Below are positions 1 to 64,000 of a stretch of 64,000 bases of DNA, piece after piece. The stretch comes from Candidatus Hydrothermus pacificus (lineage in GTDB: Bacteria > Hydrothermota > Hydrothermia > Hydrothermales > Hydrothermaceae): contig MTOH01000009.1 in NCBI GenBank assembly GCA_002011615.1, positions 1 through 64,000 on the forward strand, written 5' to 3'. The translations under genes were made by a program, and so were the position numbers. How positions within the stretch are numbered: the stretch's first letter is position 1; every line of letters begins with the position of its first letter. A model generated the notes under the pieces. It saw only the letters and a list, made by a program, of their open reading frames with translations. It was not told the DNA's origin and did not search any database.

Positions 1-304
1 TTTTTTTTGTATTTAAGAAGTTTTTGATTTCTTCTGCAAAGTAAATGGAAAGAAGAGCATGAGATTCAACAGATTTGCTTGTTCCAAAAGTTACAAGAAA
101 TAAGCCATTCAGAATTTTATCAATTTCCGCACTATATTTATGACCGGTTTCATCTATAAACAACACTATTTTTTTCAATAAATTATAATTTTCAGGAAAT
201 ACCTTCAGGAATAAAACAGTTGCAGGTTTCCTTTCTCCAAAGTATTTGCTAAGAATTCTATATCTTTCAATGAGGTGTGAGGGAACAAAACCCTTTTTTG
301 ACAT
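1..304 (-). CDS. Degenerate class III nucleotide-cyclase-like protein, 3' part beyond the left edge
   Basis: An open frame starts at an ATG (complement of 302-304) and runs off the left end, giving 101 codons. The N-terminus (ERYRILSKYFGERKPATVLF) matches the entry of class III adenylate/guanylate cyclase domains (typically GERRxVTVLFxDI). A later segment (KILNGLFLVTFGTSKSVESH) aligns with the usual GDGLMALFG...EDDA region. The two metal-binding aspartates are missing (LKV for ADI, LNG for GDG), so catalysis is unlikely. Such dead domains are often the front of large TPR or AAA regulatory proteins, but the rest of the protein is not visible. It is divergent from the secreted protein starting at 381. 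The family call is by eye and tentative; the reading frame itself is secure. Confidence 0.6.
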   Translation of the reverse strand, partial: MSKKGFVPSHLIERYRILSKYFGERKPATVLFLKVFPENYNLLKKIVLFIDETGHKYSAEIDKILNGLFLVTFGTSKSVESHALLSIYFAEEIKNFLNTKK

Positions 305-324
305 ATTATATTTTAAAGTAAAAG

Positions 325-340
325 TGTGATATAAGTCACT
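325..340. promoter_or_regulatory. CRP/FNR-like palindromic operator
   Basis: TGTGATATAAGTCACT matches the CRP consensus TGTGA-N6-TCACA at nine of ten conserved positions. Its centre (332.5) lies about 42 bases upstream of the start site predicted from the adjacent promoter, the geometry of a class II activator site, and its last base is the first base of the -35 box. It also lies about 21 bases upstream of the divergent gene start. No CRP-family regulator is encoded in the window, so the binding factor is unknown. Confidence 0.45.
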
Positions 341-368
341 TGACTTTTCAGGCTCAATGACTTATAAT
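340..368 (+). promoter_or_regulatory. Sigma-70 promoter of the secreted protein gene
   Basis: TTGACT (340-345), a 17-base spacer and TATAAT (363-368) form a near-perfect housekeeping promoter. Transcription would start near 375, only about 6 bases before the ATG at 381, so the leader is very short and has no room for a Shine-Dalgarno sequence. This suggests a nearly leaderless message. Confidence 0.7.
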
Positions 369-380
369 AGTTTACAGATT

Positions 381-2428
381 ATGAAAAAAACATTATGCCT
401 TTTTCTGTTTTTTTCTTTTCTGTTTGCGGGTTCTATCCCCCTTGGTCAGGAAATAAGAATTCTTATTGGGATAATGACCGAGGCGCAGAATATATAGACC
501 CTGAAGACCCTTCTCAATCTCGATTAATAGGAACAGAATATTATGTGATCAAAACTCTTGAAATTTATTCAACAAATGTCCATCCCTGTCATCTTTATAT
601 ATGGAATGACGACACATTGCCAAAACTTGATTATTTCATTGAGGAAAATATAAAGATGCTGGTTATACTTTTTGGTGGAAGATGGGCGTATGGAATAGGA
701 CCCCTCAGGCCAGAGGATGATATCACAATAACTCGATTTTACCGTGATTATCACGGAAGAGTTTTGATTATTGGAACCGATTACACAAAAAGATACGGAG
801 GGGAAAAGACTTATCATGCAAAGGAGTTTGGTATAGTTGAACCCCAGGATTCCTTTGATTACAGCCCCTATCGCACCTATTATGAGGGAAAACCGGGTTC
901 AATATTGGATGGATATGTTCTGGAGTATTCTCCTTATGATGACGGACCCAAAAAAATAGTATATCCTGTTTTTAAAGACCCGAGCGTTCCTGGGTGGGCT
1001 GATACCGTAGGAGAAATTATGATTAAGGGAGATAATTTGCTTGCTCTTGGGAGTGATGGTCTTGAAGGCGATAGAAGTACAACACAGGGAAATACCGGTA
1101 ACGGTGCATACCTTGTTATGTCCGCAGAATTCAGTGCATTAAGAGATAGCACAACAGGAACAAAATATGACCTTATGCGAAGAATTGTGGACGATTTTTT
1201 CCCTGAACTCCTGTTTGTTTTTGACCCGGGAAGCTGGGGAACACAGGAAAGTCTTTTAATGGAATGGTATGATGATTCAATTTTAATGCCCGCGGTTCTC
1301 ATGGATTCTCTTCACAACTATGATATATTTATAATCAAGGAAGACGGAACCAAACTCCCGGGTCCAAGAGCAAGTGAACTCGCTCAATATGACAAAGTAA
1401 TGTGGTATACAGGAGGTGACTATACCTATCCCTTTATTGATAATTTTGGTATAAGTGATACTATAAATCTTGACTCTGCTGTGAATTATTATCATGTTGA
1501 TTTGCTCTATCTTGGCTGGGGGCTTGCTGATTGGGCAGGATACAAGGGGTATTTAAAAAGAATATTCGGTTTAACTGATTTAATAAAGAAGAATTATTCA
1601 GGTGGACATGTAATTGAAGGAAGATACTACCTGAATAATTTTGAAGGATATATAGAGGAAGGATTTTCAGGTATAGATAAGGTAAGAGGAGATAATCCCT
1701 ATCCAAAGGTTGTTCTTATCTACGATACAACAGGGACAGGCAGATATGCAGCCTGTGGAACCTATGATTCTCTCGCAACAAACATATCAATTTTTTATAA
1801 TCTTGGTCTTGAAAAAATAAAGGACAGAGCAAGGAGTGATAGTGCGAGAAGTCTTTTTATAAGAACCCTTGCTAAAATGCATTTCTTTGATGACTTACTT
1901 GGAGAAAACGAGAATGACCAGGTCTTTTGTTACTATTCAGATAATTCTGTAATTATTAAATGGAAAATAAATACGCTGTATCAGAAGTATAAAATTCTGA
2001 AAGTTGATAACTCCAGAAATTCGGAAAAAACTTTTGTTTTTCTGCCTCCTAAAAATAAATTTGAGGATAAAAATGTCCTGCCCGGAAATAAGTACATTTA
2101 TTCTCTTTATGGATTTAATCAGGGTGAGTATACAAAAATCTGGGAAAGAGAAATTGAGATTCAAGGTTCTTTTGTAAAATTAAAGGGTAAAAATATTCTT
2201 TTCAATAGAGATAAAATACTTTTCAACTTTTATTTGAGCGGGAATAAAAACGCGAAAATTTACCTGACCGATATTCTGGGAAGAAAAATTCAGGAAGTAA
2301 AAGGTATAAACTTAATACGGGGAATAAATAAAATTCAATTCGGATTAACAAAATCTTCAAAAATCTATCTCCTGAGAATCGAATCAGGAAATTTAAAACA
2401 AACCCGTAAGATAATTTCAATAAAATAG
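381..2428 (+). CDS. Large secreted protein of unknown function with type IX-like sorting tail; apparent frameshift near 480
   Basis: The ATG at 381 encodes a clear signal peptide (MKKTLCLFLFFSFLFAG) and reads on to a TAG near 497. The rest of the protein, about 640 residues, is open in the -1 frame, where the first ATG (395) would give an implausible N-terminus. The natural join is near 474-484, giving QEIRILIG...RGAEYIDPED, so one base appears to be missing. The body has many aromatic and acidic residues and no catalytic motif I recognise. The last 70 or so residues (KIYLTDILGRKIQEV, then YLLRIESG and a basic end) resemble type IX secretion C-terminal sorting domains. Probably an exported cell-surface protein. 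The break may be a sequencing error, a real mutation or recoding. Confidence 0.7.
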
Positions 2429-2480
2429 CCCTTTTCTGTTATAATAATCTTCTTAACCTGAAAAAGAAAGGGGGTTTTTA

Positions 2481-3776
2481 ATGAAAAAATTAAAGTATGT
2501 AAACTTAAAACCTGAAGAAATGCCGGATAAGTGGTACAATATACTGCCTGATTTACCTGAGCCCTTTCCTGAACCAAGGGACCCTGAAGGAGGTGAGTCA
2601 AGGATTCAAAATCTTCCCAAAATGATGGTGGGAGAATGTTTAAAGCAGGAGTTTTCACAGGATAGATGGATTGAGATTCCAGAGGAACTGATGTTTTATT
2701 ATATGCAGGCAGGAAGACCAAGACCTTTATTCAGGGCATATGCCCTTGAAAAGCATCTTGATACACCTGCAAGACTCTATTATAAGTCTGAATTTTACAG
2801 CCCAACAGGTTCCCATAAAGTAAACACTGCACTTGCCCAGTGCTATTATGCAAAAAGGGAAGGTTATAAAAGGGTTGTTACAGAAACAGGTGCGGGTCAA
2901 TGGGGTTCTGCGCTCTCCTATGCTGCAAGGCTTATGAACCTTGAATGCACAGTTTACTGGGTAAGGGCGGTTCATAACTGGAAAAAGGGAAGAAGAACCT
3001 TTATGAGGATGTTAGGTTCAGAAGTTTTTGCCTCACCTTCTCCAAATACAGAATACGGTAAAAAACTCTATGATAAAAATCCCGAACATCCTGGCTCCCT
3101 TGCAATTGCAATATCAGAGGGTCTTGAAGATGCCTACAAGCACTCTGATGCTGTCTATGTTCTTGGTTCTGTTTTAAATCATGTGCTCCTTCATCAGACC
3201 ATAATAGGTCTTGAAACCAGAAAACAGTTTGAGTATTTTAATGATTATCCTGATGTTGTAATTTCCTGTCTCGGTGGTGGCTCAAACTTTGGCGGTTTTG
3301 CAATTCCTTTTTATCACGATGTTTTAAAAGAAGGAAAGAAAATCAAATTTATTGCCGCCCAGAGTGAAGTTGCTCCCAACCTTCAGGGTGAATATAAATA
3401 CGATTTTGCAGACCATGCAGAAATGACCCCCATGCTTAAAATGTATACACTGGGTCATAAAAGAGATATGGAACCCATAAAAGGAGACGGATTGAGGTAT
3501 CATGGTGCAGCACCGATTTTGAGCCTTTTAAGACACAAGGGATTTCTGGATGTCAAACTTTATCCAAAGGACGAAAAATATGTTTTTGAGAAAGCAAGAA
3601 TTTTTGTTCAAACTGAAGGGTTTATCCCTGCACCCGAGTCTGCTTACAGTATTGCCTGTGCAATTGATGAGGCTTTGAAATGTAGGGAATCAGGAGAGAA
3701 AAAAGTTATTGCCTTTAACATATCCGGACATGGTTTCTTAGACCTGGAAGGTTATAGAGAGGTTCTGGGCATTTAG
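2481..3776 (+). CDS. trpB: TrpB2-type tryptophan synthase beta chain
   Basis: A 431-residue PLP-dependent enzyme condensing indole and L-serine to tryptophan. The PLP lysine is Lys113 in the SPTGSHKVN motif, and the phosphate-binding loop GGGSNFGG is near residue 265. The long N-terminal region rich in PEP and the HNWKKGRRTF segment are typical of the TrpB2 subfamily rather than of TrpB1 that pairs with TrpA. No trpA or other trp gene is nearby, so it probably works alone, for example in indole salvage. The start has a good ribosome site (AAAGGGGG) seven to eight bases upstream. Its stop codon overlaps that of the convergent hydrogenase-like gene by four bases. Confidence 0.93.
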   Translation: MKKLKYVNLKPEEMPDKWYNILPDLPEPFPEPRDPEGGESRIQNLPKMMVGECLKQEFSQDRWIEIPEELMFYYMQAGRPRPLFRAYALEKHLDTPARLYYKSEFYSPTGSHKVNTALAQCYYAKREGYKRVVTETGAGQWGSALSYAARLMNLECTVYWVRAVHNWKKGRRTFMRMLGSEVFASPSPNTEYGKKLYDKNPEHPGSLAIAISEGLEDAYKHSDAVYVLGSVLNHVLLHQTIIGLETRKQFEYFNDYPDVVISCLGGGSNFGGFAIPFYHDVLKEGKKIKFIAAQSEVAPNLQGEYKYDFADHAEMTPMLKMYTLGHKRDMEPIKGDGLRYHGAAPILSLLRHKGFLDVKLYPKDEKYVFEKARIFVQTEGFIPAPESAYSIACAIDEALKCRESGEKKVIAFNISGHGFLDLEGYREVLGI

Positions 3777-4666
3777 TCTTTTTCTTTCCCAAAAATTATA
3801 GATTTTGCAAGGGAGTAGAGGTAAAAAAGAGAAAGGGGATTTGGTATTCCTTTCTCTATGATTTTTTTGATTTCCTCTTCTTTATTTGAATCTATAAGAG
3901 AGGCGACAAATGAAAGAGCGGATGCACCAAAATCCCTGACGCTTTCAAGGGGTCCAAAACAACCAGTGCATGGTATTCGCAACTTTTCTCCTCTGTTTAA
4001 AACTTTTGCCAGCAGTGTTTTGGGAAATGATTTTGATTTAAATTCACCCTTAATGCATGCAGCACCACATCCTCCTCTTGTTACAGGTCCCAGGCATAGA
4101 TATCCCTGCAATAAAAGGCACTTTTCTTCATCAATCATGTCAGAATCCCAAATATCTTTTATTTCTTTTATTTTTATACCCTTATCAGGCTTTGTTTTAT
4201 TCAACTCACATTCCTCACAGAGTACCTTAATCGAACCGAAAACTTTTTTGTTTTCTGGAAGTTTTTTCATAATTACTGATTCAATTGCCTCTCTTAATAA
4301 ATTTTCTGGTGGAGGGCAACCCGGTATATAATAATTTACATCTATTACCTGGTCTACAGCTTTTACATTATTCCCCTCAATATTAAGAAAACCAAGTATA
4401 CCGCCCAAATATGCACATGTTCCATAGGCAATGACTAAATCTGTTTTTTCTCTCAATTTTATTAATATTTCTTCCTGTTTTTTTAATACTACCGCTCCGC
4501 TGACAATTAAGAAATCCAGTTTTACTTTTTTAAATTTGTCAATTTCAGTTTCCTCTATCTGCGGCAAGTATACCATATCAAATTTATCCTTTAACTTCAC
4601 CATATATTGAAGAGAAGATTCTTCACACCCCCAGCATGTTGCAAGTCTTGTTATTCCTCCTTTCAT
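3773..4666 (-). CDS. [NiFe]-hydrogenase small-subunit-like iron-sulfur protein (F420-nonreducing/sulfhydrogenase delta type)
   Basis: A 297-residue protein of the NADH:quinone oxidoreductase 20-kDa / [NiFe]-hydrogenase small subunit family. Ligand motifs for the proximal cluster are present: TCWGCEES at the N-terminus (Cys11 and Cys14), GTCAYLGG near residue 100 and YIPGCPPP near 130. Further cysteines (LCEEC, GYLCLGP, GGCGAAC, PCTGCFGP) fit the additional clusters of the hydrogenase delta-type small subunit. It would pass electrons between a NiFe catalytic subunit and a partner. No large subunit, diaphorase or maturation gene lies nearby, so it is an orphan within this window. The ATG has GGAG nine bases upstream and its own promoter. 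Confidence 0.82.
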   Translation of the reverse strand: MKGGITRLATCWGCEESSLQYMVKLKDKFDMVYLPQIEETEIDKFKKVKLDFLIVSGAVVLKKQEEILIKLREKTDLVIAYGTCAYLGGILGFLNIEGNNVKAVDQVIDVNYYIPGCPPPENLLREAIESVIMKKLPENKKVFGSIKVLCEECELNKTKPDKGIKIKEIKDIWDSDMIDEEKCLLLQGYLCLGPVTRGGCGAACIKGEFKSKSFPKTLLAKVLNRGEKLRIPCTGCFGPLESVRDFGASALSFVASLIDSNKEEEIKKIIEKGIPNPLSLFYLYSLAKSIIFGKEKD

Positions 4667-4699
4667 TTCTGATACTCCATTTTTAATTTTTAACCCTTT

Positions 4700-4728
4700 A
4701 TTATAAAGTAAATTTTGTTATAATTCAA
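4700..4728 (-). promoter_or_regulatory. Promoter of the hydrogenase-like gene
   Basis: Read on the minus strand, TTGAAT (4728-4723), a 17-base spacer and TATAAT (4705-4700) lie about 35 bases upstream of the ATG at 4666. Confidence 0.6.
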
Positions 4729-4759
4729 TATATATATAAAATTGTATAATATTTTAAAA

Positions 4760-4789
4760 TTGCAATAAATCTCCTTTAGATTTTAAAAT
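4760..4789 (+). promoter_or_regulatory. Promoter of the CMD-family gene
   Basis: TTGCAA (4760-4765), an 18-base spacer and TAAAAT (4784-4789) predict a start near 4796. That is just before the GGGAGG at 4804 and fits translation beginning at 4815 rather than 4854. Confidence 0.45.
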
Positions 4790-4803
4790 AAAATTTCTTA
4801 AAA

Positions 4804-4817
4804 GGGAGGAAGCGATA
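4804..4817 (+). promoter_or_regulatory. Shine-Dalgarno followed by an AUA candidate start codon
   Basis: GGGAGG (4804-4809) is followed five bases later by ATA at 4815, in frame with the CMD-family gene. The first conventional start codon in that frame is the TTG at 4854, which has no ribosome site at a normal distance. No ATG, GTG or TTG occurs in frame between the two. Confidence 0.45.
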
Positions 4818-5156
4818 AAAAGGGTTGAAAAATTTAAAAAAGAAAGGGAAAGGTTGAATGAACTGGTAATGAGATATGCAGGAATCAATATAAAGAGATT
4901 CTACAATCTTGACTCAGGAGTTTGCAAGAAAGGCAAAATTCCTGTTAAATACAAAGAACTTATGGGTCTTGTTGCTTCTTTTGTTCTGAGATGTGACGAT
5001 TGTATAAAATATCATCTTATAAGGTCTTATGAAGAAGGTGTCACTGATGAAGAAATTGAAGAGACCCTCTCAATAGGACTTATTGTGGGTGGTTCAATTA
5101 CAATTCCCCACTTAAGAAGAGCCTTTGAAATCTGGGATGAATTAAAAAATAAATAA
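4815..5156 (+). CDS. Carboxymuconolactone decarboxylase / AhpD-like protein
   Basis: A small alpha-helical protein with the CMD/AhpD core: KELMGLVASFVLRCDDC, then HL and a helix rich in Glu (EEIEETLSIGLIVGGS). The CxxC pair (CDDC) with the following His suggests a peroxidase-reductase or disulfide-handling role; the substrate is unknown. Family members usually begin with a charged helix like the EKFKKERERLNELVM encoded between 4815 and the TTG at 4854. That and the ribosome site favour the upstream AUA as start (113 codons); starting at TTG gives 100. It is transcribed divergently from the hydrogenase-like gene and convergently with the methyltransferase. Confidence 0.8.
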   Translation: MKRVEKFKKERERLNELVMRYAGINIKRFYNLDSGVCKKGKIPVKYKELMGLVASFVLRCDDCIKYHLIRSYEEGVTDEEIEETLSIGLIVGGSITIPHLRRAFEIWDELKNK

Positions 5157-5173
5157 ACCTCGTTCCAATTTAC

Positions 5174-5761
5174 TCATTTTTTAAAACTAACAGAAATTCC
5201 CTGCGGGTCTGTTTCAAGAAAAAAGGTTGTATATTTGTCTTCTCTTTTAATTTCCTTTAAAAAATTCTTTAATTCTTCCTGATGTGAAAGGACATTGTGA
5301 GCAATCACAACCCCTTTTTCTTTGATTTGTTTTTCAAACTTCAGGAGTGCAGAATAATACCCCTTTTTGTGTATGTCAAGAAATAATAAATCTATTTTTT
5401 CAAACTCGTCTCCTTTTAATTCTTCTGCATCTTTAAGATGAAAATTTATATAATTATTCAAATCAAAACCTTTTAATTCTTCTGCTTCTTTTAAAATTTC
5501 TCTTGATTTTTCAAAAATTACTCTTTCCCTTTCAATAGCATGGATCTTGCATTTCTCTTCTGCTTTTAAAACACCGTCAAGCATCCATAGTACTGAATAG
5601 CCTATTCCTGCTCCAAGTTCGACAATATTGATAAATTTTTTGTCCTTTGCAAAAGTATACGTAAAAAGAGAGAGAAATTTTCCTGTTGATTCAGGAATTG
5701 CAGGAATTCCCATATCAACTGCCTGTTCACGGACCCATTGCATGAATTTTTCAAATTTCAT
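5174..5761 (-). CDS. SAM-dependent O-methyltransferase-like protein
   Basis: A 195-residue class I methyltransferase resembling the O-methyltransferase 3 (catechol/caffeoyl-CoA) family. The SAM-binding glycine loop is IVELGAGIGYSVLWML near residue 48, followed by an acidic strand (IHAIERE) and the LLFLDIHKKGYY motif near 130, which in this family carries the metal/catalytic Asp. The C-terminus (TTFFLETDPQGISVSFK) fits the final family strand. The acceptor cannot be told from sequence. It is divergent from the glycyl radical operon, with about 80 bases between the starts. Confidence 0.75.
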   Translation of the reverse strand: MKFEKFMQWVREQAVDMGIPAIPESTGKFLSLFTYTFAKDKKFINIVELGAGIGYSVLWMLDGVLKAEEKCKIHAIERERVIFEKSREILKEAEELKGFDLNNYINFHLKDAEELKGDEFEKIDLLFLDIHKKGYYSALLKFEKQIKEKGVVIAHNVLSHQEELKNFLKEIKREDKYTTFFLETDPQGISVSFKK

Positions 5762-5785
5762 ATTTAAATTTTAAACTAAAACTTC

Positions 5786-5815
5786 TTGAAAAATAAAACA
5801 TACACTCATTAAAAT
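5786..5815 (+). promoter_or_regulatory. Promoter of the glycyl radical enzyme operon
   Basis: TTGAAA (5786-5791), an 18-base spacer and TAAAAT (5810-5815) precede the GGAGAAGCG ribosome site and the ATG at 5843. Confidence 0.5.
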
Positions 5816-5842
5816 AAGAACTCTATTAAAGGAGAAGCGAGA

Positions 5843-8266
5843 ATGATAGGAGTTAAGATAAAAAAAGAAGTTGAAAAAAGAAGGGAATCAATAAGACCCG
5901 TTAATGAAAGGATAAGGAGACTGAGAGAAGAAACAGTAAATTCTGAAGTCAGGGTTTCTTTTGAAAGGGCAAAACTTCTTACAGAATTTTACAAAAATAA
6001 CGACCTTTCAAAATATTCAATTCCTGTTCAGAGGGCGCTTGCATTCAAGTATCTCATGGAAAAGGTCAGTTTACCTCTGGAAGAAGGACAGCTGATTGTT
6101 GGTATAAGAGGAACAGGAATTAAAGAGGTGCCCACTTATCCTGAAATATGCGTCCATTCCCTGAATGACCTTGAAATTCTTGATAAAAGAGAAAACATGC
6201 CCTACAGAGTTGACGGAGAAACAAAAAGGATTTACGAGAGAGAAATCATTCCTTTCTGGAATGGAAAATCAATACGTGATATGATCTTTAAAAATTTACC
6301 TTCTGAATGGATAGACTGCTATGAAGCAGGTATCTGGACAGAATTCATGGAGCAAAGGTCGCCGGGACACACAGCAGGTGGAGAGAGAGTTTTCAAAAAA
6401 GGAATTCTTGATATAAAAAAACAAATAAAGGAGAGAATGGGAAATCTTCCTTCTTCTGACCCTGAATATAATAAAAAGATTGAAGAACTCAAGGCAATGG
6501 ATATTGTGTGTGATGCAATTTTAATCTATGCAAAAAGATATGCTGAAAAATCCGAAAAATTATCGCGGGAAGAAGTAAATGAGAAAAGAAAAGAAGAGCT
6601 CAAAAAAATGGCTGAGATATGCAGGCGTGTTCCTGCAAATGCCCCGGAAAATTTCTGGGAAGCACTACAGCATTACTGGTTTATACATGTGGGAATAATC
6701 TATGAGACAAACCCCTGGGATTCATTCACACCCGGCAGAATGGACCAGCATTTATATCCTTTTTATAAAAGGGATATTGAGGAGGGTAAATTGACAGGAG
6801 AGCAAGCAAAAGAACTTTTACAGGCATTCTGGTTAAAGTTTGAAAGTCAACCTGCTGTTCCAAAGGTTGGTGTTACAGCTGAGGAGAGTTTTACATATAA
6901 TGATTTTTCAAAAATAAACATTGGTGGTCTTAAAGAAGATGGTTCTGATGGAGTGAATGAACTTTCCTATTTAATATTGGAAGTTTTATCTGAAATGAGA
7001 ACATTACAACCAAATACCGCTGTTCTCGTAAGTAATAAGAATCCGGATAGATTTGTTATTAAAGCAATAGAAGTAATGAGCCCTGGTTTTGGTGAACCCC
7101 CCTTTTTCAACTTTGATGGAATAGTTGTTAAAATGCTGAGGCAGGGTAAAACCCTTGAAGATGCGAGGACCTCAGGAGTTAGCGGTTGTGTTGAAACAGG
7201 TGCCTTTGGAAAAGAATGTTACATTTTAACAGGTTATTTTAATTTACCCAAGATTCTTGAAATAACCCTTAATAACGGAATTGACCCGAAAACAGGTAAA
7301 AAAATAGGCCTTGATACAGGCAATCCTGAAGATTTCAAAAACTTTGACCAGTTTAAAGAGGCTTTCTGGAAACAGGTGAAGCATTTTCTTGATATTAAGA
7401 TGAGGGGTAATGAGATAATAGAGGAAGTATATGCAAAATACCTTCCTGTCTCCTTTTTATCCCTCTGGATTGAGGATTGTGTGGAAAATGCAAAAGGTTA
7501 CAATGCGGGAGGTGCAAGGTATAATACCCAGTATATTCAGGTCGTTGGACTTGGGACAGTTGCTGATTCCCTGTCTTCTTTAAGATACAATATTTTTGAA
7601 AAAAACAATTTCAGTATGGGAGAAGTTATAAATGCCCTTGAGAATAACTTTGAAGGCTATGAAATAATGAAACAGATTTTTATAAACAAAACCCCAAAAT
7701 ACGGTAACGATGATGATTATGCCGATGAGATTGCAAAAGAAATTGTAGAAAAAATAAGTAAAATGATAGAAAGTTATCCTCCTTCAAAAACAAGAGGTGC
7801 GTCAAAAAGGGCGTATTTTTTACCAACAACAGTTCATGTTTATTTTGGAAAAGTAACAGGTGCAACACCCGATGGAAGAATTGCAGGTTTCCCTGTCTCA
7901 GAGGGAATTTCTCCTGTTCAGGGTGCGGATAGAAAGGGTATAGCAGCTGTTTTCAGATCTGTTACAAAATGCGATTGGGATAAAACAGGTGGTGCTCTTT
8001 TAAATCAGAGATTAACTCCAGACCTTTTAAAAGGAGAAATTGAAATAAGAAAATTTGTAAGGCTTTTAAGAACATTTTTCAGAATGGGTGGACATCATGT
8101 TCAGTTCAATGTTGTAAGTTCAGAACTTTTAAGAGAAGCTCAAAAAAGACCTCAGGAATTTCAGGATTTAATGGTAAGAGTTGCAGGTTACAGTGATTAT
8201 TTTGTAAATTTACCAGAAGGTCTTCAGGAAGAGATAATAAAAAGAACAGAACAGAGGGAATTTTGA
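5843..8266 (+). CDS. Glycyl radical enzyme, HpdB/arylacetate-decarboxylase-like clade
   Basis: An 807-residue pyruvate formate-lyase-superfamily enzyme. The active-site thiyl cysteine is Cys449 in SGCVETGAFG, with Glu451 two residues on, as in decarboxylases and dehydratases rather than the Cys-Cys of true PFL. The glycyl radical motif VRVAGYSDYF places Gly782 26 residues from the C-terminus. The stretch after the cysteine (ECYILTGYFNLPKILEITLN) resembles 4-hydroxyphenylacetate decarboxylase large subunits and related arylacetate decarboxylases. The small HpdC-type subunit is absent, so the substrate is open. It is oxygen-sensitive chemistry and thus implies anaerobic growth. It is translationally coupled to its activase. 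Confidence 0.88.
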   Translation: MIGVKIKKEVEKRRESIRPVNERIRRLREETVNSEVRVSFERAKLLTEFYKNNDLSKYSIPVQRALAFKYLMEKVSLPLEEGQLIVGIRGTGIKEVPTYPEICVHSLNDLEILDKRENMPYRVDGETKRIYEREIIPFWNGKSIRDMIFKNLPSEWIDCYEAGIWTEFMEQRSPGHTAGGERVFKKGILDIKKQIKERMGNLPSSDPEYNKKIEELKAMDIVCDAILIYAKRYAEKSEKLSREEVNEKRKEELKKMAEICRRVPANAPENFWEALQHYWFIHVGIIYETNPWDSFTPGRMDQHLYPFYKRDIEEGKLTGEQAKELLQAFWLKFESQPAVPKVGVTAEESFTYNDFSKINIGGLKEDGSDGVNELSYLILEVLSEMRTLQPNTAVLVSNKNPDRFVIKAIEVMSPGFGEPPFFNFDGIVVKMLRQGKTLEDARTSGVSGCVETGAFGKECYILTGYFNLPKILEITLNNGIDPKTGKKIGLDTGNPEDFKNFDQFKEAFWKQVKHFLDIKMRGNEIIEEVYAKYLPVSFLSLWIEDCVENAKGYNAGGARYNTQYIQVVGLGTVADSLSSLRYNIFEKNNFSMGEVINALENNFEGYEIMKQIFINKTPKYGNDDDYADEIAKEIVEKISKMIESYPPSKTRGASKRAYFLPTTVHVYFGKVTGATPDGRIAGFPVSEGISPVQGADRKGIAAVFRSVTKCDWDKTGGALLNQRLTPDLLKGEIEIRKFVRLLRTFFRMGGHHVQFNVVSSELLREAQKRPQEFQDLMVRVAGYSDYFVNLPEGLQEEIIKRTEQREF

Positions 8267-9162
8267 TTAAGGGAATAATTTTTGATATAAAAAGGTTTGC
8301 AATACACGATGGTCCTGGAATAAGAACAACAGTTTTTTTTAAGGGCTGTCCTTTAAAATGTATATGGTGTCACAATCCTGAGGGCATTTCACCTTCTAAG
8401 GAAATGATGTATTTTGAATACAAATGTATAAAATGTAAAACCTGTGAAAAAATGTGCCCTTCAAAGGCAATTTATTTTGAAGGTGAAAATCACAGAATAA
8501 GAAGAGAAGTATGTGACATATGTGGGATATGTGACGAGAATTGCCCTTCAGGAGCTTTAAAAATAGTTGGTATTGAGATAACGGTTCAGGAACTTATAAA
8601 AGAAATAGAAAAAGATGTGCTTTTATACGATTCTTCTGGTGGAGGAGTTACCTTTTCAGGTGGAGAGCCTCTCATGCAGCATGAATTTCTTAAAGAAGTT
8701 TTAAAAAGATGTAAAGAAAAAAGAATACACACAGCAGTTGATACTTCAGGTTTTACAAAAAGAAAAGTATTAGAATCCATTATTTCCTATGTTGATTTAT
8801 TTTTATATGATTTTAAAATCTTTGATGATGAAAAACACATAAAATTTACGGGTGTTTCAAACAAAATAATAAAAGAAAATCTGAAATTTTTAATTGAAAA
8901 AAATAAGGATGTAATTGTCAGAATTCCTTTAATACCAGAAATAAATGACGATGAAGAAGTTTATAAAATTCTTGATTTTTTATCCCCTTTTAAAAAATTA
9001 AAGGAAGTTCATATACTTCCCTATCATGATGTAAGGGAAAAATACAAAAGGCTCGGTAAAAACTATTTAATGGAGGAGAAAAGAATTGTTCCTGATAAAA
9101 AAATAAAAGAAATAAGACAGATTTTTGAAAGGGCAAAATTCTTTGCAAAGATAGGAGGTTAA
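8263..9162 (+). CDS. Glycyl radical enzyme activase (radical SAM)
   Basis: A 299-residue radical SAM enzyme that abstracts hydrogen from the radical glycine of the preceding protein. The SAM-cluster cysteines are Cys29, Cys33 and Cys36 (CPLKCIWC), preceded by the family motif HDGPGIRTTVFFKGC. Two ferredoxin-like clusters follow (CIKCKTCEKMCP and CDICGICDENCP), the layout of activases for decarboxylase/dehydratase-type partners, not the short PFL activase. The SFSGGEP-type glycine motif (VTFSGGEPL) is near residue 128. The start is TTG, whose last two bases form the TGA stop of the upstream gene (TTGA overlap), so synthesis is coupled. Confidence 0.92.
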   Translation: MIKGIIFDIKRFAIHDGPGIRTTVFFKGCPLKCIWCHNPEGISPSKEMMYFEYKCIKCKTCEKMCPSKAIYFEGENHRIRREVCDICGICDENCPSGALKIVGIEITVQELIKEIEKDVLLYDSSGGGVTFSGGEPLMQHEFLKEVLKRCKEKRIHTAVDTSGFTKRKVLESIISYVDLFLYDFKIFDDEKHIKFTGVSNKIIKENLKFLIEKNKDVIVRIPLIPEINDDEEVYKILDFLSPFKKLKEVHILPYHDVREKYKRLGKNYLMEEKRIVPDKKIKEIRQIFERAKFFAKIGG

Positions 9163-9163
9163 A

Positions 9164-9517
9164 ATGCACGGAGGAATATGCTATATAGAAATACCCTGCA
9201 GGGATATAAAAAGAGCGAAGGGGTTTTACTCAAAAGTTTTCGGCTGGAGTTTTAAAGATGAAGGAGAAGGTTACTCAATGTTTGAAACTCCTGAAGGAAT
9301 AGGCGGATCCCTTGAACTGAGAAAAGACCAATATCCTCAGGAAAGAGGGATAACCCTTTACATTGAGGTTGATGATATACCAGAGTGTCTGAAAAAAATC
9401 AAAGAATTGGGTGGAGAGATTGTAAAGGGAAAGACAGAGATAAGTCCTGAATTTGGATTTTTTGCAATTTTCAAGGACACAGAAAACAACATTCTGGGAC
9501 TCTGGTCAGGAAAATAA
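9164..9517 (+). CDS. VOC-superfamily (glyoxalase/bleomycin-resistance fold) protein
   Basis: A 117-residue single VOC module with the usual pattern: an N-terminal ICYIEIPCRDIKRAKGFYSKVFGW, a central ITLYIEVDDI strand and a C-terminal GFFAIFKDTENNILGLW strand. These proteins bind a metal and a small substrate as dimers; function varies widely and is not set by sequence here. The ATG follows the activase stop by one base, with AGGAGG as ribosome site. It belongs to the glycyl radical operon and may handle its substrate or product. Confidence 0.8.
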   Translation: MHGGICYIEIPCRDIKRAKGFYSKVFGWSFKDEGEGYSMFETPEGIGGSLELRKDQYPQERGITLYIEVDDIPECLKKIKELGGEIVKGKTEISPEFGFFAIFKDTENNILGLWSGK

Positions 9518-10410
9518 AAACACAAACAAGAGCATATATATACGCAATTTCAGCGGTTTTACTCTGGTCAACCGTAGCATCTGCTTTTAAAATCTCTTTA
9601 AGATACCTTGATTTCCTTGCATTACTTTTAATTTCTTCTTTTATTGCACTCTTTGCACTTTTTATAATTCTTTTATCACAGGGAAAATTAAAACTTTTAA
9701 AAAAACTTGAAAAAAAAGATTACATACGTGCAATATTTCTCGGATTTTTAAATCCCTTTTTGTATTACACAGTACTTTTTAAAGCCTATTCCCTTTTACC
9801 GGCTCAGGAGGCACAGCCATTAAACTATACCTGGGCAATAGTTATAACAATTTTATCCATACCTCTTTTAAAACAGAAGGTAAAAATATGTCATTTCTTA
9901 GGTCTTATAGTGGGTTTTCTGGGAGTTTTAATAATTGCAACCGAGGGAAACATAAAAGAGTTTCACCTTACCGACCCCATAGGTGTTACGCTTGCTTTAT
10001 CAAGTTCTCTTGTATGGGCTTTATACTGGATTTACAATGTAAGAGACAAAAAGGATGAAGTTTTAAAACTTTTTTTAAATTTTTTATTCAGTTTTCCTTT
10101 TGTTCTGATTGCATTTTTGTTTTTTTCTGATAAAAACATTTCCTCCTATAAGGGAATTATCGGGGGTATTTATTCAGGAATTTTTGAGATGGGAATAACA
10201 TTTGTGCTCTGGCTAAAGGCGTTAAAGTATGCAAAAAGGGTATCCCAGGTGAGCATATTAATCTATTTTTCACCCTTTTTATCCCTTTTATTTATAAGAA
10301 TATTTGTGGGAGAAAAAATTTTAATTTCAACAATAACAGGTCTTTTATTAATAATAACAGGAGTTTTGATTCAAAAGTATGATGAGATAAAGGAAATTTT
10401 TAAAAAATAA
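9514..10410 (+). CDS. EamA/DMT-family transporter
   Basis: A drug/metabolite-transporter-type membrane protein with ten predicted hydrophobic segments in two EamA halves (first AISAVLLWSTVASAFKIS, second IGVTLALSSSLVWALYWI). The frame is open and clearly coding well before its first TTG at 9760; starting there would delete the first three helices. Extending upstream to the expected N-terminus (KTQTRAYIYAISAVLLW) reaches ATA at 9514, which overlaps the TAA stop of the VOC gene as ATAA. No ATG, GTG or TTG is available in that stretch; CTG at 9502 is the alternative. The substrate is unknown. The final gene of the operon. Confidence 0.8.
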   Translation: MKTQTRAYIYAISAVLLWSTVASAFKISLRYLDFLALLLISSFIALFALFIILLSQGKLKLLKKLEKKDYIRAIFLGFLNPFLYYTVLFKAYSLLPAQEAQPLNYTWAIVITILSIPLLKQKVKICHFLGLIVGFLGVLIIATEGNIKEFHLTDPIGVTLALSSSLVWALYWIYNVRDKKDEVLKLFLNFLFSFPFVLIAFLFFSDKNISSYKGIIGGIYSGIFEMGITFVLWLKALKYAKRVSQVSILIYFSPFLSLLFIRIFVGEKILISTITGLLLIITGVLIQKYDEIKEIFKK

Positions 10411-10411
10411 T

Positions 10412-10879
10412 TCATTTTTTCTTCAAAATTATGGTTGTATAGATACTGTTATTTGGAATTAAAACTGTATCACCTTTTTCATCCTTTAAAACAGTGTGCC
10501 TTAAATTTATTGATTTGACCTCTCCTTTTTTGCCGGAAACCTCTATAAAATCACCTGTTTTAAAGGGTTCTGTTAATAAGATTAGAATTCCTGCAACAAA
10601 GTTTGCAACAATGTCCTTTAATGCAAAACCAAGGGCAAAACCACCGAGTCCAAGACTTGCTATTAAAGCAGAGGTATTTATTCCGAGTTTTGAAAGTGCG
10701 GTCACCGCACCTATTATTAAAATCGCTATATAAACAGCATCAGAGAGAAATCCTTTTATCTGGTCTGCCTTTCGTGCCTTTTCAAGACTTTTTGCAATTA
10801 TCTTCTTTGTGAAAAATGCGACTCCATAAAAAATTGCGAAGATTAGAAATGCAAAGAGCAAATTCCATAAGAATTTCAT
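10412..10879 (-). CDS. Small-conductance mechanosensitive channel (MscS core)
   Basis: About 155 residues from ATG 10879 (a TTG at 10921 is upstream but less likely). Two N-terminal membrane helices are followed by the pore helix and the beta domain: SALIASLGLGGFALGFALKDIVANFVAGILILL is the diagnostic TM3, then TEPFKTGDFIEVSG and VLIPNNSIYTT. The protein stops just after the beta domain, so the alpha/beta cage of full MscS is missing; short versions are common in small genomes. It releases solutes on hypo-osmotic shock. Convergent with the EamA gene with one base between stops. Confidence 0.85.
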   Translation of the reverse strand: MKFLWNLLFAFLIFAIFYGVAFFTKKIIAKSLEKARKADQIKGFLSDAVYIAILIIGAVTALSKLGINTSALIASLGLGGFALGFALKDIVANFVAGILILLTEPFKTGDFIEVSGKKGEVKSINLRHTVLKDEKGDTVLIPNNSIYTTIILKKK

Positions 10880-10938
10880 AATTTTATTATATCTTAAAAT
10901 ATTTGAAAGACTCAAATACAAAACCTTAAAATAATTTT

Positions 10939-11370
10939 ATGAAAAAATTATCTTTAGTTTTTATTCTTTTTTTAACCTGCACCTATTTAGAGAAAAGGAT
11001 TGCTATAAAGAACTGTAAATTCTACTTCAAAGATGTAAAGATTGAAAGAATTGGCTTGAAAGACATTGATTTAAAAACCTTCATAGAGATTAAAAATCCA
11101 AACTCAATTGAAGTGGTAATGGAAAAATTCACCTATGATTTCTATGTTAACAACATAAATGCCTTTTCAGGAATCTTTTCCCAGAAAACAGAAATAGAAT
11201 CCGGTAAATCAAAGACAATAAATATGCTTGTCAATATTCCCTATGATAAAATCACACAGGCAATTTTATCTTTAATAAAAGAAGATAAAGCGGATTATAA
11301 GATAAAAGGGAGGGTTTATTTCTCAACAATTCTGGGCGAATTTCCCTTTGATGTGGAGATAGAGAAGTAA
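10939..11370 (+). CDS. LEA14-like (WHy domain) lipoprotein
   Basis: A 143-residue exported protein. The N-terminus has a signal sequence ending FILFLTCTY, a plausible lipobox with Cys14. The rest matches the water-stress/hypersensitive-response LEA14 fold: IGLKDIDLKTFIEIKNPNSIEVVM, where the 'K/VxNPN' motif is diagnostic, followed by a beta-rich half ending in a KIKGRVYFSTILGEFPFDVEIEK strand. Bacterial examples sit in the envelope and may protect against desiccation or stress; no enzymatic role is known. It is transcribed divergently from the MscS gene. Confidence 0.7.
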   Translation: MKKLSLVFILFLTCTYLEKRIAIKNCKFYFKDVKIERIGLKDIDLKTFIEIKNPNSIEVVMEKFTYDFYVNNINAFSGIFSQKTEIESGKSKTINMLVNIPYDKITQAILSLIKEDKADYKIKGRVYFSTILGEFPFDVEIEK

Positions 11371-11378
11371 TACATTAT

Positions 11379-11687
11379 TTATTTACGGGATAAAGCCTGA
11401 TGCAGAGGGAGAATAATTTCAAAAATTATGAAAAAACTTATAAGCAAAAACACTATTGGAATAAAAGTAGGACATCTTTTATGTATCTCCCTTTTTCTCA
11501 TTCCATATTCTATTAAGGAGAAAATAAAATAATAAATACTGAAAATGAAATAAGGAATTATATAATTCAGCCAGTATTTTGAAGGAGACTGAAAGAATCC
11601 GAATTTGGAGAGAAATATTGCAAGAAAGGTTAATCCTAACATAATTACATTAGCATGGAGGTTCCTTTTTATTATGAAATTAAACAT
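11379..11687 (-). CDS. Small hypothetical membrane protein
   Basis: A 102-residue protein with about three hydrophobic segments (around residues 14-30, 42-62 and 76-95) and a charged RKREIHKRC linker. No family is recognised. It converges on the LEA14-like gene with 8 bases between stops. Its start overlaps open sequence upstream of the aldolase gene, and no good ribosome site is visible. It is retained because the hydrophobic pattern is regular and no other gene occupies the interval. Confidence 0.5.
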   Translation of the reverse strand: MFNFIIKRNLHANVIMLGLTFLAIFLSKFGFFQSPSKYWLNYIIPYFIFSIYYFIFSLIEYGMRKREIHKRCPTFIPIVFLLISFFIIFEIILPLHQALSRK

Positions 11688-11765
11688 TTATCTAATTATA
11701 AAAGACATCAAATCAACATTTCAACTTTAAAAATTTTGTTTTTTTACCTTAAAATAAATAATATA

Positions 11766-12449
11766 ATGAAAATGATTAAGTTTTCAAAAGTTTCCCAGGA
11801 ACTAAAAAAAATCTCAAATCTTATCCATCAAAAGGGATGGGTGTGCGCGGGTGAGGGGAATTTGTCCGCACGGGTTCATGGTTCATGGAGAATTGTTAAC
11901 AGTGGAGAAATAAAAATTGACTTTGATGTTTCGAAGTTAAATGGAGAATTTATTTTAATGAGTTCAAAAGGTGCAAAAATAAGGGATTTGAGAGAAAATC
12001 CTGAGAAGAATTTGAACTTGTTAAAAATCCAGAGAAATAAAATTTATTTAATCAGAGGTAAAGAGCCTTCAACAGAGTTAAAGGTTCATCTTTTATGCCA
12101 TTGTGAAATTTTAAAAAACGAATTAAAAGAAAACTTTTTATTACATGTTCATCCTGAAAACATAATTGCACTTTCCCATCCTGTAAAAAGTGAAAAAGAA
12201 TTGAACAAGATTTTAAAAAACATTCATTTTGAATTTAAATACACCTTTCCCGAAGGAGTGGGATTTATAAAAGAAAAAGAACCCGGCTCTCTGGAACTTG
12301 CAAAAGAGACAGCAAAAAAGATTAAAAGATATAAGTGTGTAATATGGAAAAAGCACGGGATAATCGCAAGGGGTAAAAGCTTTGAGGAATGTTTTGACAG
12401 GATTGAAATTGTTGAAAAACTTGCAGGAATTTATTTAAAGTTAATTTAA
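11766..12449 (+). CDS. Class II aldolase/adducin-family protein
   Basis: About 227 residues, starting at ATG 11766 (or 11772). The open frame reaches back to 11655, but that part is a non-family hydrophobic extension. Substrate-loop motif CAGEGNLSAR is near residue 27. The zinc-binding HVHPE is near 120 and the third metal His lies in KKHGIIARG near 197, so the active site seems complete. This family holds fuculose-, rhamnulose- and methylthioribulose-phosphate aldolases/dehydratases. Which sugar phosphate is used cannot be said. It stands as a single gene, divergent from the small membrane protein. Confidence 0.82.
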   Translation: MKMIKFSKVSQELKKISNLIHQKGWVCAGEGNLSARVHGSWRIVNSGEIKIDFDVSKLNGEFILMSSKGAKIRDLRENPEKNLNLLKIQRNKIYLIRGKEPSTELKVHLLCHCEILKNELKENFLLHVHPENIIALSHPVKSEKELNKILKNIHFEFKYTFPEGVGFIKEKEPGSLELAKETAKKIKRYKCVIWKKHGIIARGKSFEECFDRIEIVEKLAGIYLKLI

Positions 12450-12500
12450 ATTGTCATCAAACATTTTGAAAATAATAGAAAGTGTAAAGACCTAAAACAT

Positions 12501-14921
12501 CTATTCTATGCTGATGAGGTCCTTTAAATGGAGCGTAAGTCCTTCCACCCAGAAAATCGGTTTGTTATTATTTAAATAAAGGATTGAGGGAAATTTTTTG
12601 ATTCTCCATTTTTTAAGAAGTTTTTCTTCTACTGAATAAACCTTTCCCTTTTTAATTCCTGATTTTTCCAGAAATTCACTTATCTCTTTTCCGTTCTCAC
12701 CAAAGAAAAATATTTTTCCTTTGAATTTATTTAGTGCATCCTTTGCATTGATTAAAGTGCTTTTTGATTCCTCCGATTTTAAATCCAGAAATATCAAAAG
12801 AACCTTTCCTCTTTCAATTTCTTCTTCTTTGATACCTAGACTTTCAATCCCTTTAAAGCCTCTATATTTTCTTATAACAAGCTGTCCTGCTTCTAAATCC
12901 TTATATGGAATACTCACATCAAAGGATATTTTCAATGTATCTTTTTTTCTTAAATCTACTTTTTTAATTCTCACAAAAGCATCTCCTTTTGCGTTCCTGA
13001 ATCCAGAGAGAAGATAATAGATGTCTTTATCAAGTTCTATTATTTGCAAAGTATCCCTGTTTATAATATCGGGTTCTTTTCTTTCAGGATATTCTTTAAA
13101 TGAGAGAATACTGTAATTTTCAAAGTATTTAAAATCCTTTGAAATATTTTTACCATCCCTTAAAAACTTTACCATTAAAAGAGATTTTTCTAAAAGATTT
13201 TCTTTTTCAAAAGTTAATTCTTTCCAGTCATTATCCCAGTATAAAACTCCTTTATAATTCCATTTAATTTTTGAAGGTATTCCGAGTGTTCTTAAAATCC
13301 CACATATTAAAATATATCTTTCAATGTTTCTTGCTTTTCTGATTTCACAGGTGTAAACCGGGTTTAAAAGGGGTTTAAAAAATTCCCTTTGTTTTTCTTC
13401 CTTTATATTATTTTTAACCCATTCAAATACTTTTTTGGCAGTCTCTGATGTATTCTGGCTGATAAATTTTTGAAATTTATCAAATAAATAAACTCTATAA
13501 AATCCGAATTCCTCAAATAATATTCTCTCTGGGATTAAATAATCTCTTATAATACTGTCCGGTGAATTTTTTGAGAGTTCTATTGATTTTTTTATAAGTT
13601 TAATTTCTTTTCTTAAATTAAGTGTATCCATCATAACCAGGTCCTTTGGATGGATATTTTCAAAAAATACCAGAAAATCTTCTTTTTCTCTATCAATGAG
13701 ACTCTCATAGAATTTTAGAATTTTATCCTTATTTCCTTTTGAATTTTGAAGAATCTTTAAAAGCCTTTTGTCCTTTATTTTTGAAGAACTTTTAAAAGAG
13801 ATTTCTTCAAAGTGTTTTTTCTGCAAAGACTTGAGTGAATCCATATTCGGTTTATATAAAGGTTTTTGAGTATCCTGAACAGGCTCTTTTACATAAATCC
13901 AGAGGGAGGTATCGTTTAATTCTTTTTTATCTATTTTAATGATTACTGTGTCAAAATCACTTTTTGGTCTTAAAATCTTGTATCCAGACAAAGAATCCTT
14001 AGATACATAAACAAAGTAATCTGTTTTACCGATTGTGTATAATCTTTCGCCTCTTTTAAGGGTGTCCACAAATAAAGGAACAAAACCAGAGTAGTTGTAA
14101 ATACAGAAGGAAACTATTGCATCTTTGTCTGTTTTAACATAGACCCTGTAAGGTTCTGTATAATTCCGGGTGACATTCAAAATTGTGTAATTTTTACCTT
14201 TTTTGTGAATTAATTCCCCTTTTTGTTTTACCTCTCCAAAAACAGGTGATAGAATCAGCCCTGCTCTTTTAACAGAGTTTCTGAACCATGCAAAATTTAG
14301 GTCAGTGGGTTCTGCACCTCCTATAAAATGCCATTTCCCATCAGCCCATACCTCACACCATGCATGATTGCTCTCTGTAAAGGGCCACCAGGGTGTATAA
14401 GCTTCCCTTACAGGGATGCATACGGTTCTGAGTGCTTTCATAAATAAAATTACCATCTCCTCACATCTTCCAAATCCCCTTTTAATCGTTGCTGTTGCAT
14501 TCTGGTCCCATCTTACGGTTGGTTTATATTCCATTTTTGTGAAACACCATTCGTTTATTTTTAAAATCGCGGATTTCATATCTTTTAAGTCTTTAATCAA
14601 GTTGTAAAGCGTATCCTTATAGATCCATGTAAAATTTTCAAGGGGCTCCTGAGATACTCTTGGGGGGAGAATATAATGATAGAGAAGATAATCATTTATT
14701 TTATCTTTCCATGGAACCCTTTCAAGATTTTCCCTTATTGCCTTTAAGTGCAAAATGAAATTTTCATAATTAAAATTCAAGATATCAGAATGGGAAGAGT
14801 ACTTTAAGACAAATTCCGCCCATTCCCTTAAATTTTCTTTTTCAGCGAGTTTTAAAAGTTCTTTTTTCTTGTGGTTTATGTTAAAATCAATAAAAATTAT
14901 AAATATGAGAAAAAATTTCAT
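12501..14921 (-). CDS. Exported transglutaminase-like protein with thioredoxin-like C-terminus
   Basis: An 806-residue protein with an N-terminal signal sequence. Residues 110-215 form a transglutaminase-like (papain fold) domain with a complete triad: Cys153 (GFGRCEEM), His186 (SNHAWCEVW) and Asp207 (EPTDLNF). Around residues 500-590 a second region (ERYILICGILRTLGIPSKI) looks like a degenerate copy of the same fold. The last 130 residues look like a thioredoxin fold (VLLIFLDLKSEESK, then KKFPSILYLNNNKP) but without a CxxC pair. Probably a periplasmic or surface peptidase or protein-modifying enzyme. Related multi-domain transglutaminase proteins occur in Bacteroidota, but the substrate is unknown. 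Confidence 0.75.
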   Translation of the reverse strand: MKFFLIFIIFIDFNINHKKKELLKLAEKENLREWAEFVLKYSSHSDILNFNYENFILHLKAIRENLERVPWKDKINDYLLYHYILPPRVSQEPLENFTWIYKDTLYNLIKDLKDMKSAILKINEWCFTKMEYKPTVRWDQNATATIKRGFGRCEEMVILFMKALRTVCIPVREAYTPWWPFTESNHAWCEVWADGKWHFIGGAEPTDLNFAWFRNSVKRAGLILSPVFGEVKQKGELIHKKGKNYTILNVTRNYTEPYRVYVKTDKDAIVSFCIYNYSGFVPLFVDTLKRGERLYTIGKTDYFVYVSKDSLSGYKILRPKSDFDTVIIKIDKKELNDTSLWIYVKEPVQDTQKPLYKPNMDSLKSLQKKHFEEISFKSSSKIKDKRLLKILQNSKGNKDKILKFYESLIDREKEDFLVFFENIHPKDLVMMDTLNLRKEIKLIKKSIELSKNSPDSIIRDYLIPERILFEEFGFYRVYLFDKFQKFISQNTSETAKKVFEWVKNNIKEEKQREFFKPLLNPVYTCEIRKARNIERYILICGILRTLGIPSKIKWNYKGVLYWDNDWKELTFEKENLLEKSLLMVKFLRDGKNISKDFKYFENYSILSFKEYPERKEPDIINRDTLQIIELDKDIYYLLSGFRNAKGDAFVRIKKVDLRKKDTLKISFDVSIPYKDLEAGQLVIRKYRGFKGIESLGIKEEEIERGKVLLIFLDLKSEESKSTLINAKDALNKFKGKIFFFGENGKEISEFLEKSGIKKGKVYSVEEKLLKKWRIKKFPSILYLNNNKPIFWVEGLTLHLKDLISIE

Positions 14922-15011
14922 ACCACCTTAACTTTTGTGTATGAAGTTTTAAATTATGTTTAAATTTTAATTATAGGCTTTTCAAATATTTACAATCAAA
15001 TTTACATAAAC

Positions 15012-16544
15012 TTATCTTTTTCTCAGAAACTCCCATATTATAAAAAATCCCAGAATTACAAGAATTACATCAATTGAGAATAAAAGGTAGTTTTTTGCCT
15101 TTAAAAGTTCGGGCATTTTTAATATGAGTGCTGAAAGGGTTATTAAAAACATTATTATTGCAGGAATAAGTGTTATTAGATGGTTTTTCTTTTTATGAAT
15201 AAGCCAAGCGGTTCCTGTTAAAAGAGCAATGGCTGCAACCAGTTGATTTGAAGCACCGAATAAAGGCCATAAAGTTTGCCATGTTCCTGATATTGCAAAG
15301 TATCCACCCACTAAAATTATAATAAGAGTTGTAATCCACTTATTTTTTAATCCTGTTATTTCCTGGGTTAAAAGTCTTGTAATTCTTGTTGCTGTATCAA
15401 GGGTTGTTAAAATAAAGGCATTCAAAATTACAAGGGCTATAAAGGCGGAGTATTTCCCAAGAAAAAATACGGTTTTTGAAAATCCAAGGGAAAACACTTC
15501 AAGGGGATTTTTACCCTGAGGGATTTTTGAAAGACCGAAGGCAACAACAAATAACGCAGATGCTGCAAGAATTCCCTCAAGGAGCATGCCACCATAACCT
15601 ATTGTCTTTGTATCCTTTTCATTTGTTATCTGTTTTGACGATGTTCCGCTTGCCACAAGGGAATGAAATCCTGAGATTGCACCGCATGCAACCGTTATAA
15701 ACATTACAGGGAATAAAAATCCTGCCTTTGATGAAAAATTAAATAATTTTGCATTTTCTAAAGGAACGGGTTTTAAAAATATCCCTGCCGCCATTACACC
15801 TATTCCGAAAAACAGGAGAAAACTTGAAAGATAGTCTCTTGGTTGTAGAAGTATGTTTACAGGCAGGATTGATGCAAAGTAGGAATATATAAGGAGCACC
15901 ACCATCCATATTAAGAATGCATTTTTAAAATTTATTTTTATTGGAAACTTTTCTCCTAAGATGAGAAGAATTGCAAGCAGAATTATTCCAATTATTGTTG
16001 AGGCTAAAATTCCTGTATTTGTTCTGTAAATTAAAAAACCTGTAAAAAGGGCAATGAATATAAGACCTAATGAGGGCAAAACAATTTCAGGCATTGAGAC
16101 AAATGTTTTTGCACAGAGGGATGCAAAAATAGCAATCACTATTATTAAGGCAAACCACAGAAATATTAAAAATGTAAATCCCGCCCTTTTTGAAATGTAT
16201 TTTTCTGCAACATCTCCTATGCTTTTACCTTCTTTCCTTATTGAGACAAACATTGATACAAAATCATGAACACCTCCCATGAATATTGAGCCGAGTATAA
16301 TCCATATTATAACATCTATCCATCCCCAGAATATGTAAGCAAATACAGGACCCACTATAGGACCTGCCCCTGCAATTGATGAAAAATGGTGTCCGAATAA
16401 AACAAGGGGATTTTTTGCAGGCACATAGTCAACACCATCGAACTTTGAAAGTGCAGGTGTTTTCCTATTTTCATCAATTCCAAGAATTTTTGATATAAAA
16501 TTTCCGTAAAATATATATCCCAGAAGAATAAGGATTAAAATCAC
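15012..16544 (-). CDS. cstA: CstA-family peptide/pyruvate transporter
   Basis: A 510-residue polytopic membrane protein of the carbon-starvation protein A family. Diagnostic stretches are the N-terminal NPLVLFGHHFSSIAGAGPIVGP, VACGAISGFHSLVASGTSSKQ near residue 285 and the TLDTATRITR segment near 375. CstA-type proteins import peptides or pyruvate under nutrient limitation. At 510 residues it is the shorter form (Escherichia coli CstA is about 700). The start is GTG at 16544; no good ribosome site is seen. It stands alone, divergent from the natA operon. Confidence 0.9.
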   Translation of the reverse strand: MILILILLGYIFYGNFISKILGIDENRKTPALSKFDGVDYVPAKNPLVLFGHHFSSIAGAGPIVGPVFAYIFWGWIDVIIWIILGSIFMGGVHDFVSMFVSIRKEGKSIGDVAEKYISKRAGFTFLIFLWFALIIVIAIFASLCAKTFVSMPEIVLPSLGLIFIALFTGFLIYRTNTGILASTIIGIILLAILLILGEKFPIKINFKNAFLIWMVVLLIYSYFASILPVNILLQPRDYLSSFLLFFGIGVMAAGIFLKPVPLENAKLFNFSSKAGFLFPVMFITVACGAISGFHSLVASGTSSKQITNEKDTKTIGYGGMLLEGILAASALFVVAFGLSKIPQGKNPLEVFSLGFSKTVFFLGKYSAFIALVILNAFILTTLDTATRITRLLTQEITGLKNKWITTLIIILVGGYFAISGTWQTLWPLFGASNQLVAAIALLTGTAWLIHKKKNHLITLIPAIIMFLITLSALILKMPELLKAKNYLLFSIDVILVILGFFIIWEFLRKR

Positions 16545-16632
16545 TATAAATAAGGATTGTGCTCATTTTGAATTTTTAATATAAGGCAACTATTTCAAAA
16601 AATTCAAGAATTCCTTTAAAATAAAATACTTT

Positions 16633-17370
16633 ATGGAAAGCAAAATAGCCCTGAAGGAAATTAAAAAATATTTTTCTTCAAAAAAAGGCACTGTAAAGGC
16701 GGTTGATGGAATATCCTTTGATGTTAAAGAGGGTGAGATTTTTGCCCTTTTGGGCCCGAATGGTGCTGGAAAGACAACCACCTTGAGGATTCTTGCAACG
16801 GTTTTAAAACCCGATTCAGGAACAGCCATTATAAACGGATATGACATTCTTAAAGAGCCTGAGAAGGTGAGGAAATCCATAGGCTTTTTGCCTGGAGATT
16901 CAGGACTCTATCACAGATTAACCCCTTCGGAGTTTGTTGATATATTTGCTGAACTTTATGGAATTCCCAAGGAAGTGGTTAAAAAAAGGAAAAAGGATGT
17001 TTTTGAAGCCCTTGATATTGAAAGATATTCAAAGACGATAATTGATAAGCTTTCAACAGGGACAAGGCAAAAGGTTCTACTTTCAAACCTTCTTGTGTGT
17101 GACCCCCCTGTTTTAATTCTTGATGAGCCCGCACAGGGTCTTGATGTTCTGGCTGCAAAGACCGTTGAAGAATACCTTTTAAAATTAAAAAAAGAGGGGA
17201 AAACCATTTTGATTTCAACCCATATAATGGAACAGGCAGAATATCTTGCTGACAGGATAGGCATAATAAATGAGGGAAAGATAGTTGAAATAGCAACAAT
17301 TGAAAAGATGAGGGAAGCAACGGGTAAAAAGACATTGAGGGAGATGTTTTTAAGTCTTGTTGAAAAATGA
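16633..17370 (+). CDS. natA: NatA-type ABC transporter ATP-binding subunit
   Basis: A 245-residue ABC ATPase. Walker A is GPNGAGKTT near residue 44, the signature is LSTGTRQK near 138, Walker B is PVLILDEPAQGLD near 158 and the switch His is in ISTHIMEQ near 193. The GTRQKV signature variant and the C-terminal region resemble the NatA/CcmA type that drives ABC-2 exporters for Na+ or drugs. It is the first gene of a tightly packed four-gene operon and overlaps the permease start by ATGA. Confidence 0.88.
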   Translation: MESKIALKEIKKYFSSKKGTVKAVDGISFDVKEGEIFALLGPNGAGKTTTLRILATVLKPDSGTAIINGYDILKEPEKVRKSIGFLPGDSGLYHRLTPSEFVDIFAELYGIPKEVVKKRKKDVFEALDIERYSKTIIDKLSTGTRQKVLLSNLLVCDPPVLILDEPAQGLDVLAAKTVEEYLLKLKKEGKTILISTHIMEQAEYLADRIGIINEGKIVEIATIEKMREATGKKTLREMFLSLVEK

Positions 17371-18557
17371 AAGCCCTTTTTAAAAAGGAATTTCTTGATG
17401 TTATAAGGGATAAAAGAACCATAATAAGTATGATAATAATACCTGTTTTCGGGATTCCCTTGCTCATGATAATAATGGGTGGTATAATGAGAAAATCTGT
17501 TCAGGAATTGGCTGAAAAAAGATACAAAATAGGTGTTTATGAGAAGACCCAATTTAAAAAATTGATGGAAATCCTTGAGAGAGCCAATTTTAAAATTATA
17601 AGAACTTCAAGTCCAGAATCTTTACTTTATGAAAAGGAAATAGATGCTGGAATTGTTGTTGACAAAAAAAATGAAAAGTTTAAAATTCAGTTAATTTATG
17701 CTGTTGGAAGAGAGACTTCCGAGTTTGCGAAGAAAAAACTTGAAGATGTTTTAAATTCCCTTAAAGAAAAGATTTTTAAAGAAAAACTCAAAGAAAAGGG
17801 TGTTAAACCCGAAGAAATTGTTCCCTTTATTTTATCTGAAAAAAGTATTCAGGTAGGAAAAGGGGTTTTTGGATTTATATTCGGAACATTTCTTGGATAC
17901 ATAATCGTAATTTTGATGGTAACATCTGCAATGTATCCTGCAATAGACCTTATAACAGGAGAGAAGGAAAGGAGAACCCTTGAAATTCTGCTTTCATCTC
18001 CAGCAGGAGTTAACAGGGTAATAATTTCAAAAATACTTGTCGTTACGGTTGTTTCCTTTATCGCAGCAGTGCTAACCCTGATTTCCCTTTCAATAACCCT
18101 TTTAAAAGGTGGTGAATTACTGATGGGTTTAAAAAGTAGTGAATTACTTATGGGAAAAGAAGGGGAACAGTTTTCTTTTTTAAAAATGGTGAATTTAAAA
18201 GATATTTTTATCCTATTGACCCTTATCATTCCCTTTTCATTTTTAATTTCTTCTGTTGAAATAGCGATAACATCCTATGCAAGAAGTTATAAGGAAGCCC
18301 AGAGCCTTTTAACTCCCCTTAGCTTTGCTGTTATAATCCCTGCCTTTTACTCTTTTGTTCCTGCTTTAAGTTTTTCAGACTATCACTTTTTAATTCCTGT
18401 TTTAAACATTGCGGTCACAATAAAAAAACTCCTTCAGGGAGAATTTGTTTTAAAGGAATACCTTATAACACTTTTTTCAAATCTCCTCTACATGATTTTC
18501 GCATTCATTTACACTCTCAGAAATTTTAAAAGAGAAAAAATAATTTTCAGGGTTTAA
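17367..18557 (+). CDS. natB: NatB-like ABC-2 permease
   Basis: A 396-residue ABC-2 type permease: one N-terminal membrane helix, a large extracytoplasmic domain of about 140 residues, then five or six helices. The amphipathic motif LITGEKERRTLEILLSSP near residue 195 is characteristic of NatB and related exporters. With the preceding ATPase it should form an exporter, in the type case for Na+. Here the next gene is NikR, so metal or another cation is worth considering. Internal near-repeat: GGELLMGLKSSELLMG near residue 250. Confidence 0.85.
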   Translation: MKALFKKEFLDVIRDKRTIISMIIIPVFGIPLLMIIMGGIMRKSVQELAEKRYKIGVYEKTQFKKLMEILERANFKIIRTSSPESLLYEKEIDAGIVVDKKNEKFKIQLIYAVGRETSEFAKKKLEDVLNSLKEKIFKEKLKEKGVKPEEIVPFILSEKSIQVGKGVFGFIFGTFLGYIIVILMVTSAMYPAIDLITGEKERRTLEILLSSPAGVNRVIISKILVVTVVSFIAAVLTLISLSITLLKGGELLMGLKSSELLMGKEGEQFSFLKMVNLKDIFILLTLIIPFSFLISSVEIAITSYARSYKEAQSLLTPLSFAVIIPAFYSFVPALSFSDYHFLIPVLNIAVTIKKLLQGEFVLKEYLITLFSNLLYMIFAFIYTLRNFKREKIIFRV

Positions 18558-18558
18558 A

Positions 18559-18954
18559 ATGGCAAAAAAAAGGTTTGGTGTTTCCATAGATGAAAAACTC
18601 CTGAAAGAGTTAAATTTTTTTCTCAAAAAACAGGGATATAAATCCCGTTCCCATTTGATTGAAGAGCTTTTGAATGCATGGTTAAGGGAGAGAAAGTGGG
18701 AAAGAGAAAAAAAGGATGTTTATGCTGTTTTTATAATGGTTTATGAACATGAAAAAAGACAGATCTCAAAAAAACTTCTGGAAAAGGGTCACAGACATAC
18801 GGATGAGGTAATATCAACCCTCCACATTCATATTGACGAGAAAAACTGTCTTGAAATTACTGTTTTAAAGGGCAAGCCAGGTCATATAAGAAAGATTTCT
18901 GATGAGTTATCCGCAACAAAGGGTATTAAATACGGTAAATTGATAAGGGTTTAA
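18559..18954 (+). CDS. nikR: NikR-type nickel-responsive repressor
   Basis: A 131-residue protein: an N-terminal ribbon-helix-helix DNA-binding domain (residues 1-50, RFGVSIDEKLLKEL) and a C-terminal ACT-like metal domain. The square-planar nickel ligands of Escherichia coli NikR (His76, His87, His89, Cys95) are all present with the same spacing as His78, His89, His91 and Cys97. It therefore should sense Ni(II) and repress nickel uptake. It is the third gene of an operon with an ABC-2 exporter and a K+ channel, not with nikABCDE or another uptake system, which is an unusual setting. Confidence 0.9.
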   Translation: MAKKRFGVSIDEKLLKELNFFLKKQGYKSRSHLIEELLNAWLRERKWEREKKDVYAVFIMVYEHEKRQISKKLLEKGHRHTDEVISTLHIHIDEKNCLEITVLKGKPGHIRKISDELSATKGIKYGKLIRV

Positions 18955-19929
18955 ATGAGAATTTTTTTTAATATTCTCGGAATATTTTTATTAATATTTC
19001 TTGGAACCACAGGCTATATTTTAATAGAACATTTTGAATTTATTGATGCCCTTTATCAGGCTGTTATAACAATAACAACTGTCGGTTTCAGAGAAGTAAA
19101 ACCTTTAAGCCCTTCGGGAAAGATTTTTACGATTTTTTACCTTATTTTTGGTCTCGGTTTTGTATCCTATACAATTTTAAGTGTAGGACAGAGGATTTTT
19201 GAAATAACCCTTTTCGGATTTTTAACAAGAAGGAGAAAAAGGGGGTTAAGAAAAATGGAAAATCATTTTATAATATGCGGTTTTGGGAGGTTGGGACAGT
19301 TTGTCTCAAGGGAACTTGAAAAGGAAAAAAAGAAATTCATTGTAATAGAAAAGGAACCAGAAGGAATTGAGATTTTAAAAGAAAAAAACTATGCCTTCAT
19401 AGAGGGCGATGCAAGGGAGGAAGAAACCCTCATAAAAGCAGGTATAAAAAAGGCAAAGGGAATTGCCTGTCTTCTTGGAAATGATGCCGATAATCTCTAT
19501 GTTGTTTTTGCAGCAAAGGAGTTAAATCCCAATATCTTTATAGTTTCAAAAGCAGAGGATGAATTTTCCTATAAAAAACTCGTCAAGGCAGGTGCTCACA
19601 GAGTTATTCTTCCCTATGAAGAAGGAGGTATAAAAATTGCACAGACCCTTTTAAGACCCTCTCTTCTGGAATTCGTTGATTTCATTGTTCAGAGGGAGCA
19701 TCTCAGTTTAAGGGTTGAGGAGCTGGAAGTCAAAGAAGGGAATGAATTTGCGAATAAACCATTAAAAGATTCGGGCTTAAGACAGAAATACGGGATGATA
19801 GCAATAGCAATAAGAAGACAGGGCAAAATGATTTTTAATCCCGCACCAGAAGAAATAATAAGGCCCGGAGATGTTTTAATCCTTATGGGTGAGGTTAAAA
19901 ACTTTGAGAAGATGAAAAATCCTTTCTAA
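18955..19929 (+). CDS. Two-TM potassium channel with RCK domain
   Basis: A 324-residue MthK-like channel. Helix one is residues 3-22, the pore helix and filter run 31-45 with TVGF (a variant of TVGYG, as seen in some bacterial channels), and helix two is 57-77. An RCK N domain follows with a Rossmann loop (FIICGFGRLG near residue 98) and an aspartate-rich GDARE, then an RCK C domain ending near 320. The RCK domain gates the pore by ligand or ion binding. The ATG directly follows the nikR stop codon. Confidence 0.87.
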   Translation: MRIFFNILGIFLLIFLGTTGYILIEHFEFIDALYQAVITITTVGFREVKPLSPSGKIFTIFYLIFGLGFVSYTILSVGQRIFEITLFGFLTRRRKRGLRKMENHFIICGFGRLGQFVSRELEKEKKKFIVIEKEPEGIEILKEKNYAFIEGDAREEETLIKAGIKKAKGIACLLGNDADNLYVVFAAKELNPNIFIVSKAEDEFSYKKLVKAGAHRVILPYEEGGIKIAQTLLRPSLLEFVDFIVQREHLSLRVEELEVKEGNEFANKPLKDSGLRQKYGMIAIAIRRQGKMIFNPAPEEIIRPGDVLILMGEVKNFEKMKNPF

Positions 19930-19936
19930 ATGGTAA

Positions 19937-20929
19937 TTAATTTCCTCCGCTTAGTGCCTGAATTGTGTTTTCAAGGAGGGAATTTGCATAGTCAAAGTTG
20001 TGAACTCCGTGTCCTTCTTTTACAAACAGGTAATTCCAGAGACCTCCTGCAAGATTTCTCGGCCAGTTACCGGCGACCGCATGATCTGTTGAATCCATTA
20101 TTCCAGCATTTATAAGTATTGTTCTTAAAGAATCAAGATTGGCTTCAAGAATTGAATCTGCGGTTTCAAATTCAGAAACAGGGTCAGAATGACATTCTTC
20201 ACATCCTGCAGTCAGGAGTTCTGTCTGACCATGGTATTCATAAAACATGTTCATTGTATGACCGCCTGCCTGTGAACCGTAAGGTTCTGCCATATGACAC
20301 TCTGGACATCCTCCTGTGATGGCTGAGTAATGAGGAGTGCTGGGATAATTTCCTGAAAATTCCTCAAAACCTCCCTGACCCGAAATTAGGTTTGCAACAG
20401 GGCTGTGATGAGGTCCCCAGTAGGGTCCCCATATATAAACTGTATCCTGACCAGAAGGTATTACATCCGATGCCCTTGACTGGTGACAGTTGGCACACAG
20501 ATTTCCTGCGCCCATGTCAAATGTTCCACCCTCTCTTAAATTAACTGTGGCAGTTGTTTTTAACTGAAAATCTTCCCATGTGTAGGTTTCGTGAATATTA
20601 TGACAGGTTCTGCAGTTGGGTGGTGTGGGGTTTACAATTGATTGGGTTGTGTCACCACCTTCAACAAGAACTATGAATCCTTCATGGGTGTGACATCCTG
20701 CGCAGGGGAAATAATCCCTTTCATAGTTTCCACCGAGATAATGAGTGGAGTTCTGATACTGAATTTCTCTTGCAAGAATTTCAGTGTTGTCGGAATGACA
20801 GGTACTGCACAATTCTGTTCCAGGAGGACCTTGAGGTCCCTCAGGGCCCTTACAGGATATACCCAGAAGAAAAACAGCTGATAAAATTATCGCTACACCC
20901 CATACAGGTCCTTTCTTTATCCTTTTCAT
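19937..20929 (-). CDS. Six-heme c-type cytochrome lipoprotein
   Basis: A 330-residue exported lipoprotein: signal LSAVFLLGISC with lipobox Cys26, then a collagen-like GPEGPQGPPG linker. Six CxxCH heme sites follow (CSTCH, CAGCH, CRTCH, CANCH, CPECH, CEECH), spread over residues 40-250, with many extra histidines as possible distal ligands. The C-terminal 80 residues are heme-free and helical. Probably an outer-membrane or surface electron carrier. It is transcribed divergently from a barrel/cytochrome operon with a 140-base shared promoter region and very likely works with it. It converges on the K+ channel gene with only seven bases between stops. Confidence 0.9.
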   Translation of the reverse strand: MKRIKKGPVWGVAIILSAVFLLGISCKGPEGPQGPPGTELCSTCHSDNTEILAREIQYQNSTHYLGGNYERDYFPCAGCHTHEGFIVLVEGGDTTQSIVNPTPPNCRTCHNIHETYTWEDFQLKTTATVNLREGGTFDMGAGNLCANCHQSRASDVIPSGQDTVYIWGPYWGPHHSPVANLISGQGGFEEFSGNYPSTPHYSAITGGCPECHMAEPYGSQAGGHTMNMFYEYHGQTELLTAGCEECHSDPVSEFETADSILEANLDSLRTILINAGIMDSTDHAVAGNWPRNLAGGLWNYLFVKEGHGVHNFDYANSLLENTIQALSGGN

Positions 20930-21009
20930 CTTTCACCTCCCATTTTTAAAGTGATATGATTATTAAGTATTATTTATATAAAAAGCAAATTAAATATTAA
21001 TTAACTGCA

Positions 21010-21038
21010 TTGAAATTTAAAAACGAAACCTGTATTAT
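21010..21038 (+). promoter_or_regulatory. Promoter of the porin-cytochrome operon
   Basis: TTGAAA (21010-21015), a 17-base spacer and TATTAT (21033-21038) predict a start near 21045. AGGAGGA follows and the ATG is at 21073. Confidence 0.6.
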
Positions 21039-21072
21039 TATAAACTTATTTATAAATATAGGAGGAATTTTT

Positions 21073-22236
21073 ATGAGAAAATTGTTTTTCATATTTATGA
21101 TTGCGGGTTTTCTCTATTCCGCCAGTTTTACTGGAAGTCTTGATTTTAGATACTATCCGAGAGCAACATCAGATACAACGGTTTTTCACTCCTACTTTCA
21201 CAGAACAAATCTGGGTTTCTCTCAGATTTTCGGGGACAGGTTATCCCTTTTTATATCCTTCTATGTCCCCTCAACTCAGAATGGAGAAAATCTGAGAGAG
21301 ACTGAATTCAGATTTTTTTATGGTTATACTGAGTTTAATCTCTTAAATGGTCTTTTTTTCAGGGCAGGCAGACAGTTTACCACCTTTGGCTTTGGAAACA
21401 TATATGATGGCTTGAGTGTCTACTACAAAAACCATAAATTTAATTTTGAAATTTACGGTGGGTTTAAATCTCCCTATGACCAGTCCTTTGAGATTCAGGA
21501 TTCTTCCTATGTTCTGGGTGCCAAATTCTTTTTAAGACCCTTTAAAAACTCGAGGGGAGTTATAAGTTACCACAGAGAATGGATGAAATCAGAAAGAGAC
21601 TTTGAGGGAATTTACTTCAGCAATTACTTCAACCTGATGGGATTCCATAATCATATAAAACTCTGTTACGACCTCATCTCTCAGAATATACACAGATTAT
21701 GTGTCGGAACCGCAAGAAACTTTGAAAGGATATTCTTTTCCATAAATTTCCTTGATTATAAGCCCGTTTTCTCAGAAGGATTTTTGCTTTCTGATTTTGA
21801 AATTGAAAGGAAAAGGTTTTTAACAGCAGGCATTGACATAAATCTCTGGAGAAATTTGTGGTTTGAAACAGGCGCAAGTTTTAACTTCATATCAGACACT
21901 TCTTCTGCAAAGGAATACTCCCTTGGTATCTCTTTAAAACCATGGATTTCAGCAGGTCTGAGATTTGGAAATGGTTATCAACTTGACGAAAACTTTTACT
22001 ATGTGAGTTTAAATATTCCATTTAAAAATATTCTGACCCTTTACGGAAGCACAAGTTATCATACCTATGAGGTCTATGAAACAGAGGAAGCATTTTCCTG
22101 GAGAGTGGGTTTAAAAACAGGTTATTTTAAGAATCTAAGGGGACAGTTTGAAATTCAGGAATTTGTGAATGAGGAATACAACTACGATTACAGATTTCTA
22201 TTTTCTTTAACTTACAAATTCAGAGGGAGGCTATAA
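21073..22236 (+). CDS. Outer-membrane beta-barrel (porin-like) protein of a cytochrome operon
   Basis: A 387-residue protein starting at ATG 21073, eight bases after AGGAGGA; an upstream TTG at 21010 lies inside the promoter. A signal peptide (MRKLFFIFMIAGFLYSA) is followed by about 370 residues of alternating aromatic/polar strands ending in a terminal aromatic strand (LFSLTYKFRGRL), typical of outer-membrane barrels with perhaps 16 to 18 strands. No specific family is recognised, and it is much shorter than MtrB (about 700). It is followed two bases later by an eleven-heme cytochrome, an arrangement like porin-cytochrome electron conduits. Confidence 0.78.
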   Translation: MRKLFFIFMIAGFLYSASFTGSLDFRYYPRATSDTTVFHSYFHRTNLGFSQIFGDRLSLFISFYVPSTQNGENLRETEFRFFYGYTEFNLLNGLFFRAGRQFTTFGFGNIYDGLSVYYKNHKFNFEIYGGFKSPYDQSFEIQDSSYVLGAKFFLRPFKNSRGVISYHREWMKSERDFEGIYFSNYFNLMGFHNHIKLCYDLISQNIHRLCVGTARNFERIFFSINFLDYKPVFSEGFLLSDFEIERKRFLTAGIDINLWRNLWFETGASFNFISDTSSAKEYSLGISLKPWISAGLRFGNGYQLDENFYYVSLNIPFKNILTLYGSTSYHTYEVYETEEAFSWRVGLKTGYFKNLRGQFEIQEFVNEEYNYDYRFLFSLTYKFRGRL

Positions 22237-22237
22237 A

Positions 22238-23056
22238 ATGAAAATACTTTTTATCTTGCCCTTTATATTCGGAGTTTTGGATAAGTTTTCCCATAAGATT
22301 CATATGGAAAACGAAGTTGAATGCAATGTGTGTCATGCAAAGGCAGAAAAAAGCGGGCATCTTAAAGATATTTTAATTCCTGAAAAAAATGTATGTCTTG
22401 ACTGTCATGAAAAAACATATGAGTTCAAAATTCCGAAGGGCTTAAATATAAAAGACTTCTCCCACAAAAATCATCTCAAAAGAGTTAAAACCTGCAATAA
22501 CTGTCATTTAAGGGATAAAGAGATTGTTATGCCTTCAATGAATACCTGTTATAACTGTCATAATAGAAAAGTTGCGGTTCAGGAATGTGATATTTGCCAT
22601 TCAGGAAACGAAAGTTTTTTCCAGAAGTTTCATGAAAAGGGATTTAAAAACTCCCATGGAATTACTGCAAAGGACGATGTTGAGGAATGCTATATGTGTC
22701 ATTCCTTTTCAGAAGAATACGAATTATTATCTGCAATCGTCCCCTCCTGTTCAAAGTGTCACTTTGAAGAAAATGTAACCTTTGATGTTCATCCAGAAAA
22801 CTTTTCATATACCCATCCTGTTTCCTTTAAAAAAAGAGAATCCGATTGCCTTTCCTGTCATGAAAACTATTCCTCCTGCATAACATGCCATAAGAATGAA
22901 TTTGTTTATCCTGCAGTTCACAATAATCCTGAATGGGCAGAGATAAAGGAAGGTGGTCTTCATAAAAAGTATTTTGAAAGGGACCCTGAATACTGTGCCA
23001 CTTGTCATCTTGAAAAAGAACCTGTTTGCACAGGCTGTCACGGAGGTGAAAAATGA
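22238..23056 (+). CDS. Eleven-heme c-type cytochrome
   Basis: A 272-residue exported cytochrome with eleven CxxCH motifs, in order CNVCH, CLDCH, CNNCH, CYNCH, CDICH, CYMCH, CSKCH, CLSCH, CITCH, CATCH and CTGCH: one heme per 25 residues. Repeated FSHKxH segments near residues 18 and 75 are the c3/c7-type pattern in which a preceding His ligates a heme. A short signal (MKILFILPFIFGVL) has no lipobox, so it should be periplasmic or held inside the barrel. Density and length are like decaheme MtrA-type proteins. It sits two bases after the barrel gene and overlaps the next gene by ATGA. Confidence 0.92.
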   Translation: MKILFILPFIFGVLDKFSHKIHMENEVECNVCHAKAEKSGHLKDILIPEKNVCLDCHEKTYEFKIPKGLNIKDFSHKNHLKRVKTCNNCHLRDKEIVMPSMNTCYNCHNRKVAVQECDICHSGNESFFQKFHEKGFKNSHGITAKDDVEECYMCHSFSEEYELLSAIVPSCSKCHFEENVTFDVHPENFSYTHPVSFKKRESDCLSCHENYSSCITCHKNEFVYPAVHNNPEWAEIKEGGLHKKYFERDPEYCATCHLEKEPVCTGCHGGEK

Positions 23057-23274
23057 AGAAAATTCTTATATTGATTACAATTTTTGCATTTTTCGCAGGC
23101 TGTGCAGAAAAAAGCACAGAGGTTGAAAAAAGAGTTCATCCAGATGAATGGATTTTTGAACATGATGATAAAGTTGAAAATCTTGGAAGTCCTGAAAGCT
23201 GTTTTTCATGCCACTTGTATGATGAGGATAAAGGCGAAATTCCTGCCTGTTTGAGCTGTCATAGTTTGAAATAA
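23053..23274 (+). CDS. Small two-heme cytochrome lipoprotein
   Basis: A 73-residue lipoprotein: signal ILITIFAFFAGC with lipobox Cys17, a charged linker, then two heme motifs (CFSCH and CLSCH) in the last 25 residues. It is translationally coupled to the eleven-heme gene. The small size suits an electron-transfer subunit docked on the conduit. No named family is recognised beyond multiheme c-type. Confidence 0.85.
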   Translation: MKKILILITIFAFFAGCAEKSTEVEKRVHPDEWIFEHDDKVENLGSPESCFSCHLYDEDKGEIPACLSCHSLK

Positions 23275-23289
23275 AAGAGAGGTGTTACA

Positions 23290-23904
23290 ATGGTGGAGAT
23301 TTTAATTGTACTCATGGCCTATACAAACCTCACAGGTTATGCAGGTTCACCTGCGAGTAACGGATACTGTGCTGCATCATGTCATGGCAATGGAACATTC
23401 CAGCTCAATGTAAACGGGTTTCCACAGACCTATACACCCGGTCAGTTCTATACGATAACTGTTTCTGCGGGGAGCGGAACCATAAAAAATTTCAACCTCT
23501 GTATCCTTGATGGTTCAAATAGTTCTGCAGGGACTCTTCAACCAGGTTCAAATACAGAGACCTATTCCCACTCTGGTGAAGGAACAGGTATACACGGGAG
23601 TAGCCCAAACCAGTCTTCCTATGATTTTGTATGGATTGCTCCTGTACAGGGAACAGGCACAGTGACCCTTTATGTTGCTGCTCATCAGGGTAATAAAAAC
23701 GGCCCGAATCAGAACTTGACTCTTACATCCCAGGAGGGTTTAAGTGTTGAAGAGAGTTTTTCTCCAGTAAAAGAAAGCCCAGAATATGGGATAAAAATTT
23801 ACAGTGTTACAGGAAAACTGATTTCCAGAAAAGAGTTTAAAAACAAGAAAGGGATTTATTTTATAAAATCAGGAGGTAAATTCAGGAAAGTGATTAAATA
23901 TTAA
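23290..23904 (+). CDS. Surface protein with Reelin-like/choice-of-anchor V domain and sorting tail
   Basis: A 204-residue secreted protein. After a short hydrophobic start the motif TGYAGSPASNGYCAASCHGNG fits the GxTGAPG...CxxCH opening of choice-of-anchor V (Reelin-like) domains; here the spacing is CxxxCH, an atypical heme-site pattern. A beta-rich domain to about residue 150 ends in TVTLYVAAHQGNKNG, also family-typical. The last 50 residues (IKIYSVTGKLISRKEF, then KGIYFIKSGGKFRKVIKY) match type IX-like sorting domains. It is the last gene of the cytochrome operon, 15 bases downstream, so it is probably displayed on the surface beside the conduit. Confidence 0.72.
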   Translation: MVEILIVLMAYTNLTGYAGSPASNGYCAASCHGNGTFQLNVNGFPQTYTPGQFYTITVSAGSGTIKNFNLCILDGSNSSAGTLQPGSNTETYSHSGEGTGIHGSSPNQSSYDFVWIAPVQGTGTVTLYVAAHQGNKNGPNQNLTLTSQEGLSVEESFSPVKESPEYGIKIYSVTGKLISRKEFKNKKGIYFIKSGGKFRKVIKY

Positions 23905-23917
23905 AATTCTTTCCTGC

Positions 23918-23947
23918 TTTACTTTTCCCTTAAAAAACTCTTATAAT
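23918..23947 (+). promoter_or_regulatory. Probable promoter of the cold-shock gene
   Basis: TATAAT at 23942-23947 with a weak TTTACT (23918-23923) 18 bases upstream. GGAGGTG then precedes the ATG at 23979. The short leader shows no obvious cold-shock box. Confidence 0.4.
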
Positions 23948-23978
23948 CAAAATATCAAAATACATTTGGAGGTGTATA

Positions 23979-24206
23979 ATGTCAGAAAGACGTAAAGGCA
24001 GGGTTAAGTGGTTTAACCCTAAAAAAGGATACGGGTTTATAACACCCGACGATGGTTCAAAGGATCTGTTTGTTCACTACTCAGATATAGAAGGTGAGGG
24101 ATTCAAAAGTCTGGAAGAAGGAGATGCAGTGTCATATGAAGTGGAGCAGAGCGATAAGGGATTGAGAGCAATCAAAGTTAGAAGGGAGACAAAAGGCGGT
24201 ATTTGA
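23979..24206 (+). CDS. cspA: Cold-shock protein (CspA family)
   Basis: A 75-residue single OB-fold RNA/DNA-binding chaperone. RNP1 is KGYGFI (residues 16-21) and RNP2 is DLFVHY (28-33), within the family pattern [15 protein letters not shown]. It binds single-stranded RNA and aids transcription antitermination and translation. Its C-terminal codons overlap the -35 box of the following tRNA promoter. Confidence 0.95.
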
Positions 24207-24231
24207 AATAGAAAGCAAACACTTGTATAAT
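24203..24231 (+). promoter_or_regulatory. Promoter of tRNA-Ala
   Basis: TTGAAA (24203-24208), a 17-base spacer and TATAAT (24226-24231) predict a start near 24238, ten bases before the tRNA. The -35 box overlaps the cold-shock gene stop codon. Confidence 0.65.
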
Positions 24232-24247
24232 TAAAAACTTTAAAACC

Positions 24248-24320
24248 GGGGCCGTAGCTCAGATGGGAGAGCGTGAGGCTGGCAGTCTCAAGGTCGTGGG
24301 TTCGAAGCCCACCGGCTCCA
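24248..24320 (+). tRNA. tRNA-Ala (anticodon GGC)
   Basis: A 73-base cloverleaf. Acceptor GGGGCCG pairs with CGGCTCC (one G-U), the D arm is GCTC/GAGC, the anticodon stem is TGAGG/TCTCA with loop CTGGCAG (anticodon GGC), and the T arm is GTGGG-TTCGAAG-CCCAC. Discriminator A73. The CCA end is not encoded (GGA follows), so it must be added by a nucleotidyltransferase. The transcript runs directly into the TPR lipoprotein gene 11 bases later. Confidence 0.95.
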
Positions 24321-24331
24321 GGAATAAGGGA

Positions 24332-25501
24332 ATGAAAATGGTTAAAGCGGGAATAGCAATTTTGTTACTTGTTTGTGCAAGCCCACAGACTAAAAAAGAA
24401 GCCCGTAGTTCTGAAGAAAAAAGGGTTCAGGAGGCATACGAACCTTCTAAGGAAGCGAAAGCGAGTTATATAAGAGCCCTTTCTTATTATCAGCAGGGGA
24501 AGTTTGAAGATGCCCTGACATACTATAAAGAAGCTTATGAAAAAGACCCTAATTTTATAGATGCTGCTGTTGGGATGGGGAACTGCTACATTGCCCTTAG
24601 AAAATTTGAGGAGGCTGAAAAAGTATTTAGTGCTCTTGTGAAAAAACATCCCGAAGACCCGCGAGGTTATGAGGGGCTTGGATTTCTTTACGGATTTTGC
24701 AAAAAAGGTTATCAGAAGGGTAGGCTTTATTATCTGAAAGCTCTTGAAAAAAAACCTGAGGATATGGGAATAATTTTCAATCTCGCAACCCTTTCAGAAA
24801 ATTATGATAAAAAAGAAGCTGATAGTCTTTATAAAGTTATACTTTCAAAAAATCCGAATCATGCAGGAACAATAAAGAAATACCTGATATTTCTCGTGAA
24901 AGAAAAGAATTTTAAAGAGGCATTAAGATATGCCTATAAAGCAGAAAGCCTTTTTACAAATGATACCGAAGTGAGAACAAAACTTATAGAAGTTTTCTAC
25001 AACGCAAAGGAATATACAAGGGCGCTTGAACATGCAAATTTTGTAATTTCCAGATTTCCAAATATTGCTTCACTGTATATAGAAAGAGGTGATATATATT
25101 CTGCTCTTAAGAAGTACTCAAATGCCCTTTCTGATTATAATATGGCTCTCAAGATAGAGCCTGATAACGCTCTTGCTCTTTTAAGGAAAGCCGATTTGCT
25201 TGTCAGGATAGGAAGAGCTTACGAGGGCATAAATTCTGCAAAAAAAGCAATCAATATTGGATTTTCTGATGTTCAATTAAAAGCATTTGCCTATTCAATA
25301 GTTGGTGATGGATATAAGAAAATTGCGGAATCCCTTTCAAAAAATAGTGACAGAGATTCTGCAATAAAGACCTATAAGACTGCCATAACCTGGTATAAGA
25401 AAACAAAATCTCTCGGCAGAACAGCCTATTACTCCTATGCTGATGGGAATGTAAAAGTTTGTGAGGAGAGGATAAGAAAACTTCTGGGTATAAGACCATG
25501 A
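24332..25501 (+). CDS. Tetratricopeptide-repeat protein, probably exported
   Basis: About 389 residues from ATG 24332 (ATG 24338 is equally possible). The open frame upstream overlaps the tRNA and is not coding. A hydrophobic N-terminus (AGIAILLLVCASPQ) looks like a signal with an imperfect lipobox. Eight to nine TPR units fill residues 50-370, for example ALTYYKEAYEKDPNFIDAAV and ALSDYNMALKIEPDNALALL. It is likely an envelope scaffold protein; no partner is identified. The next gene overlaps by ATGA, forming a four-gene operon that ends in a BamA-like barrel. Confidence 0.82.
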   Translation: MKMVKAGIAILLLVCASPQTKKEARSSEEKRVQEAYEPSKEAKASYIRALSYYQQGKFEDALTYYKEAYEKDPNFIDAAVGMGNCYIALRKFEEAEKVFSALVKKHPEDPRGYEGLGFLYGFCKKGYQKGRLYYLKALEKKPEDMGIIFNLATLSENYDKKEADSLYKVILSKNPNHAGTIKKYLIFLVKEKNFKEALRYAYKAESLFTNDTEVRTKLIEVFYNAKEYTRALEHANFVISRFPNIASLYIERGDIYSALKKYSNALSDYNMALKIEPDNALALLRKADLLVRIGRAYEGINSAKKAINIGFSDVQLKAFAYSIVGDGYKKIAESLSKNSDRDSAIKTYKTAITWYKKTKSLGRTAYYSYADGNVKVCEERIRKLLGIRP

Positions 25502-25863
25502 AAGGTGGAACCACAATAAAGGTTCTGATACCTCTTTTAATATTTGGGATAGTTGCGTATATAGGGATACCTGTTTTAATTTCCCATCTTCATTTCCTTG
25601 CTATAGAGGATAGAACAAAGGAAATGGCCAGATTTTCAAGATTTTATACCCGTCAGGAAATAATAAAGAAAATAATTGAAAGAGCAGAAGAAAATAATGT
25701 TAAAATTGATAGCTCATGGATTGAAATCTGGAATGAAGGGAATTACACCAATATAAAGTTTTATTATGAGGACACGCTCAACTATCTTAACAGATACACC
25801 CTTGTAAGACCTTATGAGGTCTATGTAAAAGAAATTCAAAGCACTGTAAAAGCCAAATACTGA
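25498..25863 (+). CDS. Hypothetical single-pass membrane protein
   Basis: A 121-residue protein with one N-terminal membrane helix (VLIPLLIFGIVAYIGIPVLI) and an exported domain of about 90 residues, beta-rich and charged (SSWIEIWNEGNYTNIKFYY). It resembles the small pilin-like DUF4845 type of proteins in outline only; no family is recognised. It is coupled by ATGA to the TPR gene and shares one base with the HNH gene start. Confidence 0.7.
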   Translation: MKGGTTIKVLIPLLIFGIVAYIGIPVLISHLHFLAIEDRTKEMARFSRFYTRQEIIKKIIERAEENNVKIDSSWIEIWNEGNYTNIKFYYEDTLNYLNRYTLVRPYEVYVKEIQSTVKAKY

Positions 25864-26375
25864 TGTCTTTGCTATCAAACAAAGTTCTGGTCTTAAATCA
25901 GAACTATGAGCCTCTTTCTATTTGTAATGTTAAAAGAGCGGTCGTTTTAGTTTATTTAAAAAAAGCGGAATGTGTTATTTCAAAAAATGGAAAGGTGATA
26001 AGAGCTGAGAAGATATCCTTTGAGGTTCCGTCGGTTATAAGAATTTTGAGATATATAAGATTTAGACCTTTTGAAGTTCCGTTAACGAGAAAGAATGTTT
26101 TAAAAAGAGATGGGTACCAGTGTCAGTACTGTGGAACAAAAGATAGACCTATGACTGTTGACCACATAATACCGAAAACAAGGGGTGGAAAAGATGACTG
26201 GAAAAACCTTGTATGTGCCTGTGTTAAATGTAACAACAAGAAGGGTGATAGAACATTGAAAGAAGCGGGTATGAAACTGCTTAAAAAACCCAGAAAGCCT
26301 ACGAGATTCCACCTGATGTTTTCAAGAGGCAGACTTCCGGATAAAAGATGGAAAAAGTTTCTTTTCCTTGATTAG
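25863..26375 (+). CDS. HNH endonuclease-family protein
   Basis: A 170-residue protein with an N-terminal strand region (VLVLNQNYEPLSICNVKRAV) and a C-terminal HNH nuclease core. CQYCGT and CVKC supply four zinc cysteines; MTVDHIIPKTRGG carries the catalytic His; WKNLVCACVKCNNKKGD completes the beta-beta-alpha fold. This stand-alone type with the LNxxYEPL start is widespread in bacteria and often of unknown role, possibly in repair. It lies in an operon with envelope genes, overlapping the BamA-like gene by eight bases; the operon link need not be functional. Confidence 0.88.
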   Translation: MSLLSNKVLVLNQNYEPLSICNVKRAVVLVYLKKAECVISKNGKVIRAEKISFEVPSVIRILRYIRFRPFEVPLTRKNVLKRDGYQCQYCGTKDRPMTVDHIIPKTRGGKDDWKNLVCACVKCNNKKGDRTLKEAGMKLLKKPRKPTRFHLMFSRGRLPDKRWKKFLFLD

Positions 26376-27702
26376 TTTAGTATTAGTTTTTTTCAATCTC
26401 TATTATATCGGTGACGGTGATTTTAGAGGTGTATCGGGAAAATTTCTTAAAAAAATAGATTCAATAACAAGAGGTTATAAAGGAAAAATTTTTGATTCCA
26501 CAAATGCCAGAAATTTAACAGTTGAAATTCTTAAATTTTTCGAAGATAAAGGTTATCCCTTTACAGAAATAAGGTTTATCAGTTTTTTTAAAAAAGATGA
26601 TACCCTTGATTATGTTATGGAAATTCATAAAGGAAAACTCGGATTCATTGAAGGAGTTGATTTTGACGGGGTTAAAAGAGTTAATAAAAAAGAGATAAAA
26701 AAGATGTTGAGATTCAGACCACAAATCTTTTCCCACAGATTGCTTTCAAGTATAAAAAATAAATTTTATTTTTTTCCTTATCTTACCTATGAAGGTTACT
26801 ATTTTTTTGAAAATGAAAAAAAACTCTTTCTTGATATTGTTTTGAGAGAAAACCTGAGTAACAGCATAGAAGGTGGCATTGGATACTCCAATGAGAGTAA
26901 AGATGTGTTTGGAAATGTGAAAATTCATATTGATGCTCTTCTGGGAAGCCTTAGAAGCACAGAGCTTATGTGGAGAAGAATTAAAAAAGGCGAGCAGGAC
27001 TTTTTAATCAGTTATGAAGAACCTTTGTTTTATTTTCTGAATATGAAATTAAAAGGGAGCTATTTGCTTATCCAGAGGGACACATTTTATACAAAAGAGA
27101 ATTTTGATGCCACGCTTTATTTTCTTGTCTATCCTTTTAAACTGGGTGTGGGTGGAAGTTATGAAGAGAACAGAGATTTTATATCAGCCAGAAAAGAATA
27201 CAGGCTTTTAAACATCGCAGAAGTGGAAGGTGGAAGAAGAGAATATTTTAAATCAGGTTTTTACATCTTTTTAAATTCAAAATACTCAGGCAGCGACTAT
27301 TTTCGAATTTACGGAGTTTCAGAAGCAAGAAAGATATTTAATTTTTATGGTATACTTGGAAGGTTTTTTTATATGAATGTTACTAAAAGAGATGAACTGC
27401 TTAATTCAGAATATTTCTATGCAGGTGGTAAAGATAATTTAAGGGGTTATAATGAAGAAGAGTTTAAGGTTAAGGAGGCTTTTATTTTCAATTTTGAAAA
27501 CTATCTAATCCTGTCACGAATCTTTTCTCCTGTTCTGTTTTTTGATTCAGGAGTTCTGAAAAAGGACTATATAAAGTTCAGTTACGGTTTCGGGATTCTT
27601 GGAGAAAGAAAAAATCTTTCATATAAAATATTGATAGCCTTCCCCCATAAAGAAGGTATTTATAATACAAAAATTCACTTTTCTATCATTCAATATTTTT
27701 AG
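26368..27702 (+). CDS. BamA/TamA-like outer-membrane protein (Omp85 superfamily)
   Basis: A 444-residue protein starting at TTG. A signal-like start is followed by POTRA-like segments (residues 30-150, for example KGKLGFIEGVDFDGVKRVNKKEI) and a barrel of about 290 residues. The GGKDNLRGYNEEEF motif near residue 352 is the conserved LRGY/VRGF loop-6 signature of Omp85 proteins. With only about two POTRA repeats it is shorter than BamA (about 800), closer to TamA or a surface-antigen variant. It should help insert or translocate outer-membrane proteins. Its stop overlaps the convergent capA gene by 17 bases. Confidence 0.8.
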   Translation: MISLVLVFFNLYYIGDGDFRGVSGKFLKKIDSITRGYKGKIFDSTNARNLTVEILKFFEDKGYPFTEIRFISFFKKDDTLDYVMEIHKGKLGFIEGVDFDGVKRVNKKEIKKMLRFRPQIFSHRLLSSIKNKFYFFPYLTYEGYYFFENEKKLFLDIVLRENLSNSIEGGIGYSNESKDVFGNVKIHIDALLGSLRSTELMWRRIKKGEQDFLISYEEPLFYFLNMKLKGSYLLIQRDTFYTKENFDATLYFLVYPFKLGVGGSYEENRDFISARKEYRLLNIAEVEGGRREYFKSGFYIFLNSKYSGSDYFRIYGVSEARKIFNFYGILGRFFYMNVTKRDELLNSEYFYAGGKDNLRGYNEEEFKVKEAFIFNFENYLILSRIFSPVLFFDSGVLKKDYIKFSYGFGILGERKNLSYKILIAFPHKEGIYNTKIHFSIIQYF

Positions 27703-28663
27703 CGCTTTTTTTAACTTTTACAATATTGCCTTCTATTTGAATTCCATTTAAATTGTCTTCCTGTATCAACTTTTTAATTATGTTAACTGCAGTCCCTGTT
27801 TTGTCGTATTTAGGAATCCCGGGAGGTTCCAGAAGAAAGGGTATGATTTCTCCTTCTTTAAAATTACCTTTTTTATCAACTCTTAGCTTTAAAATAAAGG
27901 ACACATTTCTTGGATATTTAAGATTGAATCCACCAAAACAGGCAAAATTCCCGAGCGAATAGGCAATTATCTTGCCTTTATATATTTCAAGCCCTCTTAT
28001 TACATGGGGTCCATGACCAAAGACAACATCTGCACCTGAGTCAATTGCCTTTTTTGCAAATCTTTTTACATTACCCCTTTTTTCACTGTACATATATTCA
28101 AATTTGTCTCTCACATGCATTACAGAATCACCTTCTGCACCTGCATGAAAAGAAACTATCAGGATATCACATTCTTTTGAAACTTTTTCTATTAAAGAGA
28201 TTGAACTTTTTTCATCAAGTAAGTTGTTAGTATAATCGTAAACCGAGAAAGCAACAAATCCCATTTTTAAATTTTTGATATTAAAGGTGTCGTATGTGCC
28301 CTTTAATCCAGATACTATAAACCCTTCTTTTTTCAAAAGGTTATAGGTGTAAAGAGCCGATTTTTTACCCGCATCAAATATATGGTTGTTTGCGATGGAT
28401 ATCCCCTTTATTGAACTTTTTTTCAAACCATGGATGGTATTTTCAGGAAATATAAAGACAAAATCTTTTTTTCTCTTTATCATATTTTTACTTTCAAAAG
28501 TTCCTTCAAGATTTGCAAAGGATAGATCGCAATCCTCAATGTATTGACAGGTATTGCTGAAAAGCACAAAACCTGAATCCGGGGGAATCATTTTTTGAAT
28601 GACATTGCCGAGCATTATATCGCCCATAAGTGCAATGGTTATAATCAGGGAATCAGATACCAT
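27686..28663 (-). CDS. capA: CapA-family (PgsA-like) metallophosphoesterase-fold protein
   Basis: A 325-residue protein of the poly-gamma-glutamate/capsule CapA family with a calcineurin-like fold. Motifs are LMGDIMLGN near residue 12, FANLEGTF near 50, SIANNHIFDAG near 93, VSFHAGAEG near 157 and FGHGPHVIRG near 206, then IAYSLGNFA. These give the metal ligands (Asp, Asn, His). Its role in CapA proteins ranges from polymer synthesis to surface hydrolysis. No pgsB/C genes are near. It lacks a clear signal peptide. It starts two bases after the dipeptidase stop. Confidence 0.85.
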   Translation of the reverse strand: MVSDSLIITIALMGDIMLGNVIQKMIPPDSGFVLFSNTCQYIEDCDLSFANLEGTFESKNMIKRKKDFVFIFPENTIHGLKKSSIKGISIANNHIFDAGKKSALYTYNLLKKEGFIVSGLKGTYDTFNIKNLKMGFVAFSVYDYTNNLLDEKSSISLIEKVSKECDILIVSFHAGAEGDSVMHVRDKFEYMYSEKRGNVKRFAKKAIDSGADVVFGHGPHVIRGLEIYKGKIIAYSLGNFACFGGFNLKYPRNVSFILKLRVDKKGNFKEGEIIPFLLEPPGIPKYDKTGTAVNIIKKLIQEDNLNGIQIEGNIVKVKKSAKNIE

Positions 28664-28665
28664 TG

Positions 28666-29568
28666 TTAAGGCAGATTTTTTTCAAAGAATTTGAAGGCAT
28701 TTAGATAGAGAAAGGAATCAGGGAAATTTTTGAGAGCATTTTCTATCTCTTCATAGTTGTAAAGTCCTTTTATTATGTGTCTGTCTGATAAACCGAAAAG
28801 GTCAGAACCGAGTGCAAGATTCCCTGGATATTTTTCAACAAGTTTTTTAACTCTTTTTATGGCTTCCTCTTTATTCGTAATTCTTTCAAGAAAGAGATTT
28901 CCGAGTCCCACTCCTGCAATGCTTTTTCTTTCCCTTATTTTTTCCATTTCTCTGTAAGAAAGGTTCCTTTTGTTTTTTGGATTTCTCAAAATACCTGTAT
29001 GTGAGACAATAAATGGGACCTTTAAATTATAAACATCATAAAAGGTCTTTCTGCTTACATGTGCCAGGTCCACTATGCATTTTTGCTCTGCAATTTTCAA
29101 AACAATTTCCTTACCGAAATCCGTGAGTCCGTAGTCATTTTTATCGTTAAAGGAAGATGCTATATGATTGGAGTTATTCCAGGTCAGGGTAAAAATCCTT
29201 ATTCCCAGATTTATAAAGGATTTTAAAATGTATTTATCCTTTATGCTTGCACATCCTTCAATTTCAAGTATAAATCCCTTTTTTTTTGAATTTAAAACCC
29301 TCTTTAAATCTTTCTTTTTTTCTATTATTATAATTCCATTTTTCTCTGCAAATTCCCTGTAGGTTTCTATGGTTCTTAAAACCCTTGATATATCTGATGT
29401 TTCCACAAAACCATCTTTCCAGGGAGAGGGTGTAAAAATTGATACCACATTAAACTTAAAAAAATCTTCAGGATTTAAATCTTTAAAAATTAAAGGGTGT
29501 AATAAGTCCTGATGAAGGTCAAAAAGAATAGCTGATTTTTGTTTTAAAGCCTTCAAAGGGCGGTTCAT
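28666..29568 (-). CDS. Membrane dipeptidase (peptidase M19 family)
   Basis: A 300-residue TIM-barrel zinc dipeptidase. Motif FDLHQDLL near residue 17 gives the first His-x-Asp metal pair. Further motifs are LGIRIFTLTWNNSNHIA near 132, VDLAHVSRKTF near 172, FIVSHTG near 191 and LALGSDLFG near 257. It is shorter than typical renal dipeptidases (about 370) but holds the metal-site motifs. The start overlaps the upstream barrel gene by 50 bases; GGAGGA ten bases ahead of the ATG supports it. It may cleave dipeptides or act in envelope turnover. Confidence 0.82.
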   Translation of the reverse strand: MNRPLKALKQKSAILFDLHQDLLHPLIFKDLNPEDFFKFNVVSIFTPSPWKDGFVETSDISRVLRTIETYREFAEKNGIIIIEKKKDLKRVLNSKKKGFILEIEGCASIKDKYILKSFINLGIRIFTLTWNNSNHIASSFNDKNDYGLTDFGKEIVLKIAEQKCIVDLAHVSRKTFYDVYNLKVPFIVSHTGILRNPKNKRNLSYREMEKIRERKSIAGVGLGNLFLERITNKEEAIKRVKKLVEKYPGNLALGSDLFGLSDRHIIKGLYNYEEIENALKNFPDSFLYLNAFKFFEKNLP

Positions 29569-30964
29569 ATCTGCATATTCCTCCAGAACATTTTATTTCA
29601 CCCCTCTGTTTTCCATACATCAAAGAGATTTCAAGATTATAGCCTATCTGGAACATTGTTTCAAAAGTGTAATAATCCTTTTTATCTTTGTCCTGTGAAT
29701 AGGTCGCACTTACAAATCCAAAAGGATGAAGAATTTCAAATTCATAAAGGGGTTCTGTGTACTTATAGAGGGTGTCATTTATTATATCTTCTCTTTTCCT
29801 GAGTTCTGTGCCAAAGGACAGGGCGATTAAAGGAAATGAATATTGAATTTTGCCTTTGAAATCCATTTCCCCTCTTTTCTGAACAGATTCTGGTGGGTAA
29901 CCTTCCTCTATTTCAGCACCTTTGAAATATGCGTTATCAAAAGTAAAATCAAACAAGAAAGGATATCTATCTGCTCTTAGATTTACCTTTTGCTCTTCTG
30001 TTTTCTTATCTTTTCTGTAAAAAGACTTTGAGAAGTTCATGTCAAAATCAAAGAAAAACAATGGAAACAAAATATTCACAGCATATCCTTCTTCATCCCT
30101 TCCTTGAGTTAAAGAAATACCATAAGGATGAATGCATGGTGGAAGCGCATAGGGTGTTGAATATTTTTTATACTTTTCGTATTCAGTTGAAATTGTGAAC
30201 TGTCTTATTGAAAATACAACCTGGGTGTAATTTGCAAATCCTTTGGCATAATCATAGGGTAGAGTATCTGTCCATATAAGTTTGTCAATACCCCTTCTTC
30301 TTGAATATTCCTGATAAATCGTTATTATTCCACCTTTTAAATCAGCAGTAAATCCGGAAAATTCTGCTCTTTTTTTCTCCATAAATATATTCTGGTCATA
30401 GAAAACATGGTATCCACCGATGTTTATTCCTGGAAGTAAACTCATTTTTACTTCAGTAATCTTAAGTTCATCAAGAGTATCCTTTGAAAGAGCAGGATTA
30501 GGAGAATAATAAAGATATTCATAGGGTCTTCCGTAGGTAAAACCGAAATCAAATATTCCGAGTTTTAAATTTCCTGAAAATCCCTTTAAGAATCTCTCAA
30601 GTAAAACGGTTTCATCCTTTGTGAATCCAGCAAATAAGTTTCTTCCAAAATCCCTGTATATATCAAAGAATTCCAGTTTTAAAGGCTCTTTATCAATTTT
30701 TATATTTTTTCTGAAAATTTTCTCCATATTTATCCCGTAAATCTGCTGGACTTCAAAGGGTGAGTTTATATACCTTATCTCAAAGTCACCCTGAACAAAA
30801 TAGATATAAGGAAAAAGATTTATGTTTGTAAGATATCTTTCTCCCCAGATCTTTTCAGGTCCCTGAACCGTTAATTTTTCATACTTCAATTTCCAGAAGT
30901 CAAAATTCAGATTGCCTGAGATGCCTGCCTGTTGAATCAACAGAAAACATATAACTACATTCAT
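29519..30964 (-). CDS. Outer-membrane barrel-like protein resembling DUF6029
   Basis: A 481-residue exported beta-rich protein with a short signal (MNVVICFLLIQQAG). The start of the mature chain (ISGNLNFDFWKL), the central FGRNLFAGF segment and the conserved C-terminus (CSGGICRYEPPFEGFKTKISYSF, starting near residue 459) fit what I know of the DUF6029 family of Bacteroidota. In those genomes it likewise lies beside Omp28-like and TlpA-like thioredoxin proteins. Function is unknown; a barrel or large beta-sheet in the outer membrane is likely. It is co-directional with the Omp28/TlpA genes upstream. Confidence 0.68.
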   Translation of the reverse strand: MNVVICFLLIQQAGISGNLNFDFWKLKYEKLTVQGPEKIWGERYLTNINLFPYIYFVQGDFEIRYINSPFEVQQIYGINMEKIFRKNIKIDKEPLKLEFFDIYRDFGRNLFAGFTKDETVLLERFLKGFSGNLKLGIFDFGFTYGRPYEYLYYSPNPALSKDTLDELKITEVKMSLLPGINIGGYHVFYDQNIFMEKKRAEFSGFTADLKGGIITIYQEYSRRRGIDKLIWTDTLPYDYAKGFANYTQVVFSIRQFTISTEYEKYKKYSTPYALPPCIHPYGISLTQGRDEEGYAVNILFPLFFFDFDMNFSKSFYRKDKKTEEQKVNLRADRYPFLFDFTFDNAYFKGAEIEEGYPPESVQKRGEMDFKGKIQYSFPLIALSFGTELRKREDIINDTLYKYTEPLYEFEILHPFGFVSATYSQDKDKKDYYTFETMFQIGYNLEISLMYGKQRGEIKCSGGICRYEPPFEGFKTKISYSF

Positions 30965-31014
30965 ACCTCCTCCTTTTAATTCATCATGGTAATTTATGAA
31001 TTTTTATTTTCTGT

Positions 31015-31467
31015 TCACTCTTTTCCAAAAATTTCCTCAAAAACCTTTTCTATCTCCTCCTTTTCCTTTGGATTGTACCCCACCTTTTTATATACAATCC
31101 CCTTTTCTTTTGTAATTATAAAAGTGGTGGGTAAAAATAGAACTCCATAACTCCTGCCTATTTTTTTCCCGTCATCAATGGCGATTATGAAATCCCATCC
31201 CCTTGATTTTACAAGAGGTTCAATCTTTGAAGCTGTTTTCTGAGTGTCCCATGAAAGGGCAACAATTGTTATTTTATCTTTATATTCCTCCTGTATTTCC
31301 TTGAGTATATCGAGAACCTCATCACAATAGGCGCACCAGGTTGCCCAGAAATCAAGAATAACAGGACCTTTTTCAAGGAGGGAATCCAGCTCAAACTCGG
31401 TGCCTTTTAAATCCTTAATTTTAAAATTTGTATAACTCAGAATAAAGAAAGATAGAATTAAATTCAT
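31015..31467 (-). CDS. TlpA/ResA-like exported thioredoxin
   Basis: A 150-residue thioredoxin-fold protein with a short N-terminal signal. The redox centre is WATWCAYCDEV (Cys42 and Cys45), with the cis-Pro in LFLPTTFI near residue 117. The GTEFELDSLLEKGPVILDFWA start is typical of the TlpA/AhpC-TSA group used in cytochrome c maturation or disulfide exchange in the periplasm. It overlaps the end of the Omp28-like gene by ATGA, so it is made with it and may reduce or charge that protein's own CxxC. Confidence 0.9.
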   Translation of the reverse strand: MNLILSFFILSYTNFKIKDLKGTEFELDSLLEKGPVILDFWATWCAYCDEVLDILKEIQEEYKDKITIVALSWDTQKTASKIEPLVKSRGWDFIIAIDDGKKIGRSYGVLFLPTTFIITKEKGIVYKKVGYNPKEKEEIEKVFEEIFGKE

Positions 31468-32441
31468 CTTGATACAACCAGTTTACCCTTTATGTCATTG
31501 ACCCTGTAGAAGTAAACACCCTTTTCCAGTTTCAGATTTACCTCTCCATCAGAAACTTTTCTTGAAAGAATTTTTCTTCCTGATGAGTCAAAGAGTTTAA
31601 GGTCTGCGTTACCTGTGTTTTTGAGGATGAATTTTACAGATTTCCCCTGGTTTTTAACCATTACAGAAGGTGTTTTATCTTCCTTTTTCACATTTTCCTC
31701 GACATATACCCATGTCAATGAGTCAAGTTCAAATTCGGGTCTTGCACCTATCACTTCTTTTGTATTGTCGTTCTGGAAAAATACAACAAAAGCTATTTCG
31801 TGCTCATTGTCAGAGGAGAGAACAGTGAAGTTTTCAGAGTGGTTTGTAGAATTCCCTGGATTTATTGAATAATAGGTACCCGTAGCAGTAGGAAGCATAT
31901 CCCTCAGAACCCATTCAAGATGTGTCTGGTTCTGCCATGTATATGGCGTATCAAGTATGACCTGTGCAATCCTTAAATAACCTGAAATTGTGGAATTTCC
32001 AACGTTTGTAAGGGTTATATTCAAAGTTCCCTGCTTTGTATCGGGATTATACTCACCTGAACATGTGAATGTAACAGGCTGGTCAATATTTTTTCTCTGG
32101 TCAAATCGCTGTTTGTAATAGGGATACAGGCTTTGATTGTGGTTACCTCCGGGAACATCCAGAACACCATCTATGAACACATGGGGGTATCCTCCAAAGT
32201 TATAGTAGCTTCCTCTTGTTGCAGCTTCTGCTCTATAAAATGGGTCTGATGTTGAAGAGTGATAGGCTATTACTGTGACGGAATCGCCGTGATATGTTTT
32301 CATATCATGAAGTCCCATAGCAGCACCCGGGCAGTAGTAGCACCATGTTGCTGTGAATTCTTCAAACAGCACAGTCCTCTGCACCGCATTTAGTGTGCTC
32401 ACCATCCCCACCACCATACACAGTGCTATTATTTTTTTCAT
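31464..32441 (-). CDS. Omp28-like secreted thioredoxin-fold protein, copy A
   Basis: A 325-residue exported protein. Signal MKKIIALCMVVGMVSTLNA; then a thioredoxin-like domain with EEFTATWCYYCPG (CxxC at about residues 33-36) and GYPHVFIDG. A beta-sandwich follows (residues 125-240), and then a type IX-like sorting tail (ADLKLFDSSGRKILSRKV, then EKGVYFYRV). This matches Omp28-related proteins of Bacteroidota. It is a near-duplicate of the next upstream gene. Variation concentrates around the active site and substrate loop (HVFIDG against TVWFDG), so the copies may have different targets. GGAGGTGAT lies four to five bases before the ATG. Confidence 0.88.
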   Translation of the reverse strand: MKKIIALCMVVGMVSTLNAVQRTVLFEEFTATWCYYCPGAAMGLHDMKTYHGDSVTVIAYHSSTSDPFYRAEAATRGSYYNFGGYPHVFIDGVLDVPGGNHNQSLYPYYKQRFDQRKNIDQPVTFTCSGEYNPDTKQGTLNITLTNVGNSTISGYLRIAQVILDTPYTWQNQTHLEWVLRDMLPTATGTYYSINPGNSTNHSENFTVLSSDNEHEIAFVVFFQNDNTKEVIGARPEFELDSLTWVYVEENVKKEDKTPSVMVKNQGKSVKFILKNTGNADLKLFDSSGRKILSRKVSDGEVNLKLEKGVYFYRVNDIKGKLVVSR

Positions 32442-32499
32442 TATATCACCTCCATAATTTTTTAAATTTTAAAGTCATAAATTTAAAAATTTCAAGTAT
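32442..32499 (-). repeat. Duplicated leader carrying the last codons of the rhomboid gene
   Basis: This intergenic stretch is nearly identical to 33503-33559, the leader of copy B. In the original the distal part is the end of the rhomboid reading frame (K-R-Y-L-K-F-L-N-L-stop). Here the same bases still spell Y-L-K-F-L-N-L-stop but belong to no gene. The duplication unit therefore began inside the rhomboid 3' end and included promoter, ribosome site and gene. Confidence 0.8.
32466..32495 (-). promoter_or_regulatory. Promoter of Omp28-like copy A
   Basis: On the minus strand TTGAAA (32495-32490), an 18-base spacer and TAAAAT (32471-32466) precede GGAGGTGAT and the ATG at 32441. Confidence 0.5.
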
Positions 32500-32530
32500 T
32501 TTTCAGGTTTTTAACCCTATTTTTCAAACA

Positions 32531-33502
32531 TTATCCTGACACAACCAGCTTGCCTTTTATATCTTTAATCCTGTAGAAGTAGACCCCCTTTTCCAGTTTC
32601 AGGTTTACCTCTCCATCAGAAACTTTTCTTGAAAGAATTTTTCTTCCTGATGAGTCAAAGAGTTTAAGGTCTGCATTACCTGTGTTTTTGAGAATGAATT
32701 TTACAGATTTCCCCTGGTTTTTAACCATTACAGAAGGTGTTTTGTCTTCCTTTTTCACATTTTCCTCAACATATATCCATGTAAGTGAGTCAAGTTCAAA
32801 TTCGGGTCTTGCACCGTAGACCTCTTTTGTATTGTCGTTCTGGAAAAATACAACAAAAGCTATCTCATGCTCATTGTCATAGGCAAAGAGGGTGAAGTTC
32901 TCAGAGTGAATAACAGAATCTCCCGGATTTAATGTATACTGGGTGCCTGTGGCTGTCGGAAGCATATCCCTCATAACCCATTCAAGATTGGTCTGGTTCT
33001 GCCATGTATAGGGTGTATCAAGGATTACCATTGCAATTCTCAAATAAGCTGAGAGTGTCGAATTTCCAACATTTTTAAGAACTATATTTAAAGTTCCCTG
33101 TCTTGTTGCGGGATAATACTCACCTGAACATGTGAATGTAACAGGCTGGTCAATATTTTTTCTCTGGTCAAATCGCTGTTTGTAATAGGGATACATACTC
33201 TGACTGGATGAACCACCCACATAGTTTAAAACCCCATCAAACCATACGGTCGGAAATCCGGTTACATTGTAGTAATTAGTTCTTTGAACTGATTCTGTAG
33301 TGGCAAAGGGATCTGAGTAGTGATATGCTATTATAGTTACAGAATCACCGTGATATGTCTTTAAGTCATGAAGACCCATGGCAGCGCCCGGACAATAAGG
33401 GCACCATGTCCCTGTGAATTCTTCGCATAGCACAGTCCTCTGCACTGCACCCAGTGTGCTCACCATGCCCACCACCATACACAGTGCTATTATTTTTTTC
33501 AT
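32531..33502 (-). CDS. Omp28-like secreted thioredoxin-fold protein, copy B
   Basis: A 323-residue paralogue of copy A with the same signal peptide, CxxC domain (EEFTGTWCPYCPG), sandwich domain and sorting tail. The first 25 residues and last 100 residues are almost identical between copies at DNA level, while the region around residues 65-100 differs, as expected from recent tandem duplication with local diversification or gene conversion. Its leader overlaps the rhomboid 3' end, marking it as the ancestral position. Both copies are preceded by the same promoter and ribosome site. Confidence 0.88.
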   Translation of the reverse strand: MKKIIALCMVVGMVSTLGAVQRTVLCEEFTGTWCPYCPGAAMGLHDLKTYHGDSVTIIAYHYSDPFATTESVQRTNYYNVTGFPTVWFDGVLNYVGGSSSQSMYPYYKQRFDQRKNIDQPVTFTCSGEYYPATRQGTLNIVLKNVGNSTLSAYLRIAMVILDTPYTWQNQTNLEWVMRDMLPTATGTQYTLNPGDSVIHSENFTLFAYDNEHEIAFVVFFQNDNTKEVYGARPEFELDSLTWIYVEENVKKEDKTPSVMVKNQGKSVKFILKNTGNADLKLFDSSGRKILSRKVSDGEVNLKLEKGVYFYRIKDIKGKLVVSG

Positions 33503-33525
33503 TATATCACCTCCATATTTTTTAA

Positions 33526-33555
33526 ATTTTAAAGTTATAAATTTAAAAATTTCAA
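33526..33555 (-). promoter_or_regulatory. Promoter of Omp28-like copy B, inside the rhomboid gene end
   Basis: TTGAAA (33555-33550), an 18-base spacer and TAAAAT (33531-33526) on the minus strand. The -35 box lies within the rhomboid coding sequence (codons for L-K-F). Confidence 0.5.
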
Positions 33556-34215
33556 GTATCTTTTAATTTTTCTCTTTCTCAATAAAATCCCTATGAAAAC
33601 CCCGTATAAAAATCCTCCGATATGGGCAAAAAAGGCTATTCCACCTTGGGATTTAACTCCCAGGGAGAAAATTCCTGATGCAAATTGCAGGAAAAACCAG
33701 AAGGCCAAGAATAAAAAGGCAGGAACAGGCACTATTTCCCAGAAGAACCAGAAGGGAATTAAAGTTAAAACCCTTGCAAGAGGGAAAAATACAAAATATA
33801 TGCCAAGAACACCTGCTATTGCACCTGATGCACCTATCATCGGGATTTTTGAGGAGAAGGAGAAGATTCCCTGAACCAGGGAAGCAACAATCCCTGCTGA
33901 TATGTAAAACAGTGGATAGAAAAAATGCCCGAGGATATCCTCAACATTGTCACCAAATATGTAAAGATAGAGCATATTACCCAGAAAATGGAGCCATCCA
34001 CCGTGTAAAAAAATGCTTGTTATAAGGGATGGGAAGTTGCCCAGAGGGTCTTTGAAAAAGAAATAAGGAATAAAACCTGCTTTATAAAAAAGCGCATGGA
34101 GGGATTTATCAGGTAGAAATACCTCATATAAAAATATAACAGTATTTGCAAATAAAAAGAAATAGTTAAAAAAGGTAAATCTGTAAGTTGGAACATTATC
34201 CTTTAACGGAATCAT
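33535..34215 (-). CDS. Rhomboid-family intramembrane serine protease
   Basis: A 226-residue protein with six or seven membrane segments. Catalytic motif GASGAIAGVLG near residue 128 supplies the serine, the oxyanion/HxxxN region is HGGWLHFLGNMLYLYIFGD near 71, and the partner His is in FFAHIGGFLYGV near 195. The dyad and the GxxxG-type final helix are intact. It cleaves membrane proteins in the lipid bilayer. The C-terminus (KRYLKFLNL) is the part copied downstream between the two Omp28-like genes. Confidence 0.92.
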   Translation of the reverse strand: MIPLKDNVPTYRFTFFNYFFLFANTVIFLYEVFLPDKSLHALFYKAGFIPYFFFKDPLGNFPSLITSIFLHGGWLHFLGNMLYLYIFGDNVEDILGHFFYPLFYISAGIVASLVQGIFSFSSKIPMIGASGAIAGVLGIYFVFFPLARVLTLIPFWFFWEIVPVPAFLFLAFWFFLQFASGIFSLGVKSQGGIAFFAHIGGFLYGVFIGILLRKRKIKRYLKFLNL

Positions 34216-34238
34216 TGTTTATAATGATAAAGTTATGG

Positions 34239-34267
34239 TTGAAAAATTTTCAAAAAAACTTTATTAT
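34239..34267 (+). promoter_or_regulatory. Promoter of the rsmI operon
   Basis: TTGAAA (34239-34244), a 17-base spacer and TATTAT (34262-34267) predict a start near 34274, 30 bases before the rsmI ATG. This would serve the long plus-strand gene run that follows. Confidence 0.55.
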
Positions 34268-34304
34268 TATAATTTTGGAAATGGGAACATAAGGAAATGA
34301 AGTA

Positions 34305-34994
34305 ATGGAAAAAGATGGGTTTCTGTCCGCAGGGGTTTTATATGTAATTGCTACTCCAATAGGAAATTTGAATGATATAACTTTCAGAGCAATTAAGATT
34401 TTAAAAGAAGTTGATGCAGTTATATGTGAAGACACAAGAAGAACATTGAAGCTTTTAAACTATTATAATATTAAAAAGAAGATGATTTCTTATTTTAAAG
34501 GTAAAGAAATAAAGAGAGTACCTCTTATAGAAAAGATTTTAAATAAAGGCGGTTCCCTTGCTCTTGTTTCTGACAGCGGGACTCCGTGTATTCAGGACCC
34601 GGGATATATTTTAATAAAAAATCTGAGAGAAAAGGGATATAAGGTGGTTCCGATTCCCGGACCTTCAGCTCTTACATCTGCAATTTCAGTTTCTGGTATA
34701 AAATCAGAGGAATTCTTTTTTATGGGATTTTTACCCAAAAGAACCTCCAGAAGAAAAAAGATTTTGAAAAAAGCAAAAGAAACTGGAAAAACCTGTGTTT
34801 TTTTTATCTCACCCCATGAGAAAGAAAAAGTGTTCCCTGAGTTGATAGAGGTATTTGGTAACAGGAAAACCTATGCAGGGAGAGAACTCACCAAGATGCA
34901 TGAAGAACATTTTTATGGTGATTTAAAGGGCGCTTTTGAATGGATAAAGGATAAAAAAGGAGAGTTTGTTCTGATAATAGAAGGCGATGAATAA
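34305..34994 (+). CDS. rsmI: 16S rRNA (cytidine1402-2'-O)-methyltransferase
   Basis: A 229-residue SAM-dependent tetrapyrrole-methylase-fold enzyme. LYVIATPIGNLNDITFRA near residue 11 and CEDTRRTLKLLNYY near 42 are diagnostic, with SDSGTPCIQDPG near 88 and the GPSALTSAISVSG SAM site near 117. It methylates C1402 in the ribosomal decoding centre with RsmH. The last codons overlap the next gene by eight bases. Confidence 0.95.
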   Translation: MEKDGFLSAGVLYVIATPIGNLNDITFRAIKILKEVDAVICEDTRRTLKLLNYYNIKKKMISYFKGKEIKRVPLIEKILNKGGSLALVSDSGTPCIQDPGYILIKNLREKGYKVVPIPGPSALTSAISVSGIKSEEFFFMGFLPKRTSRRKKILKKAKETGKTCVFFISPHEKEKVFPELIEVFGNRKTYAGRELTKMHEEHFYGDLKGAFEWIKDKKGEFVLIIEGDE

Positions 34995-35553
34995 GGAAAG
35001 GGCAAAAAACATTTTAAATCCTGTTGTAAATTTCCTCGCAAGAAGAGGAATTAAGCCGAATCATTTAACAATTTCAGGAGTTTTTTTATCAATTATTCCG
35101 GGAATATTATACGCTTTCAATTTATACCTGATAGCGGGTATTCTCCTGCTTCTTTTTTCCCTTTTAGATACTCTTGATGGTCAACTGGCAAGAATGACCA
35201 GCCAGACGTCAAATTTCGGTGGTGTTATTGATTCAACCTTTGACAGAGTCCAGGAGGGAATTGTTTTTGCGGGAATAATTTATTCATTTTCAAAAGAACC
35301 CCTGGCTCTTTTTATAGCATTTGCCTCTTTCTTGTTTTCCTTTATGATAAGCTACATAAGAGCAAGGGGAGAGGGTTATGGCTTTTCAACGAGAAAAGGT
35401 CCTATGGAAAGAACCGAAAGGATTTTATACCTTGGTATAGCATCTCTTTTCGGAAAGAAAATTTTCTTTTATACCCTTTTTCCCTTTATAATACTTATCT
35501 TTTTAACATTTTTAAGAAGGCTTTTTGACATAAAGAAGAGTTTAAAAAGTTAA
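34987..35553 (+). CDS. CDP-alcohol phosphatidyltransferase (probable phosphatidylinositol-phosphate synthase type)
   Basis: A 188-residue membrane enzyme. The signature DG-x2-AR-x8-G-x3-D-x3-D is complete in residues 60-82, beginning DGQLARM and ending GGVIDSTFD. Membrane segments cover residues 25-60 and 90-175. It transfers a phosphatidyl group from CDP-diacylglycerol to an alcohol. Because the next gene is inositol-3-phosphate synthase, 16 bases away, the acceptor is probably inositol-1-phosphate, as in archaeal and actinobacterial AIP/PIP synthases. The enzyme class is certain; the inositol acceptor is inferred from context. Confidence 0.88.
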   Translation: MNKERAKNILNPVVNFLARRGIKPNHLTISGVFLSIIPGILYAFNLYLIAGILLLLFSLLDTLDGQLARMTSQTSNFGGVIDSTFDRVQEGIVFAGIIYSFSKEPLALFIAFASFLFSFMISYIRARGEGYGFSTRKGPMERTERILYLGIASLFGKKIFFYTLFPFIILIFLTFLRRLFDIKKSLKS

Positions 35554-35568
35554 AAAGGAGGTTTAAAA

Positions 35569-36654
35569 ATGCCAAAGATAAGGGTTGCTATAATTGGTGT
35601 AGGAAACTGTGCCTCAAGCCTTGTTCAGGGTGTCTATTATTATAAAGATGCAAAAGAAGGTGATTTTATACCCGGGATAATGCATGTTAATCTTGGTGGG
35701 TATAATATAAGCGATATAGAGTTTACCTTTGGAATTGATATAGATAAAAATAAAGTTGGTAAGGACCTGGCAGAAGCAATCTATACACGACCGAACTGTA
35801 CTTACGAGTTCTGTAAAGTTCCGAAACTCGGGGTTCCTGTGGTAAGAGGGATGACACATGATGGGCTTGGAAAATATCTTTCAAAAATAATTAAAAAGGC
35901 GCCAGGAGAAACCGCTGATATAGTGAGACTTTTGAAAGAGACTAAAACTGATGTTGTTATCAACTTTCTTCCGGTTGGTTCTGAAGAGGCAACAAAATGG
36001 TATGTAGAGCAGGTGTTAAAGGCAAAATGTGCTTTTGTAAACTGCATCCCTGTTTTTATAGCAAGAGAAAGATACTGGCAAAAGAGATTTGAAGATGTCG
36101 GTGTTCCTGTAGTGGGTGACGATATAAAATCACAGGTTGGTGCCACAATAGTTCACAGGGTCCTGACCCAGCTTTTCATAGATAGAGGGGTTAAAATAGA
36201 GAGGACATCTCAGTTAAATGTGGGGGGAAATACCGATTTTCTTAATATGCTTGAAAGAGAGAGGCTTGAAAGCAAAAAAATCTCAAAAACAGGTGCTGTT
36301 ACTTCGCTTTTACCCTATAACATAGGAGAGGAGAATGTTTACATAGGTCCATCCGACTATGTTGCATGGCTCAAAGACAGGAAATGGGCTTATATGAGAC
36401 TCGAAGGAAAGACCTTTGGAGATGTTCCTTTAAATATAGAATTAAAGCTTGAGGTATGGGATTCTCCAAATTCTGCAGGTGTTGTAATAGATGCTATTAG
36501 ATGTGCCAAACTTGGACTTGATAATGGTTTAAAAGGTGCACTTGTAGAGCCTTCTGCATACTTTATGAAATCTCCTCCAAAGCAGATACCTGATTTCAAA
36601 GCAAGAGAATTGTTAGAGAAGTTTATAAAAAACAATGCAAGAAAGAAAAAATAA
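35569..36654 (+). CDS. ino1: Inositol-3-phosphate synthase
   Basis: A 361-residue NAD-dependent enzyme that cyclises glucose-6-phosphate to inositol-3-phosphate. The N-terminal Rossmann motif is [14 protein letters not shown] (residues 8-21). [15 protein letters not shown] near residue 215 and [17 protein letters not shown] near 300 are family-specific catalytic and NAD-binding segments. The short (360-residue) form is typical of bacteria and archaea. The AAAGGAGG ribosome site is strong. It supplies the head group for the preceding phosphatidyltransferase. Confidence 0.94.
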
Positions 36655-36675
36655 AATTTTTAAGGGGAGGGAATA

Positions 36676-37338
36676 ATGGGGAGGTGGGGTTTTTTCATTT
36701 CTTTTGAAGGAATAGAAGGGTCAGGTAAATCAACCCTTGCAGAAAGATTTTATGAAAAATTTAAGGATTATGGATTTCCTGTTATCTTTACAAGAGAGCC
36801 GGGTGGGACAGAAGCAGGAGAGAGGATAAGGGATATAATTCTTAATGAAAAATTTGATATTGACCCCTATACCGAACTTTTACTCTTTCTATCAGCCAGA
36901 AAAGAAAATGTAAAAAAGATTATATTACCTGCTTTAAAAGAAGGTAAAATAGTTGTTTGTGATAGATTTGATGATTCTTCATTTGCCTATCAGGGTTTTG
37001 GTAGAGGGATTCCTTTAAGATGGATAACAAGGCTTAATAAAATGGTAACCGATGGCTTAAAACCGGACCTCACATTTTTAATAGACATAACACCTGAAAC
37101 AGGATTTTCAAGGATAGAAAGAAAAGATAGAATAGAGAAGGAAAATAAGCATTTTCATGAGAAAGTGAGAAAGGGCTTTTTAACCCTTGCAAGAAGAGCA
37201 AAGAAAAGAATAAAAGTAGTTGACGGAAATAAAAATATAATAGATAATTTAAAAATTTGTGAAGAAATAACTTTTGAGAAACTTTTAGAGAAGAAAAAGT
37301 TTTTAAAAAAAATTAGAGAAATAAAAGAGGAGGTTTAA
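36676..37338 (+). CDS. tmk: Thymidylate kinase
   Basis: A 220-residue kinase converting dTMP to dTDP. The P-loop is FEGIEGSGKST (residues 9-18), the TREPGGTEAGE segment near 38 binds dTMP, and DRFDDSSFAYQGFGRG near 96 is the DR motif. The C-terminus carries an unusually basic tail of about 20 residues (EKKKFLKKIREIKEEV). It is part of the plus-strand operon, and the protease gene starts two bases after its stop. Confidence 0.94.
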   Translation: MGRWGFFISFEGIEGSGKSTLAERFYEKFKDYGFPVIFTREPGGTEAGERIRDIILNEKFDIDPYTELLLFLSARKENVKKIILPALKEGKIVVCDRFDDSSFAYQGFGRGIPLRWITRLNKMVTDGLKPDLTFLIDITPETGFSRIERKDRIEKENKHFHEKVRKGFLTLARRAKKRIKVVDGNKNIIDNLKICEEITFEKLLEKKKFLKKIREIKEEV

Positions 37339-37339
37339 A

Positions 37340-38827
37340 ATGAAAAAGTATTTTGTGCCCATTTTTCTATTTATGCTATTCTTTGCTCTTTATCCTCCAA
37401 AAGGTTTTACCCAGAAAGATGGAATTGAAATAAAGTACAGAATCCTGACCAGGGTTTTAAAATATATAAGAGATTACTATGTTCAGGAAGAAAATCCTTC
37501 AGAAGTTCTTGAAAAGGGGATAGATTTGATGCTTCATAACCTGGACCCTTATTCAGACCTTTTAACCCCAAAGGAATGGAGAGAACTCCAGATTTCAACA
37601 AAGGGGAGATTTGGTGGAATAGGTATTCAGGTTGATGTAAGAGAAGGTTACCCCACGGTTATTTCGCCTCTTGAGGGGACTCCCGCATACAGAGCTGGTT
37701 TAATACCAGGAGATCAAATAATAGAGGTGGAAGGAGAATCAACAAAAGGCTGGACAATTGAGAAAACAGTAAATACTTTAAGAGGAGACCAGGGAACAAA
37801 GGTGAAAATAAAAATTCAGAGGGCGGGTCTTGAAGAACCCTTTGAAGTTGAAATAACAAGAGAAATAATAGATATAAAACCAATTGCTCTTGCAAAGATT
37901 GTAGGAGACGGAATAGGCTATGTAAAAATCACCAATTTTTCAGAGGATTTGAATGCAGAACTTCTTAATGCCCTTGATAGCCTTAAAAACAAAGGAATGA
38001 AAAAACTTATAATTGACCTCAGATATAGCCCCGGAGGACTTTTAAATCAGGCTGTTGAGGTAGCGGACATATTCCTTGAAAAAGATAAGGAAATTGTTTT
38101 TACAAAGGCGAGGGGAGATGTGATTCTGGAAAAGTATAAAGCAATTGAGGATAACGGATTTTACGAAAAAATCCCGCTTGTTGTCCTTGTAAATAAAGGT
38201 TCTGCTTCTGCATCCGAAATTCTTGCGGGTGCGATTCAGGACTGGGACAGGGGTATAATAATTGGTGACACATCCTTTGGTAAGGGTTCTGTTCAGCGAG
38301 TTTTTCCTCTTGATGCGGGTTACAAACTAAAACTGACCACAGCCCTTTATTACATTCCTTCGGGAAGGTCAATTCACAGAAAGGACAAAGATAAAGACAG
38401 GGAGAAATTCAGAACCCTCAGGCTGAAAAGAGAAGTTTTAAGTGGTATAGGTGTTATCCCCGACATAGTTGTTAAAGAGGAGAGGATTTCCAGTTTTGTG
38501 GCTGGCTTAAGGCAAAAGAATTACTTTTTCTCCTTTTCTGCAGAATATTACAACAGAACAAAAAGCACAGAAGTAACAGATGAAGTTTTTGAAAAATTTT
38601 ACGAGTATGTTAGGGCAAAAGAAAAAGATGTTAAAAGAGATGATTTTGAAAAAGCAAAAGATGATATAAAGACCCTTCTTGACATAGAACTTGCGGAAAA
38701 GGCAATGGGTGTAAAGGGACAGTACGCTGCTCTTCTTGAATACGACAATATCTTTAAAAAAGCAGTTGAAATACTTGAAAAATCCGAAAAAAAAGAGGAT
38801 GTATTCTCCCTTTTGAAAAAGGAGTAG
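37340..38827 (+). CDS. ctpA: C-terminal processing protease (peptidase S41, CtpA-like)
   Basis: A 495-residue exported protease: signal MKKYFVPIFLFMLFFALYPP, an N-terminal helical region (residues 25-85), a PDZ domain (GIGIQVDVREGYPTVISPLEG and PAYRAGLIPGDQIIEV, about 92-180) and the S41 core. The catalytic serine lies in NKGSASASEILAG near residue 290 and the lysine in SFGKGSVQRVF near 315. After the core a 120-residue charged C-terminal part resembles the helical extension of longer CtpA proteins. It trims or degrades envelope proteins. AGAGGAGG precedes the ATG. Confidence 0.92.
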   Translation: MKKYFVPIFLFMLFFALYPPKGFTQKDGIEIKYRILTRVLKYIRDYYVQEENPSEVLEKGIDLMLHNLDPYSDLLTPKEWRELQISTKGRFGGIGIQVDVREGYPTVISPLEGTPAYRAGLIPGDQIIEVEGESTKGWTIEKTVNTLRGDQGTKVKIKIQRAGLEEPFEVEITREIIDIKPIALAKIVGDGIGYVKITNFSEDLNAELLNALDSLKNKGMKKLIIDLRYSPGGLLNQAVEVADIFLEKDKEIVFTKARGDVILEKYKAIEDNGFYEKIPLVVLVNKGSASASEILAGAIQDWDRGIIIGDTSFGKGSVQRVFPLDAGYKLKLTTALYYIPSGRSIHRKDKDKDREKFRTLRLKREVLSGIGVIPDIVVKEERISSFVAGLRQKNYFFSFSAEYYNRTKSTEVTDEVFEKFYEYVRAKEKDVKRDDFEKAKDDIKTLLDIELAEKAMGVKGQYAALLEYDNIFKKAVEILEKSEKKEDVFSLLKKE

Positions 38828-38830
38828 AAT

Positions 38831-40399
38831 ATGATAGTGTTAACACCTGATGAAATGAGAAGACTGGATAAAAAAACTGACGAGATATTTGGGCTTTCCC
38901 TCAGGGTTCTTATGGAAAACGCAGGTAGAGGTATACTCAGATTCATCGAGGAAAAATTTCGTAGTTTGAAGAAAATAACCTTTATATGTGGAAAGGGAAA
39001 TAACGGAGGAGACGGATTTGTCACTGCCAGGTATCTGAAGTTGAGAGGTTATGATGTGGTTGTTTATACCTTCGGAGAAAAACAGGAATACAGAGACGAA
39101 GCTCTTTTAAATCTGAATCTTTTAGAAAAAACAGGCTGTGAAATAAAAAACATAGATGAAGAAAGCCTTTTAAAATTTGACTTGGGGACATCTGACCTTG
39201 TTGTTGATGGAGTGTTCGGGACAGGATTTAAAGGCGAGTTAAAGGAGGATTACAGAGAGATATTCAGGATAGTTAATGAATATTCACAAAAACTTGTTTC
39301 TATTGATATACCTTCGGGAGTTGATGGGGAAACAGGATTTGCAGGTGATAGTGCGATAAATGCAGATTACACCCTTACATTTGCTTATCCAAAAACAGGG
39401 CACTATCTTTATCCCGGAAAAATAAAAAGAGGAAAACTTTATCTTGTGGATATAGGTATTCCCTATTATTATGCAGAGGAAGAAGGGTTTGAAGGATATA
39501 TAATTACTTTTGAAATTGCGAAACAAAATATGCCTGAAAGGATGCCTTATTTTCACAAAGGCAATTGTGGAAAAGTCTTTGTTCTTTCAGGTTCAAAGGG
39601 TTATACAGGCGCACCTTCAATGGTTGCAATGGGTGCTTTAAAGTCTGGCGCAGGACTGGTTTTTGTCGGAATTCCAGAGGAATTGAATCCCATTCTTGAG
39701 CAGAAGCTTACAGAGGCTATAACAGTTCCTTTACCCGGTGAAAAGGGGTTACTTTCAAAGAAATCAATACCTTTAATTTTTGAGAAACTGGAGAAAATCG
39801 ATGTTTGTGTTGCAGGCCCCGGGCTTGGAAGAAAAGAAGAAATAAAAGAGATAATATGTGAGATTCTTGAAAAATGGGACGGGAAATTAATACTTGATGC
39901 AGATGCAGTTCCTCTTTTAAAAAATGAAGAAAAACTTATAAAGGGTTATAAAGGTGAACTTGTTATGACCCCTCATCCTGGTGAACTCGGGACTTTCCTT
40001 GACAGAGCTCCTGAACAAATAAACAACGATAGACTAAAAGTAGCAGAAGAGGTATCTCTCAGACTGAATAAGACTTTTGTTTTAAAAGGTGCGCCAACAA
40101 TCATCTCAACACCGTCTGCAACATATATAAACACAACGGGTAATGACGGGCTTGCTACAGGTGGGACAGGTGATGTCCTTGCAGGTATTATAGCAGGATT
40201 ATCCGCCCAGAATATATCTATAAGTTCAGCTTCAATTTCAGGTGTATTTCTGCATGGTTTGTGCGCGGATATTTTGAAAGATTATCAAACCACTTTTTCA
40301 ATAATAGCAACCGATTTGCTGGATGTCTTACCTGAAGCCATAAAGAGAGTTCTGAATACAAAGAAGAAGAAAAGAGAAACCATTATGCCTTTACCATGA
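38831..40399 (+). CDS. nnr: Bifunctional NAD(P)HX epimerase/dehydratase
   Basis: A 522-residue repair enzyme for hydrated NAD(P)H. The N-terminal YjeF/epimerase domain (residues 1-215) carries the CGKGNNGGDGFVTARYL motif near 56 and DIPSGVDGE near 157. The C-terminal ribokinase-like dehydratase domain (230-515) carries GSKGYTGAPSMVAMGAL near 256, VMTPHPGELG near 378 and NDGLATGGTGDVLAG near 438. The dehydratase step uses ADP or ATP. Fusion in this order is the usual bacterial form. Its end overlaps the next gene by ATGA. Confidence 0.94.
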   Translation: MIVLTPDEMRRLDKKTDEIFGLSLRVLMENAGRGILRFIEEKFRSLKKITFICGKGNNGGDGFVTARYLKLRGYDVVVYTFGEKQEYRDEALLNLNLLEKTGCEIKNIDEESLLKFDLGTSDLVVDGVFGTGFKGELKEDYREIFRIVNEYSQKLVSIDIPSGVDGETGFAGDSAINADYTLTFAYPKTGHYLYPGKIKRGKLYLVDIGIPYYYAEEEGFEGYIITFEIAKQNMPERMPYFHKGNCGKVFVLSGSKGYTGAPSMVAMGALKSGAGLVFVGIPEELNPILEQKLTEAITVPLPGEKGLLSKKSIPLIFEKLEKIDVCVAGPGLGRKEEIKEIICEILEKWDGKLILDADAVPLLKNEEKLIKGYKGELVMTPHPGELGTFLDRAPEQINNDRLKVAEEVSLRLNKTFVLKGAPTIISTPSATYINTTGNDGLATGGTGDVLAGIIAGLSAQNISISSASISGVFLHGLCADILKDYQTTFSIIATDLLDVLPEAIKRVLNTKKKKRETIMPLP

Positions 40400-41847
40400 A
40401 CATTCTTTTAATACTGCTCTCTCTATCTCTGATTGATGAGATAGCACCTTTCAGGTATGTGCTGAACATCGCCAGTGATGGGCACAAAGTTTATTCCTCT
40501 TCACCTTTTGGGATAGCAGAATTTGACTTTTATACAGGGGATTATGTGAGAGGTTACATAATGCAGGATGAGGTAGAAATTGTTGCTCCTGATATTTATA
40601 GCGGTTATATCTATTATTCTTCCAGGAGTAATCTCTACAGATTTAGTCCCGCAAGCAATTTTAGATATCCCATGGGTGTTTTCTTTAATATAAAGTCCAT
40701 AGGCATAACGCAGAATGAAATTTACATTGATGAGGGTGGTGCTGTAAAGATAATAGATAAATTCACGGGAATTCCAAAAACATCAGGAAAAGGTGGTGTT
40801 TTATGGTTTGGAGAAAAAAAGAATCTAAGGAAAGATTCAAAGGACATATTCTTTCTTTCTCCCTATTATTACTATGTTCCCAATTTTGGTAAGATTGAAT
40901 ATACGGTATTTTACGAAGAAAAGAACAAAATATTTGCTGGAACATGGGGTGATGGAATACATATCTATCAAAAAGGACTGTTCATGGAAGAAAAAAAACA
41001 GAGAATAGGTCCTGCAACACCTTACATCACTGTTATAAAAAACACAAAAAACGGAATCTGGATAGGTGGCAAAGATTACAGAGGTTACAGTGGATTAACC
41101 AGAAGAAAGGCAAATGACTGGATAGTGTATAAAAAAGAAGAAGTTTTTGGTTTACCTGATGAAAATATTGTGGATATAGAAGGAATAGGTGATAGAACTT
41201 ATTTTGCTTATCCCGGTGGTATAAGTGTTTTTGAGAAAGAAAGATTTTACAGATTAACAGGGACATATCTTTCCCTAAGAGAATGCACTGCTATTTTTGC
41301 TGATTATCCCAATATATGGGTTGGCACTGATGATGGCATTTATACAGTTGACTCTGAAACAGGAGATATCCTTTCCCAGTTTCTCAGAGGAATCTATGTG
41401 GAAGATATTGAAAAACTGGGGGGAATAATTTTTGCTGGCACAGAAAAAGGACTCCTTTATATATCACCCGATAAAAAAGATTTTAAAGTTTTTAATGATG
41501 AAAAACAATATTCTCTATCCCATATTCTAAAACTTGGCAATAAGAATGATACCCTTATAGTTGCCTGTGCTAAGGGTGTTTTTATGATTTTTAAAGAAAA
41601 TAACAAATTCAAAACCCATTATCTTATACCACCCTTTTCCCCAAATATCCTTGACATCAAGCCCTATAAAGATATGATGTTTTTTGCAACCCTTGATGGT
41701 CTTTATTTTTACAATATCAAGAAGGACTTCTGGAAGAGAGAATATTTTGCAAAGAAAGATTTTGGCATAGCGGTGTTCTCTTTAATGATTAAAGGTGATA
41801 CATTGTGGGTTGGAACAGACAAGGGGATTTTTCTCTTAAAACTATGA
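40396..41847 (+). CDS. Exported beta-propeller protein with regulator-propeller-type repeats
   Basis: A 483-residue protein with a short signal-like start (MNILLILLSLSL) and repeated propeller blades recognisable by tryptophan/glycine motifs: IFAGTWGDGIHIY, NGIWIGGKDYRGY, IWVGTDDGIYTVD, IIFAGTEKGLLYI and LWVGTDKGIFLL. These resemble the two-component regulator propeller repeats of hybrid sensors, but no membrane helix, kinase or Y_Y_Y domain follows. The next gene, overlapping by ATGA, is an NtrC-type regulator, so a split sensing arrangement is possible. What it binds is unknown. Confidence 0.75.
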   Translation: MNILLILLSLSLIDEIAPFRYVLNIASDGHKVYSSSPFGIAEFDFYTGDYVRGYIMQDEVEIVAPDIYSGYIYYSSRSNLYRFSPASNFRYPMGVFFNIKSIGITQNEIYIDEGGAVKIIDKFTGIPKTSGKGGVLWFGEKKNLRKDSKDIFFLSPYYYYVPNFGKIEYTVFYEEKNKIFAGTWGDGIHIYQKGLFMEEKKQRIGPATPYITVIKNTKNGIWIGGKDYRGYSGLTRRKANDWIVYKKEEVFGLPDENIVDIEGIGDRTYFAYPGGISVFEKERFYRLTGTYLSLRECTAIFADYPNIWVGTDDGIYTVDSETGDILSQFLRGIYVEDIEKLGGIIFAGTEKGLLYISPDKKDFKVFNDEKQYSLSHILKLGNKNDTLIVACAKGVFMIFKENNKFKTHYLIPPFSPNILDIKPYKDMMFFATLDGLYFYNIKKDFWKREYFAKKDFGIAVFSLMIKGDTLWVGTDKGIFLLKL

Positions 41848-43175
41848 AGGCAAAAGTCCTTGTTATTGATGATGAAAAATTCTTTTTAGAATCTCTCTTA
41901 AACATTTTAAAAGAAGAAGGTTATGAAGCCTACGGTGCAGTCAATGCAGAGGAAGGCATGAAGACTATCAAAGAAAAGAATCTTGATGTAATACTTCTTG
42001 ATGTTCGTCTTCCTGATGTTGATGGTATAACCCTTCTTAAATATATAAAAGAAGTGAAAAATATCCCTGTTATTGTAATATCTGCTTATGGGACAATAGA
42101 TATGGCAGTTGAGGCCATAAAAAAGGGGGCAGAGGATTTTATAGAAAAGCCTTTTGCATGGGCAAGAGCAAGAATAGCCATAGAAAATGCATTAAGAATA
42201 AGGAACATGGAGAAAGAGATAAATGCTTTAAAAAATCTTATTGATATAAGCAACCCTTTTATAGGAAAAAGTGAAAAAATACAGAAAGTAAAAGAACTTG
42301 TAAATATTGTTGCTAATAAAGATATAAATGTCTTTATCACAGGAGAAACAGGAACAGGTAAGGACCTTGTCGCAAGGCTTGTACACATAAAATCAAAGAG
42401 AAATACCTTTCCCATGCAGGTGATAAACTGTGCAACCATACCCGAAAATTTGTTTGAAGCAGAAATATTTGGATATGAAAAAGGAGCATTCACAGGAGCC
42501 GAAAGGAAAAAAGTGGGAAAGGCGAAACTTGCTGATGGTGGGACCCTTTTTCTCAACGAGATAAGTGAACTCTCAAATGACTCGCAGGCAAAGCTTTTAA
42601 GATTTCTTGAATACAGAGAATACGAACCTCTGGGAAGCACCAGGACCGAAAAAGTAGATGTAAGGATAATGACAGCGACAAATAAAGAACCTCATAAACT
42701 TCTGGAAGAACGTATTTTAAGAGAGGATTTCTTTTACAGAATTCAGGGTGTGAGAATAGATTTACCCCCTCTCCGGGAAAGAAAGGAAGATATCCCTCTT
42801 CTTGCAGAATATTTTATCAGGGATTTTTGTGAAGCCAATAACATTCCGATTAAAAAAATAAGTAGCGAGGCAATGGGACTTCTAATTTCCTACAGTTGGC
42901 CAGGAAATGTCAGAGAATTAAAGAGTGTTCTGGAAAAATCTGTTATTCTTTCCGAATCAGAAAAGATAGAAAAAAAGGATTTAGAATACGCAATTGAAAA
43001 AGAAGAGATAAAATCACTTAAAAAAGCAAAAGAAGAATTTGAGAAAAAATATATTGTAGAGGTGCTGATAAGAAATCAATGGAGAATAGAAAAAACTGCA
43101 AAGGAACTTGGTATCTCAAGAAGTCAACTTTTCAGAAAGATGAAACAGCTGGGAATAGAATCCAGGTCAAGGTAA
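41844..43175 (+). CDS. NtrC-family sigma-54-dependent response regulator
   Basis: A 443-residue regulator starting at ATG 41844, which overlaps the propeller stop; an upstream in-frame ATG at 41805 only adds propeller-derived residues. Receiver domain: VLVIDDEKFFLE with the phospho-acceptor Asp in VILLDVRLPD near residue 52 and Lys in FIEKPFAW near 104. AAA+ domain: Walker A GETGTGKDL near 167, the sigma-54 contact loop GAFTGA near 217, Walker B GGTLFLNEI. C-terminal Fis-type helix-turn-helix (IEKTAKELGISRSQLFRKM). It activates sigma-54 promoters when phosphorylated. No histidine kinase or rpoN is in the window. Confidence 0.93.
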   Translation: MKAKVLVIDDEKFFLESLLNILKEEGYEAYGAVNAEEGMKTIKEKNLDVILLDVRLPDVDGITLLKYIKEVKNIPVIVISAYGTIDMAVEAIKKGAEDFIEKPFAWARARIAIENALRIRNMEKEINALKNLIDISNPFIGKSEKIQKVKELVNIVANKDINVFITGETGTGKDLVARLVHIKSKRNTFPMQVINCATIPENLFEAEIFGYEKGAFTGAERKKVGKAKLADGGTLFLNEISELSNDSQAKLLRFLEYREYEPLGSTRTEKVDVRIMTATNKEPHKLLEERILREDFFYRIQGVRIDLPPLRERKEDIPLLAEYFIRDFCEANNIPIKKISSEAMGLLISYSWPGNVRELKSVLEKSVILSESEKIEKKDLEYAIEKEEIKSLKKAKEEFEKKYIVEVLIRNQWRIEKTAKELGISRSQLFRKMKQLGIESRSR

Positions 43176-43817
43176 CCCCAGCCTTATCTGAAGCCTGTCA
43201 GAATAGTTAAAGCCATATTTCCTGCATAGATTTACTACAATTTTTGATTTTTCTTCAAGTTTTTCTCTTGTATCTGCACAGGGCATGAGGTAAATTTTCT
43301 CTTTTTTTATGTTTATTTTTTTCATCTGTTCAAAAACTTCTTTTATATCCTGTTCTTTATCAATCACATATTTGAATACACTTTTTTTATTTTTTGCAAA
43401 CCATCTTAAACTATTGAAATTCAATCTTTTTGTAACTTCTTCACCAGAATTGGATAGTTTTGGAGAAACATTGTACTGGTTTATATACCTGTCAAATCCT
43501 GAAACAGGCACAATTGTAGCATTTGTTTCAATTTCAATAAACTTTTTAACCCTTTTAATCAGGGGTATCAGGTCTTTTTGCCATAAAAGGGGTTCTCCAC
43601 CCGTTATCACAAGGTTTTTTGCCTTTGAATTCTTTATATTCTCAAAAATTTCTTCAGGATCCTTCCATTCAAAACTCGGATTCTCATAAGTGTATTTTGA
43701 ATCACAGAAAGAGCATCTTAAGTTACAGAATGCGAGTCTTAAAAATACTGCCAGAACTCCCTGATTTTTGCCTTCCCCCTGTATACTTTCAAATATTTCA
43801 ATTACAGGAATTGCCAA
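43167..43817 (-). CDS. queE: 7-carboxy-7-deazaguanine synthase
   Basis: A 216-residue radical SAM enzyme of queuosine biosynthesis, converting 6-carboxytetrahydropterin to 7-carboxy-7-deazaguanine. The N-terminus EIFESIQGEGKNQG is diagnostic. The SAM-cluster cysteines are Cys31, Cys35 and Cys38 (CNLRCSFC), and VITGGEPLL near residue 70 binds SAM. The other pathway genes (queD, queC) are not in the window. It starts five bases after the rpmI stop and is probably cotranscribed with it. Its stop overlaps the convergent regulator gene by nine bases. Confidence 0.93.
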   Translation of the reverse strand: MAIPVIEIFESIQGEGKNQGVLAVFLRLAFCNLRCSFCDSKYTYENPSFEWKDPEEIFENIKNSKAKNLVITGGEPLLWQKDLIPLIKRVKKFIEIETNATIVPVSGFDRYINQYNVSPKLSNSGEEVTKRLNFNSLRWFAKNKKSVFKYVIDKEQDIKEVFEQMKKINIKKEKIYLMPCADTREKLEEKSKIVVNLCRKYGFNYSDRLQIRLGLP

Positions 43818-43822
43818 AGTTT

Positions 43823-44020
43823 TTAAGAATAGGGCAAAATTTTTTTAATTTTTTTCTCATCTTCTTTTGAAACATAAGTATGTTGCCTTAATTTTCTTCT
43901 TCTTTTTGGATTTTTACTCTGTGCAAGATGAGAATGAAATGCCCTCTGTCTTTTTATCTTGCCCTTCTTTGTGGTTTTAAATCTTTTAGCAGCAGATTTT
44001 TTGGTCTTTATCTTTGGCAT
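43823..44020 (-). CDS. rpmI: Ribosomal protein bL35
   Basis: A 65-residue basic protein beginning MPKIKTKKSAAKRFKTTKKG, the standard bL35 start, with the conserved KRRRKLR segment near residue 41. In most bacteria rpmI lies between infC and rplT. Here neither is adjacent: upstream is the divergent grpE operon and downstream is queE. GGAGAG precedes the ATG. Confidence 0.97.
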   Translation of the reverse strand: MPKIKTKKSAAKRFKTTKKGKIKRQRAFHSHLAQSKNPKRRRKLRQHTYVSKEDEKKIKKILPYS

Positions 44021-44044
44021 TTTTCTCTCCTTTTTGAGTTTTTT

Positions 44045-44073
44045 ATTATAAATACTTGAATATGAAATTTCAA
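44045..44073 (-). promoter_or_regulatory. Promoter of rpmI-queE
   Basis: On the minus strand TTGAAA (44073-44068), a 17-base spacer and TATAAT (44050-44045), 25 bases upstream of the rpmI ATG. It is back to back with the grpE promoter, seven bases away. Confidence 0.7.
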
Positions 44074-44080
44074 ATAACCC

Positions 44081-44109
44081 TTGACAAATTTAATTTTAGC
44101 CTGTATTTT
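44081..44109 (+). promoter_or_regulatory. Promoter of the grpE-dnaK-dnaJ gene run
   Basis: TTGACA (44081-44086), a 17-base spacer and TATTTT (44104-44109) predict a start near 44116. That excludes the ATG codons at 44056 and 44062 and supports grpE beginning at 44128. No CIRCE element (TTAGCACTC-N9-GAGTGCTAA) is visible, so HrcA control is not indicated. Confidence 0.6.
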
Positions 44110-44127
44110 TTAAGTGTTATTTTGGAA

Positions 44128-44625
44128 ATGAAAAAATTGAGAAAGGAATTTTTAAAAATTTTAGAGGAAAAAAGGGATTATAAGAATTTATATTTAAAAA
44201 CGCTTGCAGATTTTAAAAATTATAAGATGAGACAGAATGAAGAGATGAAGAAATTGAAAGAATTTGCCGGTAAAGATGTCTTTTTAAATCTGCTTCCTGT
44301 TATAGATAATTTTGAAAGGGCAATGGGGGTAGAAGTTAACGATAATAATGTTGATAGTATCAAAAAGGGTATAGAAATGATTTATAAGCAGTTTATGAGT
44401 GTATTGGAAAAGGAGGGACTCAAACCTTTTTCCTCTATTGGTGAGAAATTTGACCCCTATAAACACGAGGCAATAGAAGTGGTTGAGGATGAAAACAGAG
44501 AAGAAGGTATTGTTGTGGATGAGATTGAAAGGGGCTATTATTATAAAAATGAACTTTTAAGACCTGCGAAGGTAATAATATCAAAGAAACCTTCTAAAGA
44601 AGAGGAAAAACAAGGAGGTGATTAA
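44128..44625 (+). CDS. grpE: GrpE nucleotide-exchange factor
   Basis: 165 residues from ATG 44128; the frame is open back to 44056 but that part overlaps the promoter and is not GrpE-like. A long N-terminal coiled coil (residues 1-50) leads to the family motifs [17 protein letters not shown] and [15 protein letters not shown], and the beta-wing domain has [15 protein letters not shown] and [17 protein letters not shown]. It releases ADP from DnaK. The last four codons and stop (Q-G-G-D-stop) double as the dnaK Shine-Dalgarno. Confidence 0.93.
44612..44622 (+). promoter_or_regulatory. Extended Shine-Dalgarno of dnaK
   Basis: AAGGAGGTGAT is a full complement to the 16S 3' end, five bases ahead of the dnaK ATG and entirely inside the grpE C-terminal codons. 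Confidence 0.75.
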
Positions 44626-44627
44626 AA

Positions 44628-46556
44628 ATGGCAAAGGCAGTGGGAATTGATCTTGGAACAACTTTTTCAGTTATTGCGGTTATGGAGGGTGATGAGCCCA
44701 GGGTTATACCCAATAAGGAAGGAGGTAGAACCACTCCATCTGTTGTTGCTTTTAAAGAGACAGGAGAGATTATTGTGGGTGCTGTTGCCAAAAGACAGGC
44801 AATAACAAATGCAGAGAATACAGTATTTTCAATTAAAAGATTTATGGGCAGAAGATATGAAGAGGTTCTGGATGAGATAAAAAGGTCTCCTTATAAAGTT
44901 GTAAGGGGACCCCATGAGGATGCAAGAATTCAAATAGGAGAAAAGGTTTATTCACCTCCTGAAGTATCCGCTTTTATATTAAGGTATCTTAAAGAAAGTG
45001 CAGAACAGTATTTAGGTGAATCTGTGACTCAGGCTGTTATTACTGTTCCTGCTTATTTTAATGATGCTCAGAGACAGGCAACAAAAGATGCAGGTAGAAT
45101 AGCAGGTCTTGAGGTCTTGAGAATCATAAATGAGCCTACTGCTGCTGCTCTTGCTTATGGTCTTGACAAACAAAAGAATGTGAAAGTGGCGGTCTATGAC
45201 CTTGGTGGTGGAACTTTTGATATTTCAATACTTGATATTTCTGAAGAAGGAGTTTTTGAAGTTGTTGCGACAAATGGTGATACTCACCTCGGAGGCGATG
45301 ATATTGACCAGAGAATAATAGAGTGGCTTGTAGATGAATTCAAGCAGGAAACAGGGATTGACCTGAAAAGTGACAGAACTGCGCTTCAAAGGCTGAAAGA
45401 GTCGGCTGAAAAGGCAAAGATTGAACTTTCAACACTGATGGAAACCACGATTTCTTTGCCCTTTATAGCAGCAGATGCATCGGGTCCGAAGCATCTTGAA
45501 AAAACTCTCACAAGAGCACGTCTTGAAGCAATGACAAAAGACCTGATTGAGAAAACGATTGAGATATGCAAAAGATGTCTTGAGGATGCAAAACTCAGTC
45601 CCGGTGATGTGGGTGAAGTTATCCTTGTTGGCGGTCAAACAAGGATGCCCCTTGTTCAAAAATATGTTAGAGAGTTTTTTGGAAAAGAGCCTCATAAAGG
45701 TGTTAATCCTGATGAGGTTGTTGCGATGGGTGCAGCAATTCAGGCAGGTATACTTGCAGGAGAGGTAAAAAGAGATATAGTTCTTCTTGATGTTACTCCT
45801 CTTTCTCTTGGTGTTGAAACACTGGGTGGTGTTATGACTGTTCTGATACCCAGAAATACGACAATTCCTACAAGAAAATCTGAAATATTTACCACTGCCC
45901 AGGATAACCAGACCGCTGTTACAATTCATGTGCTTCAGGGTGAAAGACCTCTCGCAAAGGATAACAGGTCTCTTGCGAGATTTGAACTTTACGGGATACC
46001 TCCTGCTCCCAGAGGCGTTCCTCAAATCGAGGTTGCTTTTGAAATAGATGCGGATGGGATACTCCATGTATCCGCAAAGGACCTTGCAATAGCCAAAGAA
46101 CAAAAAATCAGGGTTCACGCCTCATCCGGTCTTACTGAAGAAGAAATACAGAAGATGGTAAAGGAAGCAGAATCGCATGCAGAAGAAGATAGAAGGAAGA
46201 GAGAATTGATTGACTTGAGAAATCAGGCTGATGGATTTATATACACTGTTGAAAAGACCCTTAAAGATATTGGTTCAAAAATTCCTGCAGATAAACAGGA
46301 AAATATAAAAAAGGCAATAGATGAGTTGAGGAAGGTTATGAATTCTGAAAATCCGCAGGAAATAAAAGATAAACTCCAGTTGCTTCAGGATGCCTGGTAC
46401 AAGGCAACAGAGGATATATATGGAAGACCGGGAACCCCGGGATATACAGGTCCTGAAACAAAAGAAGCTCCAAGCGGAACACAGGAAAGTAAAGAAAAGG
46501 GTGAAGGAGATAAAAAAGATAAAGCTGTTGATGCAGATTATGAGGTGGTTGAGTAA
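44628..46556 (+). CDS. dnaK: Chaperone DnaK (Hsp70)
   Basis: A 642-residue Hsp70. ATPase motifs: [16 protein letters not shown] (residues 6-21), [16 protein letters not shown] near 189 and [15 protein letters not shown] near 330. The linker [21 protein letters not shown] leads to the substrate domain, then a helical lid and a charged tail ending DADYEVVE, close to the EVVD-type DnaK end. Complete and unremarkable; it works with GrpE and DnaJ on either side. Confidence 0.98.
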
Positions 46557-46572
46557 GGGGGTGTGATAGAGG

Positions 46573-47739
46573 TTGGTAAATTCTAAAAAAGATTACTATG
46601 AAGTTCTGGGAGTTCCCCGTAATGCATCTCAGGATGAGATAAAAAAAGCCTACAGGAAACTCGCCTTAAAATATCATCCTGATAGAAACCCTGATAACAG
46701 AAAAGAAGCTGAAGAGAAATTTAGAGAGATTTCAGAGGCTTATGAAGTTTTAATGGACCCTCAGAAAAGAGCCCTTTATGATAGGTACGGACACGAGGGT
46801 CTTAAAGGAGCTTTCAGGGAGGGTGGCTTCACCTGGAAAGATTTTACTCATTTTGATGACCTTGAGGATATATTCAGTGGCATATCAGACTTTTTTGAAA
46901 AATTCGGTTTTGGTGGAGATATATTTGACAGGTTTTTCGGAAACAGGGGGAGTGGTCAGAGAGTAAGACAGCGGACCAGAAGCTCTCCGGGTGAGGACCT
47001 GAGACTATGGATAACTCTTTCGCTTGAAGAGATTTACAATGGTGTCGAGAGGACTATAAAGGTTCGTAAATATGATTTGTGTTCTGAGTGCAATGGTAAA
47101 GGAGCAAAAGGCGAGGGCTGGAGAACATGTGCCACATGTGGCGGGAGAGGAGTGGTTGAAAAAGTCAGTTCTACATTTTTTGGTCAGTTTATTCAAAGAA
47201 CAACATGCCCTACATGTTATGGGTCAGGGGAAATACTTTCTTCGCCCTGTTCTGCATGTGCAGGAGAAGGCAGAGTTAAAACAGAAAAAACAATAAAGGT
47301 CAGTGTGCCAAAAGGTGTAAGAGAAGGTAATTATATAACTCTTAGAGGTCAGGGGAATGCAGGAATAAGGGGTGGACAATCAGGTGATATCCTTATATAT
47401 ATTAGAGAAAAAGAACACCCGGTCTTTAAAAGAGAAGGAGATGACCTTTATACAAAAATTTATTTAACTCCTTCACAAATGGTTCTCGGTGAGAAAGTGC
47501 ATATAAAACACTTGAACGGGAAAAAGATCAAGTTTAAAATTTCAAAGAATTCAAAAGCAGGCACAAAGATAAGGCTCAGGGGTGAGGGTATGCCGAGGAT
47601 TCAGGGTGGATACGGTGACCTTTATGTAGAGATAATGGTTAAAATACCTGAGAAACTTACAAAAGAAGAGGAAAAACTTTACAGAGAGATACTTAAAATT
47701 GAAAAACAAAAGGGTGAGGCTCAGGAGGTATTCGGTTAA
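46573..47739 (+). CDS. dnaJ: Co-chaperone DnaJ (Hsp40)
   Basis: A 388-residue type I DnaJ. The J domain (residues 3-70) has the HPD motif in [10 protein letters not shown] Gly/Phe-rich linker follows, then four zinc-finger repeats [24 protein letters not shown] and CSACAGEG (about residues 165-235) and the C-terminal substrate domains. The start is TTG (46573); in-frame stops just upstream exclude an earlier one. It stimulates DnaK ATPase and delivers substrates. Confidence 0.97.
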
Positions 47740-47742
47740 ATC

Positions 47743-48462
47743 ATGGAAATAAGATATTTTTATGTGTCACCTGATGCTATTCACAAAGATAAAGTTATTA
47801 TAGCAGGAGAAGAGTATCATCACCTTTGCAGAGTTTTAAGAAAAAAAAGTGGTGATTTAATACATGTAATTGATGGAAAGGGTAATGATTATCTTGTTGA
47901 ACTTGAAAGAGTTGGTGATGGGAGTGCTGTTGGAACCATAATAAAGAAGTTGAGAATGCCTAATGAAACAGCAACTTTTTTTGCAATTGGAGCAGGAATT
48001 ATAAAGGGAGAGAGGATGGATATAATCTTTGAAAAGGCGACTGAAATGGGTGTATCTGCATTTTACCCCATAATATCTCAAAGGACAGTTATAAATCCTG
48101 AAGGAATTAAACTGGAAAGATGGAAAAGAATTGTTAAAAGTGCTGTGAAACAATCCAGGCGCAGTATTCTTCCTTATGTTTCTGAGCCTCTGGGTGTTCC
48201 TGATTTTCTAAAAAAAATTACAGATTTTGACACAAGGATATTGCTTGATGAGGAAGGAGAGATTTCTTTCTGGAATTTAGAATCCTGGGGTAATCGTGTT
48301 TTAATTGTGGTTGGACCCGAAGGAAGTTTTACCCGTGATGAAAAGGACCTTTTTAAAAAATATAACTTTTTAAAGGTCAAGATGGGCGAGAGGATAATGA
48401 GAACAGAGACAGCACTCCTTGTAGGAGTGGCAATTTCAATGTTTTTGAAAAAGGAGGTTTAA
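47743..48462 (+). CDS. rsmE: 16S rRNA (uracil1498-N3)-methyltransferase
   Basis: A 239-residue SPOUT-fold methyltransferase. EEYHHLCRVLRKKSGD near residue 23 is the PUA-like start. IKGERMDIIFEKATEMGV near 86 and the SAM-binding knot VGPEGSFTRDEKDLF near 188 with MGERIMRTETALLVGVAIS near 212 are diagnostic. rsmE after dnaJ is a recurring bacterial arrangement. Confidence 0.95.
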   Translation: MEIRYFYVSPDAIHKDKVIIAGEEYHHLCRVLRKKSGDLIHVIDGKGNDYLVELERVGDGSAVGTIIKKLRMPNETATFFAIGAGIIKGERMDIIFEKATEMGVSAFYPIISQRTVINPEGIKLERWKRIVKSAVKQSRRSILPYVSEPLGVPDFLKKITDFDTRILLDEEGEISFWNLESWGNRVLIVVGPEGSFTRDEKDLFKKYNFLKVKMGERIMRTETALLVGVAISMFLKKEV

Positions 48463-48464
48463 TA

Positions 48465-48803
48465 ATGGAGTGTTTATTCTGTAAAATAGTGAATAAGGAA
48501 ATGGAAGCAGATATAGTTTATGAAGATGATAGATGTGTTGTTATAAGAGACATAAATCCACAGGCTCCTGTTCATCTTCTGGTCCTGCCAAAAGACCATA
48601 TACCTTCATTGAGAGAAGCAAAACAGGAACACAGGGATACTCTTGGTTATCTTTTAAATATAGCCTCTGACATTGCTTTGAAACAGGGGCTGGATGAAGG
48701 ATTCAGGGTGGTTATAAATGATGGGGCAAGAGCAGGGCAGAGTATTTTTCATTTACACATACATTTACTCGGTGGCAGAGTTATGAAATGGCCACCAGGA
48801 TAA
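48465..48803 (+). CDS. HIT-family nucleotide hydrolase (HinT-like)
   Basis: A 112-residue HIT protein. MECLFCKIVNKEMEADIVYEDD is the standard HinT-type start with CxxC, and the catalytic histidine triad is FHLHIHLLGG near residue 97 (His-x-His-x-His). It hydrolyses AMP-linked nucleotides such as AMP-NH2 or aminoacyl-AMP. It follows rsmE by two bases. Confidence 0.93.
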   Translation: MECLFCKIVNKEMEADIVYEDDRCVVIRDINPQAPVHLLVLPKDHIPSLREAKQEHRDTLGYLLNIASDIALKQGLDEGFRVVINDGARAGQSIFHLHIHLLGGRVMKWPPG

Positions 48804-48813
48804 CAACAAAAGA

Positions 48814-48825
48814 AAGGAGGTGATT
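48814..48825 (+). promoter_or_regulatory. Extended Shine-Dalgarno of rpsU
   Basis: AAAGGAGGTGAT plus one T, four to five bases before the rpsU ATG; the same extended form as for dnaK, suiting a highly translated ribosomal protein. Confidence 0.7.
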
Positions 48826-48829
48826 AAAG

Positions 48830-49027
48830 ATGTCAGGGGTTAAATTAAGAGAAGGAGAATCCTTTGATTCTCTGCTCAAAAGATTTAGAAAAGTTGTTAC
48901 AATGGATAGAATCCTCCAGGAAGTTAAGAAGCTGGAATTCTATGAAAAACCATCAGAAAAGAAAAAGAGAATAATGGCTGCGTCAAGAAGAAGACTTATA
49001 AGGAAAGTAAAAAGACAGAGAAAATAG
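48830..49027 (+). CDS. rpsU: Ribosomal protein bS21
   Basis: A 65-residue basic protein with the bS21 pattern VKLREGESFDSLLKRFRK at the start and a C-terminal EKPSEKKKRIMAASRRRL segment. It begins the expanded macromolecular-synthesis cluster (rpsU, dnaG, rpoD). The next gene starts immediately after its stop. Confidence 0.95.
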   Translation: MSGVKLREGESFDSLLKRFRKVVTMDRILQEVKKLEFYEKPSEKKKRIMAASRRRLIRKVKRQRK

Positions 49028-51256
49028 ATGAAATACAATTTTGAGATAGATAAAGTTATAGAACTAATAAGTAAAAATATTTTAACTCCTGCAGGGGAAG
49101 AAAAACTTATTGAACTTGAGCCTTCAGGAGAAATAGAAAGTATAAAGCAGGAGTTCAGGAAAATAAAGGAGTTTGAAAGAATTAAAATGGAGGGGGAGAT
49201 TGTTTTTGAGTTTCCTGATCTTGAAAATTTTAAGAATATATATCTTAAAGAGAAGGTCTTTACCCCGTCCGAACTATTTGTATTCTTAAAGTTTCTTGAA
49301 GGAATAGGTAAGCTCAAAAGCTTTATTAATCAGAGCGATTTTCTTAAAGAAAGATTTTTCACAGATTATGATAATATATTTTTTCTTTTAAAAGAGTTAA
49401 AAGGTATCTTTACTGATAAAGGTGAAATCAGGGATGATGCAACGCCTGAACTTAACAGAATAAGGGTTGATAAAAAGAGACTCATGAACAGGATTTTTGG
49501 TATGCTGAAAGGAAAAGTCCAGGAACTCTCAAAAACTGAATTTTTGAAAGACGAAGAAATAAGAATAAGAGAAGGTAGATTTGTAATTCTTGTTGACCGT
49601 TCTGTTGCCGGTAAAATAGGTGTGGTTCATGGGTATTCAAGGAAAGAACTTTCAGCTTATGTGGAACCCTTTGAAGTTGTTGGTATTCAGAATGATTATA
49701 AAGAAATAGAGGAAGATGAGAGAAAAGAGATAGAGAGAATTTGCATAAATCTTTCAAAAATAATATGGGAAAACACCTCGATTATCAGGAATATTTATAA
49801 AGACCTGGGAGAGATTGATTTAATAAACGCGAAGCTTATTTTTTCCAGAAAAATAAATGGAAACGAGCCTTCCTACAGCAAAAGAAAGTTTTTTTCTTTA
49901 AGAAATACATATCACCCTCTTCTTTATCTTAAAAAGAAAGAGAATGCAGTGCCCTATAACTTTGATTTGCCTGAGGAAATTGATATATTTGTTATATCAG
50001 GTCCTAATGGCGGAGGCAAAACCGTTTTTCTTAAAACACTCGGTTTAATAATTAATATGTTGAAACTTGCGATTCCGGTTCCTTCTTCACCTGATTCTCA
50101 TTTCTACATACCCGATGGAATTAACGGAATTGGATTTGAGACAGAGGGCTCTATAGATGAAGGTGAGTCCAACTTCACTGCCCATTTAAAATCTTTTAAA
50201 GGAATAATAGATGATTCAAAGGGAGATTCTCTTATCCTTGTGGATGAGTATATGGGAAATACTGACCCTGATGAAGGTTCTGCACTTGGGTTTTCAATAA
50301 TAAAAGAAATTTTAAATAAAGATATGAAAGCCTTTTTTGTGACCCATCTTAATGGAATTAAAGCCTTTGTCGAAAAGGAGAATGACAGGAGAATAAAAAA
50401 TGCGTCTTTTGGATTTGACTCTCTTAAAAAGATACCCACATACAGGCTGAATTTAGGGAGTTTTGAGAGCAGTTTTGCCTTTGAAATTGCAGAGAGAGCA
50501 GGTCTTAAAAGGGAGGTTCTTGAAAGAGCTAAAGGGTACTCGTCAGGAATAGGTGAAATACTTAAAGAGATGAAACAGAGAATGGAAAAAATGGAACTTG
50601 AACATAAAATGTGGTTTGAAAGAGAGAAAAAAAAGCTTGACCAGGAGAAAAGAGAAATGGAAGAATCTTTAATAAAAAGACTTGAAGAAATAGAAAAGGA
50701 GATAGAACATATAATAGACCAGATTAAAAAAGAGAAAGATATTAAAAAAGCAAAAGAGGCGAAGAGGAAAATCCTTTACCATAAAAAGAGTTTGCAAAAA
50801 AAATTACCCGAGGATATACAGGTGGGTGCTTTTTATGAAATTGATGGGTTTTCTTCTCCTGGTGAAGTTATTGCAGTTGATAGAGACAAGGTGCTCATGA
50901 AAATAGGTGCCCTTAAAGTCTGGACAGAGAAAGATAAATTGGTTTTATCTTCTAAAAAGATTCATAAAAAAGAAAACGTTGAGACTCTGACTTATATACC
51001 TTCTATGAAAAACTATTCCATTTCAGTGAGAGGTCTTAAAAGAGATGATGCTCTTGAGCAGGTTGAGAGGTTTGTTTATGAATCCTATGCACAGGGCGTA
51101 GAAGAGGTAAGAATACTTCACGGGCTTGGAGAAGGGATTTTAAAAGAGGCAATCTGGGATTATTTAAAGCGCGTTAAGTTTGTCAGCGATTTTTTTCACC
51201 CTCCTTATTATGAAGGAGGTTATGGTGTAACAGTGGTTAAATTTAAAAATGATTGA
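49028..51256 (+). CDS. mutS2: MutS2 endonuclease/ATPase
   Basis: A 742-residue MutS2. The core and lever region spans about residues 1-290. Walker A is ISGPNGGGKTVFLKTLG near 325, and Walker B is SLILVDEYMGNTDPDEGSALG near 400. A coiled-coil rich in Glu/Lys runs about 510-590 and a C-terminal Smr nuclease domain (RGLKRDDALEQVERFV and RILHGLGEGILK) covers 660-742. MutS2 proteins suppress recombination or rescue collided ribosomes. It lies between rpsU and dnaG, which is not the usual place. Confidence 0.94.
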   Translation: MKYNFEIDKVIELISKNILTPAGEEKLIELEPSGEIESIKQEFRKIKEFERIKMEGEIVFEFPDLENFKNIYLKEKVFTPSELFVFLKFLEGIGKLKSFINQSDFLKERFFTDYDNIFFLLKELKGIFTDKGEIRDDATPELNRIRVDKKRLMNRIFGMLKGKVQELSKTEFLKDEEIRIREGRFVILVDRSVAGKIGVVHGYSRKELSAYVEPFEVVGIQNDYKEIEEDERKEIERICINLSKIIWENTSIIRNIYKDLGEIDLINAKLIFSRKINGNEPSYSKRKFFSLRNTYHPLLYLKKKENAVPYNFDLPEEIDIFVISGPNGGGKTVFLKTLGLIINMLKLAIPVPSSPDSHFYIPDGINGIGFETEGSIDEGESNFTAHLKSFKGIIDDSKGDSLILVDEYMGNTDPDEGSALGFSIIKEILNKDMKAFFVTHLNGIKAFVEKENDRRIKNASFGFDSLKKIPTYRLNLGSFESSFAFEIAERAGLKREVLERAKGYSSGIGEILKEMKQRMEKMELEHKMWFEREKKKLDQEKREMEESLIKRLEEIEKEIEHIIDQIKKEKDIKKAKEAKRKILYHKKSLQKKLPEDIQVGAFYEIDGFSSPGEVIAVDRDKVLMKIGALKVWTEKDKLVLSSKKIHKKENVETLTYIPSMKNYSISVRGLKRDDALEQVERFVYESYAQGVEEVRILHGLGEGILKEAIWDYLKRVKFVSDFFHPPYYEGGYGVTVVKFKND

Positions 51257-52910
51257 TATAACCATTGAAGAAATAATATCAAGAATAGACCCTGTTGATG
51301 TGGTTTCTGAATATATTGAGCTGAAAAAATCAGGTAAAAATTATATGGCTTTATGCCCTTTCCATCCTGATAAAAGCCCCTCTTTTTCTTTTGACCCTGA
51401 AAGAGGGCTTTTTCACTGTTTTGGCTGTGGTAAATCGGGTAATCTTGTTCAGTTTATAATGGAAATAGAAGGAATTACATTTACCGATGCTTTAAAAAAA
51501 CTTGCCAGGAAAGCGGGAATTCAGATTACACCAAAAAAGATTTCTGAAAGAAAGACAAAAGTTCTTGAGGTTATAAAGTGGGCAAAAGATTTTTATCATT
51601 CTATACTTATCGGTCCTGAAGGAGAAAAAGCGAGAAATTATTTAAAAGAAAGGAAACTTACAATAGGGACAATAAGAAATTTTGAAATAGGGCTCGCAAC
51701 AGGGAGAAGTGATAGACTTCTTAAAGAAGCAAGAGGAAAGGGAATTGACCCGTCCCTTTTGATGGAAGCGGGACTTCTTACAGCAGGAGAGGGTAATGTA
51801 CTTAGAGATTTCTTTAGAGAAAGAATAATATTTCCGATTCAAAATATATCAGGAACATATGTTGGATTTGGAGGCAGAACAGTTCCATGGAGAAATGAAG
51901 AGCCAAAATATCTGAATTCAAGAGAAACCAGTTATTTTAACAAATCAAGAATACTTTTCGGGTTTTTCTTTACCAAAGAAAATGTAAAAAAGCAGGATAG
52001 TGTAATTGTTGTTGAGGGGTATATGGATTTAATAAGACTTTATCAGGAGGGATTTAGAAATATTGTTGCACCTCTTGGAACAAGTCTTACAGAAGAACAA
52101 TGCAGAATAGTGTCAAGATATACTAAAAACATATTTTTACTTTTTGACAATGACCCTGCAGGTAGAACCGCTATGGAAAGGGCTATAGTCAATCTGCTCA
52201 AATATGGACTCAAACCAAGAATAGTAGAAATAGAAGAAAATGAAGACCCTGACAGCTTTATTGAAAAGTATGGTAAGGAATCTTTAAAAGAAAAGATAGA
52301 ATTATCCAGAAACTTTCTTGATGTGTATATGAAACTTTCCAGAGACCCTTCTGAGACGAGAAAAATCATAGGAAAATTACTTGAATTTATATTTGGAATC
52401 CCGGATGAGATAGAAAGAGAAATATACCTGTCAAAAATAGCTTCCTTTTATACAATACCTATAAACGCACTTAAATCAAGAGTTAAGGTTGCAGGTGTCC
52501 AGAGGAGAAAAACAGAAAAAAAAGTTTCCTCTGAATGGATTATTTTCCTGCACATACTTGATGCACAGGCAAATTTTTCAGAAGTTATAAGAAATATTGA
52601 GTCTGATGATTTTGATGACCCGCTTTTGAAGAGGATTGTTGAGAAAATGAAAAAGGGAAGCGGATTTAACGATATTATTACAGAACTTGAAGAAAAAGAA
52701 AGAGAGGCCATTATTTCTTCGCTTGTTCAAATCAGGGAAAAACAGAGAGGAACATGGGAAGATGCCTGCAGGAAGATTGAGGAACGCCGAAGGAAGAAAA
52801 AATTGAAAAATCTTACAAGATTACTTGAACAATACGAAAGAGAGGGCAATAAGGAAAAAATCAATCAGACCCTTAAAGAAATACAGGACTTGAAAAATTT
52901 CAAAAATTAA
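51249..52910 (+). CDS. dnaG: DNA primase
   Basis: A 553-residue primase. N-terminal zinc ribbon: CPFHPDKSPSFSF and FHCFGCGKSGN (residues 37-66, Cys-His-Cys-Cys). The catalytic core has the EGYMD motif (VVEGYMDLIRLYQEG near 258) and the metal-binding DNDPAG near 300. The C-terminal helicase-binding region is short, so the protein is slightly below the usual 580-600. It makes RNA primers at the replication fork. It overlaps mutS2 by eight bases. Confidence 0.96.
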   Translation: MIDITIEEIISRIDPVDVVSEYIELKKSGKNYMALCPFHPDKSPSFSFDPERGLFHCFGCGKSGNLVQFIMEIEGITFTDALKKLARKAGIQITPKKISERKTKVLEVIKWAKDFYHSILIGPEGEKARNYLKERKLTIGTIRNFEIGLATGRSDRLLKEARGKGIDPSLLMEAGLLTAGEGNVLRDFFRERIIFPIQNISGTYVGFGGRTVPWRNEEPKYLNSRETSYFNKSRILFGFFFTKENVKKQDSVIVVEGYMDLIRLYQEGFRNIVAPLGTSLTEEQCRIVSRYTKNIFLLFDNDPAGRTAMERAIVNLLKYGLKPRIVEIEENEDPDSFIEKYGKESLKEKIELSRNFLDVYMKLSRDPSETRKIIGKLLEFIFGIPDEIEREIYLSKIASFYTIPINALKSRVKVAGVQRRKTEKKVSSEWIIFLHILDAQANFSEVIRNIESDDFDDPLLKRIVEKMKKGSGFNDIITELEEKEREAIISSLVQIREKQRGTWEDACRKIEERRRKKKLKNLTRLLEQYEREGNKEKINQTLKEIQDLKNFKN

Positions 52911-52949
52911 TGTATTTTATAGGATATAAATTGAAAAGGGAGGGTAATT

Positions 52950-54638
52950 ATGGCACGAAAAAGCAAAAAGACAGTTAAAGATATAGAGGATAAAAAGGAT
53001 GAGATACTCCATAAACTTATAAAGAAGGCAAAGAAGGAAGGCAGGATTAGCTATGAGGACCTTGTTGAGGCCACTTCTTCTTTTCCTCCCGAAGTTATAG
53101 AAGATATAATGGTATCCCTTTTTGAAAAGGGCATAGAAGTTTATCAGGGAAAGGATGATAAGGAAACAGATAGTGCATCTTCTGAAGAGGACGAATCCAT
53201 TATAAGGATAAAGGATGACCCCGCAAAAACCTATTTAAAGCAAATAGGCACATTAAGACTTCTTACAAAGCAGGAGGAGGTTGATCTTTCAAGGCAGATT
53301 CATGAGTCCAAAGAACAGATGGAAGTATATCTTTTTTCAACTAAATACGGGGTGGATAGATTTATGAACTGTCTTGAAAAGATAGAAGAAGGAGAGATGC
53401 AGATAGAAGAGATTATACTTGTTGATTCGAACTACTGGACATCCAAAGAGAAAAATAGAGAAGAGAAGAAAAGAGTTTATAGTGGAATTAAAGAATTGAA
53501 AAGAATTTATAACAAAATTTTTGCCAGGAAATTCCGATTTATGACCGATTTAAATTCAAAAGAAGTGTCAAAACTTCTCAGGACAGTCGAGAAGATAAGA
53601 CCTCAATTCTCTTTTGTTATCAAGATAATTGAAGATTTGATGAACGAGGTTAATCATCTTGCAGATTACTATAAAAACTATGACTCCCTTAAAGAAAAGG
53701 TGAAGGCTCTCAGAAAGAAAAGGAGAGAAACAGCGTCAAAATCAAGTAAAAAGCGAATTACACAGGAGATTAAAGACCTTGAGAGCAGGTTAAATCAGTA
53801 TAAGAGTGTGATAGATTATTATGAGAGATTTATAGGATTCCCTTACAAGCATGCTGTTGAGTGGAAGAAGGCTGTTAAGGATGTGATATGGAAATATCAG
53901 GCAGCAAAGGCTGAGATGGTTGAAGGAAATGTGAGACTGGTAATAGGAATAGCCAAGAGATTCCTGAACAGGGGTGTGGAGTTTATGGACCTGATACAGG
54001 AAGGCAATGCGGGACTGATAAAAGCCGTTGAAAAATTTGACTATAAGAAGGGATTCAAATTTTCAACCTATGCAACATGGTGGATAAAACAGTCCATAAC
54101 AAGGGCAATAGCCGACACATCCAGAACAATAAGAGTTCCTGTTCATATGCTTGAAACAATTTCAAAAATATCCAAGGTTTCAAGGGAACTGATGCAGAGA
54201 CACGGAAGAGAGCCCAAACTGGAAGAAATAGCACAGGAAATGGGATTGCCCATAAGCAAGGTAAAACAGGCTTTTGAAGTCTCATTTCAACCCCTTTCCA
54301 TAGATAAACCTATAGGAAAAAACAAAGAAGGTGTTTTTGGAGATTTACTTGCAGATGAATTTACAAAAACCCCTCTTCAAATTGCAAGAGAAGGGCTTTT
54401 AAAAGAAAAAATTGATGAAATCCTCTCTTCTCTTTCAAGAAGAGAAGAAAAAGTTATAAGATTGAGATTTGGACTCGGTAACCACCCTCCAATGACCCTT
54501 GAACAGGTTGGCAGAATATTCGGTGTTACAAGGGAAAGGATAAGACAGATAGAGGTTAAAGCTCTCAGAAAATTGAAACATCCTATAAGAAGCACAAAAC
54601 TCAAAACATTTCTTGAGTCCATTGAAAGAAATTATTAG
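52950..54638 (+). CDS. rpoD: RNA polymerase primary sigma factor (sigma-70)
   Basis: A 562-residue group 1 sigma factor. Region 1.1 is at residues 10-80; region 1.2 begins DDPAKTYLKQIGTLRLLT near 89; a long charged non-conserved region follows. Region 2 has GVEFMDLIQEGNAGLIKAVEKFDYKKGFKFSTYATWWIKQ near 344, region 3 starts RTIRVPVHMLE, and region 4.2 has TLEQVGRIFGVTRERIRQIE near 512. It directs transcription from promoters like those marked in this window (TTGAAA/TATAAT). GGGAGGG precedes the ATG. Confidence 0.97.
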   Translation: MARKSKKTVKDIEDKKDEILHKLIKKAKKEGRISYEDLVEATSSFPPEVIEDIMVSLFEKGIEVYQGKDDKETDSASSEEDESIIRIKDDPAKTYLKQIGTLRLLTKQEEVDLSRQIHESKEQMEVYLFSTKYGVDRFMNCLEKIEEGEMQIEEIILVDSNYWTSKEKNREEKKRVYSGIKELKRIYNKIFARKFRFMTDLNSKEVSKLLRTVEKIRPQFSFVIKIIEDLMNEVNHLADYYKNYDSLKEKVKALRKKRRETASKSSKKRITQEIKDLESRLNQYKSVIDYYERFIGFPYKHAVEWKKAVKDVIWKYQAAKAEMVEGNVRLVIGIAKRFLNRGVEFMDLIQEGNAGLIKAVEKFDYKKGFKFSTYATWWIKQSITRAIADTSRTIRVPVHMLETISKISKVSRELMQRHGREPKLEEIAQEMGLPISKVKQAFEVSFQPLSIDKPIGKNKEGVFGDLLADEFTKTPLQIAREGLLKEKIDEILSSLSRREEKVIRLRFGLGNHPPMTLEQVGRIFGVTRERIRQIEVKALRKLKHPIRSTKLKTFLESIERNY

Positions 54639-54641
54639 GCA

Positions 54642-56993
54642 ATGAGAGAACCTTTAATACCTTTAAGAGAAGCAATACTTTTTCCCAATGCAATATTACC
54701 CCTTATAATCGCGAGAAAATTCTCAAAAAAAGCCTTTTATAAAGCGGTTAAAAATGGCAATTATGTTCTATTTTTAACACAAAAAGATGCCACAGTGGAA
54801 TTTCCTGAGAAAAAAGACCTTTACACTATTGGTTCCCTCGGCAAAATAATCCAGCACATTGAAACTCCTGACGGCATGATAAGATGTATTGCTCAGGGTA
54901 TTGAAAGAGTAAAAGTTAAAAATCTGGTAAAAAAAGGACCTGCTGAAGATTTTTACTTTGAAGCTGAATACGAGGAGTATCCTTTTGCCAGTATAGATGA
55001 AAAAAAACAGGTTTTTTATATCAGAATGATAAAGGATGTTTTTAGAAATCTTTTAAGAATAGAGAGATTTATCCCGGATGAGCTTTTGCCTTCTCTTATG
55101 ACAAGTAAGGATAAACTTGAAGTTGCCTATATAATAGCCAGTAATATGCCTTTACCTATCTCTCAAAGACAGGCTCTTCTTGAACAAAAGAATGTGGAAA
55201 GTTTTTTAAAAAACCTTCACAAACTTCTTGTAGAAGAACTTGAATTCAAACAGCTTAAGGAAAAAATAGAGGAAAAAGTTAAAGAGGAGATAAGAAAAGG
55301 ACAAAAACAAGTATTTCTTACAGAGCAGATGCGACAAATACAGAGAGAACTCGGTTATGAAGAGCCCGACGAGTTTAGTTCCTATTTTGAAGCTATAAAA
55401 AAAGCAGGAATGCCCAGAGAGGTTGAAGAAAAGGCAAGAAGTGAGCTTAACAGGTTGAGGAAAACCCCTGCTTTTTCACCCGAAGCCACTGTTATAAGAA
55501 CATACCTTGACTGGCTTATAAATCTTCCGTGGAATAAAAGAACAAAAGATAACCTGGATTTAAAAAATGTAAAGAAAATTCTTGACCAGGACCACTATGG
55601 GCTTGAAGAGCCGAAGTCAAGGATACTTGAGTATCTGGCTGTTTTAAAATTAAAGGGAAGATTGCGAGGACAGGTTCTCTGTTTTGTTGGTCCTCCGGGT
55701 GTAGGAAAAACATCTCTTGCAATGTCAATTGCAAGGAGTCTCGGCAGAAAGTTCGTCAGAATGTCTCTTGGAGGTGTGAGGGATGAGGCGGAAATAAGAG
55801 GACACAGACGAACCTATGTGGGAGCATTACCCGGTAGAATAATTCAGGGAGTAAAAAAAGCAGGCTCTAAAAACCCTGTATTTCTGCTTGATGAGATAGA
55901 CAAAGTGGGGATGGACTTCAGAGGTGATCCCTATGCAGCTTTAATGGAGGTTCTTGACCCTGAAGTGAATAAAAACTTTCAGGACCACTATCTTGAATTG
56001 GAATTTGACCTTTCAGAAGTTCTTTTTATAACCACTGCCAATACCTCATACACAATACCTCTTGCATTGAGGGATAGAATGGAGATAATAAGATTACCGG
56101 GTTATCTTGATATTGAGAAATTTCACATAGCAAAAAAACATTTAATACCCAAACTTTTAAAAGATGCAGGACTTCCAGAATCTTATTTTAATATCTCTGA
56201 TAATGCAATTTATACCATCATAAGAACTCATACTAAGGAAGCAGGTGTAAGAGAACTGGAAAGGAAATTGAACAAGCTTATCCGTATATCTGCCAAAAAC
56301 TATGTGGAAAAAAAGAAAAAAACTTATATAAAAGAAAAAAATATAAATAAATATCTCGGTCCCCCTCCTTATGCTAAAAAAGAGAGTGAAAAAGAATTAC
56401 CTTCAGGAGTTGTTTATGGACTGGCATGGACAGAAACAGGAGGAGAGATTTTAAGAGTGGAAGTTTTAAACCTTGAAGGTAAAGGTGGCCTGATTTTAAC
56501 AGGTCAGCTGGGGGATGTCCTGCAGGAGTCAGCAAAGGCTGCTCTGAGTTATGTAAGGTCAAGGGCAAAGCTCTTAGATATAGATGAAAAATTTTATGAG
56601 AAAAGAGATTTACATCTCCATATTCCTGAAGGAAGTATACCGAAAGATGGTCCTTCAGCAGGTCTTGCAATTATGTGTGCGATGATTTCTTCTCTCACAA
56701 AGATACCTTTTCCATCAGATACAGCAGTTACTGGCGAGATTACCCTTACAGGAGAGGTCTTGAAGATAGGCGGTTTGCCAGAGAAAATAAGTGCTGCCAA
56801 AAGAGGCGGTATTAAAAGAGTTATATTGCCTGAGGAAAACAGAGCGGAACTGGCAAAAATAAAACCTTCACTCAAAGAAGGCGTAGATTTCTTTTTTGTA
56901 AAACATGTTGACCAGGTATTATCAAAAATATTTAAAGTAGATTATATTCGAAAAACTTACAGAGGGGATATACAGGTTGTTGGGTCGTCCTGA
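54642..56993 (+). CDS. lon: ATP-dependent protease Lon
   Basis: A 783-residue Lon. The N-terminal substrate domain begins LIPLREAILFPNAILPL; coiled coil runs about 190-250. The AAA+ domain has Walker A GPPGVGKTS near residue 350 and Walker B VFLLDEIDK near 413. The protease domain carries the catalytic Ser672 in KDGPSAGLAI and the Lys near 715 (GGLPEKISAAKRGG). It degrades misfolded and regulatory proteins. It starts three bases after rpoD with no clear ribosome site, suggesting coupling. Confidence 0.97.
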   Translation: MREPLIPLREAILFPNAILPLIIARKFSKKAFYKAVKNGNYVLFLTQKDATVEFPEKKDLYTIGSLGKIIQHIETPDGMIRCIAQGIERVKVKNLVKKGPAEDFYFEAEYEEYPFASIDEKKQVFYIRMIKDVFRNLLRIERFIPDELLPSLMTSKDKLEVAYIIASNMPLPISQRQALLEQKNVESFLKNLHKLLVEELEFKQLKEKIEEKVKEEIRKGQKQVFLTEQMRQIQRELGYEEPDEFSSYFEAIKKAGMPREVEEKARSELNRLRKTPAFSPEATVIRTYLDWLINLPWNKRTKDNLDLKNVKKILDQDHYGLEEPKSRILEYLAVLKLKGRLRGQVLCFVGPPGVGKTSLAMSIARSLGRKFVRMSLGGVRDEAEIRGHRRTYVGALPGRIIQGVKKAGSKNPVFLLDEIDKVGMDFRGDPYAALMEVLDPEVNKNFQDHYLELEFDLSEVLFITTANTSYTIPLALRDRMEIIRLPGYLDIEKFHIAKKHLIPKLLKDAGLPESYFNISDNAIYTIIRTHTKEAGVRELERKLNKLIRISAKNYVEKKKKTYIKEKNINKYLGPPPYAKKESEKELPSGVVYGLAWTETGGEILRVEVLNLEGKGGLILTGQLGDVLQESAKAALSYVRSRAKLLDIDEKFYEKRDLHLHIPEGSIPKDGPSAGLAIMCAMISSLTKIPFPSDTAVTGEITLTGEVLKIGGLPEKISAAKRGGIKRVILPEENRAELAKIKPSLKEGVDFFFVKHVDQVLSKIFKVDYIRKTYRGDIQVVGSS

Positions 56994-58089
56994 AAAAGTT
57001 ATTTTATTAACCATATCAGACAATTCTTCAAGACAAAAAACCGTTAAAAGTCTTGAGGAACTTGAATCTCTTGCAAGGACAGCAGGGTGTGAAGTAACAG
57101 GTAAATTTATACAGATTAAAGAGAATCCTGACCCGGCTTTTTACATCGGTAAAGGGAAAGTGCAGGAGATGAAACAGATAATAAAGGAAAAAGACATAGA
57201 TGCTGTGATATTTGATGTCCCCCTCTCAGGTAGATATCACAGAAATCTTGAACAGGAACTGAACATTAAAGTGATAGACAGAGTGGAGCTTATAATGGAT
57301 ATATTTGCACAGCATGCAAGAACAAAAGCGGCAAAAATCCAGGTAGAACTTGCACAGCTTAAATACAGACTCACACAGCTTAAAGGCCGGGGTAGAGACC
57401 TTTCAAGACTCGGTGGAGGCATAGGAACAAGGGGTCCGGGTGAAAAGAAATTAGAGGTTGATAGAAGAAAGATAATGAATAGGATAAACGCTTTGAATAA
57501 GGAATTAAAAAGAATTGAAATCAGCAAACGGGTTCAGAGGAAAAGAAGAAAACAGCTTATCCAGATTGCTCTTGTTGGATATACAAATGCTGGTAAATCT
57601 TCTTTAATGAATTTACTTACAGGTTCTACATGTAAGGTTGAAAATACTCTTTTTTCCACTCTTGATACAACAACAAGAAGAATAAAAGTTCCCTTAAATA
57701 TTCCTATCCTTTTAACAGATACTGTCGGTTTTATAGAAAATCTGCCTGCAGAACTTGTAGTATCTTTCCGGTCTACGCTTTCAGTAGTTAAGGAAGCAGA
57801 TATGCTTATAGAGGTTATAGATATTTCTGAAGAAAATTTCAGGGAAAAAATGCAGGTGGTGGAGGAAACACTCATAGGGCTGGGAGCAGGTGCAATTCCC
57901 AGAATTTCTGTTTTCAACAAAACAGACCTTGTTCTGGATACAGAATACTTCTCACAACTTTCTGAGGACTCAAAGAACACCTTTTATATTTCCTGTAAAA
58001 CAAAAGAAGGATTTGAAAATTTTAAAAATATGCTTGTTCAAAAAATTAAAGAGTTATTGAAAATAAAATATTTTTCCTTTAAAATATAA
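56977..58089 (+). CDS. hflX: GTPase HflX
   Basis: A 370-residue ribosome-associated GTPase. The N-terminal subdomain has YIGKGKVQEMKQIIKE near residue 56 and RTKAAKIQVELAQLKYRLTQL near 114, then the glycine-rich GGGIGTRGPGEKKLE. The G domain has G1 GYTNAGKSSLMN near 201, G3 DTVGFIENLP near 247 and G4 NKTD near 314. It splits or rescues stalled ribosomes. The start is TTG within the last codons of lon (17-base overlap). Confidence 0.95.
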   Translation: MLGRPEKVILLTISDNSSRQKTVKSLEELESLARTAGCEVTGKFIQIKENPDPAFYIGKGKVQEMKQIIKEKDIDAVIFDVPLSGRYHRNLEQELNIKVIDRVELIMDIFAQHARTKAAKIQVELAQLKYRLTQLKGRGRDLSRLGGGIGTRGPGEKKLEVDRRKIMNRINALNKELKRIEISKRVQRKRRKQLIQIALVGYTNAGKSSLMNLLTGSTCKVENTLFSTLDTTTRRIKVPLNIPILLTDTVGFIENLPAELVVSFRSTLSVVKEADMLIEVIDISEENFREKMQVVEETLIGLGAGAIPRISVFNKTDLVLDTEYFSQLSEDSKNTFYISCKTKEGFENFKNMLVQKIKELLKIKYFSFKI

Positions 58090-58091
58090 AT

Positions 58092-58802
58092 ATGAATAAT
58101 GATGAAAAATTGACTCCTTACATCAGCGTAGAGGAAGTTGAAGCCTTAAGACAGGAAGAGGCGGAGAAGAAAAAACAAACTATAACAAAGGTTTTAAGAC
58201 CAAAAATTCAGGAAATAGTAGCTCCTGTCCTTTCTATTATTGAGAAAGTGGTTGGTATAGACCTTTTCTGGTATTCAAAAATATCGGTTATGCCGATGCT
58301 TAATGAACATGCTGATACGGTTTTTGTTGCCTATGGTGTAGAGCCAAGAAAAAATGAGGGTTACACAAAAAGCACCCCGAATCTGGATGTTTCTTTAAGA
58401 TTTGAAATTCATTCCAAGGAAGAGATAGGGGTTTATTTCAGAATATCAGGTAAATATGAGAAATCAAGATTTGCCCTTGTATTTCACGAGAATACAGAGG
58501 AAGTTGTGAGATTAATATTGAACGCCTTTGTCTTTGGAAAAACTATTGATGTCAATATTCCTTTAACTGATATAGAAAAGATAGCAGACTTTTTTGATGC
58601 CTATCTCACAGGTAAAGATGAGACTATATTTTTTGGTCCTGTGGATGTGTTCAGACCAAGAGATGAGATATATGCAAATGTCCTTTTAAGGTTTTTGACT
58701 CTTTTCCCGCTTTATCAAAGTATTATAGAGGCATCCCTTGAAAGAACAAGTAACTTCAAAAATTATCAGAAAAAAATACTTGATTTTATAACTAAGAAGT
58801 AA
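58092..58802 (+). CDS. Conserved-looking protein of unknown function
   Basis: A 236-residue soluble protein with no signal peptide or membrane helix. The N-terminus is charged and helical (EEVEALRQEEAEKKKQTITK), then an alpha/beta region (VVGIDLFWYSKISVMPMLNEH, LDVSLRFEIHSKEEIGVYF, FALVFHENTEEVVRLILNAF) and a C-terminal helix. No motif or family is recognised. It follows hflX by two bases at the end of the housekeeping array and is convergent with cdaA (11-base overlap of ends). Codon use matches its neighbours, so it is a real native gene. Confidence 0.75.
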   Translation: MNNDEKLTPYISVEEVEALRQEEAEKKKQTITKVLRPKIQEIVAPVLSIIEKVVGIDLFWYSKISVMPMLNEHADTVFVAYGVEPRKNEGYTKSTPNLDVSLRFEIHSKEEIGVYFRISGKYEKSRFALVFHENTEEVVRLILNAFVFGKTIDVNIPLTDIEKIADFFDAYLTGKDETIFFGPVDVFRPRDEIYANVLLRFLTLFPLYQSIIEASLERTSNFKNYQKKILDFITKK

Positions 58803-59553
58803 TAAAAGATATCAAATTTGTTTTAAGTGTTCTTCTATCAACATTCCTGTAAAGTTTACCACTGTATGCAAGTGATACCTCTCTTCTTTCCTCGGATACA
58901 ATTATGCATATTGCATCAGTAACCTCTGTTATTCCTATACCTGCTCTATGCCTCATACCGAGAGCGGGGTCTATTTCCGTGCTCTCTGATAAAGGCAGGG
59001 TGCACCCTGCCGCTATTATCTGGTCTCCTTTTATTACTATTGCTCCATCGTGGAGGGGTGAAGGAGGTGTAAATATCGTTACTATTAGATGGGAGGAGAC
59101 ATCTGCCTTTATGTATACACCTCCCCTTTCTATGTATTCCCTTAAACCGAGTTGCTTTTCAATCACTATAAGTGCTCCAAATCCTCTGTCTCTCAGAAGA
59201 AAGGATGCAAGCACTATTTCGTTTATTATCTTCTGTGCCCTTGATTCGCTTTCGCCAAAGAAATACCTTATGAGGGGCGACCTTCCAAGAAGGGAAAGTG
59301 CCTTTCTTATTTCGGGCTGAAAAACAATTATTATGGCTATTAATCCGAGAGTTTTTATGTTCTGGATAATCCATTTAAGGGAATCAAAGTCAAAAATATA
59401 TGCAGCGAGTGCAAGCAGAAATATAAACATTATACCAAGTAGCATATGGGGAACTCGTGTTCCTTTAAAAAGCCTGAGAAAATAAAAAATAAGAACAGAG
59501 GTTATTATTATATCTATGAAGTCAAAAAAGTTAAATTTTAAAAAAGATATCAT
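58792..59553 (-). CDS. cdaA: Diadenylate cyclase CdaA (c-di-AMP synthase)
   Basis: A 253-residue membrane enzyme: three N-terminal hydrophobic segments (residues 12-28, 36-54, 68-80), then the DAC (DisA_N) domain. Catalytic motifs are complete: Asp169-Gly-Ala (PLHDGAIVIKG) and Arg201-His-Arg (GMRHRAGIGITE). It condenses two ATP into c-di-AMP, which usually controls K+ and osmotic balance. The partner genes normally downstream (cdaR/ybbR, glmM) are missing; instead cdaA overlaps the end of an ARPP-1-like gene by ATGA. Confidence 0.94.
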   Translation of the reverse strand: MISFLKFNFFDFIDIIITSVLIFYFLRLFKGTRVPHMLLGIMFIFLLALAAYIFDFDSLKWIIQNIKTLGLIAIIIVFQPEIRKALSLLGRSPLIRYFFGESESRAQKIINEIVLASFLLRDRGFGALIVIEKQLGLREYIERGGVYIKADVSSHLIVTIFTPPSPLHDGAIVIKGDQIIAAGCTLPLSESTEIDPALGMRHRAGIGITEVTDAICIIVSEERREVSLAYSGKLYRNVDRRTLKTNLISFITS

Positions 59554-60446
59554 TTTTCAAATAAAGATATATGAACCAGGTTATTGTCATATTCAAGAGC
59601 TCTTCCGATTAATTTTTTACTTTCCAGTCTTATCTCTTTGCCAAGGGAAAGAGAGTGAAATTTTCTAACTTTTCCTTTTCTTATCGCATCTATAATATCT
59701 TTAACATAATCTCTATCCCTTATTTCTGTCGTCTCATTTTTTCTCATCATCGCATCAATCGCATACCCTTTCATAATTTTATTCTTGTACTTATTAAAAA
59801 GTTCTTTTGAAACAAAATAGTCCATACATAAGAACTTTTTTCCTGCAAAGGCGACCATTCCTTTTGCGTCTTTCAAATCAAGATTCTCAATATACCTGTC
59901 AATTTCCTTTTTCAGAGAAACATAGGTATCATGCATTGACAGGGTGGAACTCTTAATCTTGAATGTATCAAGAGTCTTTTTAACTGTTTCCCATACAAGA
60001 GATTGGTTTGCTTCAAATGATTTATCCTTATAAAGAGACTTGCTTGTTGTTTTACAGAGAATTGCTCTCAGTGTCGCAAAGCTTATCTCACCGGGTTCAA
60101 AATTCTTTTGTTTACCAGCCCATCTGCCTTCCTCCACACATGTTACAGGGACAGGAAAACGGGAATTTTCTTCTGCAAAAAAAGCGGTATTTGTGACTCT
60201 GTTTTGCAACGCCCCTATCATTTCTTCTCCGTCAATGGCGAATATCCTCTGGTCAGATAAATTTTCAAAAATCACCTCGCTTACAGTTCCCCCGTTTCTT
60301 TCCCTTACCTTTGCCACTTCATTTTTAATGGCTTCATCAAGAGAAAGTGCTGATATACCGCCATTATTATCATAATAGAGAGGATAGACCAGGAGGTTTC
60401 TTATAAAAACAGGTTCCCCTATCTCAATTCTCTCTAATTCTTTCAT
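59550..60446 (-). CDS. ARPP-1 family (DUF6569-like) protein
   Basis: A 298-residue cytosolic protein. The core RIFAIDGEEMIGALQNRVTNTAFF near residue 69 and VPVTCVEEGRWAG near 103 match the ARPP-1 (ARG/rhodanese-phosphatase-associated protein) family pattern, in which the domain binds or processes nucleotide-type ligands by prediction; no activity has been shown. YPLYYDNNGGISALSLDEA near the start is also family-like. It is the first gene of a two-gene unit with cdaA. GGAGGG lies upstream of the ATG at 60446. Confidence 0.75.
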   Translation of the reverse strand: MKELERIEIGEPVFIRNLLVYPLYYDNNGGISALSLDEAIKNEVAKVRERNGGTVSEVIFENLSDQRIFAIDGEEMIGALQNRVTNTAFFAEENSRFPVPVTCVEEGRWAGKQKNFEPGEISFATLRAILCKTTSKSLYKDKSFEANQSLVWETVKKTLDTFKIKSSTLSMHDTYVSLKKEIDRYIENLDLKDAKGMVAFAGKKFLCMDYFVSKELFNKYKNKIMKGYAIDAMMRKNETTEIRDRDYVKDIIDAIRKGKVRKFHSLSLGKEIRLESKKLIGRALEYDNNLVHISLFEK

Positions 60447-60772
60447 AATCCCTCCTATTTTTTATAAATTATAAGTGAAAAGTTTTTTAAAAATCAATGA
60501 TAAAGGTTACAGGTTGCAGATAACAATTAAAAGGTAAAAAGTGGAAAGTAAAAAATCTTTTCTTCCATTTCTCAGCCCTACTGCCCCTCTTACACCTTTA
60601 ATAATACAGGATTCAAGATAAAAAATTAACTATGAACTGTTAACTCCCGACTTGTTCGGGCTGGTAAAAAATGTAAATTTTAAAAATCAACCATTTGTAA
60701 TCCATAAGTGTTGAGTTATTGATGTGCCAGAGGAAAGATATGGATTGAGAGTAAAGGTTGTCAGGATTATAA
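60447..60772. other. Non-coding interval with inverted repeats
   Basis: No gene is seen in these 326 bases. They hold a perfect short hairpin CCCGACTTGTTCGGG (60646-60660), an inverted pair TTAAC-N8-GTTAA just before it (60626-60643) and an A/G-rich stretch with repeated GTAAAAAGT/GGAAAGT words (60530-60556). Neither arm of the hairpin is followed by a T run, so it is not a standard terminator. It marks the border between the core region and the polysaccharide locus. Confidence 0.5.
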
Positions 60773-61930
60773 CTATTTTGTAGAGGAGATTACTTTTTCA
60801 TATATTTTTATCATTTTTTCTGCCACCTTGTTTATATCGTAATAATCTTTTACCAGCCTTTTAGCATTGCCTGATATCTTTTGGGCAAGACTTCTATTTT
60901 CAAGGAAAGTTTTTATTCCTTTATATACACTCTCTTCATTTGTCTGGGTTATTATTCCTGCATTATATCTTTTAACCTCTTTATATATTCCAACTCTATC
61001 ACTTATTAAAACAGGAATTCCGCAAGCCATTGCCTCAACAACAGCCATCCCAAAATTTTCTGAATAAGAGGATAAAACAAAAATCTCTGAATTTTTTAAA
61101 ATAGATATCTTTTCTTCTCCATATAAAGGACCTGTAAAAATAACTCTTTTCTCCAACTCATAATCCTTAACCCATTTTCTCACCTTTTTACCGTATCCCT
61201 CATTATCCGGCCCTGTAATAACAAGATAAATATCCTTAAAATCTTTTGAAATTTTATGAAAAGCGGGTATTAAAATATCCAGCCCTTTTTTCCAGTTAAT
61301 TCTGCTTAAAAAGAGTATGTATTTTTTATTTTTTAAATAAGGGATTTTTTCAAAAATTAAGTTTTTATTTTCTTTTTCAAATTCTTCAAATTCAATGCCC
61401 CTTGGTATAACAACTCCTTTATTTTTGATTTTGAAATACTTCTCGGTCTTATGTTTCTCATACTCTGTGGTATAATGGATTAGGCTGGCTTTTTTTAAAT
61501 CTCTTTTTGAAATTAAATTATAATAAAGTTTTTTAACAATATAAGATTTATTTTTAACCACATGAGGGTCAAGAGTCCCTATGGGTGAGATGATATAGGG
61601 GATTTTAGATTTTCTTGATAAATATGCTCCTATAAAAACAGGAAAATTCCAGACCGCTGTTATATGAATTAAATCATAGTTTTTAATCTCTTTCGATAAT
61701 TTTTTAAATAAAGCAGGAGAAAAATTATAATGTTCATAACCGTAATATTTAAAGTATTTCACCTTTATGTTATCAAACATTTTTTCTTTTTCAAAATTAC
61801 GGGCGGTAGTAAAGACTGTCACATTTATTCCCTTTTTAAAGAGATATTTACACAAAAGATGGGTAGAATAAATAGGACCTCCATATTTTTCGAATGGTAA
61901 ATAAGAAGGAATGATATGCAAAACATTCAT
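60773..61930 (-). CDS. Glycosyltransferase family 4
   Basis: A 385-residue GT-B fold enzyme. The N-terminal half begins VLHIIPSYLPFEKYGGPIYST. The C-terminal half has LFLSRINWKKGLDILIPAF near residue 205 and the nucleotide-sugar site SENFGMAVVEAMACGIPVLISD near 290 (E-x7-E type). It should add a sugar to a surface polysaccharide or O-antigen; donor and acceptor are unknown. It overlaps the end of the ligase fragment upstream by four bases (ATGA), which looks like the original operon join. Confidence 0.9.
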   Translation of the reverse strand: MNVLHIIPSYLPFEKYGGPIYSTHLLCKYLFKKGINVTVFTTARNFEKEKMFDNIKVKYFKYYGYEHYNFSPALFKKLSKEIKNYDLIHITAVWNFPVFIGAYLSRKSKIPYIISPIGTLDPHVVKNKSYIVKKLYYNLISKRDLKKASLIHYTTEYEKHKTEKYFKIKNKGVVIPRGIEFEEFEKENKNLIFEKIPYLKNKKYILFLSRINWKKGLDILIPAFHKISKDFKDIYLVITGPDNEGYGKKVRKWVKDYELEKRVIFTGPLYGEEKISILKNSEIFVLSSYSENFGMAVVEAMACGIPVLISDRVGIYKEVKRYNAGIITQTNEESVYKGIKTFLENRSLAQKISGNAKRLVKDYYDINKVAEKMIKIYEKVISSTK

Positions 61931-62458
61931 TTTTCAAACCTATCAAACAAAAACAAAAATCCTCCCAGAAACCAGAAAAATAAATTTTTCTCTGTGTCAA
62001 AGTTTAACTGGGCAAGCATAACTCCTGCAGGGATAAAGTATAAAAATATTAAAAGGGAAAGATATTTCAGTTTTATATTTTTCAGGATTAAAAATTTTTT
62101 TAAAAAGGAAAGTAAAATACTCCATCTTAAAATTAAAATCAATAAAAATCCCAAGATACCATATTCTAAAATTAATCTCCCGGGTTCTGGTTCAAAGGCT
62201 CTGGGCATATCTCCCCATGCTTCTTCATTTTCAACAAATTGCAGGGAACCCTGATAGGCACTTCCTGCACCATAACCGAATATCCCTGCATATTCTGAAA
62301 AATTGAAAGGTTCTATATATGCTGTTTTTATTCTTCTTTTTATATCCTGTTCACCCTTTTCTCCAAGCCTTTGCATAAAGTTATTATACACTTTTTTTCC
62401 GAAGGATGTCCAGAAGATAAACAATGCAGAAATTCCGAGGGCAGGAACAAGCCTTAAT
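61927..62458 (-). pseudogene. 3' fragment of an O-antigen ligase/polymerase gene
   Basis: The reading frame is homologous to the C-terminal 177 or so residues of the ligase-like gene at the right edge (shared QDIKRRIK, FGYGAGSAYQGSLQFVENEE and RAFEPEPGRLILEYG). Homology begins abruptly at 62458; immediately upstream is an in-frame TAA and unrelated DNA, and only a TTG start is available. The N-terminal membrane domain is missing, so it is probably non-functional, though the frame itself is intact. Identity to the other copy is about 75 percent by eye, higher in the first half. It still overlaps the glycosyltransferase start. Confidence 0.8.
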
Positions 62459-62560
62459 TATCCCCCTCTCTTTTTTGAATTCCATAATAAGTAAGATGCT
62501 TTTTTCAGAGTCATATTTTACTAAAGAAGGAGTTTTTTCAAATAAACAAATTTACACAAT

Positions 62561-63112
62561 TTACTGTACATTACTTTGTTTTAATTTCGGGCTCTTTACC
62601 AAAAAATATATTATAAAAATCGAATAAATGATTATTCCCAATAGATAAAAGTGTAATGTACGAAGGGGAACATTATCATAAAGAATAAACTTTCCATCAT
62701 GAAAATAACGGCATATTAGGCGATTAGTAAAAGGAATATCCCAGATCCATATTGTTAAAGGAATAAAAGAAATAAAAAATGGAGCGATTAAAATTTGAAG
62801 CCATTTACTTCTACGCCCCATTCTCATGCACATGCTCATTATTATTAGAGACCACGGGAAAGAAGGATCTCGTGAAAGCCATGAGTGTAGTGTATGAATA
62901 TAAGTATAATCTTTACCAAAGGGGTTAAGCATACAAGTTTGAGGATAAAAAATTAAATGATGGAGTATGGCTGTCAATGAAAAAATATTTAAAATACAAG
63001 TTGTTTTCCACCATATTTTACTATAAGAGGAATCTGATTCTTGGTAAATTAAAATTAAAGAATTAGGAGGCCACAGGATTGGGAAAAATATTTTTAAAAA
63101 AAGATTCATCAT
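62561..63112 (-). CDS. Unrecognised multi-pass membrane protein (inserted cassette)
   Basis: A 183-residue protein with about five hydrophobic segments (residues 3-22, 35-55, 85-97, 103-125, 150-172) and a polar HSWLSRDPSFPWS stretch. I recognise no family. No Shine-Dalgarno precedes the ATG, unlike most genes here. It lies alone between the complete and truncated ligase copies, so it probably arrived with the rearrangement. A role in polysaccharide modification or transport is a guess from location only. Confidence 0.55.
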   Translation of the reverse strand: MMNLFLKIFFPILWPPNSLILIYQESDSSYSKIWWKTTCILNIFSLTAILHHLIFYPQTCMLNPFGKDYTYIHTLHSWLSRDPSFPWSLIIMSMCMRMGRRSKWLQILIAPFFISFIPLTIWIWDIPFTNRLICRYFHDGKFILYDNVPLRTLHFYLLGIIIYSIFIIYFLVKSPKLKQSNVQ

Positions 63113-63167
63113 TTATTATTTTAAAGAAAAATAAAAATCAATTCCAAAGAAGTTATGTTTTATTTAA

Positions 63168-63195
63168 AAGATATAATATTTAAGATATAATATTT
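63168..63195. repeat. 14-base tandem direct repeat
   Basis: AAGATATAATATTT occurs twice head to tail in the AT-rich gap between the ligase copy and the inserted gene. It may be a duplication footprint or chance low complexity; each unit contains TATAAT on the plus strand. Confidence 0.6.
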
Positions 63196-63268
63196 TACTC
63201 AATATTTTATCATTTTTGTTCCTTTTTGTAAACTTTAATTTTTTGATTCTTTGAGGGAAAATTTCCCA

Positions 63269-64000
63269 TTATTTTACTTCATTTTTGAACCCATGAGATA
63301 AGAATAAAAATCCAGACAAAAACCAGAAGAATAAATTTCTATGAGTCATGAAATTTATCTGAGTAATCATGAATCCCGAAGGCAAAAGATATAAAAGTAT
63401 AATAAGGAAGAAATATTTTAACTTTATATTAAAACATGTAAAAAATTTCTTTAGAACACAAAATATTATACTCCATCTTAAAATAAAAACCAATAAAAAT
63501 CCCAAAACACCATATTCTAAAATTAATCTTCCTGGTTCTGGCTCAAAGGCTCTGGGCATATCTCCCCATACTTCTTCATTTTCAACAAATTGCAGGGAAC
63601 CCTGATAGGCACTTCCAGCACCATAACCGAATGCCCCTGCATATTTTGAAAACTTAAAAGGCTCTATATATGTTATCTTTATTCTTCTCCTTATATCCTG
63701 TTCACCCTTTTCTCCCATTCTTTGCATAAAATTATTATACGCTCTTTTTCCAAAAGGTGTCCAGAAGATAAACAGTGCAGAAATTCCAAGGGCAGGAACA
63801 AGCCTTAATATCCATTTTCTTAAAAGATGTTTATAACCGTAAAGCCCCTGAATTGAACTTATAATAAGGTATGAAAGGTATATAAAAAGGGTTATGGCAA
63901 AAGGTCCTCTTGAACCTGTGAGGAAAAGACTCAGGAATACAAGGACAATTAAAATATAAGAATAAATTCTTTCATACAGTTTTAAATCAAATGTTGTGAG
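63269..64000 (-). CDS. O-antigen ligase/polymerase (WaaL/Wzy-like), N-terminus beyond the right edge
   Basis: The frame is open from the window edge to the TAA at 63269, about 243 codons, with no start needed inside. It encodes membrane helices (VLVFLSLFLTGSRGPFAIT, where the TGSRG motif is typical of O-antigen ligase families), a large periplasmic loop with YGAGSAYQGSLQF and RAFEPEPGRLILEYG, and further C-terminal helices. It joins or polymerises O-antigen units in the periplasm. Its end differs from the fragment copy by a one-base change that removes the TGA and adds a few residues (NEVK). Confidence 0.85.
   Translation of the reverse strand, partial: LTTFDLKLYERIYSYILIVLVFLSLFLTGSRGPFAITLFIYLSYLIISSIQGLYGYKHLLRKWILRLVPALGISALFIFWTPFGKRAYNNFMQRMGEKGEQDIRRRIKITYIEPFKFSKYAGAFGYGAGSAYQGSLQFVENEEVWGDMPRAFEPEPGRLILEYGVLGFLLVFILRWSIIFCVLKKFFTCFNIKLKYFFLIILLYLLPSGFMITQINFMTHRNLFFWFLSGFLFLSHGFKNEVK

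What the first reader, a model, noticed from the sequence alone, without database searches (positions are those of the whole stretch)
19937..23904. Candidate porin-cytochrome electron conduit with 19 canonical heme sites
A six-heme lipoprotein is divergent from an operon of outer-membrane barrel (387 aa), eleven-heme cytochrome, two-heme lipoprotein and a surface protein with a sorting tail. Seen directly: 6+11+2 CxxCH motifs, lipoboxes, ATGA coupling, one shared 140-base promoter region. Established: barrel plus multiheme cytochrome is the layout of MtrCAB and porin-cytochrome conduits. Inference: this is a compact extracellular electron-transfer system. The barrel is about half the size of MtrB and matches no conduit family I recognise, and a type IX-like sorted protein as partner would be new.
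Basis: partly seen in the sequence, partly recalled or inferred. Interest (0 to 1): 0.8.

Follow-up and report, generated by a model that had tools for sequence, protein, structure and literature searches.

The report
WOR-3 porin-cytochrome electron conduit
This uncultured WOR-3 bacterium carries a small outer-membrane pore protein paired with heme-packed cytochromes, which very probably carries electrons out of the cell; the kind of machine is known (Geobacter/Ignavibacterium-type porin-cytochrome conduits), but I found no report of it in this phylum.

Summary
In detail: 6+11+2 CxxCH motifs, a 387-aa beta-barrel, tight gene coupling and a 143-bp divergent intergenic region, plus one CX3CH in the surface protein. 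The module is conserved. All 6 of 147 WOR-3 genomes with the undecaheme relative encode a barrel directly upstream. In Ignavibacteria, 90 of 149 genomes carry a 14-heme relative, and 29 of 30 loci inspected have a homologous barrel directly upstream; the exception ends at a contig edge. The WOR-3 barrel is homologous to those barrels by profile comparison (a control barrel is not) and is modelled with about 20 strands. The hexaheme lipoprotein has homologs beside the same conduit in two WOR-3 relatives and in an Ignavibacteriae genome, where NrfD, Rieske, cytochrome b and multiheme genes adjoin; their homologs lie in a >80-heme island elsewhere in the window's genome. So this is a compact, divergent member of the known porin-cytochrome (Pcc) kind (Shi et al. 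2014; Ignavibacterium IALB_1838/1839 is the likely counterpart), not a new conduit class. The type IX-sorted protein is a choice-of-anchor V protein that does not track the conduit. No paper searched reports extracellular electron transfer in WOR-3. Function is inferred, not shown.

The parts
19937..20929 (-). Hexaheme c-type cytochrome lipoprotein (330 aa; lipobox-like Cys then a GPEGPQGPPGT linker); proposed cell-surface terminal cytochrome
   Evidence: 6 CxxCH; 63-64% identical homologs beside the conduit in G001 and G003, the only other WOR-3 genomes with it among 147 at E<=1e-15; 34% identical homolog in the Ignavibacteriae conduit cluster L019
20930..21072 (.). 143-bp divergent intergenic region; probable promoters for the hexaheme gene (-) and the barrel operon (+)
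   Evidence: read directly; sigma-70-like TTGAAA-17-TATTAT at 21010-21038, but such matches are at chance frequency in the region
21073..22236 (+). Outer-membrane beta-barrel, about 20 strands (387 aa); proposed sheath of the conduit, Pcc-porin-like
   Evidence: AlphaFold2 model pLDDT 69, pTM 0.63, 20 strands; PDB matches only to unrelated porins at TM about 0.5; hhalign to Ignavibacterial, Bacteroidetes and Kryptonia conduit barrels 99.2% and 99.8% with 31 barrels; unrelated barrel control 0.2%
22238..23056 (+). Undecaheme cytochrome (272 aa, Cytochrome_C7/c3 type), N-terminal signal, no lipobox; proposed transmembrane/periplasmic wire through the barrel
   Evidence: 11 CxxCH, 11 further His; Pfam PF14522 8e-15; relatives in WOR-3, Ignavibacteriae, Bacteroidetes, Myxococcota and Bdellovibrionales next to a barrel
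23053..23274 (+). Small diheme lipoprotein (73 aa), ATGA-coupled; proposed outer-membrane electron exit or relay
   Evidence: 2 CxxCH and lipobox FAGC; homologs in the same position in G001 and G003, positional equivalents in G014 and Bdellovibrionales L030
23290..23904 (+). Choice-of-anchor V / Reeler-type surface protein with a T9SS-like C-terminal tail and one CX3CH; in the operon by position, not a conserved part of the conduit
   Evidence: NF041895 62 bits over cut-off 42; TIGR04183 tail 11 bits, below cut-off 23; phylum distribution does not follow the conduit

Best explanation
The locus encodes a trans-outer-membrane electron conduit of the porin-cytochrome (Pcc) kind, in a compact WOR-3 form. 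Proposed path: menaquinol is oxidised in the inner membrane by a NrfD/Rieske/cytochrome b/multiheme complex encoded elsewhere in the same genome. Electrons pass through periplasmic and membrane-anchored multiheme cytochromes to the undecaheme protein, which runs through the roughly 20-strand barrel. They leave by the diheme and hexaheme lipoproteins on the outer face to an extracellular acceptor (mineral, humic substance or partner cell). Shown by computation: gene content, homology, constant pairing of barrel and cytochrome, and existence of the inner-membrane set. Inferred: insertion of the cytochrome in the barrel, surface location of the lipoproteins, direction of flow, and the acceptor.
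For: Barrel directly upstream of the undecaheme homolog in 6 of 6 WOR-3 loci and in 29 of 30 Ignavibacteria loci, the other cut by a contig end; also in Bacteroidetes, Thermokryptus, Myxococcota and Bdellovibrionales. Barrel homology across these groups with a negative control. Hexaheme homologs sit beside the same conduit in G001, G003 and Ignavibacteriae L019. In L019 the NrfD, Rieske, cytochrome b and 11-heme genes adjoin the conduit, and the window genome has homologs of all four (54%, 36%, 27%, 30% identity) in one island of more than 80 hemes on contig C4. In G014 an 18-heme NapC-like cytochrome (47% identical to the island's) and a 9-heme homolog lie beside the conduit. About 20 strands fits the 18-22 predicted for Pcc porins, and 11 hemes the 5-14 reported for their periplasmic cytochromes (PMC4245776).
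Against: No direct sequence test against Geobacter OmbB/OmaB or against IALB_1838/1839 themselves was possible. The barrel model has only moderate confidence and the cytochrome model failed (pLDDT 41), so the fit of cytochrome in barrel is untested; ideal geometry gives a 36-A backbone diameter against 47 A for 26 strands. The conduit is rare in WOR-3 (6 of 147). No expression or phenotype data exist for this organism.
Confidence: 0.85

Rival explanations
1. The barrel and cytochromes form an electron-uptake conduit (electrons enter from Fe(II), a cathode or a syntrophic partner) rather than an export one.
For: Pcc and Mto systems can in principle work either way; nothing in the sequence fixes direction. 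A QmoC-like gene lies beside the multiheme island.
Against: The inner-membrane homologs adjoining the conduit in L019 (NrfD, Rieske, cytochrome b) are of quinol-oxidising type by established knowledge; dsrA was not found in the genome.
Confidence: 0.2
2. The multiheme proteins belong to a soluble or periplasmic reductase (nitrite, sulfite, hydroxylamine type) and the barrel is an ordinary porin for its substrate.
For: Weak sub-threshold resemblance of single stretches to NrfH, HmcA and NapC-type profiles; PDB hits of low significance to hydroxylamine oxidoreductase.
Against: No catalytic family (NrfA, Otr, HAO, DsrAB) is hit above threshold by any conduit protein; the barrel and cytochrome stay paired across phyla; fold matches are to porins of other families at TM about 0.5 only.
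Confidence: 0.06
3. The surface protein with the T9SS-like tail is a true new part of the conduit, with its CX3CH binding a heme as the outermost site.
For: It starts about 15 bases after the diheme gene on the same strand, has CAASCH, and the genome has a SprA-type T9SS translocon homolog.
Against: It is absent from the conduit loci of the relatives; of 16 WOR-3 genomes with a relative only G000 and G009 have the conduit, and in G009 it lies on another contig; its tail is below the curated cut-off.
Confidence: 0.12

Closest known systems
Porin-cytochrome (Pcc) conduits of Ignavibacterium album (IALB_1839 porin, IALB_1838 14-heme cytochrome) and Geobacter (OmbB-OmaB-OmcB), Shi et al. 2014, PMC4245776
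   Same: Barrel of 18-22 strands directly beside a multiheme cytochrome (5-14 hemes) plus outer-membrane lipoprotein cytochromes; Ignavibacterial relatives found here have about 400 aa and 14 hemes, like IALB_1838, with a homologous barrel upstream
   Different: WOR-3 cytochrome is shorter (272 aa, 11 hemes); barrel 359-396 aa in the WOR-3 class; small diheme lipoprotein in place of a 5-11-heme one; surface hexaheme on the opposite strand; WOR-3 cytochromes (4 of 5) form a separate clade (100/99)
MtrCAB/MtoAB/PioAB conduits
   Same: Barrel sheath plus multiheme cytochrome plus surface cytochrome; works alike
   Different: No MtrB/PioB (TIGR03509) match and only a 17-bit DmsE/MtrA match against a 192-bit cut-off; barrel half the size; MtrB absent from the 50 best PDB fold matches
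PCC3/PCC4 and ExtHIJKL-type conduits (PMC5566968, PMC6148476)
   Same: Porin plus multiheme gene cluster
   Different: PCC3 has far larger cytochromes and a conserved inner-membrane protein; no Ext family reached its cut-off in the proteins scanned
Choice-of-anchor V / Reeler family (NF041895, PF02014)
   Same: Surface protein 23290-23904 passes both cut-offs
   Different: Common family, unrelated to the conduit's distribution

Membership tests
Porin-cytochrome (Pcc) conduit | Outer-membrane barrel of about 18-22 strands | tested here: met
   Model shows 20 strands, pLDDT 69, pTM 0.63
Porin-cytochrome (Pcc) conduit | Barrel gene always adjacent to a periplasmic multiheme cytochrome of 5-14 hemes | tested here: met
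   1-bp gap in the window; 6 of 6 WOR-3 loci and 29 of 30 Ignavibacteria loci
Porin-cytochrome (Pcc) conduit | Barrel homologous to named Pcc porins | tested here: inconclusive
Porin-cytochrome (Pcc) conduit | Outer-membrane lipoprotein cytochrome in the cluster | tested here: met
   Hexaheme and diheme with lipobox-like signals; location itself not shown
[quoted passage not shown]
   needs biochemistry
MtrCAB/MtoAB | MtrB/PioB-family barrel (TIGR03509) and decaheme MtrA/DmsE (TIGR03508) | tested here: not met
   No barrel family hit; TIGR03508 17 bits against cut-off 192
T9SS cargo | Por secretion C-terminal domain above cut-off | tested here: inconclusive
   TIGR04183 11.1 bits (cut-off 23), PF18962 13.5 bits (cut-off 27); SprA homolog present in the genome
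Choice-of-anchor V (NF041895) | Domain profile above curated cut-off | tested here: met
   62 bits, cut-off 42
Soluble multiheme reductase (Nrf, Otr, HAO) | Catalytic family match | tested here: not met
   No such family above cut-off

The most novel reading that the evidence does not exclude
The WOR-3 clade is a distinct minimal conduit type: a roughly 20-strand barrel holding an exceptionally heme-dense cytochrome (about 23-25 residues per heme), with a 73-aa diheme lipoprotein as outer cap, interchangeable hexa- or octaheme surface cytochromes, and in this genome a T9SS-delivered CX3CH protein as outermost contact.
Probability: 0.12. Interest if true: 0.65.

Novelty: new member of a known kind. 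Interest (0 to 1): 0.42.

Why it matters
It gives a candidate quinone-to-surface electron path in a poorly known phylum: the text of a 2025 survey of 181 WOR-3 genomes (PMC12542636) has no mention of extracellular electron transfer or hemes. It also points to a barrel family, not covered by Pfam or NCBIfam, by which such conduits can be found across Ignavibacteria, Kryptonia, Bacteroidetes, Myxococcota, Bdellovibrionota and WOR-3, and to a small, heme-dense version that could be attractive for structural work.

Tried and rejected
Pfam and NCBIfam give no family above cut-off for the barrel or its relatives. Phmmer of the barrel against PDB gives only a chance hit. Plain protein search with the barrel alone finds only one true relative in the phylum, G055 (the G128 hit lies in a serpin-like frame); the others are too divergent and were found through the cytochrome. 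The undecaheme structure prediction failed (pLDDT 41) and was not used. The idea that the diheme lipoprotein is the trimmed N-terminus of the 5-11-heme lipoproteins that follow the 14-heme gene in Ignavibacteria was tested by profile: it does not exceed control two-heme segments, so only position and architecture agree. The T9SS-sorted partner idea was rejected on distribution. Sulfate reduction as context: no dsrA in the genome. Promoter and terminator matches are at chance level. A search for papers on Melioribacter respiration gave nothing on the conduit.

Full report
Observation. The five genes are present as described, with 6, 11 and 2 CxxCH motifs, lipobox-like signals on the hexaheme and diheme proteins, ATGA overlap between the undecaheme and diheme genes, a 1-bp gap between barrel and undecaheme, and a 143-bp divergent region. 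The motif counts far exceed shuffled proteins. The undecaheme protein has exactly 11 non-motif histidines, at least nine of them invariant in the WOR-3 relatives, as expected for bis-histidine hemes. The surface protein adds one CX3CH.

Family matches. Pfam places the undecaheme in Cytochrome_C7/Cytochrom_c3_2 and the hexaheme in Cytochrome_C7 with an MtrC/MtrF domain II/IV match. The barrel matches nothing. The surface protein is a choice-of-anchor V/Reeler protein whose T9SS tail is below cut-off.

Conservation in the phylum. The relatives are candidate division WOR-3: G014 and G009 correspond to named WOR-3 records L017 and L018. Undecaheme relatives occur in 6 of 147 genomes of the phylum, and in every one the gene directly upstream is a heme-free barrel of 359-407 aa, though sequence identity to the window barrel is only 16-22%. 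A diheme lipoprotein follows in the window, G001, G003 and G014, not in G009; G055 ends at the contig edge. The upstream cytochrome varies: a hexaheme (with an octaheme further up) in G001 and G003, octahemes in G014 and G009. The hexaheme occurs in only three genomes at E<=1e-15, always beside the conduit, and there at 63-64% identity, much more conserved than barrel or undecaheme. In G001 and G003 it runs in the same direction as the barrel; in the window it is divergent.

Beyond the phylum. A scan of 85,462 genomes with the cytochrome alignment found relatives in Ignavibacteriae, Bacteroidetes, Thermokryptus, Myxococcota, a deltaproteobacterium and Bdellovibrionales. In those whose gene neighbourhood I read and whose sequence reached far enough (L019, L020, L022, L023, L025, L026, L030) a barrel gene lies directly upstream. 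In the class of L019 (Ignavibacteriae), 90 of 149 genomes have the 14-heme relative; of 30 loci examined, 29 have a barrel matching the barrel profile (E<1e-85) directly upstream and one ends at a contig edge. Profile-profile comparison joins the WOR-3 barrels with those of Ignavibacteriae/Bacteroidetes/Kryptonia (99.2%, E 1.6e-19; 99.8% with 31 barrels) and Myxococcota (96.7%), while an unrelated barrel scores 0.2% and decoys give no hit. In the cytochrome tree four of five WOR-3 sequences form a clade (100/99) apart from the Ignavibacterial and Myxococcal groups; G055 is on a long branch of unsure place.

Structure. The barrel model (pLDDT 69, pTM 0.63) has 20 strands and resembles 18-strand porins such as AlgE and the OccK family only at TM about 0.5. 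Ideal geometry gives about 36 A backbone diameter for 20 strands against 47 A for 26. The cytochrome is unusually heme-dense (about 23-25 residues per heme). Whether it fits in the barrel is not shown; its own model failed.

Route to the quinone pool. In Ignavibacteriae L019 the genes upstream of the conduit are NrfD-like, Rieske, cytochrome b and an 11-heme protein. The window's genome has homologs of all four (54, 36, 27 and 30% identity) on contig C4 within an island that also holds two 18-heme NapC-type proteins, three 9-heme proteins, a 16-heme/b561 fusion and QmoC-like genes. In G014 the homologous 18-heme and 9-heme genes stand beside the conduit itself. This supports a chain from quinol to the surface; direction of flow is inference.

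Comparison with the known. Shi et al. 2014 (PMC4245776) define Pcc as an 18-22-strand porin, smaller than MtrB, next to a 5-14-heme periplasmic cytochrome, usually with an outer-membrane cytochrome that does not co-evolve with the pair. They list I. album IALB_1839 with the 14-heme, 400-aa IALB_1838. The Ignavibacterial loci found here have just that size and heme number. Later work calls Ignavibacterial clusters Geobacter- or OmbB-like (PMC6137239; PMC7399161). The window system is therefore best filed as a divergent, compact Pcc member. A direct alignment to those named proteins could not be made. The held literature has no report that I found of extracellular electron transfer in WOR-3; the 2025 phylum survey text has no occurrence of the terms sought (PMC12542636). 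Most subscription papers are not held, so absence of a report is only as good as that library.

The T9SS partner. The genome has a SprA homolog, so type IX sorting is plausible, but the surface protein's relatives occur in 16 WOR-3 genomes of which only two have the conduit, and in G009 it is elsewhere in the genome. It is a neighbour in the operon, not a conserved part.

Noticed in passing
L042 (G000:C4:82001-102000), about 3849-18140 in locus coordinates: Multiheme island with more than 80 CxxCH: two 18-heme NapC-like, three 9-heme, one 16-heme fused to cytochrome b561, b561 subunits, cytochrome b, Rieske, NrfD, 4Fe-4S protein and a tetraheme, next to QmoC-like and HdrA/QmoA-like genes.
   Followed up: partly
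G000:C6:82796-87970 (same contig as the window, about 19-24 kb past its end): SprA (T9SS translocon) homolog in a long frame (1810 aa), with one piece carrying an internal TGA; T9SS-like tails also seen on other proteins of the genome.
   Followed up: no
L045 (G000:C1:330001-342452), 7659-11158: Molybdopterin-type oxidoreductase (822 aa) with 4Fe-4S subunit, a diheme protein and molybdenum cofactor genes nearby; possible respiratory reductase (read from sequence, not profiled).
   Followed up: no
L015 (G055), 3-5678: In a distant WOR-3 genome the conduit barrel follows directly on heterodisulfide-reductase-like and FrhB-like genes, hinting at a different electron source.
   Followed up: no
L030 (Bdellovibrionales), 4638-8323: A similar cluster (9-heme, 411-aa barrel, 7-heme, diheme lipoprotein, 4-heme) in a Bdellovibrionales genome.
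   Followed up: partly
L052-L081 (Ignavibacteria): The lipoprotein after the 14-heme gene has a recurrent N-terminal signature (CSxLK...HxxGW...NFHG...CxxCH...GGT...SCxxCH), and 5-11 hemes in total.
   Followed up: partly

Follow-up and report, generated by a model that had tools for sequence, protein, structure and literature searches.

A TlpA-type thioredoxin and a DUF6029 outer-membrane barrel encoded side by side in four bacterial phyla: a candidate envelope thiol-redox module

Introduction

At positions 29519-33502 of the window (here, the whole 64,000-nucleotide stretch of DNA that was analysed), four consecutive genes encode two Omp28-like proteins, a TlpA-like thioredoxin and a large outer-membrane beta-barrel. 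Do these genes belong together beyond this one genome and, if so, what might they do in the cell envelope? An earlier note, made from the sequence alone, described the barrel as DUF6029-like, held that the three types of protein are neighbours in Bacteroidota, and proposed that a linkage conserved across phyla would imply an envelope redox or secretion module. Below, "own phylum" denotes the phylum of the window.

Organization of the locus

The ORFs of all four genes were confirmed, all of them on the minus strand (Table 1). Omp28-like proteins A and B are 84% identical (270 of 323 aligned residues), and the approximately 60 nt upstream of the two genes are nearly the same as well, so that we interpret the pair as a tandem duplication. 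The start of the TlpA gene overlaps the stop of the gene for Omp28-like protein B by 4 bp, and the TlpA protein scores 64 bits with the Pfam profiles AhpC-TSA and Redoxin (cut-offs 26 and 26.6). Because relatives and three further phyla show it too, this gene arrangement is more than a product of chance. The M19 dipeptidase and CapA genes, which follow the barrel gene, had no counterparts close to the barrel at the other 60 own-phylum loci and, therefore, are local company; as candidate parts of the module, M19 dipeptidase, CapA and rhomboid were rejected, each having matched the window only among the 61 own-phylum loci.

Table 1. Features of the locus, in window coordinates
Feature	Position	Strand	Description
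Omp28-like protein A	32531..33502	-	323 aa; signal-like N-terminus, CxxC thioredoxin-fold domain (TWCPYC), Omp28-like region, T9SS-type C-terminal sorting tail
Omp28-like protein B	31464..32441	-	325 aa; CxxC (TWCYYC); sorting tail; tandem duplicate of A
TlpA/ResA-type thioredoxin	31015..31467	-	150 aa; CxxC (TWCAYC)
DUF6029 outer-membrane beta-barrel	29519..30964	-	481 aa
C-x4-C motif CSGGIC	29573..29590	-	barrel residues 459-464, loop preceding the last barrel strand
M19 dipeptidase	29568..28666		overlaps the barrel gene
CapA	28663..27686		beyond the M19 dipeptidase gene

Linkage of the barrel and TlpA genes

The profile search confirms the DUF6029 assignment: PF19494 matches the window barrel with 50.5 bits (E 1.8e-13; Pfam cut-off 27), although the alignment is confined to barrel residues 418-481 (the last 64 residues), which correspond to positions 472-538 of the 538 in the profile. 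Own-phylum relatives of this barrel score 86 to 112 bits with PF19494, the match being split into two stretches, and an own-phylum barrel profile, of which the window barrel is one of the 17 rows, aligns with it end-to-end at 410 bits. DUF6029 barrels are present in 101 (by PF19494) or 100 (by the own-phylum profile) of the 147 own-phylum genomes, and PF19494 matches were obtained in 80 of 296 Bacteroidota, 37 of 80 Neomarinimicrobiota and 14 of 14 Coatesbacteria genomes; a search of 72,556 plasmid records produced no DUF6029 match.

We examined 138 loci from these four phyla, namely 61 from the own phylum, 42 from Bacteroidota, 21 from Neomarinimicrobiota and 14 from Coatesbacteria. A TlpA gene lies on the same strand within 4.5 kb of the barrel gene in 131 of these loci (58/61, 38/42, 21/21 and 14/14, respectively), and in 119 of the 137 with room to test (48/60, 36/42, 21/21 and 14/14), it is the immediate upstream neighbour of the barrel gene on that strand; farther than 4.5 kb from the barrel, there were no TlpA matches in 387 kb of flank. 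TlpA was not found near the barrel in two of the 42 Bacteroidota loci (L137 and L158) and two of the 61 own-phylum loci (L032 and L052), a third own-phylum locus, L053, is truncated where its contig ends, and in two Bacteroidota loci (L148 and L149), TlpA adjoins the barrel but is divergent. An Omp28-like gene is located close to the barrel in 83 of the 138 loci but in none of the 14 from Coatesbacteria. The proposed linkage, then, extends well outside this genome, with a narrower core than originally suggested: TlpA and the barrel are the invariant components, and Omp28 is frequent, not universal.

The CxxC motif is present in all 132 TlpA-type proteins encoded near barrels. In leave-one-phylum-out comparisons, the linked TlpAs of the phylum omitted from HMM training were scored against the unlinked paralogues from the same phylum. 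The lowest-scoring linked TlpA and the best unlinked one had 114 and 83 bits in Bacteroidota, 112 and 94 bits in Neomarinimicrobiota, and 105 and 75 bits in Coatesbacteria; for the own phylum, the two sets overlap (94.7 and 105.6 bits, respectively). In the phylogenetic tree, a single group (support 93/88) that spans the four phyla holds 40 of the 44 linked TlpAs and none of the 19 paralogues; four linked TlpAs from Coatesbacteria fall outside this main group. All of the 20 barrel-bearing genomes had their best TlpA match in the gene next to the barrel, and 2 of 20 barrel-less genomes yielded a score of the linked type with no barrel nearby (G036, 125.5 bits; G121, 110.9 bits). Judged by these scores and the tree, the barrel-linked TlpAs are a cross-phylum subfamily that is largely separate from the paralogues and includes the window TlpA.

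A cysteine pair in the last barrel hairpin

The last hairpin of the barrel contains a C-x4-C motif in 135 of the 136 uncut frames from the four phyla, the window barrel included. Both cysteines, C459 and C464, are invariant in the barrel alignment (A4), and 79 of the 135 C-x4-C barrels have no further cysteine beyond frame residue 40. The linkage of the barrel with TlpA in four phyla, together with this near-universal cysteine pair, therefore points to an unrecognized envelope thiol-redox module. Between the two roles envisaged in the earlier note, redox is much better supported, given this motif and the U-x-x-C sites of Omp28-like proteins described below; nothing that we tested supports secretion.

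On balance, we lean towards the interpretation that the locus encodes an old, co-inherited outer-membrane thiol-redox module, in which TlpA would be the dedicated thiol-disulfide partner of the barrel cysteines and Omp28 a second partner. Under this scheme, TlpA would be secreted to the periplasm and, as a dedicated oxidoreductase, would make, break or reshuffle the C459-C464 disulfide; the barrel would present the pair in its lumen or on the outward-facing side of the membrane; and Omp28, located at the cell surface or the outer membrane, would use the redox state of the pair or help to maintain it. It is from the sequences that we infer the probable action of TlpA on the barrel cysteines.

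The AlphaFold model of the window barrel is poor (pLDDT 48.6), and for this reason the structural argument employs a DUF6029 relative from Prevotella (L114), for which the model (pLDDT 69.5) shows 24 strands with alternating long and short connections. The C-x4-C motif sits in a long connection, in a region with pLDDT below 50, and, as modelled, the long-connection side that carries it is the side that faces outside in outer-membrane proteins. A fold search with this model (Foldseek/VIA, PDB only) recovered a generic barrel, with porins and 24-strand ushers as the nearest structures and no indication of function; the barrel profile (A5) produced only chance matches (RecA, SURF1-like) to PDB sequences.

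A periplasmic TlpA would need a route to reach a surface-side loop of a folded barrel, and hence its action may be limited to biogenesis. TlpA, perhaps with Omp28, would then install or correct a single structural disulfide, much as DsbA and DsbC serve the disulfides of LptD, and the barrel itself would have a non-redox function, such as transport of solutes or polysaccharides. We consider this possible although rather doubtful. It fits the observation that C-x4-C is the sole cysteine pair in most of the barrels, the resemblance of the Prevotella model to an ordinary large barrel, and the similarity of Wzi-type polysaccharide barrels to DUF6029 by HHpred, reported in 2022 (PMC9603273) in the single publication that we found to mention DUF6029, where this resemblance is all that is said of the family. 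However, it leaves unexplained the frequent presence of an Omp28-like gene with CxxC or U-x-x-C, often with an export tail or a lipobox. Furthermore, structural disulfides are usually left to a general oxidase, rather than to a gene pair conserved across phyla.

Omp28-like proteins and selenocysteine

We denote the two window proteins Omp28-like, rather than members of the family, because they fall below the cut-offs of both PF11551 (Omp28; 26 bits for A and 23.5 for the other copy, cut-off 34.9) and NF033782 (47 and 49.6 bits, cut-off 150; aligned over 18-231 and 19-230). The PF11551 cut-off is exceeded by the gene downstream in three Bacteroidota loci (L114, L155 and L160). As described in the earlier note, both window copies are apparently sorted proteins with a CxxC thioredoxin-like domain, which is N-terminal, and both score above the cut-off of 23 for the T9SS type A sorting domain (TIGR04183; 28.3 bits for A and 26.3 for the other). 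The T9SS translocon component SprA was detected in the window genome (G000; best E 1.9e-41) and in 145 of the 147 own-phylum genomes; being near-universal, it was rejected as a discriminator of barrel presence. By simple rules, the linked Omp28-like proteins are lipoprotein-like, T9SS-tailed or neither, and many lack both a lipobox and a tail.

Among 104 Omp28-like matches near barrels, 78 have CxxC and 23 have U-x-x-C; in the own phylum, 21 of 67 copies have U-x-x-C, with an in-frame TGA. A strong tRNA-Sec was identified in four genomes with a U-x-x-C Omp28-like protein near the barrel; genome G075 has a TGA-containing Omp28, yet no strong tRNA-Sec was found there. The linked Omp28-like protein is a predicted selenoprotein in many relatives. 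Loci L163-L172, which we take to be of a Flavobacteria-like type, possibly use extra redoxins in place of Omp28.

A selenocysteine in Omp28 suggests reductive catalysis, and a single gene run encodes three thiol sites with predicted locations on the inner side of the outer membrane, within it and beyond it. Conceivably, then, redox equivalents or a small thiol carrier could pass via the C-x4-C barrel between the periplasmic TlpA and a surface Omp28, often a selenoprotein, resulting in reduction of extracellular disulfides or other compounds. Coatesbacteria, however, have TlpA and the barrel with no Omp28 detected nearby, and many linked Omp28 proteins carry neither of the two export signals; we deem this route unlikely. 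We know of no example of such a thiol or selenol relay across the outer membrane.

Significance of the candidate module

In the open-licence literature searched, we found no account of a DUF6029/TlpA/Omp28 linkage and almost nothing on DUF6029, a family that three further phyla share with Bacteroidota, gut genera among the latter. The gene pair shared by four phyla, the near-universal cysteine pair and the potential selenoprotein partner suggest a specific, testable role for this family. To our knowledge, the general disulfide machinery does not act at the outer membrane. Redox activity of the barrel pair on the surface side, if real, would show how such bacteria exert thiol control at that membrane.

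Comparison with known systems

The window barrel resembles DUF6029 (PF19494) in scoring above the cut-off and in the C-terminal motif, and Bacteroidota members of the family share the TlpA neighbour; it differs in that the match covers the C-terminal end only, compared with two stretches in its own-phylum relatives. The window TlpA has the fold, the CxxC and the hydrophobic N-terminus of TlpA/ResA/DsbE oxidoreductases, but falls below the curated cut-off of every NCBIfam model listed, the barrel-linked TlpAs being a largely separate subfamily.

A functional cysteine pair has been described in the outer-membrane barrels SprF (C324/C326) and PorG (C225/C227) of the gliding/T9SS machinery, in which a C-x-C motif is disulfide-bonded to GldK, and the PorG cysteines are modelled in an unstructured tail beneath the barrel (PMC12635249). 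With this Bacteroidota precedent and the near-ubiquity of SprA in the own phylum, the DUF6029 pair might likewise be bonded to another envelope protein, with TlpA regulating the bond. The DUF6029 barrels, however, carry a C-x4-C motif, situated in the final long loop ahead of the last strand, rather than a GldK-bonded C-x-C; with the barrel in about 100 of the 147 genomes, its presence does not track T9SS; and the word "thioredoxin" is absent from the main text of PMC12635249. We regard such anchoring as very improbable.

Like Omp28 lipoproteins (PF11551, NF033782), the window copies combine a CxxC thioredoxin-like domain with an Omp28-like region that follows it, but they are under both cut-offs and have a T9SS-type tail in place of the lipobox. 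The Omp28-related selenoprotein family (NF045500), judging by its name, involves the same fold region with selenocysteine; the window copies differ in having CxxC and score 52 to 59 bits, against a cut-off of 200, and the U-x-x-C protein of locus L069 scores 23 bits. The sequence match between the window Omp28 and HBP35 of Porphyromonas gingivalis (5y1a) is weak (E 0.082, 25 residues), but the two share the combination of a thioredoxin domain with a T9SS C-terminal domain. HBP35, with a cell-surface form and demonstrated thioredoxin activity, is a precedent for a T9SS-sorted surface thioredoxin (PMC2907840), such as a relay across the outer membrane would employ.

Conserved TlpA-barrel neighbourhood

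The earlier note described the barrel in the window as DUF6029-like, and this holds: the gene product matches the Pfam model (PF19494) with 50.5 bits against a cut-off of 27, the match being confined to its last 64 residues. Of 147 genomes from the window's own phylum, Hydrothermota, 101 contain PF19494, and a barrel profile built from that phylum recovers 100. A DNA pattern of the C-terminal cysteine motif occurs in 27 contigs across the genome collection; all 12 genomes searched from these contigs (Bacteroidota, Neomarinimicrobiota, Coatesbacteria) contain PF19494 above the cut-off, and searches of these phyla recovered it in 80/296, 37/80 and 14/14 genomes, respectively.

The suspected linkage across phyla is borne out, and the module is co-inherited. 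Among 138 neighbourhoods in which a barrel could be recognised (61 from the own phylum, including the window, 42 from Bacteroidota, 21 from Neomarinimicrobiota and 14 from Coatesbacteria), a same-strand TlpA gene lies within 4.5 kb of the barrel in 58/61, 38/42, 21/21 and 14/14, and immediately upstream in 48/60, 36/42, 21/21 and 14/14, respectively; no TlpA match of equal strength was found in 387 kb of more distant flank. An Omp28-like gene is nearby in 48/61, 24/42, 11/21 and 0/14, preceding the barrel in the own phylum and mostly following it in Bacteroidota and Neomarinimicrobiota. All three Bacteroidota Omp28-like proteins tested with Pfam (L114, L155, L160) exceed the Omp28 cut-off; Omp28 was not among the matches of the one tested from Neomarinimicrobiota (L120). 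A Bacteroidota type (L163-L172) displays another arrangement, TlpA, barrel and then mostly one or two extra redoxins where a recognisable Omp28 would otherwise stand, with the barrel motif ACTSGICYE.

Gene run in the window and its history

Features of the window's gene run and Omp28-like genes with in-frame TGA
Feature	Position or loci	Strand	Phylum
Omp28-like gene, first in transcript order	33502..32531	minus	
Omp28-like gene, second	32441..31464	minus	
TlpA-like gene, third	31467..31015	minus	
Barrel gene, fourth	30964..29519	minus	
Short Omp28-like, TGA at first active-site position	L055, L064, L066, L067, L069, L070, L072-L077, L079, L082-L088		own phylum
Short Omp28-like, TGA at first active-site position	L175, L181		Neomarinimicrobiota

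The stop of the second Omp28-like gene overlaps the TlpA start by 4 bp. The pair of Omp28-like genes arose by tandem duplication, since their products share 84% identity (95% in the tail) and the stretches upstream of them are almost identical. Neither reaches the Pfam Omp28 cut-off; both carry a T9SS type A sorting domain above the cut-off (NCBIfam), and a match to the model of the SprA translocon is present in the genome. Pfam identifies the TlpA clearly as an AhpC/TSA-redoxin protein. The same genome encodes a third Omp28-like protein (L092, G000:C5:21410-22051), within a 645-residue open frame and away from the barrel. A same-strand M19 dipeptidase gene, which overlaps the end of the barrel gene by 50 bp, is followed by a CapA-like gene (27686-29568); neither accompanies barrels elsewhere in the own-phylum sample.

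The own-phylum barrel profile found no barrel in the four relatives that belong to the same order as the window's genome (G027-G030). In G027 and G028, the genes beside the rsmI-like methylase match the window on one side only, the other side holding an unlinked-type TlpA beside other genes; hence the module was either gained in the window's line or lost in these relatives. Window positions 33535-34305 share the junction beside the rsmI-like gene with two same-order relatives (L243, L244) on one side only, and these have no Omp28-TlpA-barrel block at that place.

A dedicated TlpA

Judged by sequence, the barrel-linked TlpA is a dedicated one. HMMs built without one phylum and scored on its linked TlpAs versus its unlinked paralogues separated the two in Bacteroidota, Neomarinimicrobiota and Coatesbacteria; the own-phylum score ranges overlap at the edge. 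In the TlpA tree, 40 of 44 linked TlpAs, from all four phyla, form one group with none of the 19 paralogues inside (support 93/88), four Coatesbacteria rows falling just outside; the linked TlpAs may have a single origin. In 20/20 barrel-bearing genomes, the highest-scoring TlpA is the one that adjoins the barrel (106 to 175 bits); among 20 barrel-less genomes, the top score is at most 101 bits in 18, the exceptions being G036 (125.5) and G121 (110.9), with no barrel near the gene in either.

Active sites and export signals

All 132 TlpAs counted near barrels contain CxxC; by simple rules, they have a hydrophobic N-terminus, with a lipobox in only 3/132. The Omp28-like third part appears redox-active by sequence: among 104 matches near barrels, 78 have CxxC, 23 have U-x-x-C via in-frame TGA (21/67 in the own phylum, 2/11 in Neomarinimicrobiota, 0/26 in Bacteroidota) and 3 neither, two of the latter being cut or masked at the site. 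In one Omp28-like protein near a barrel (L062), the active-site CxxC was not found. By the same simple rules, the Omp28-like proteins are a mix with lipobox, T9SS-like tail or neither.

Four own-phylum genomes with U-x-x-C Omp28 (G068, G071, G074, G087) yield strong tRNA-Sec matches (75 to 78 bits); G075, which has a TGA-bearing Omp28, yields no strong match, and in the window's genome nothing exceeds the cut-off. Because the one protein tested (L069) scores 23 bits against the cut-off of 200 of the NCBIfam Omp28-related selenoprotein family, the U-x-x-C proteins may represent an unrecorded selenoprotein group.

Barrel cysteines and proposed working

A cysteine pair is nearly universal in the barrel: 135 of 136 uncut frames end in ...GGxxC-x-x-G-[VI]-C-R..., the exception (L147) being short (376 residues); 79 of the 135 have no further cysteine beyond residue 40 of the frame. 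A DUF6029 structure modelled for a Prevotella relative (pLDDT 69.5, pTM 0.65) has 24 strands, long connections (5-43 residues) alternating with short ones (2-12), and the motif, itself modelled with low confidence, in the long connection preceding the last strand. Since long connections of outer-membrane proteins usually face outward, we infer that this loop is probably on the outer side. In Foldseek and VIA-align comparisons the model falls among porins, best with OccK8 (Z 18.4, rmsd 5.7 over 302), and among usher pores, represented by FimD (3ohn; Z 17.4 with an rmsd of 4.4 across 378 residues); this supports a barrel fold in the model and says nothing on function.

Most likely, TlpA would act on the barrel as its dedicated thiol-disulfide partner, with Omp28 as a further partner closer to the surface. 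The sequences show the co-inheritance, the cysteine pair and the active sites, whereas contact between these cysteines, the direction of electron flow and the position of the loop are inferred. The simplest alternative is a folding role, TlpA serving one structural disulfide of the barrel; the boldest is a redox relay across the outer membrane. Precedents exist for a redox protein outside the cell, namely HBP35 of P. gingivalis, a surface thioredoxin that carries a T9SS tail and has demonstrated thioredoxin activity (PMC2907840), and for functional cysteines on such barrels, SprF and PorG, which form disulfides to GldK, although their motif differs from that of the present barrel (PMC12635249).
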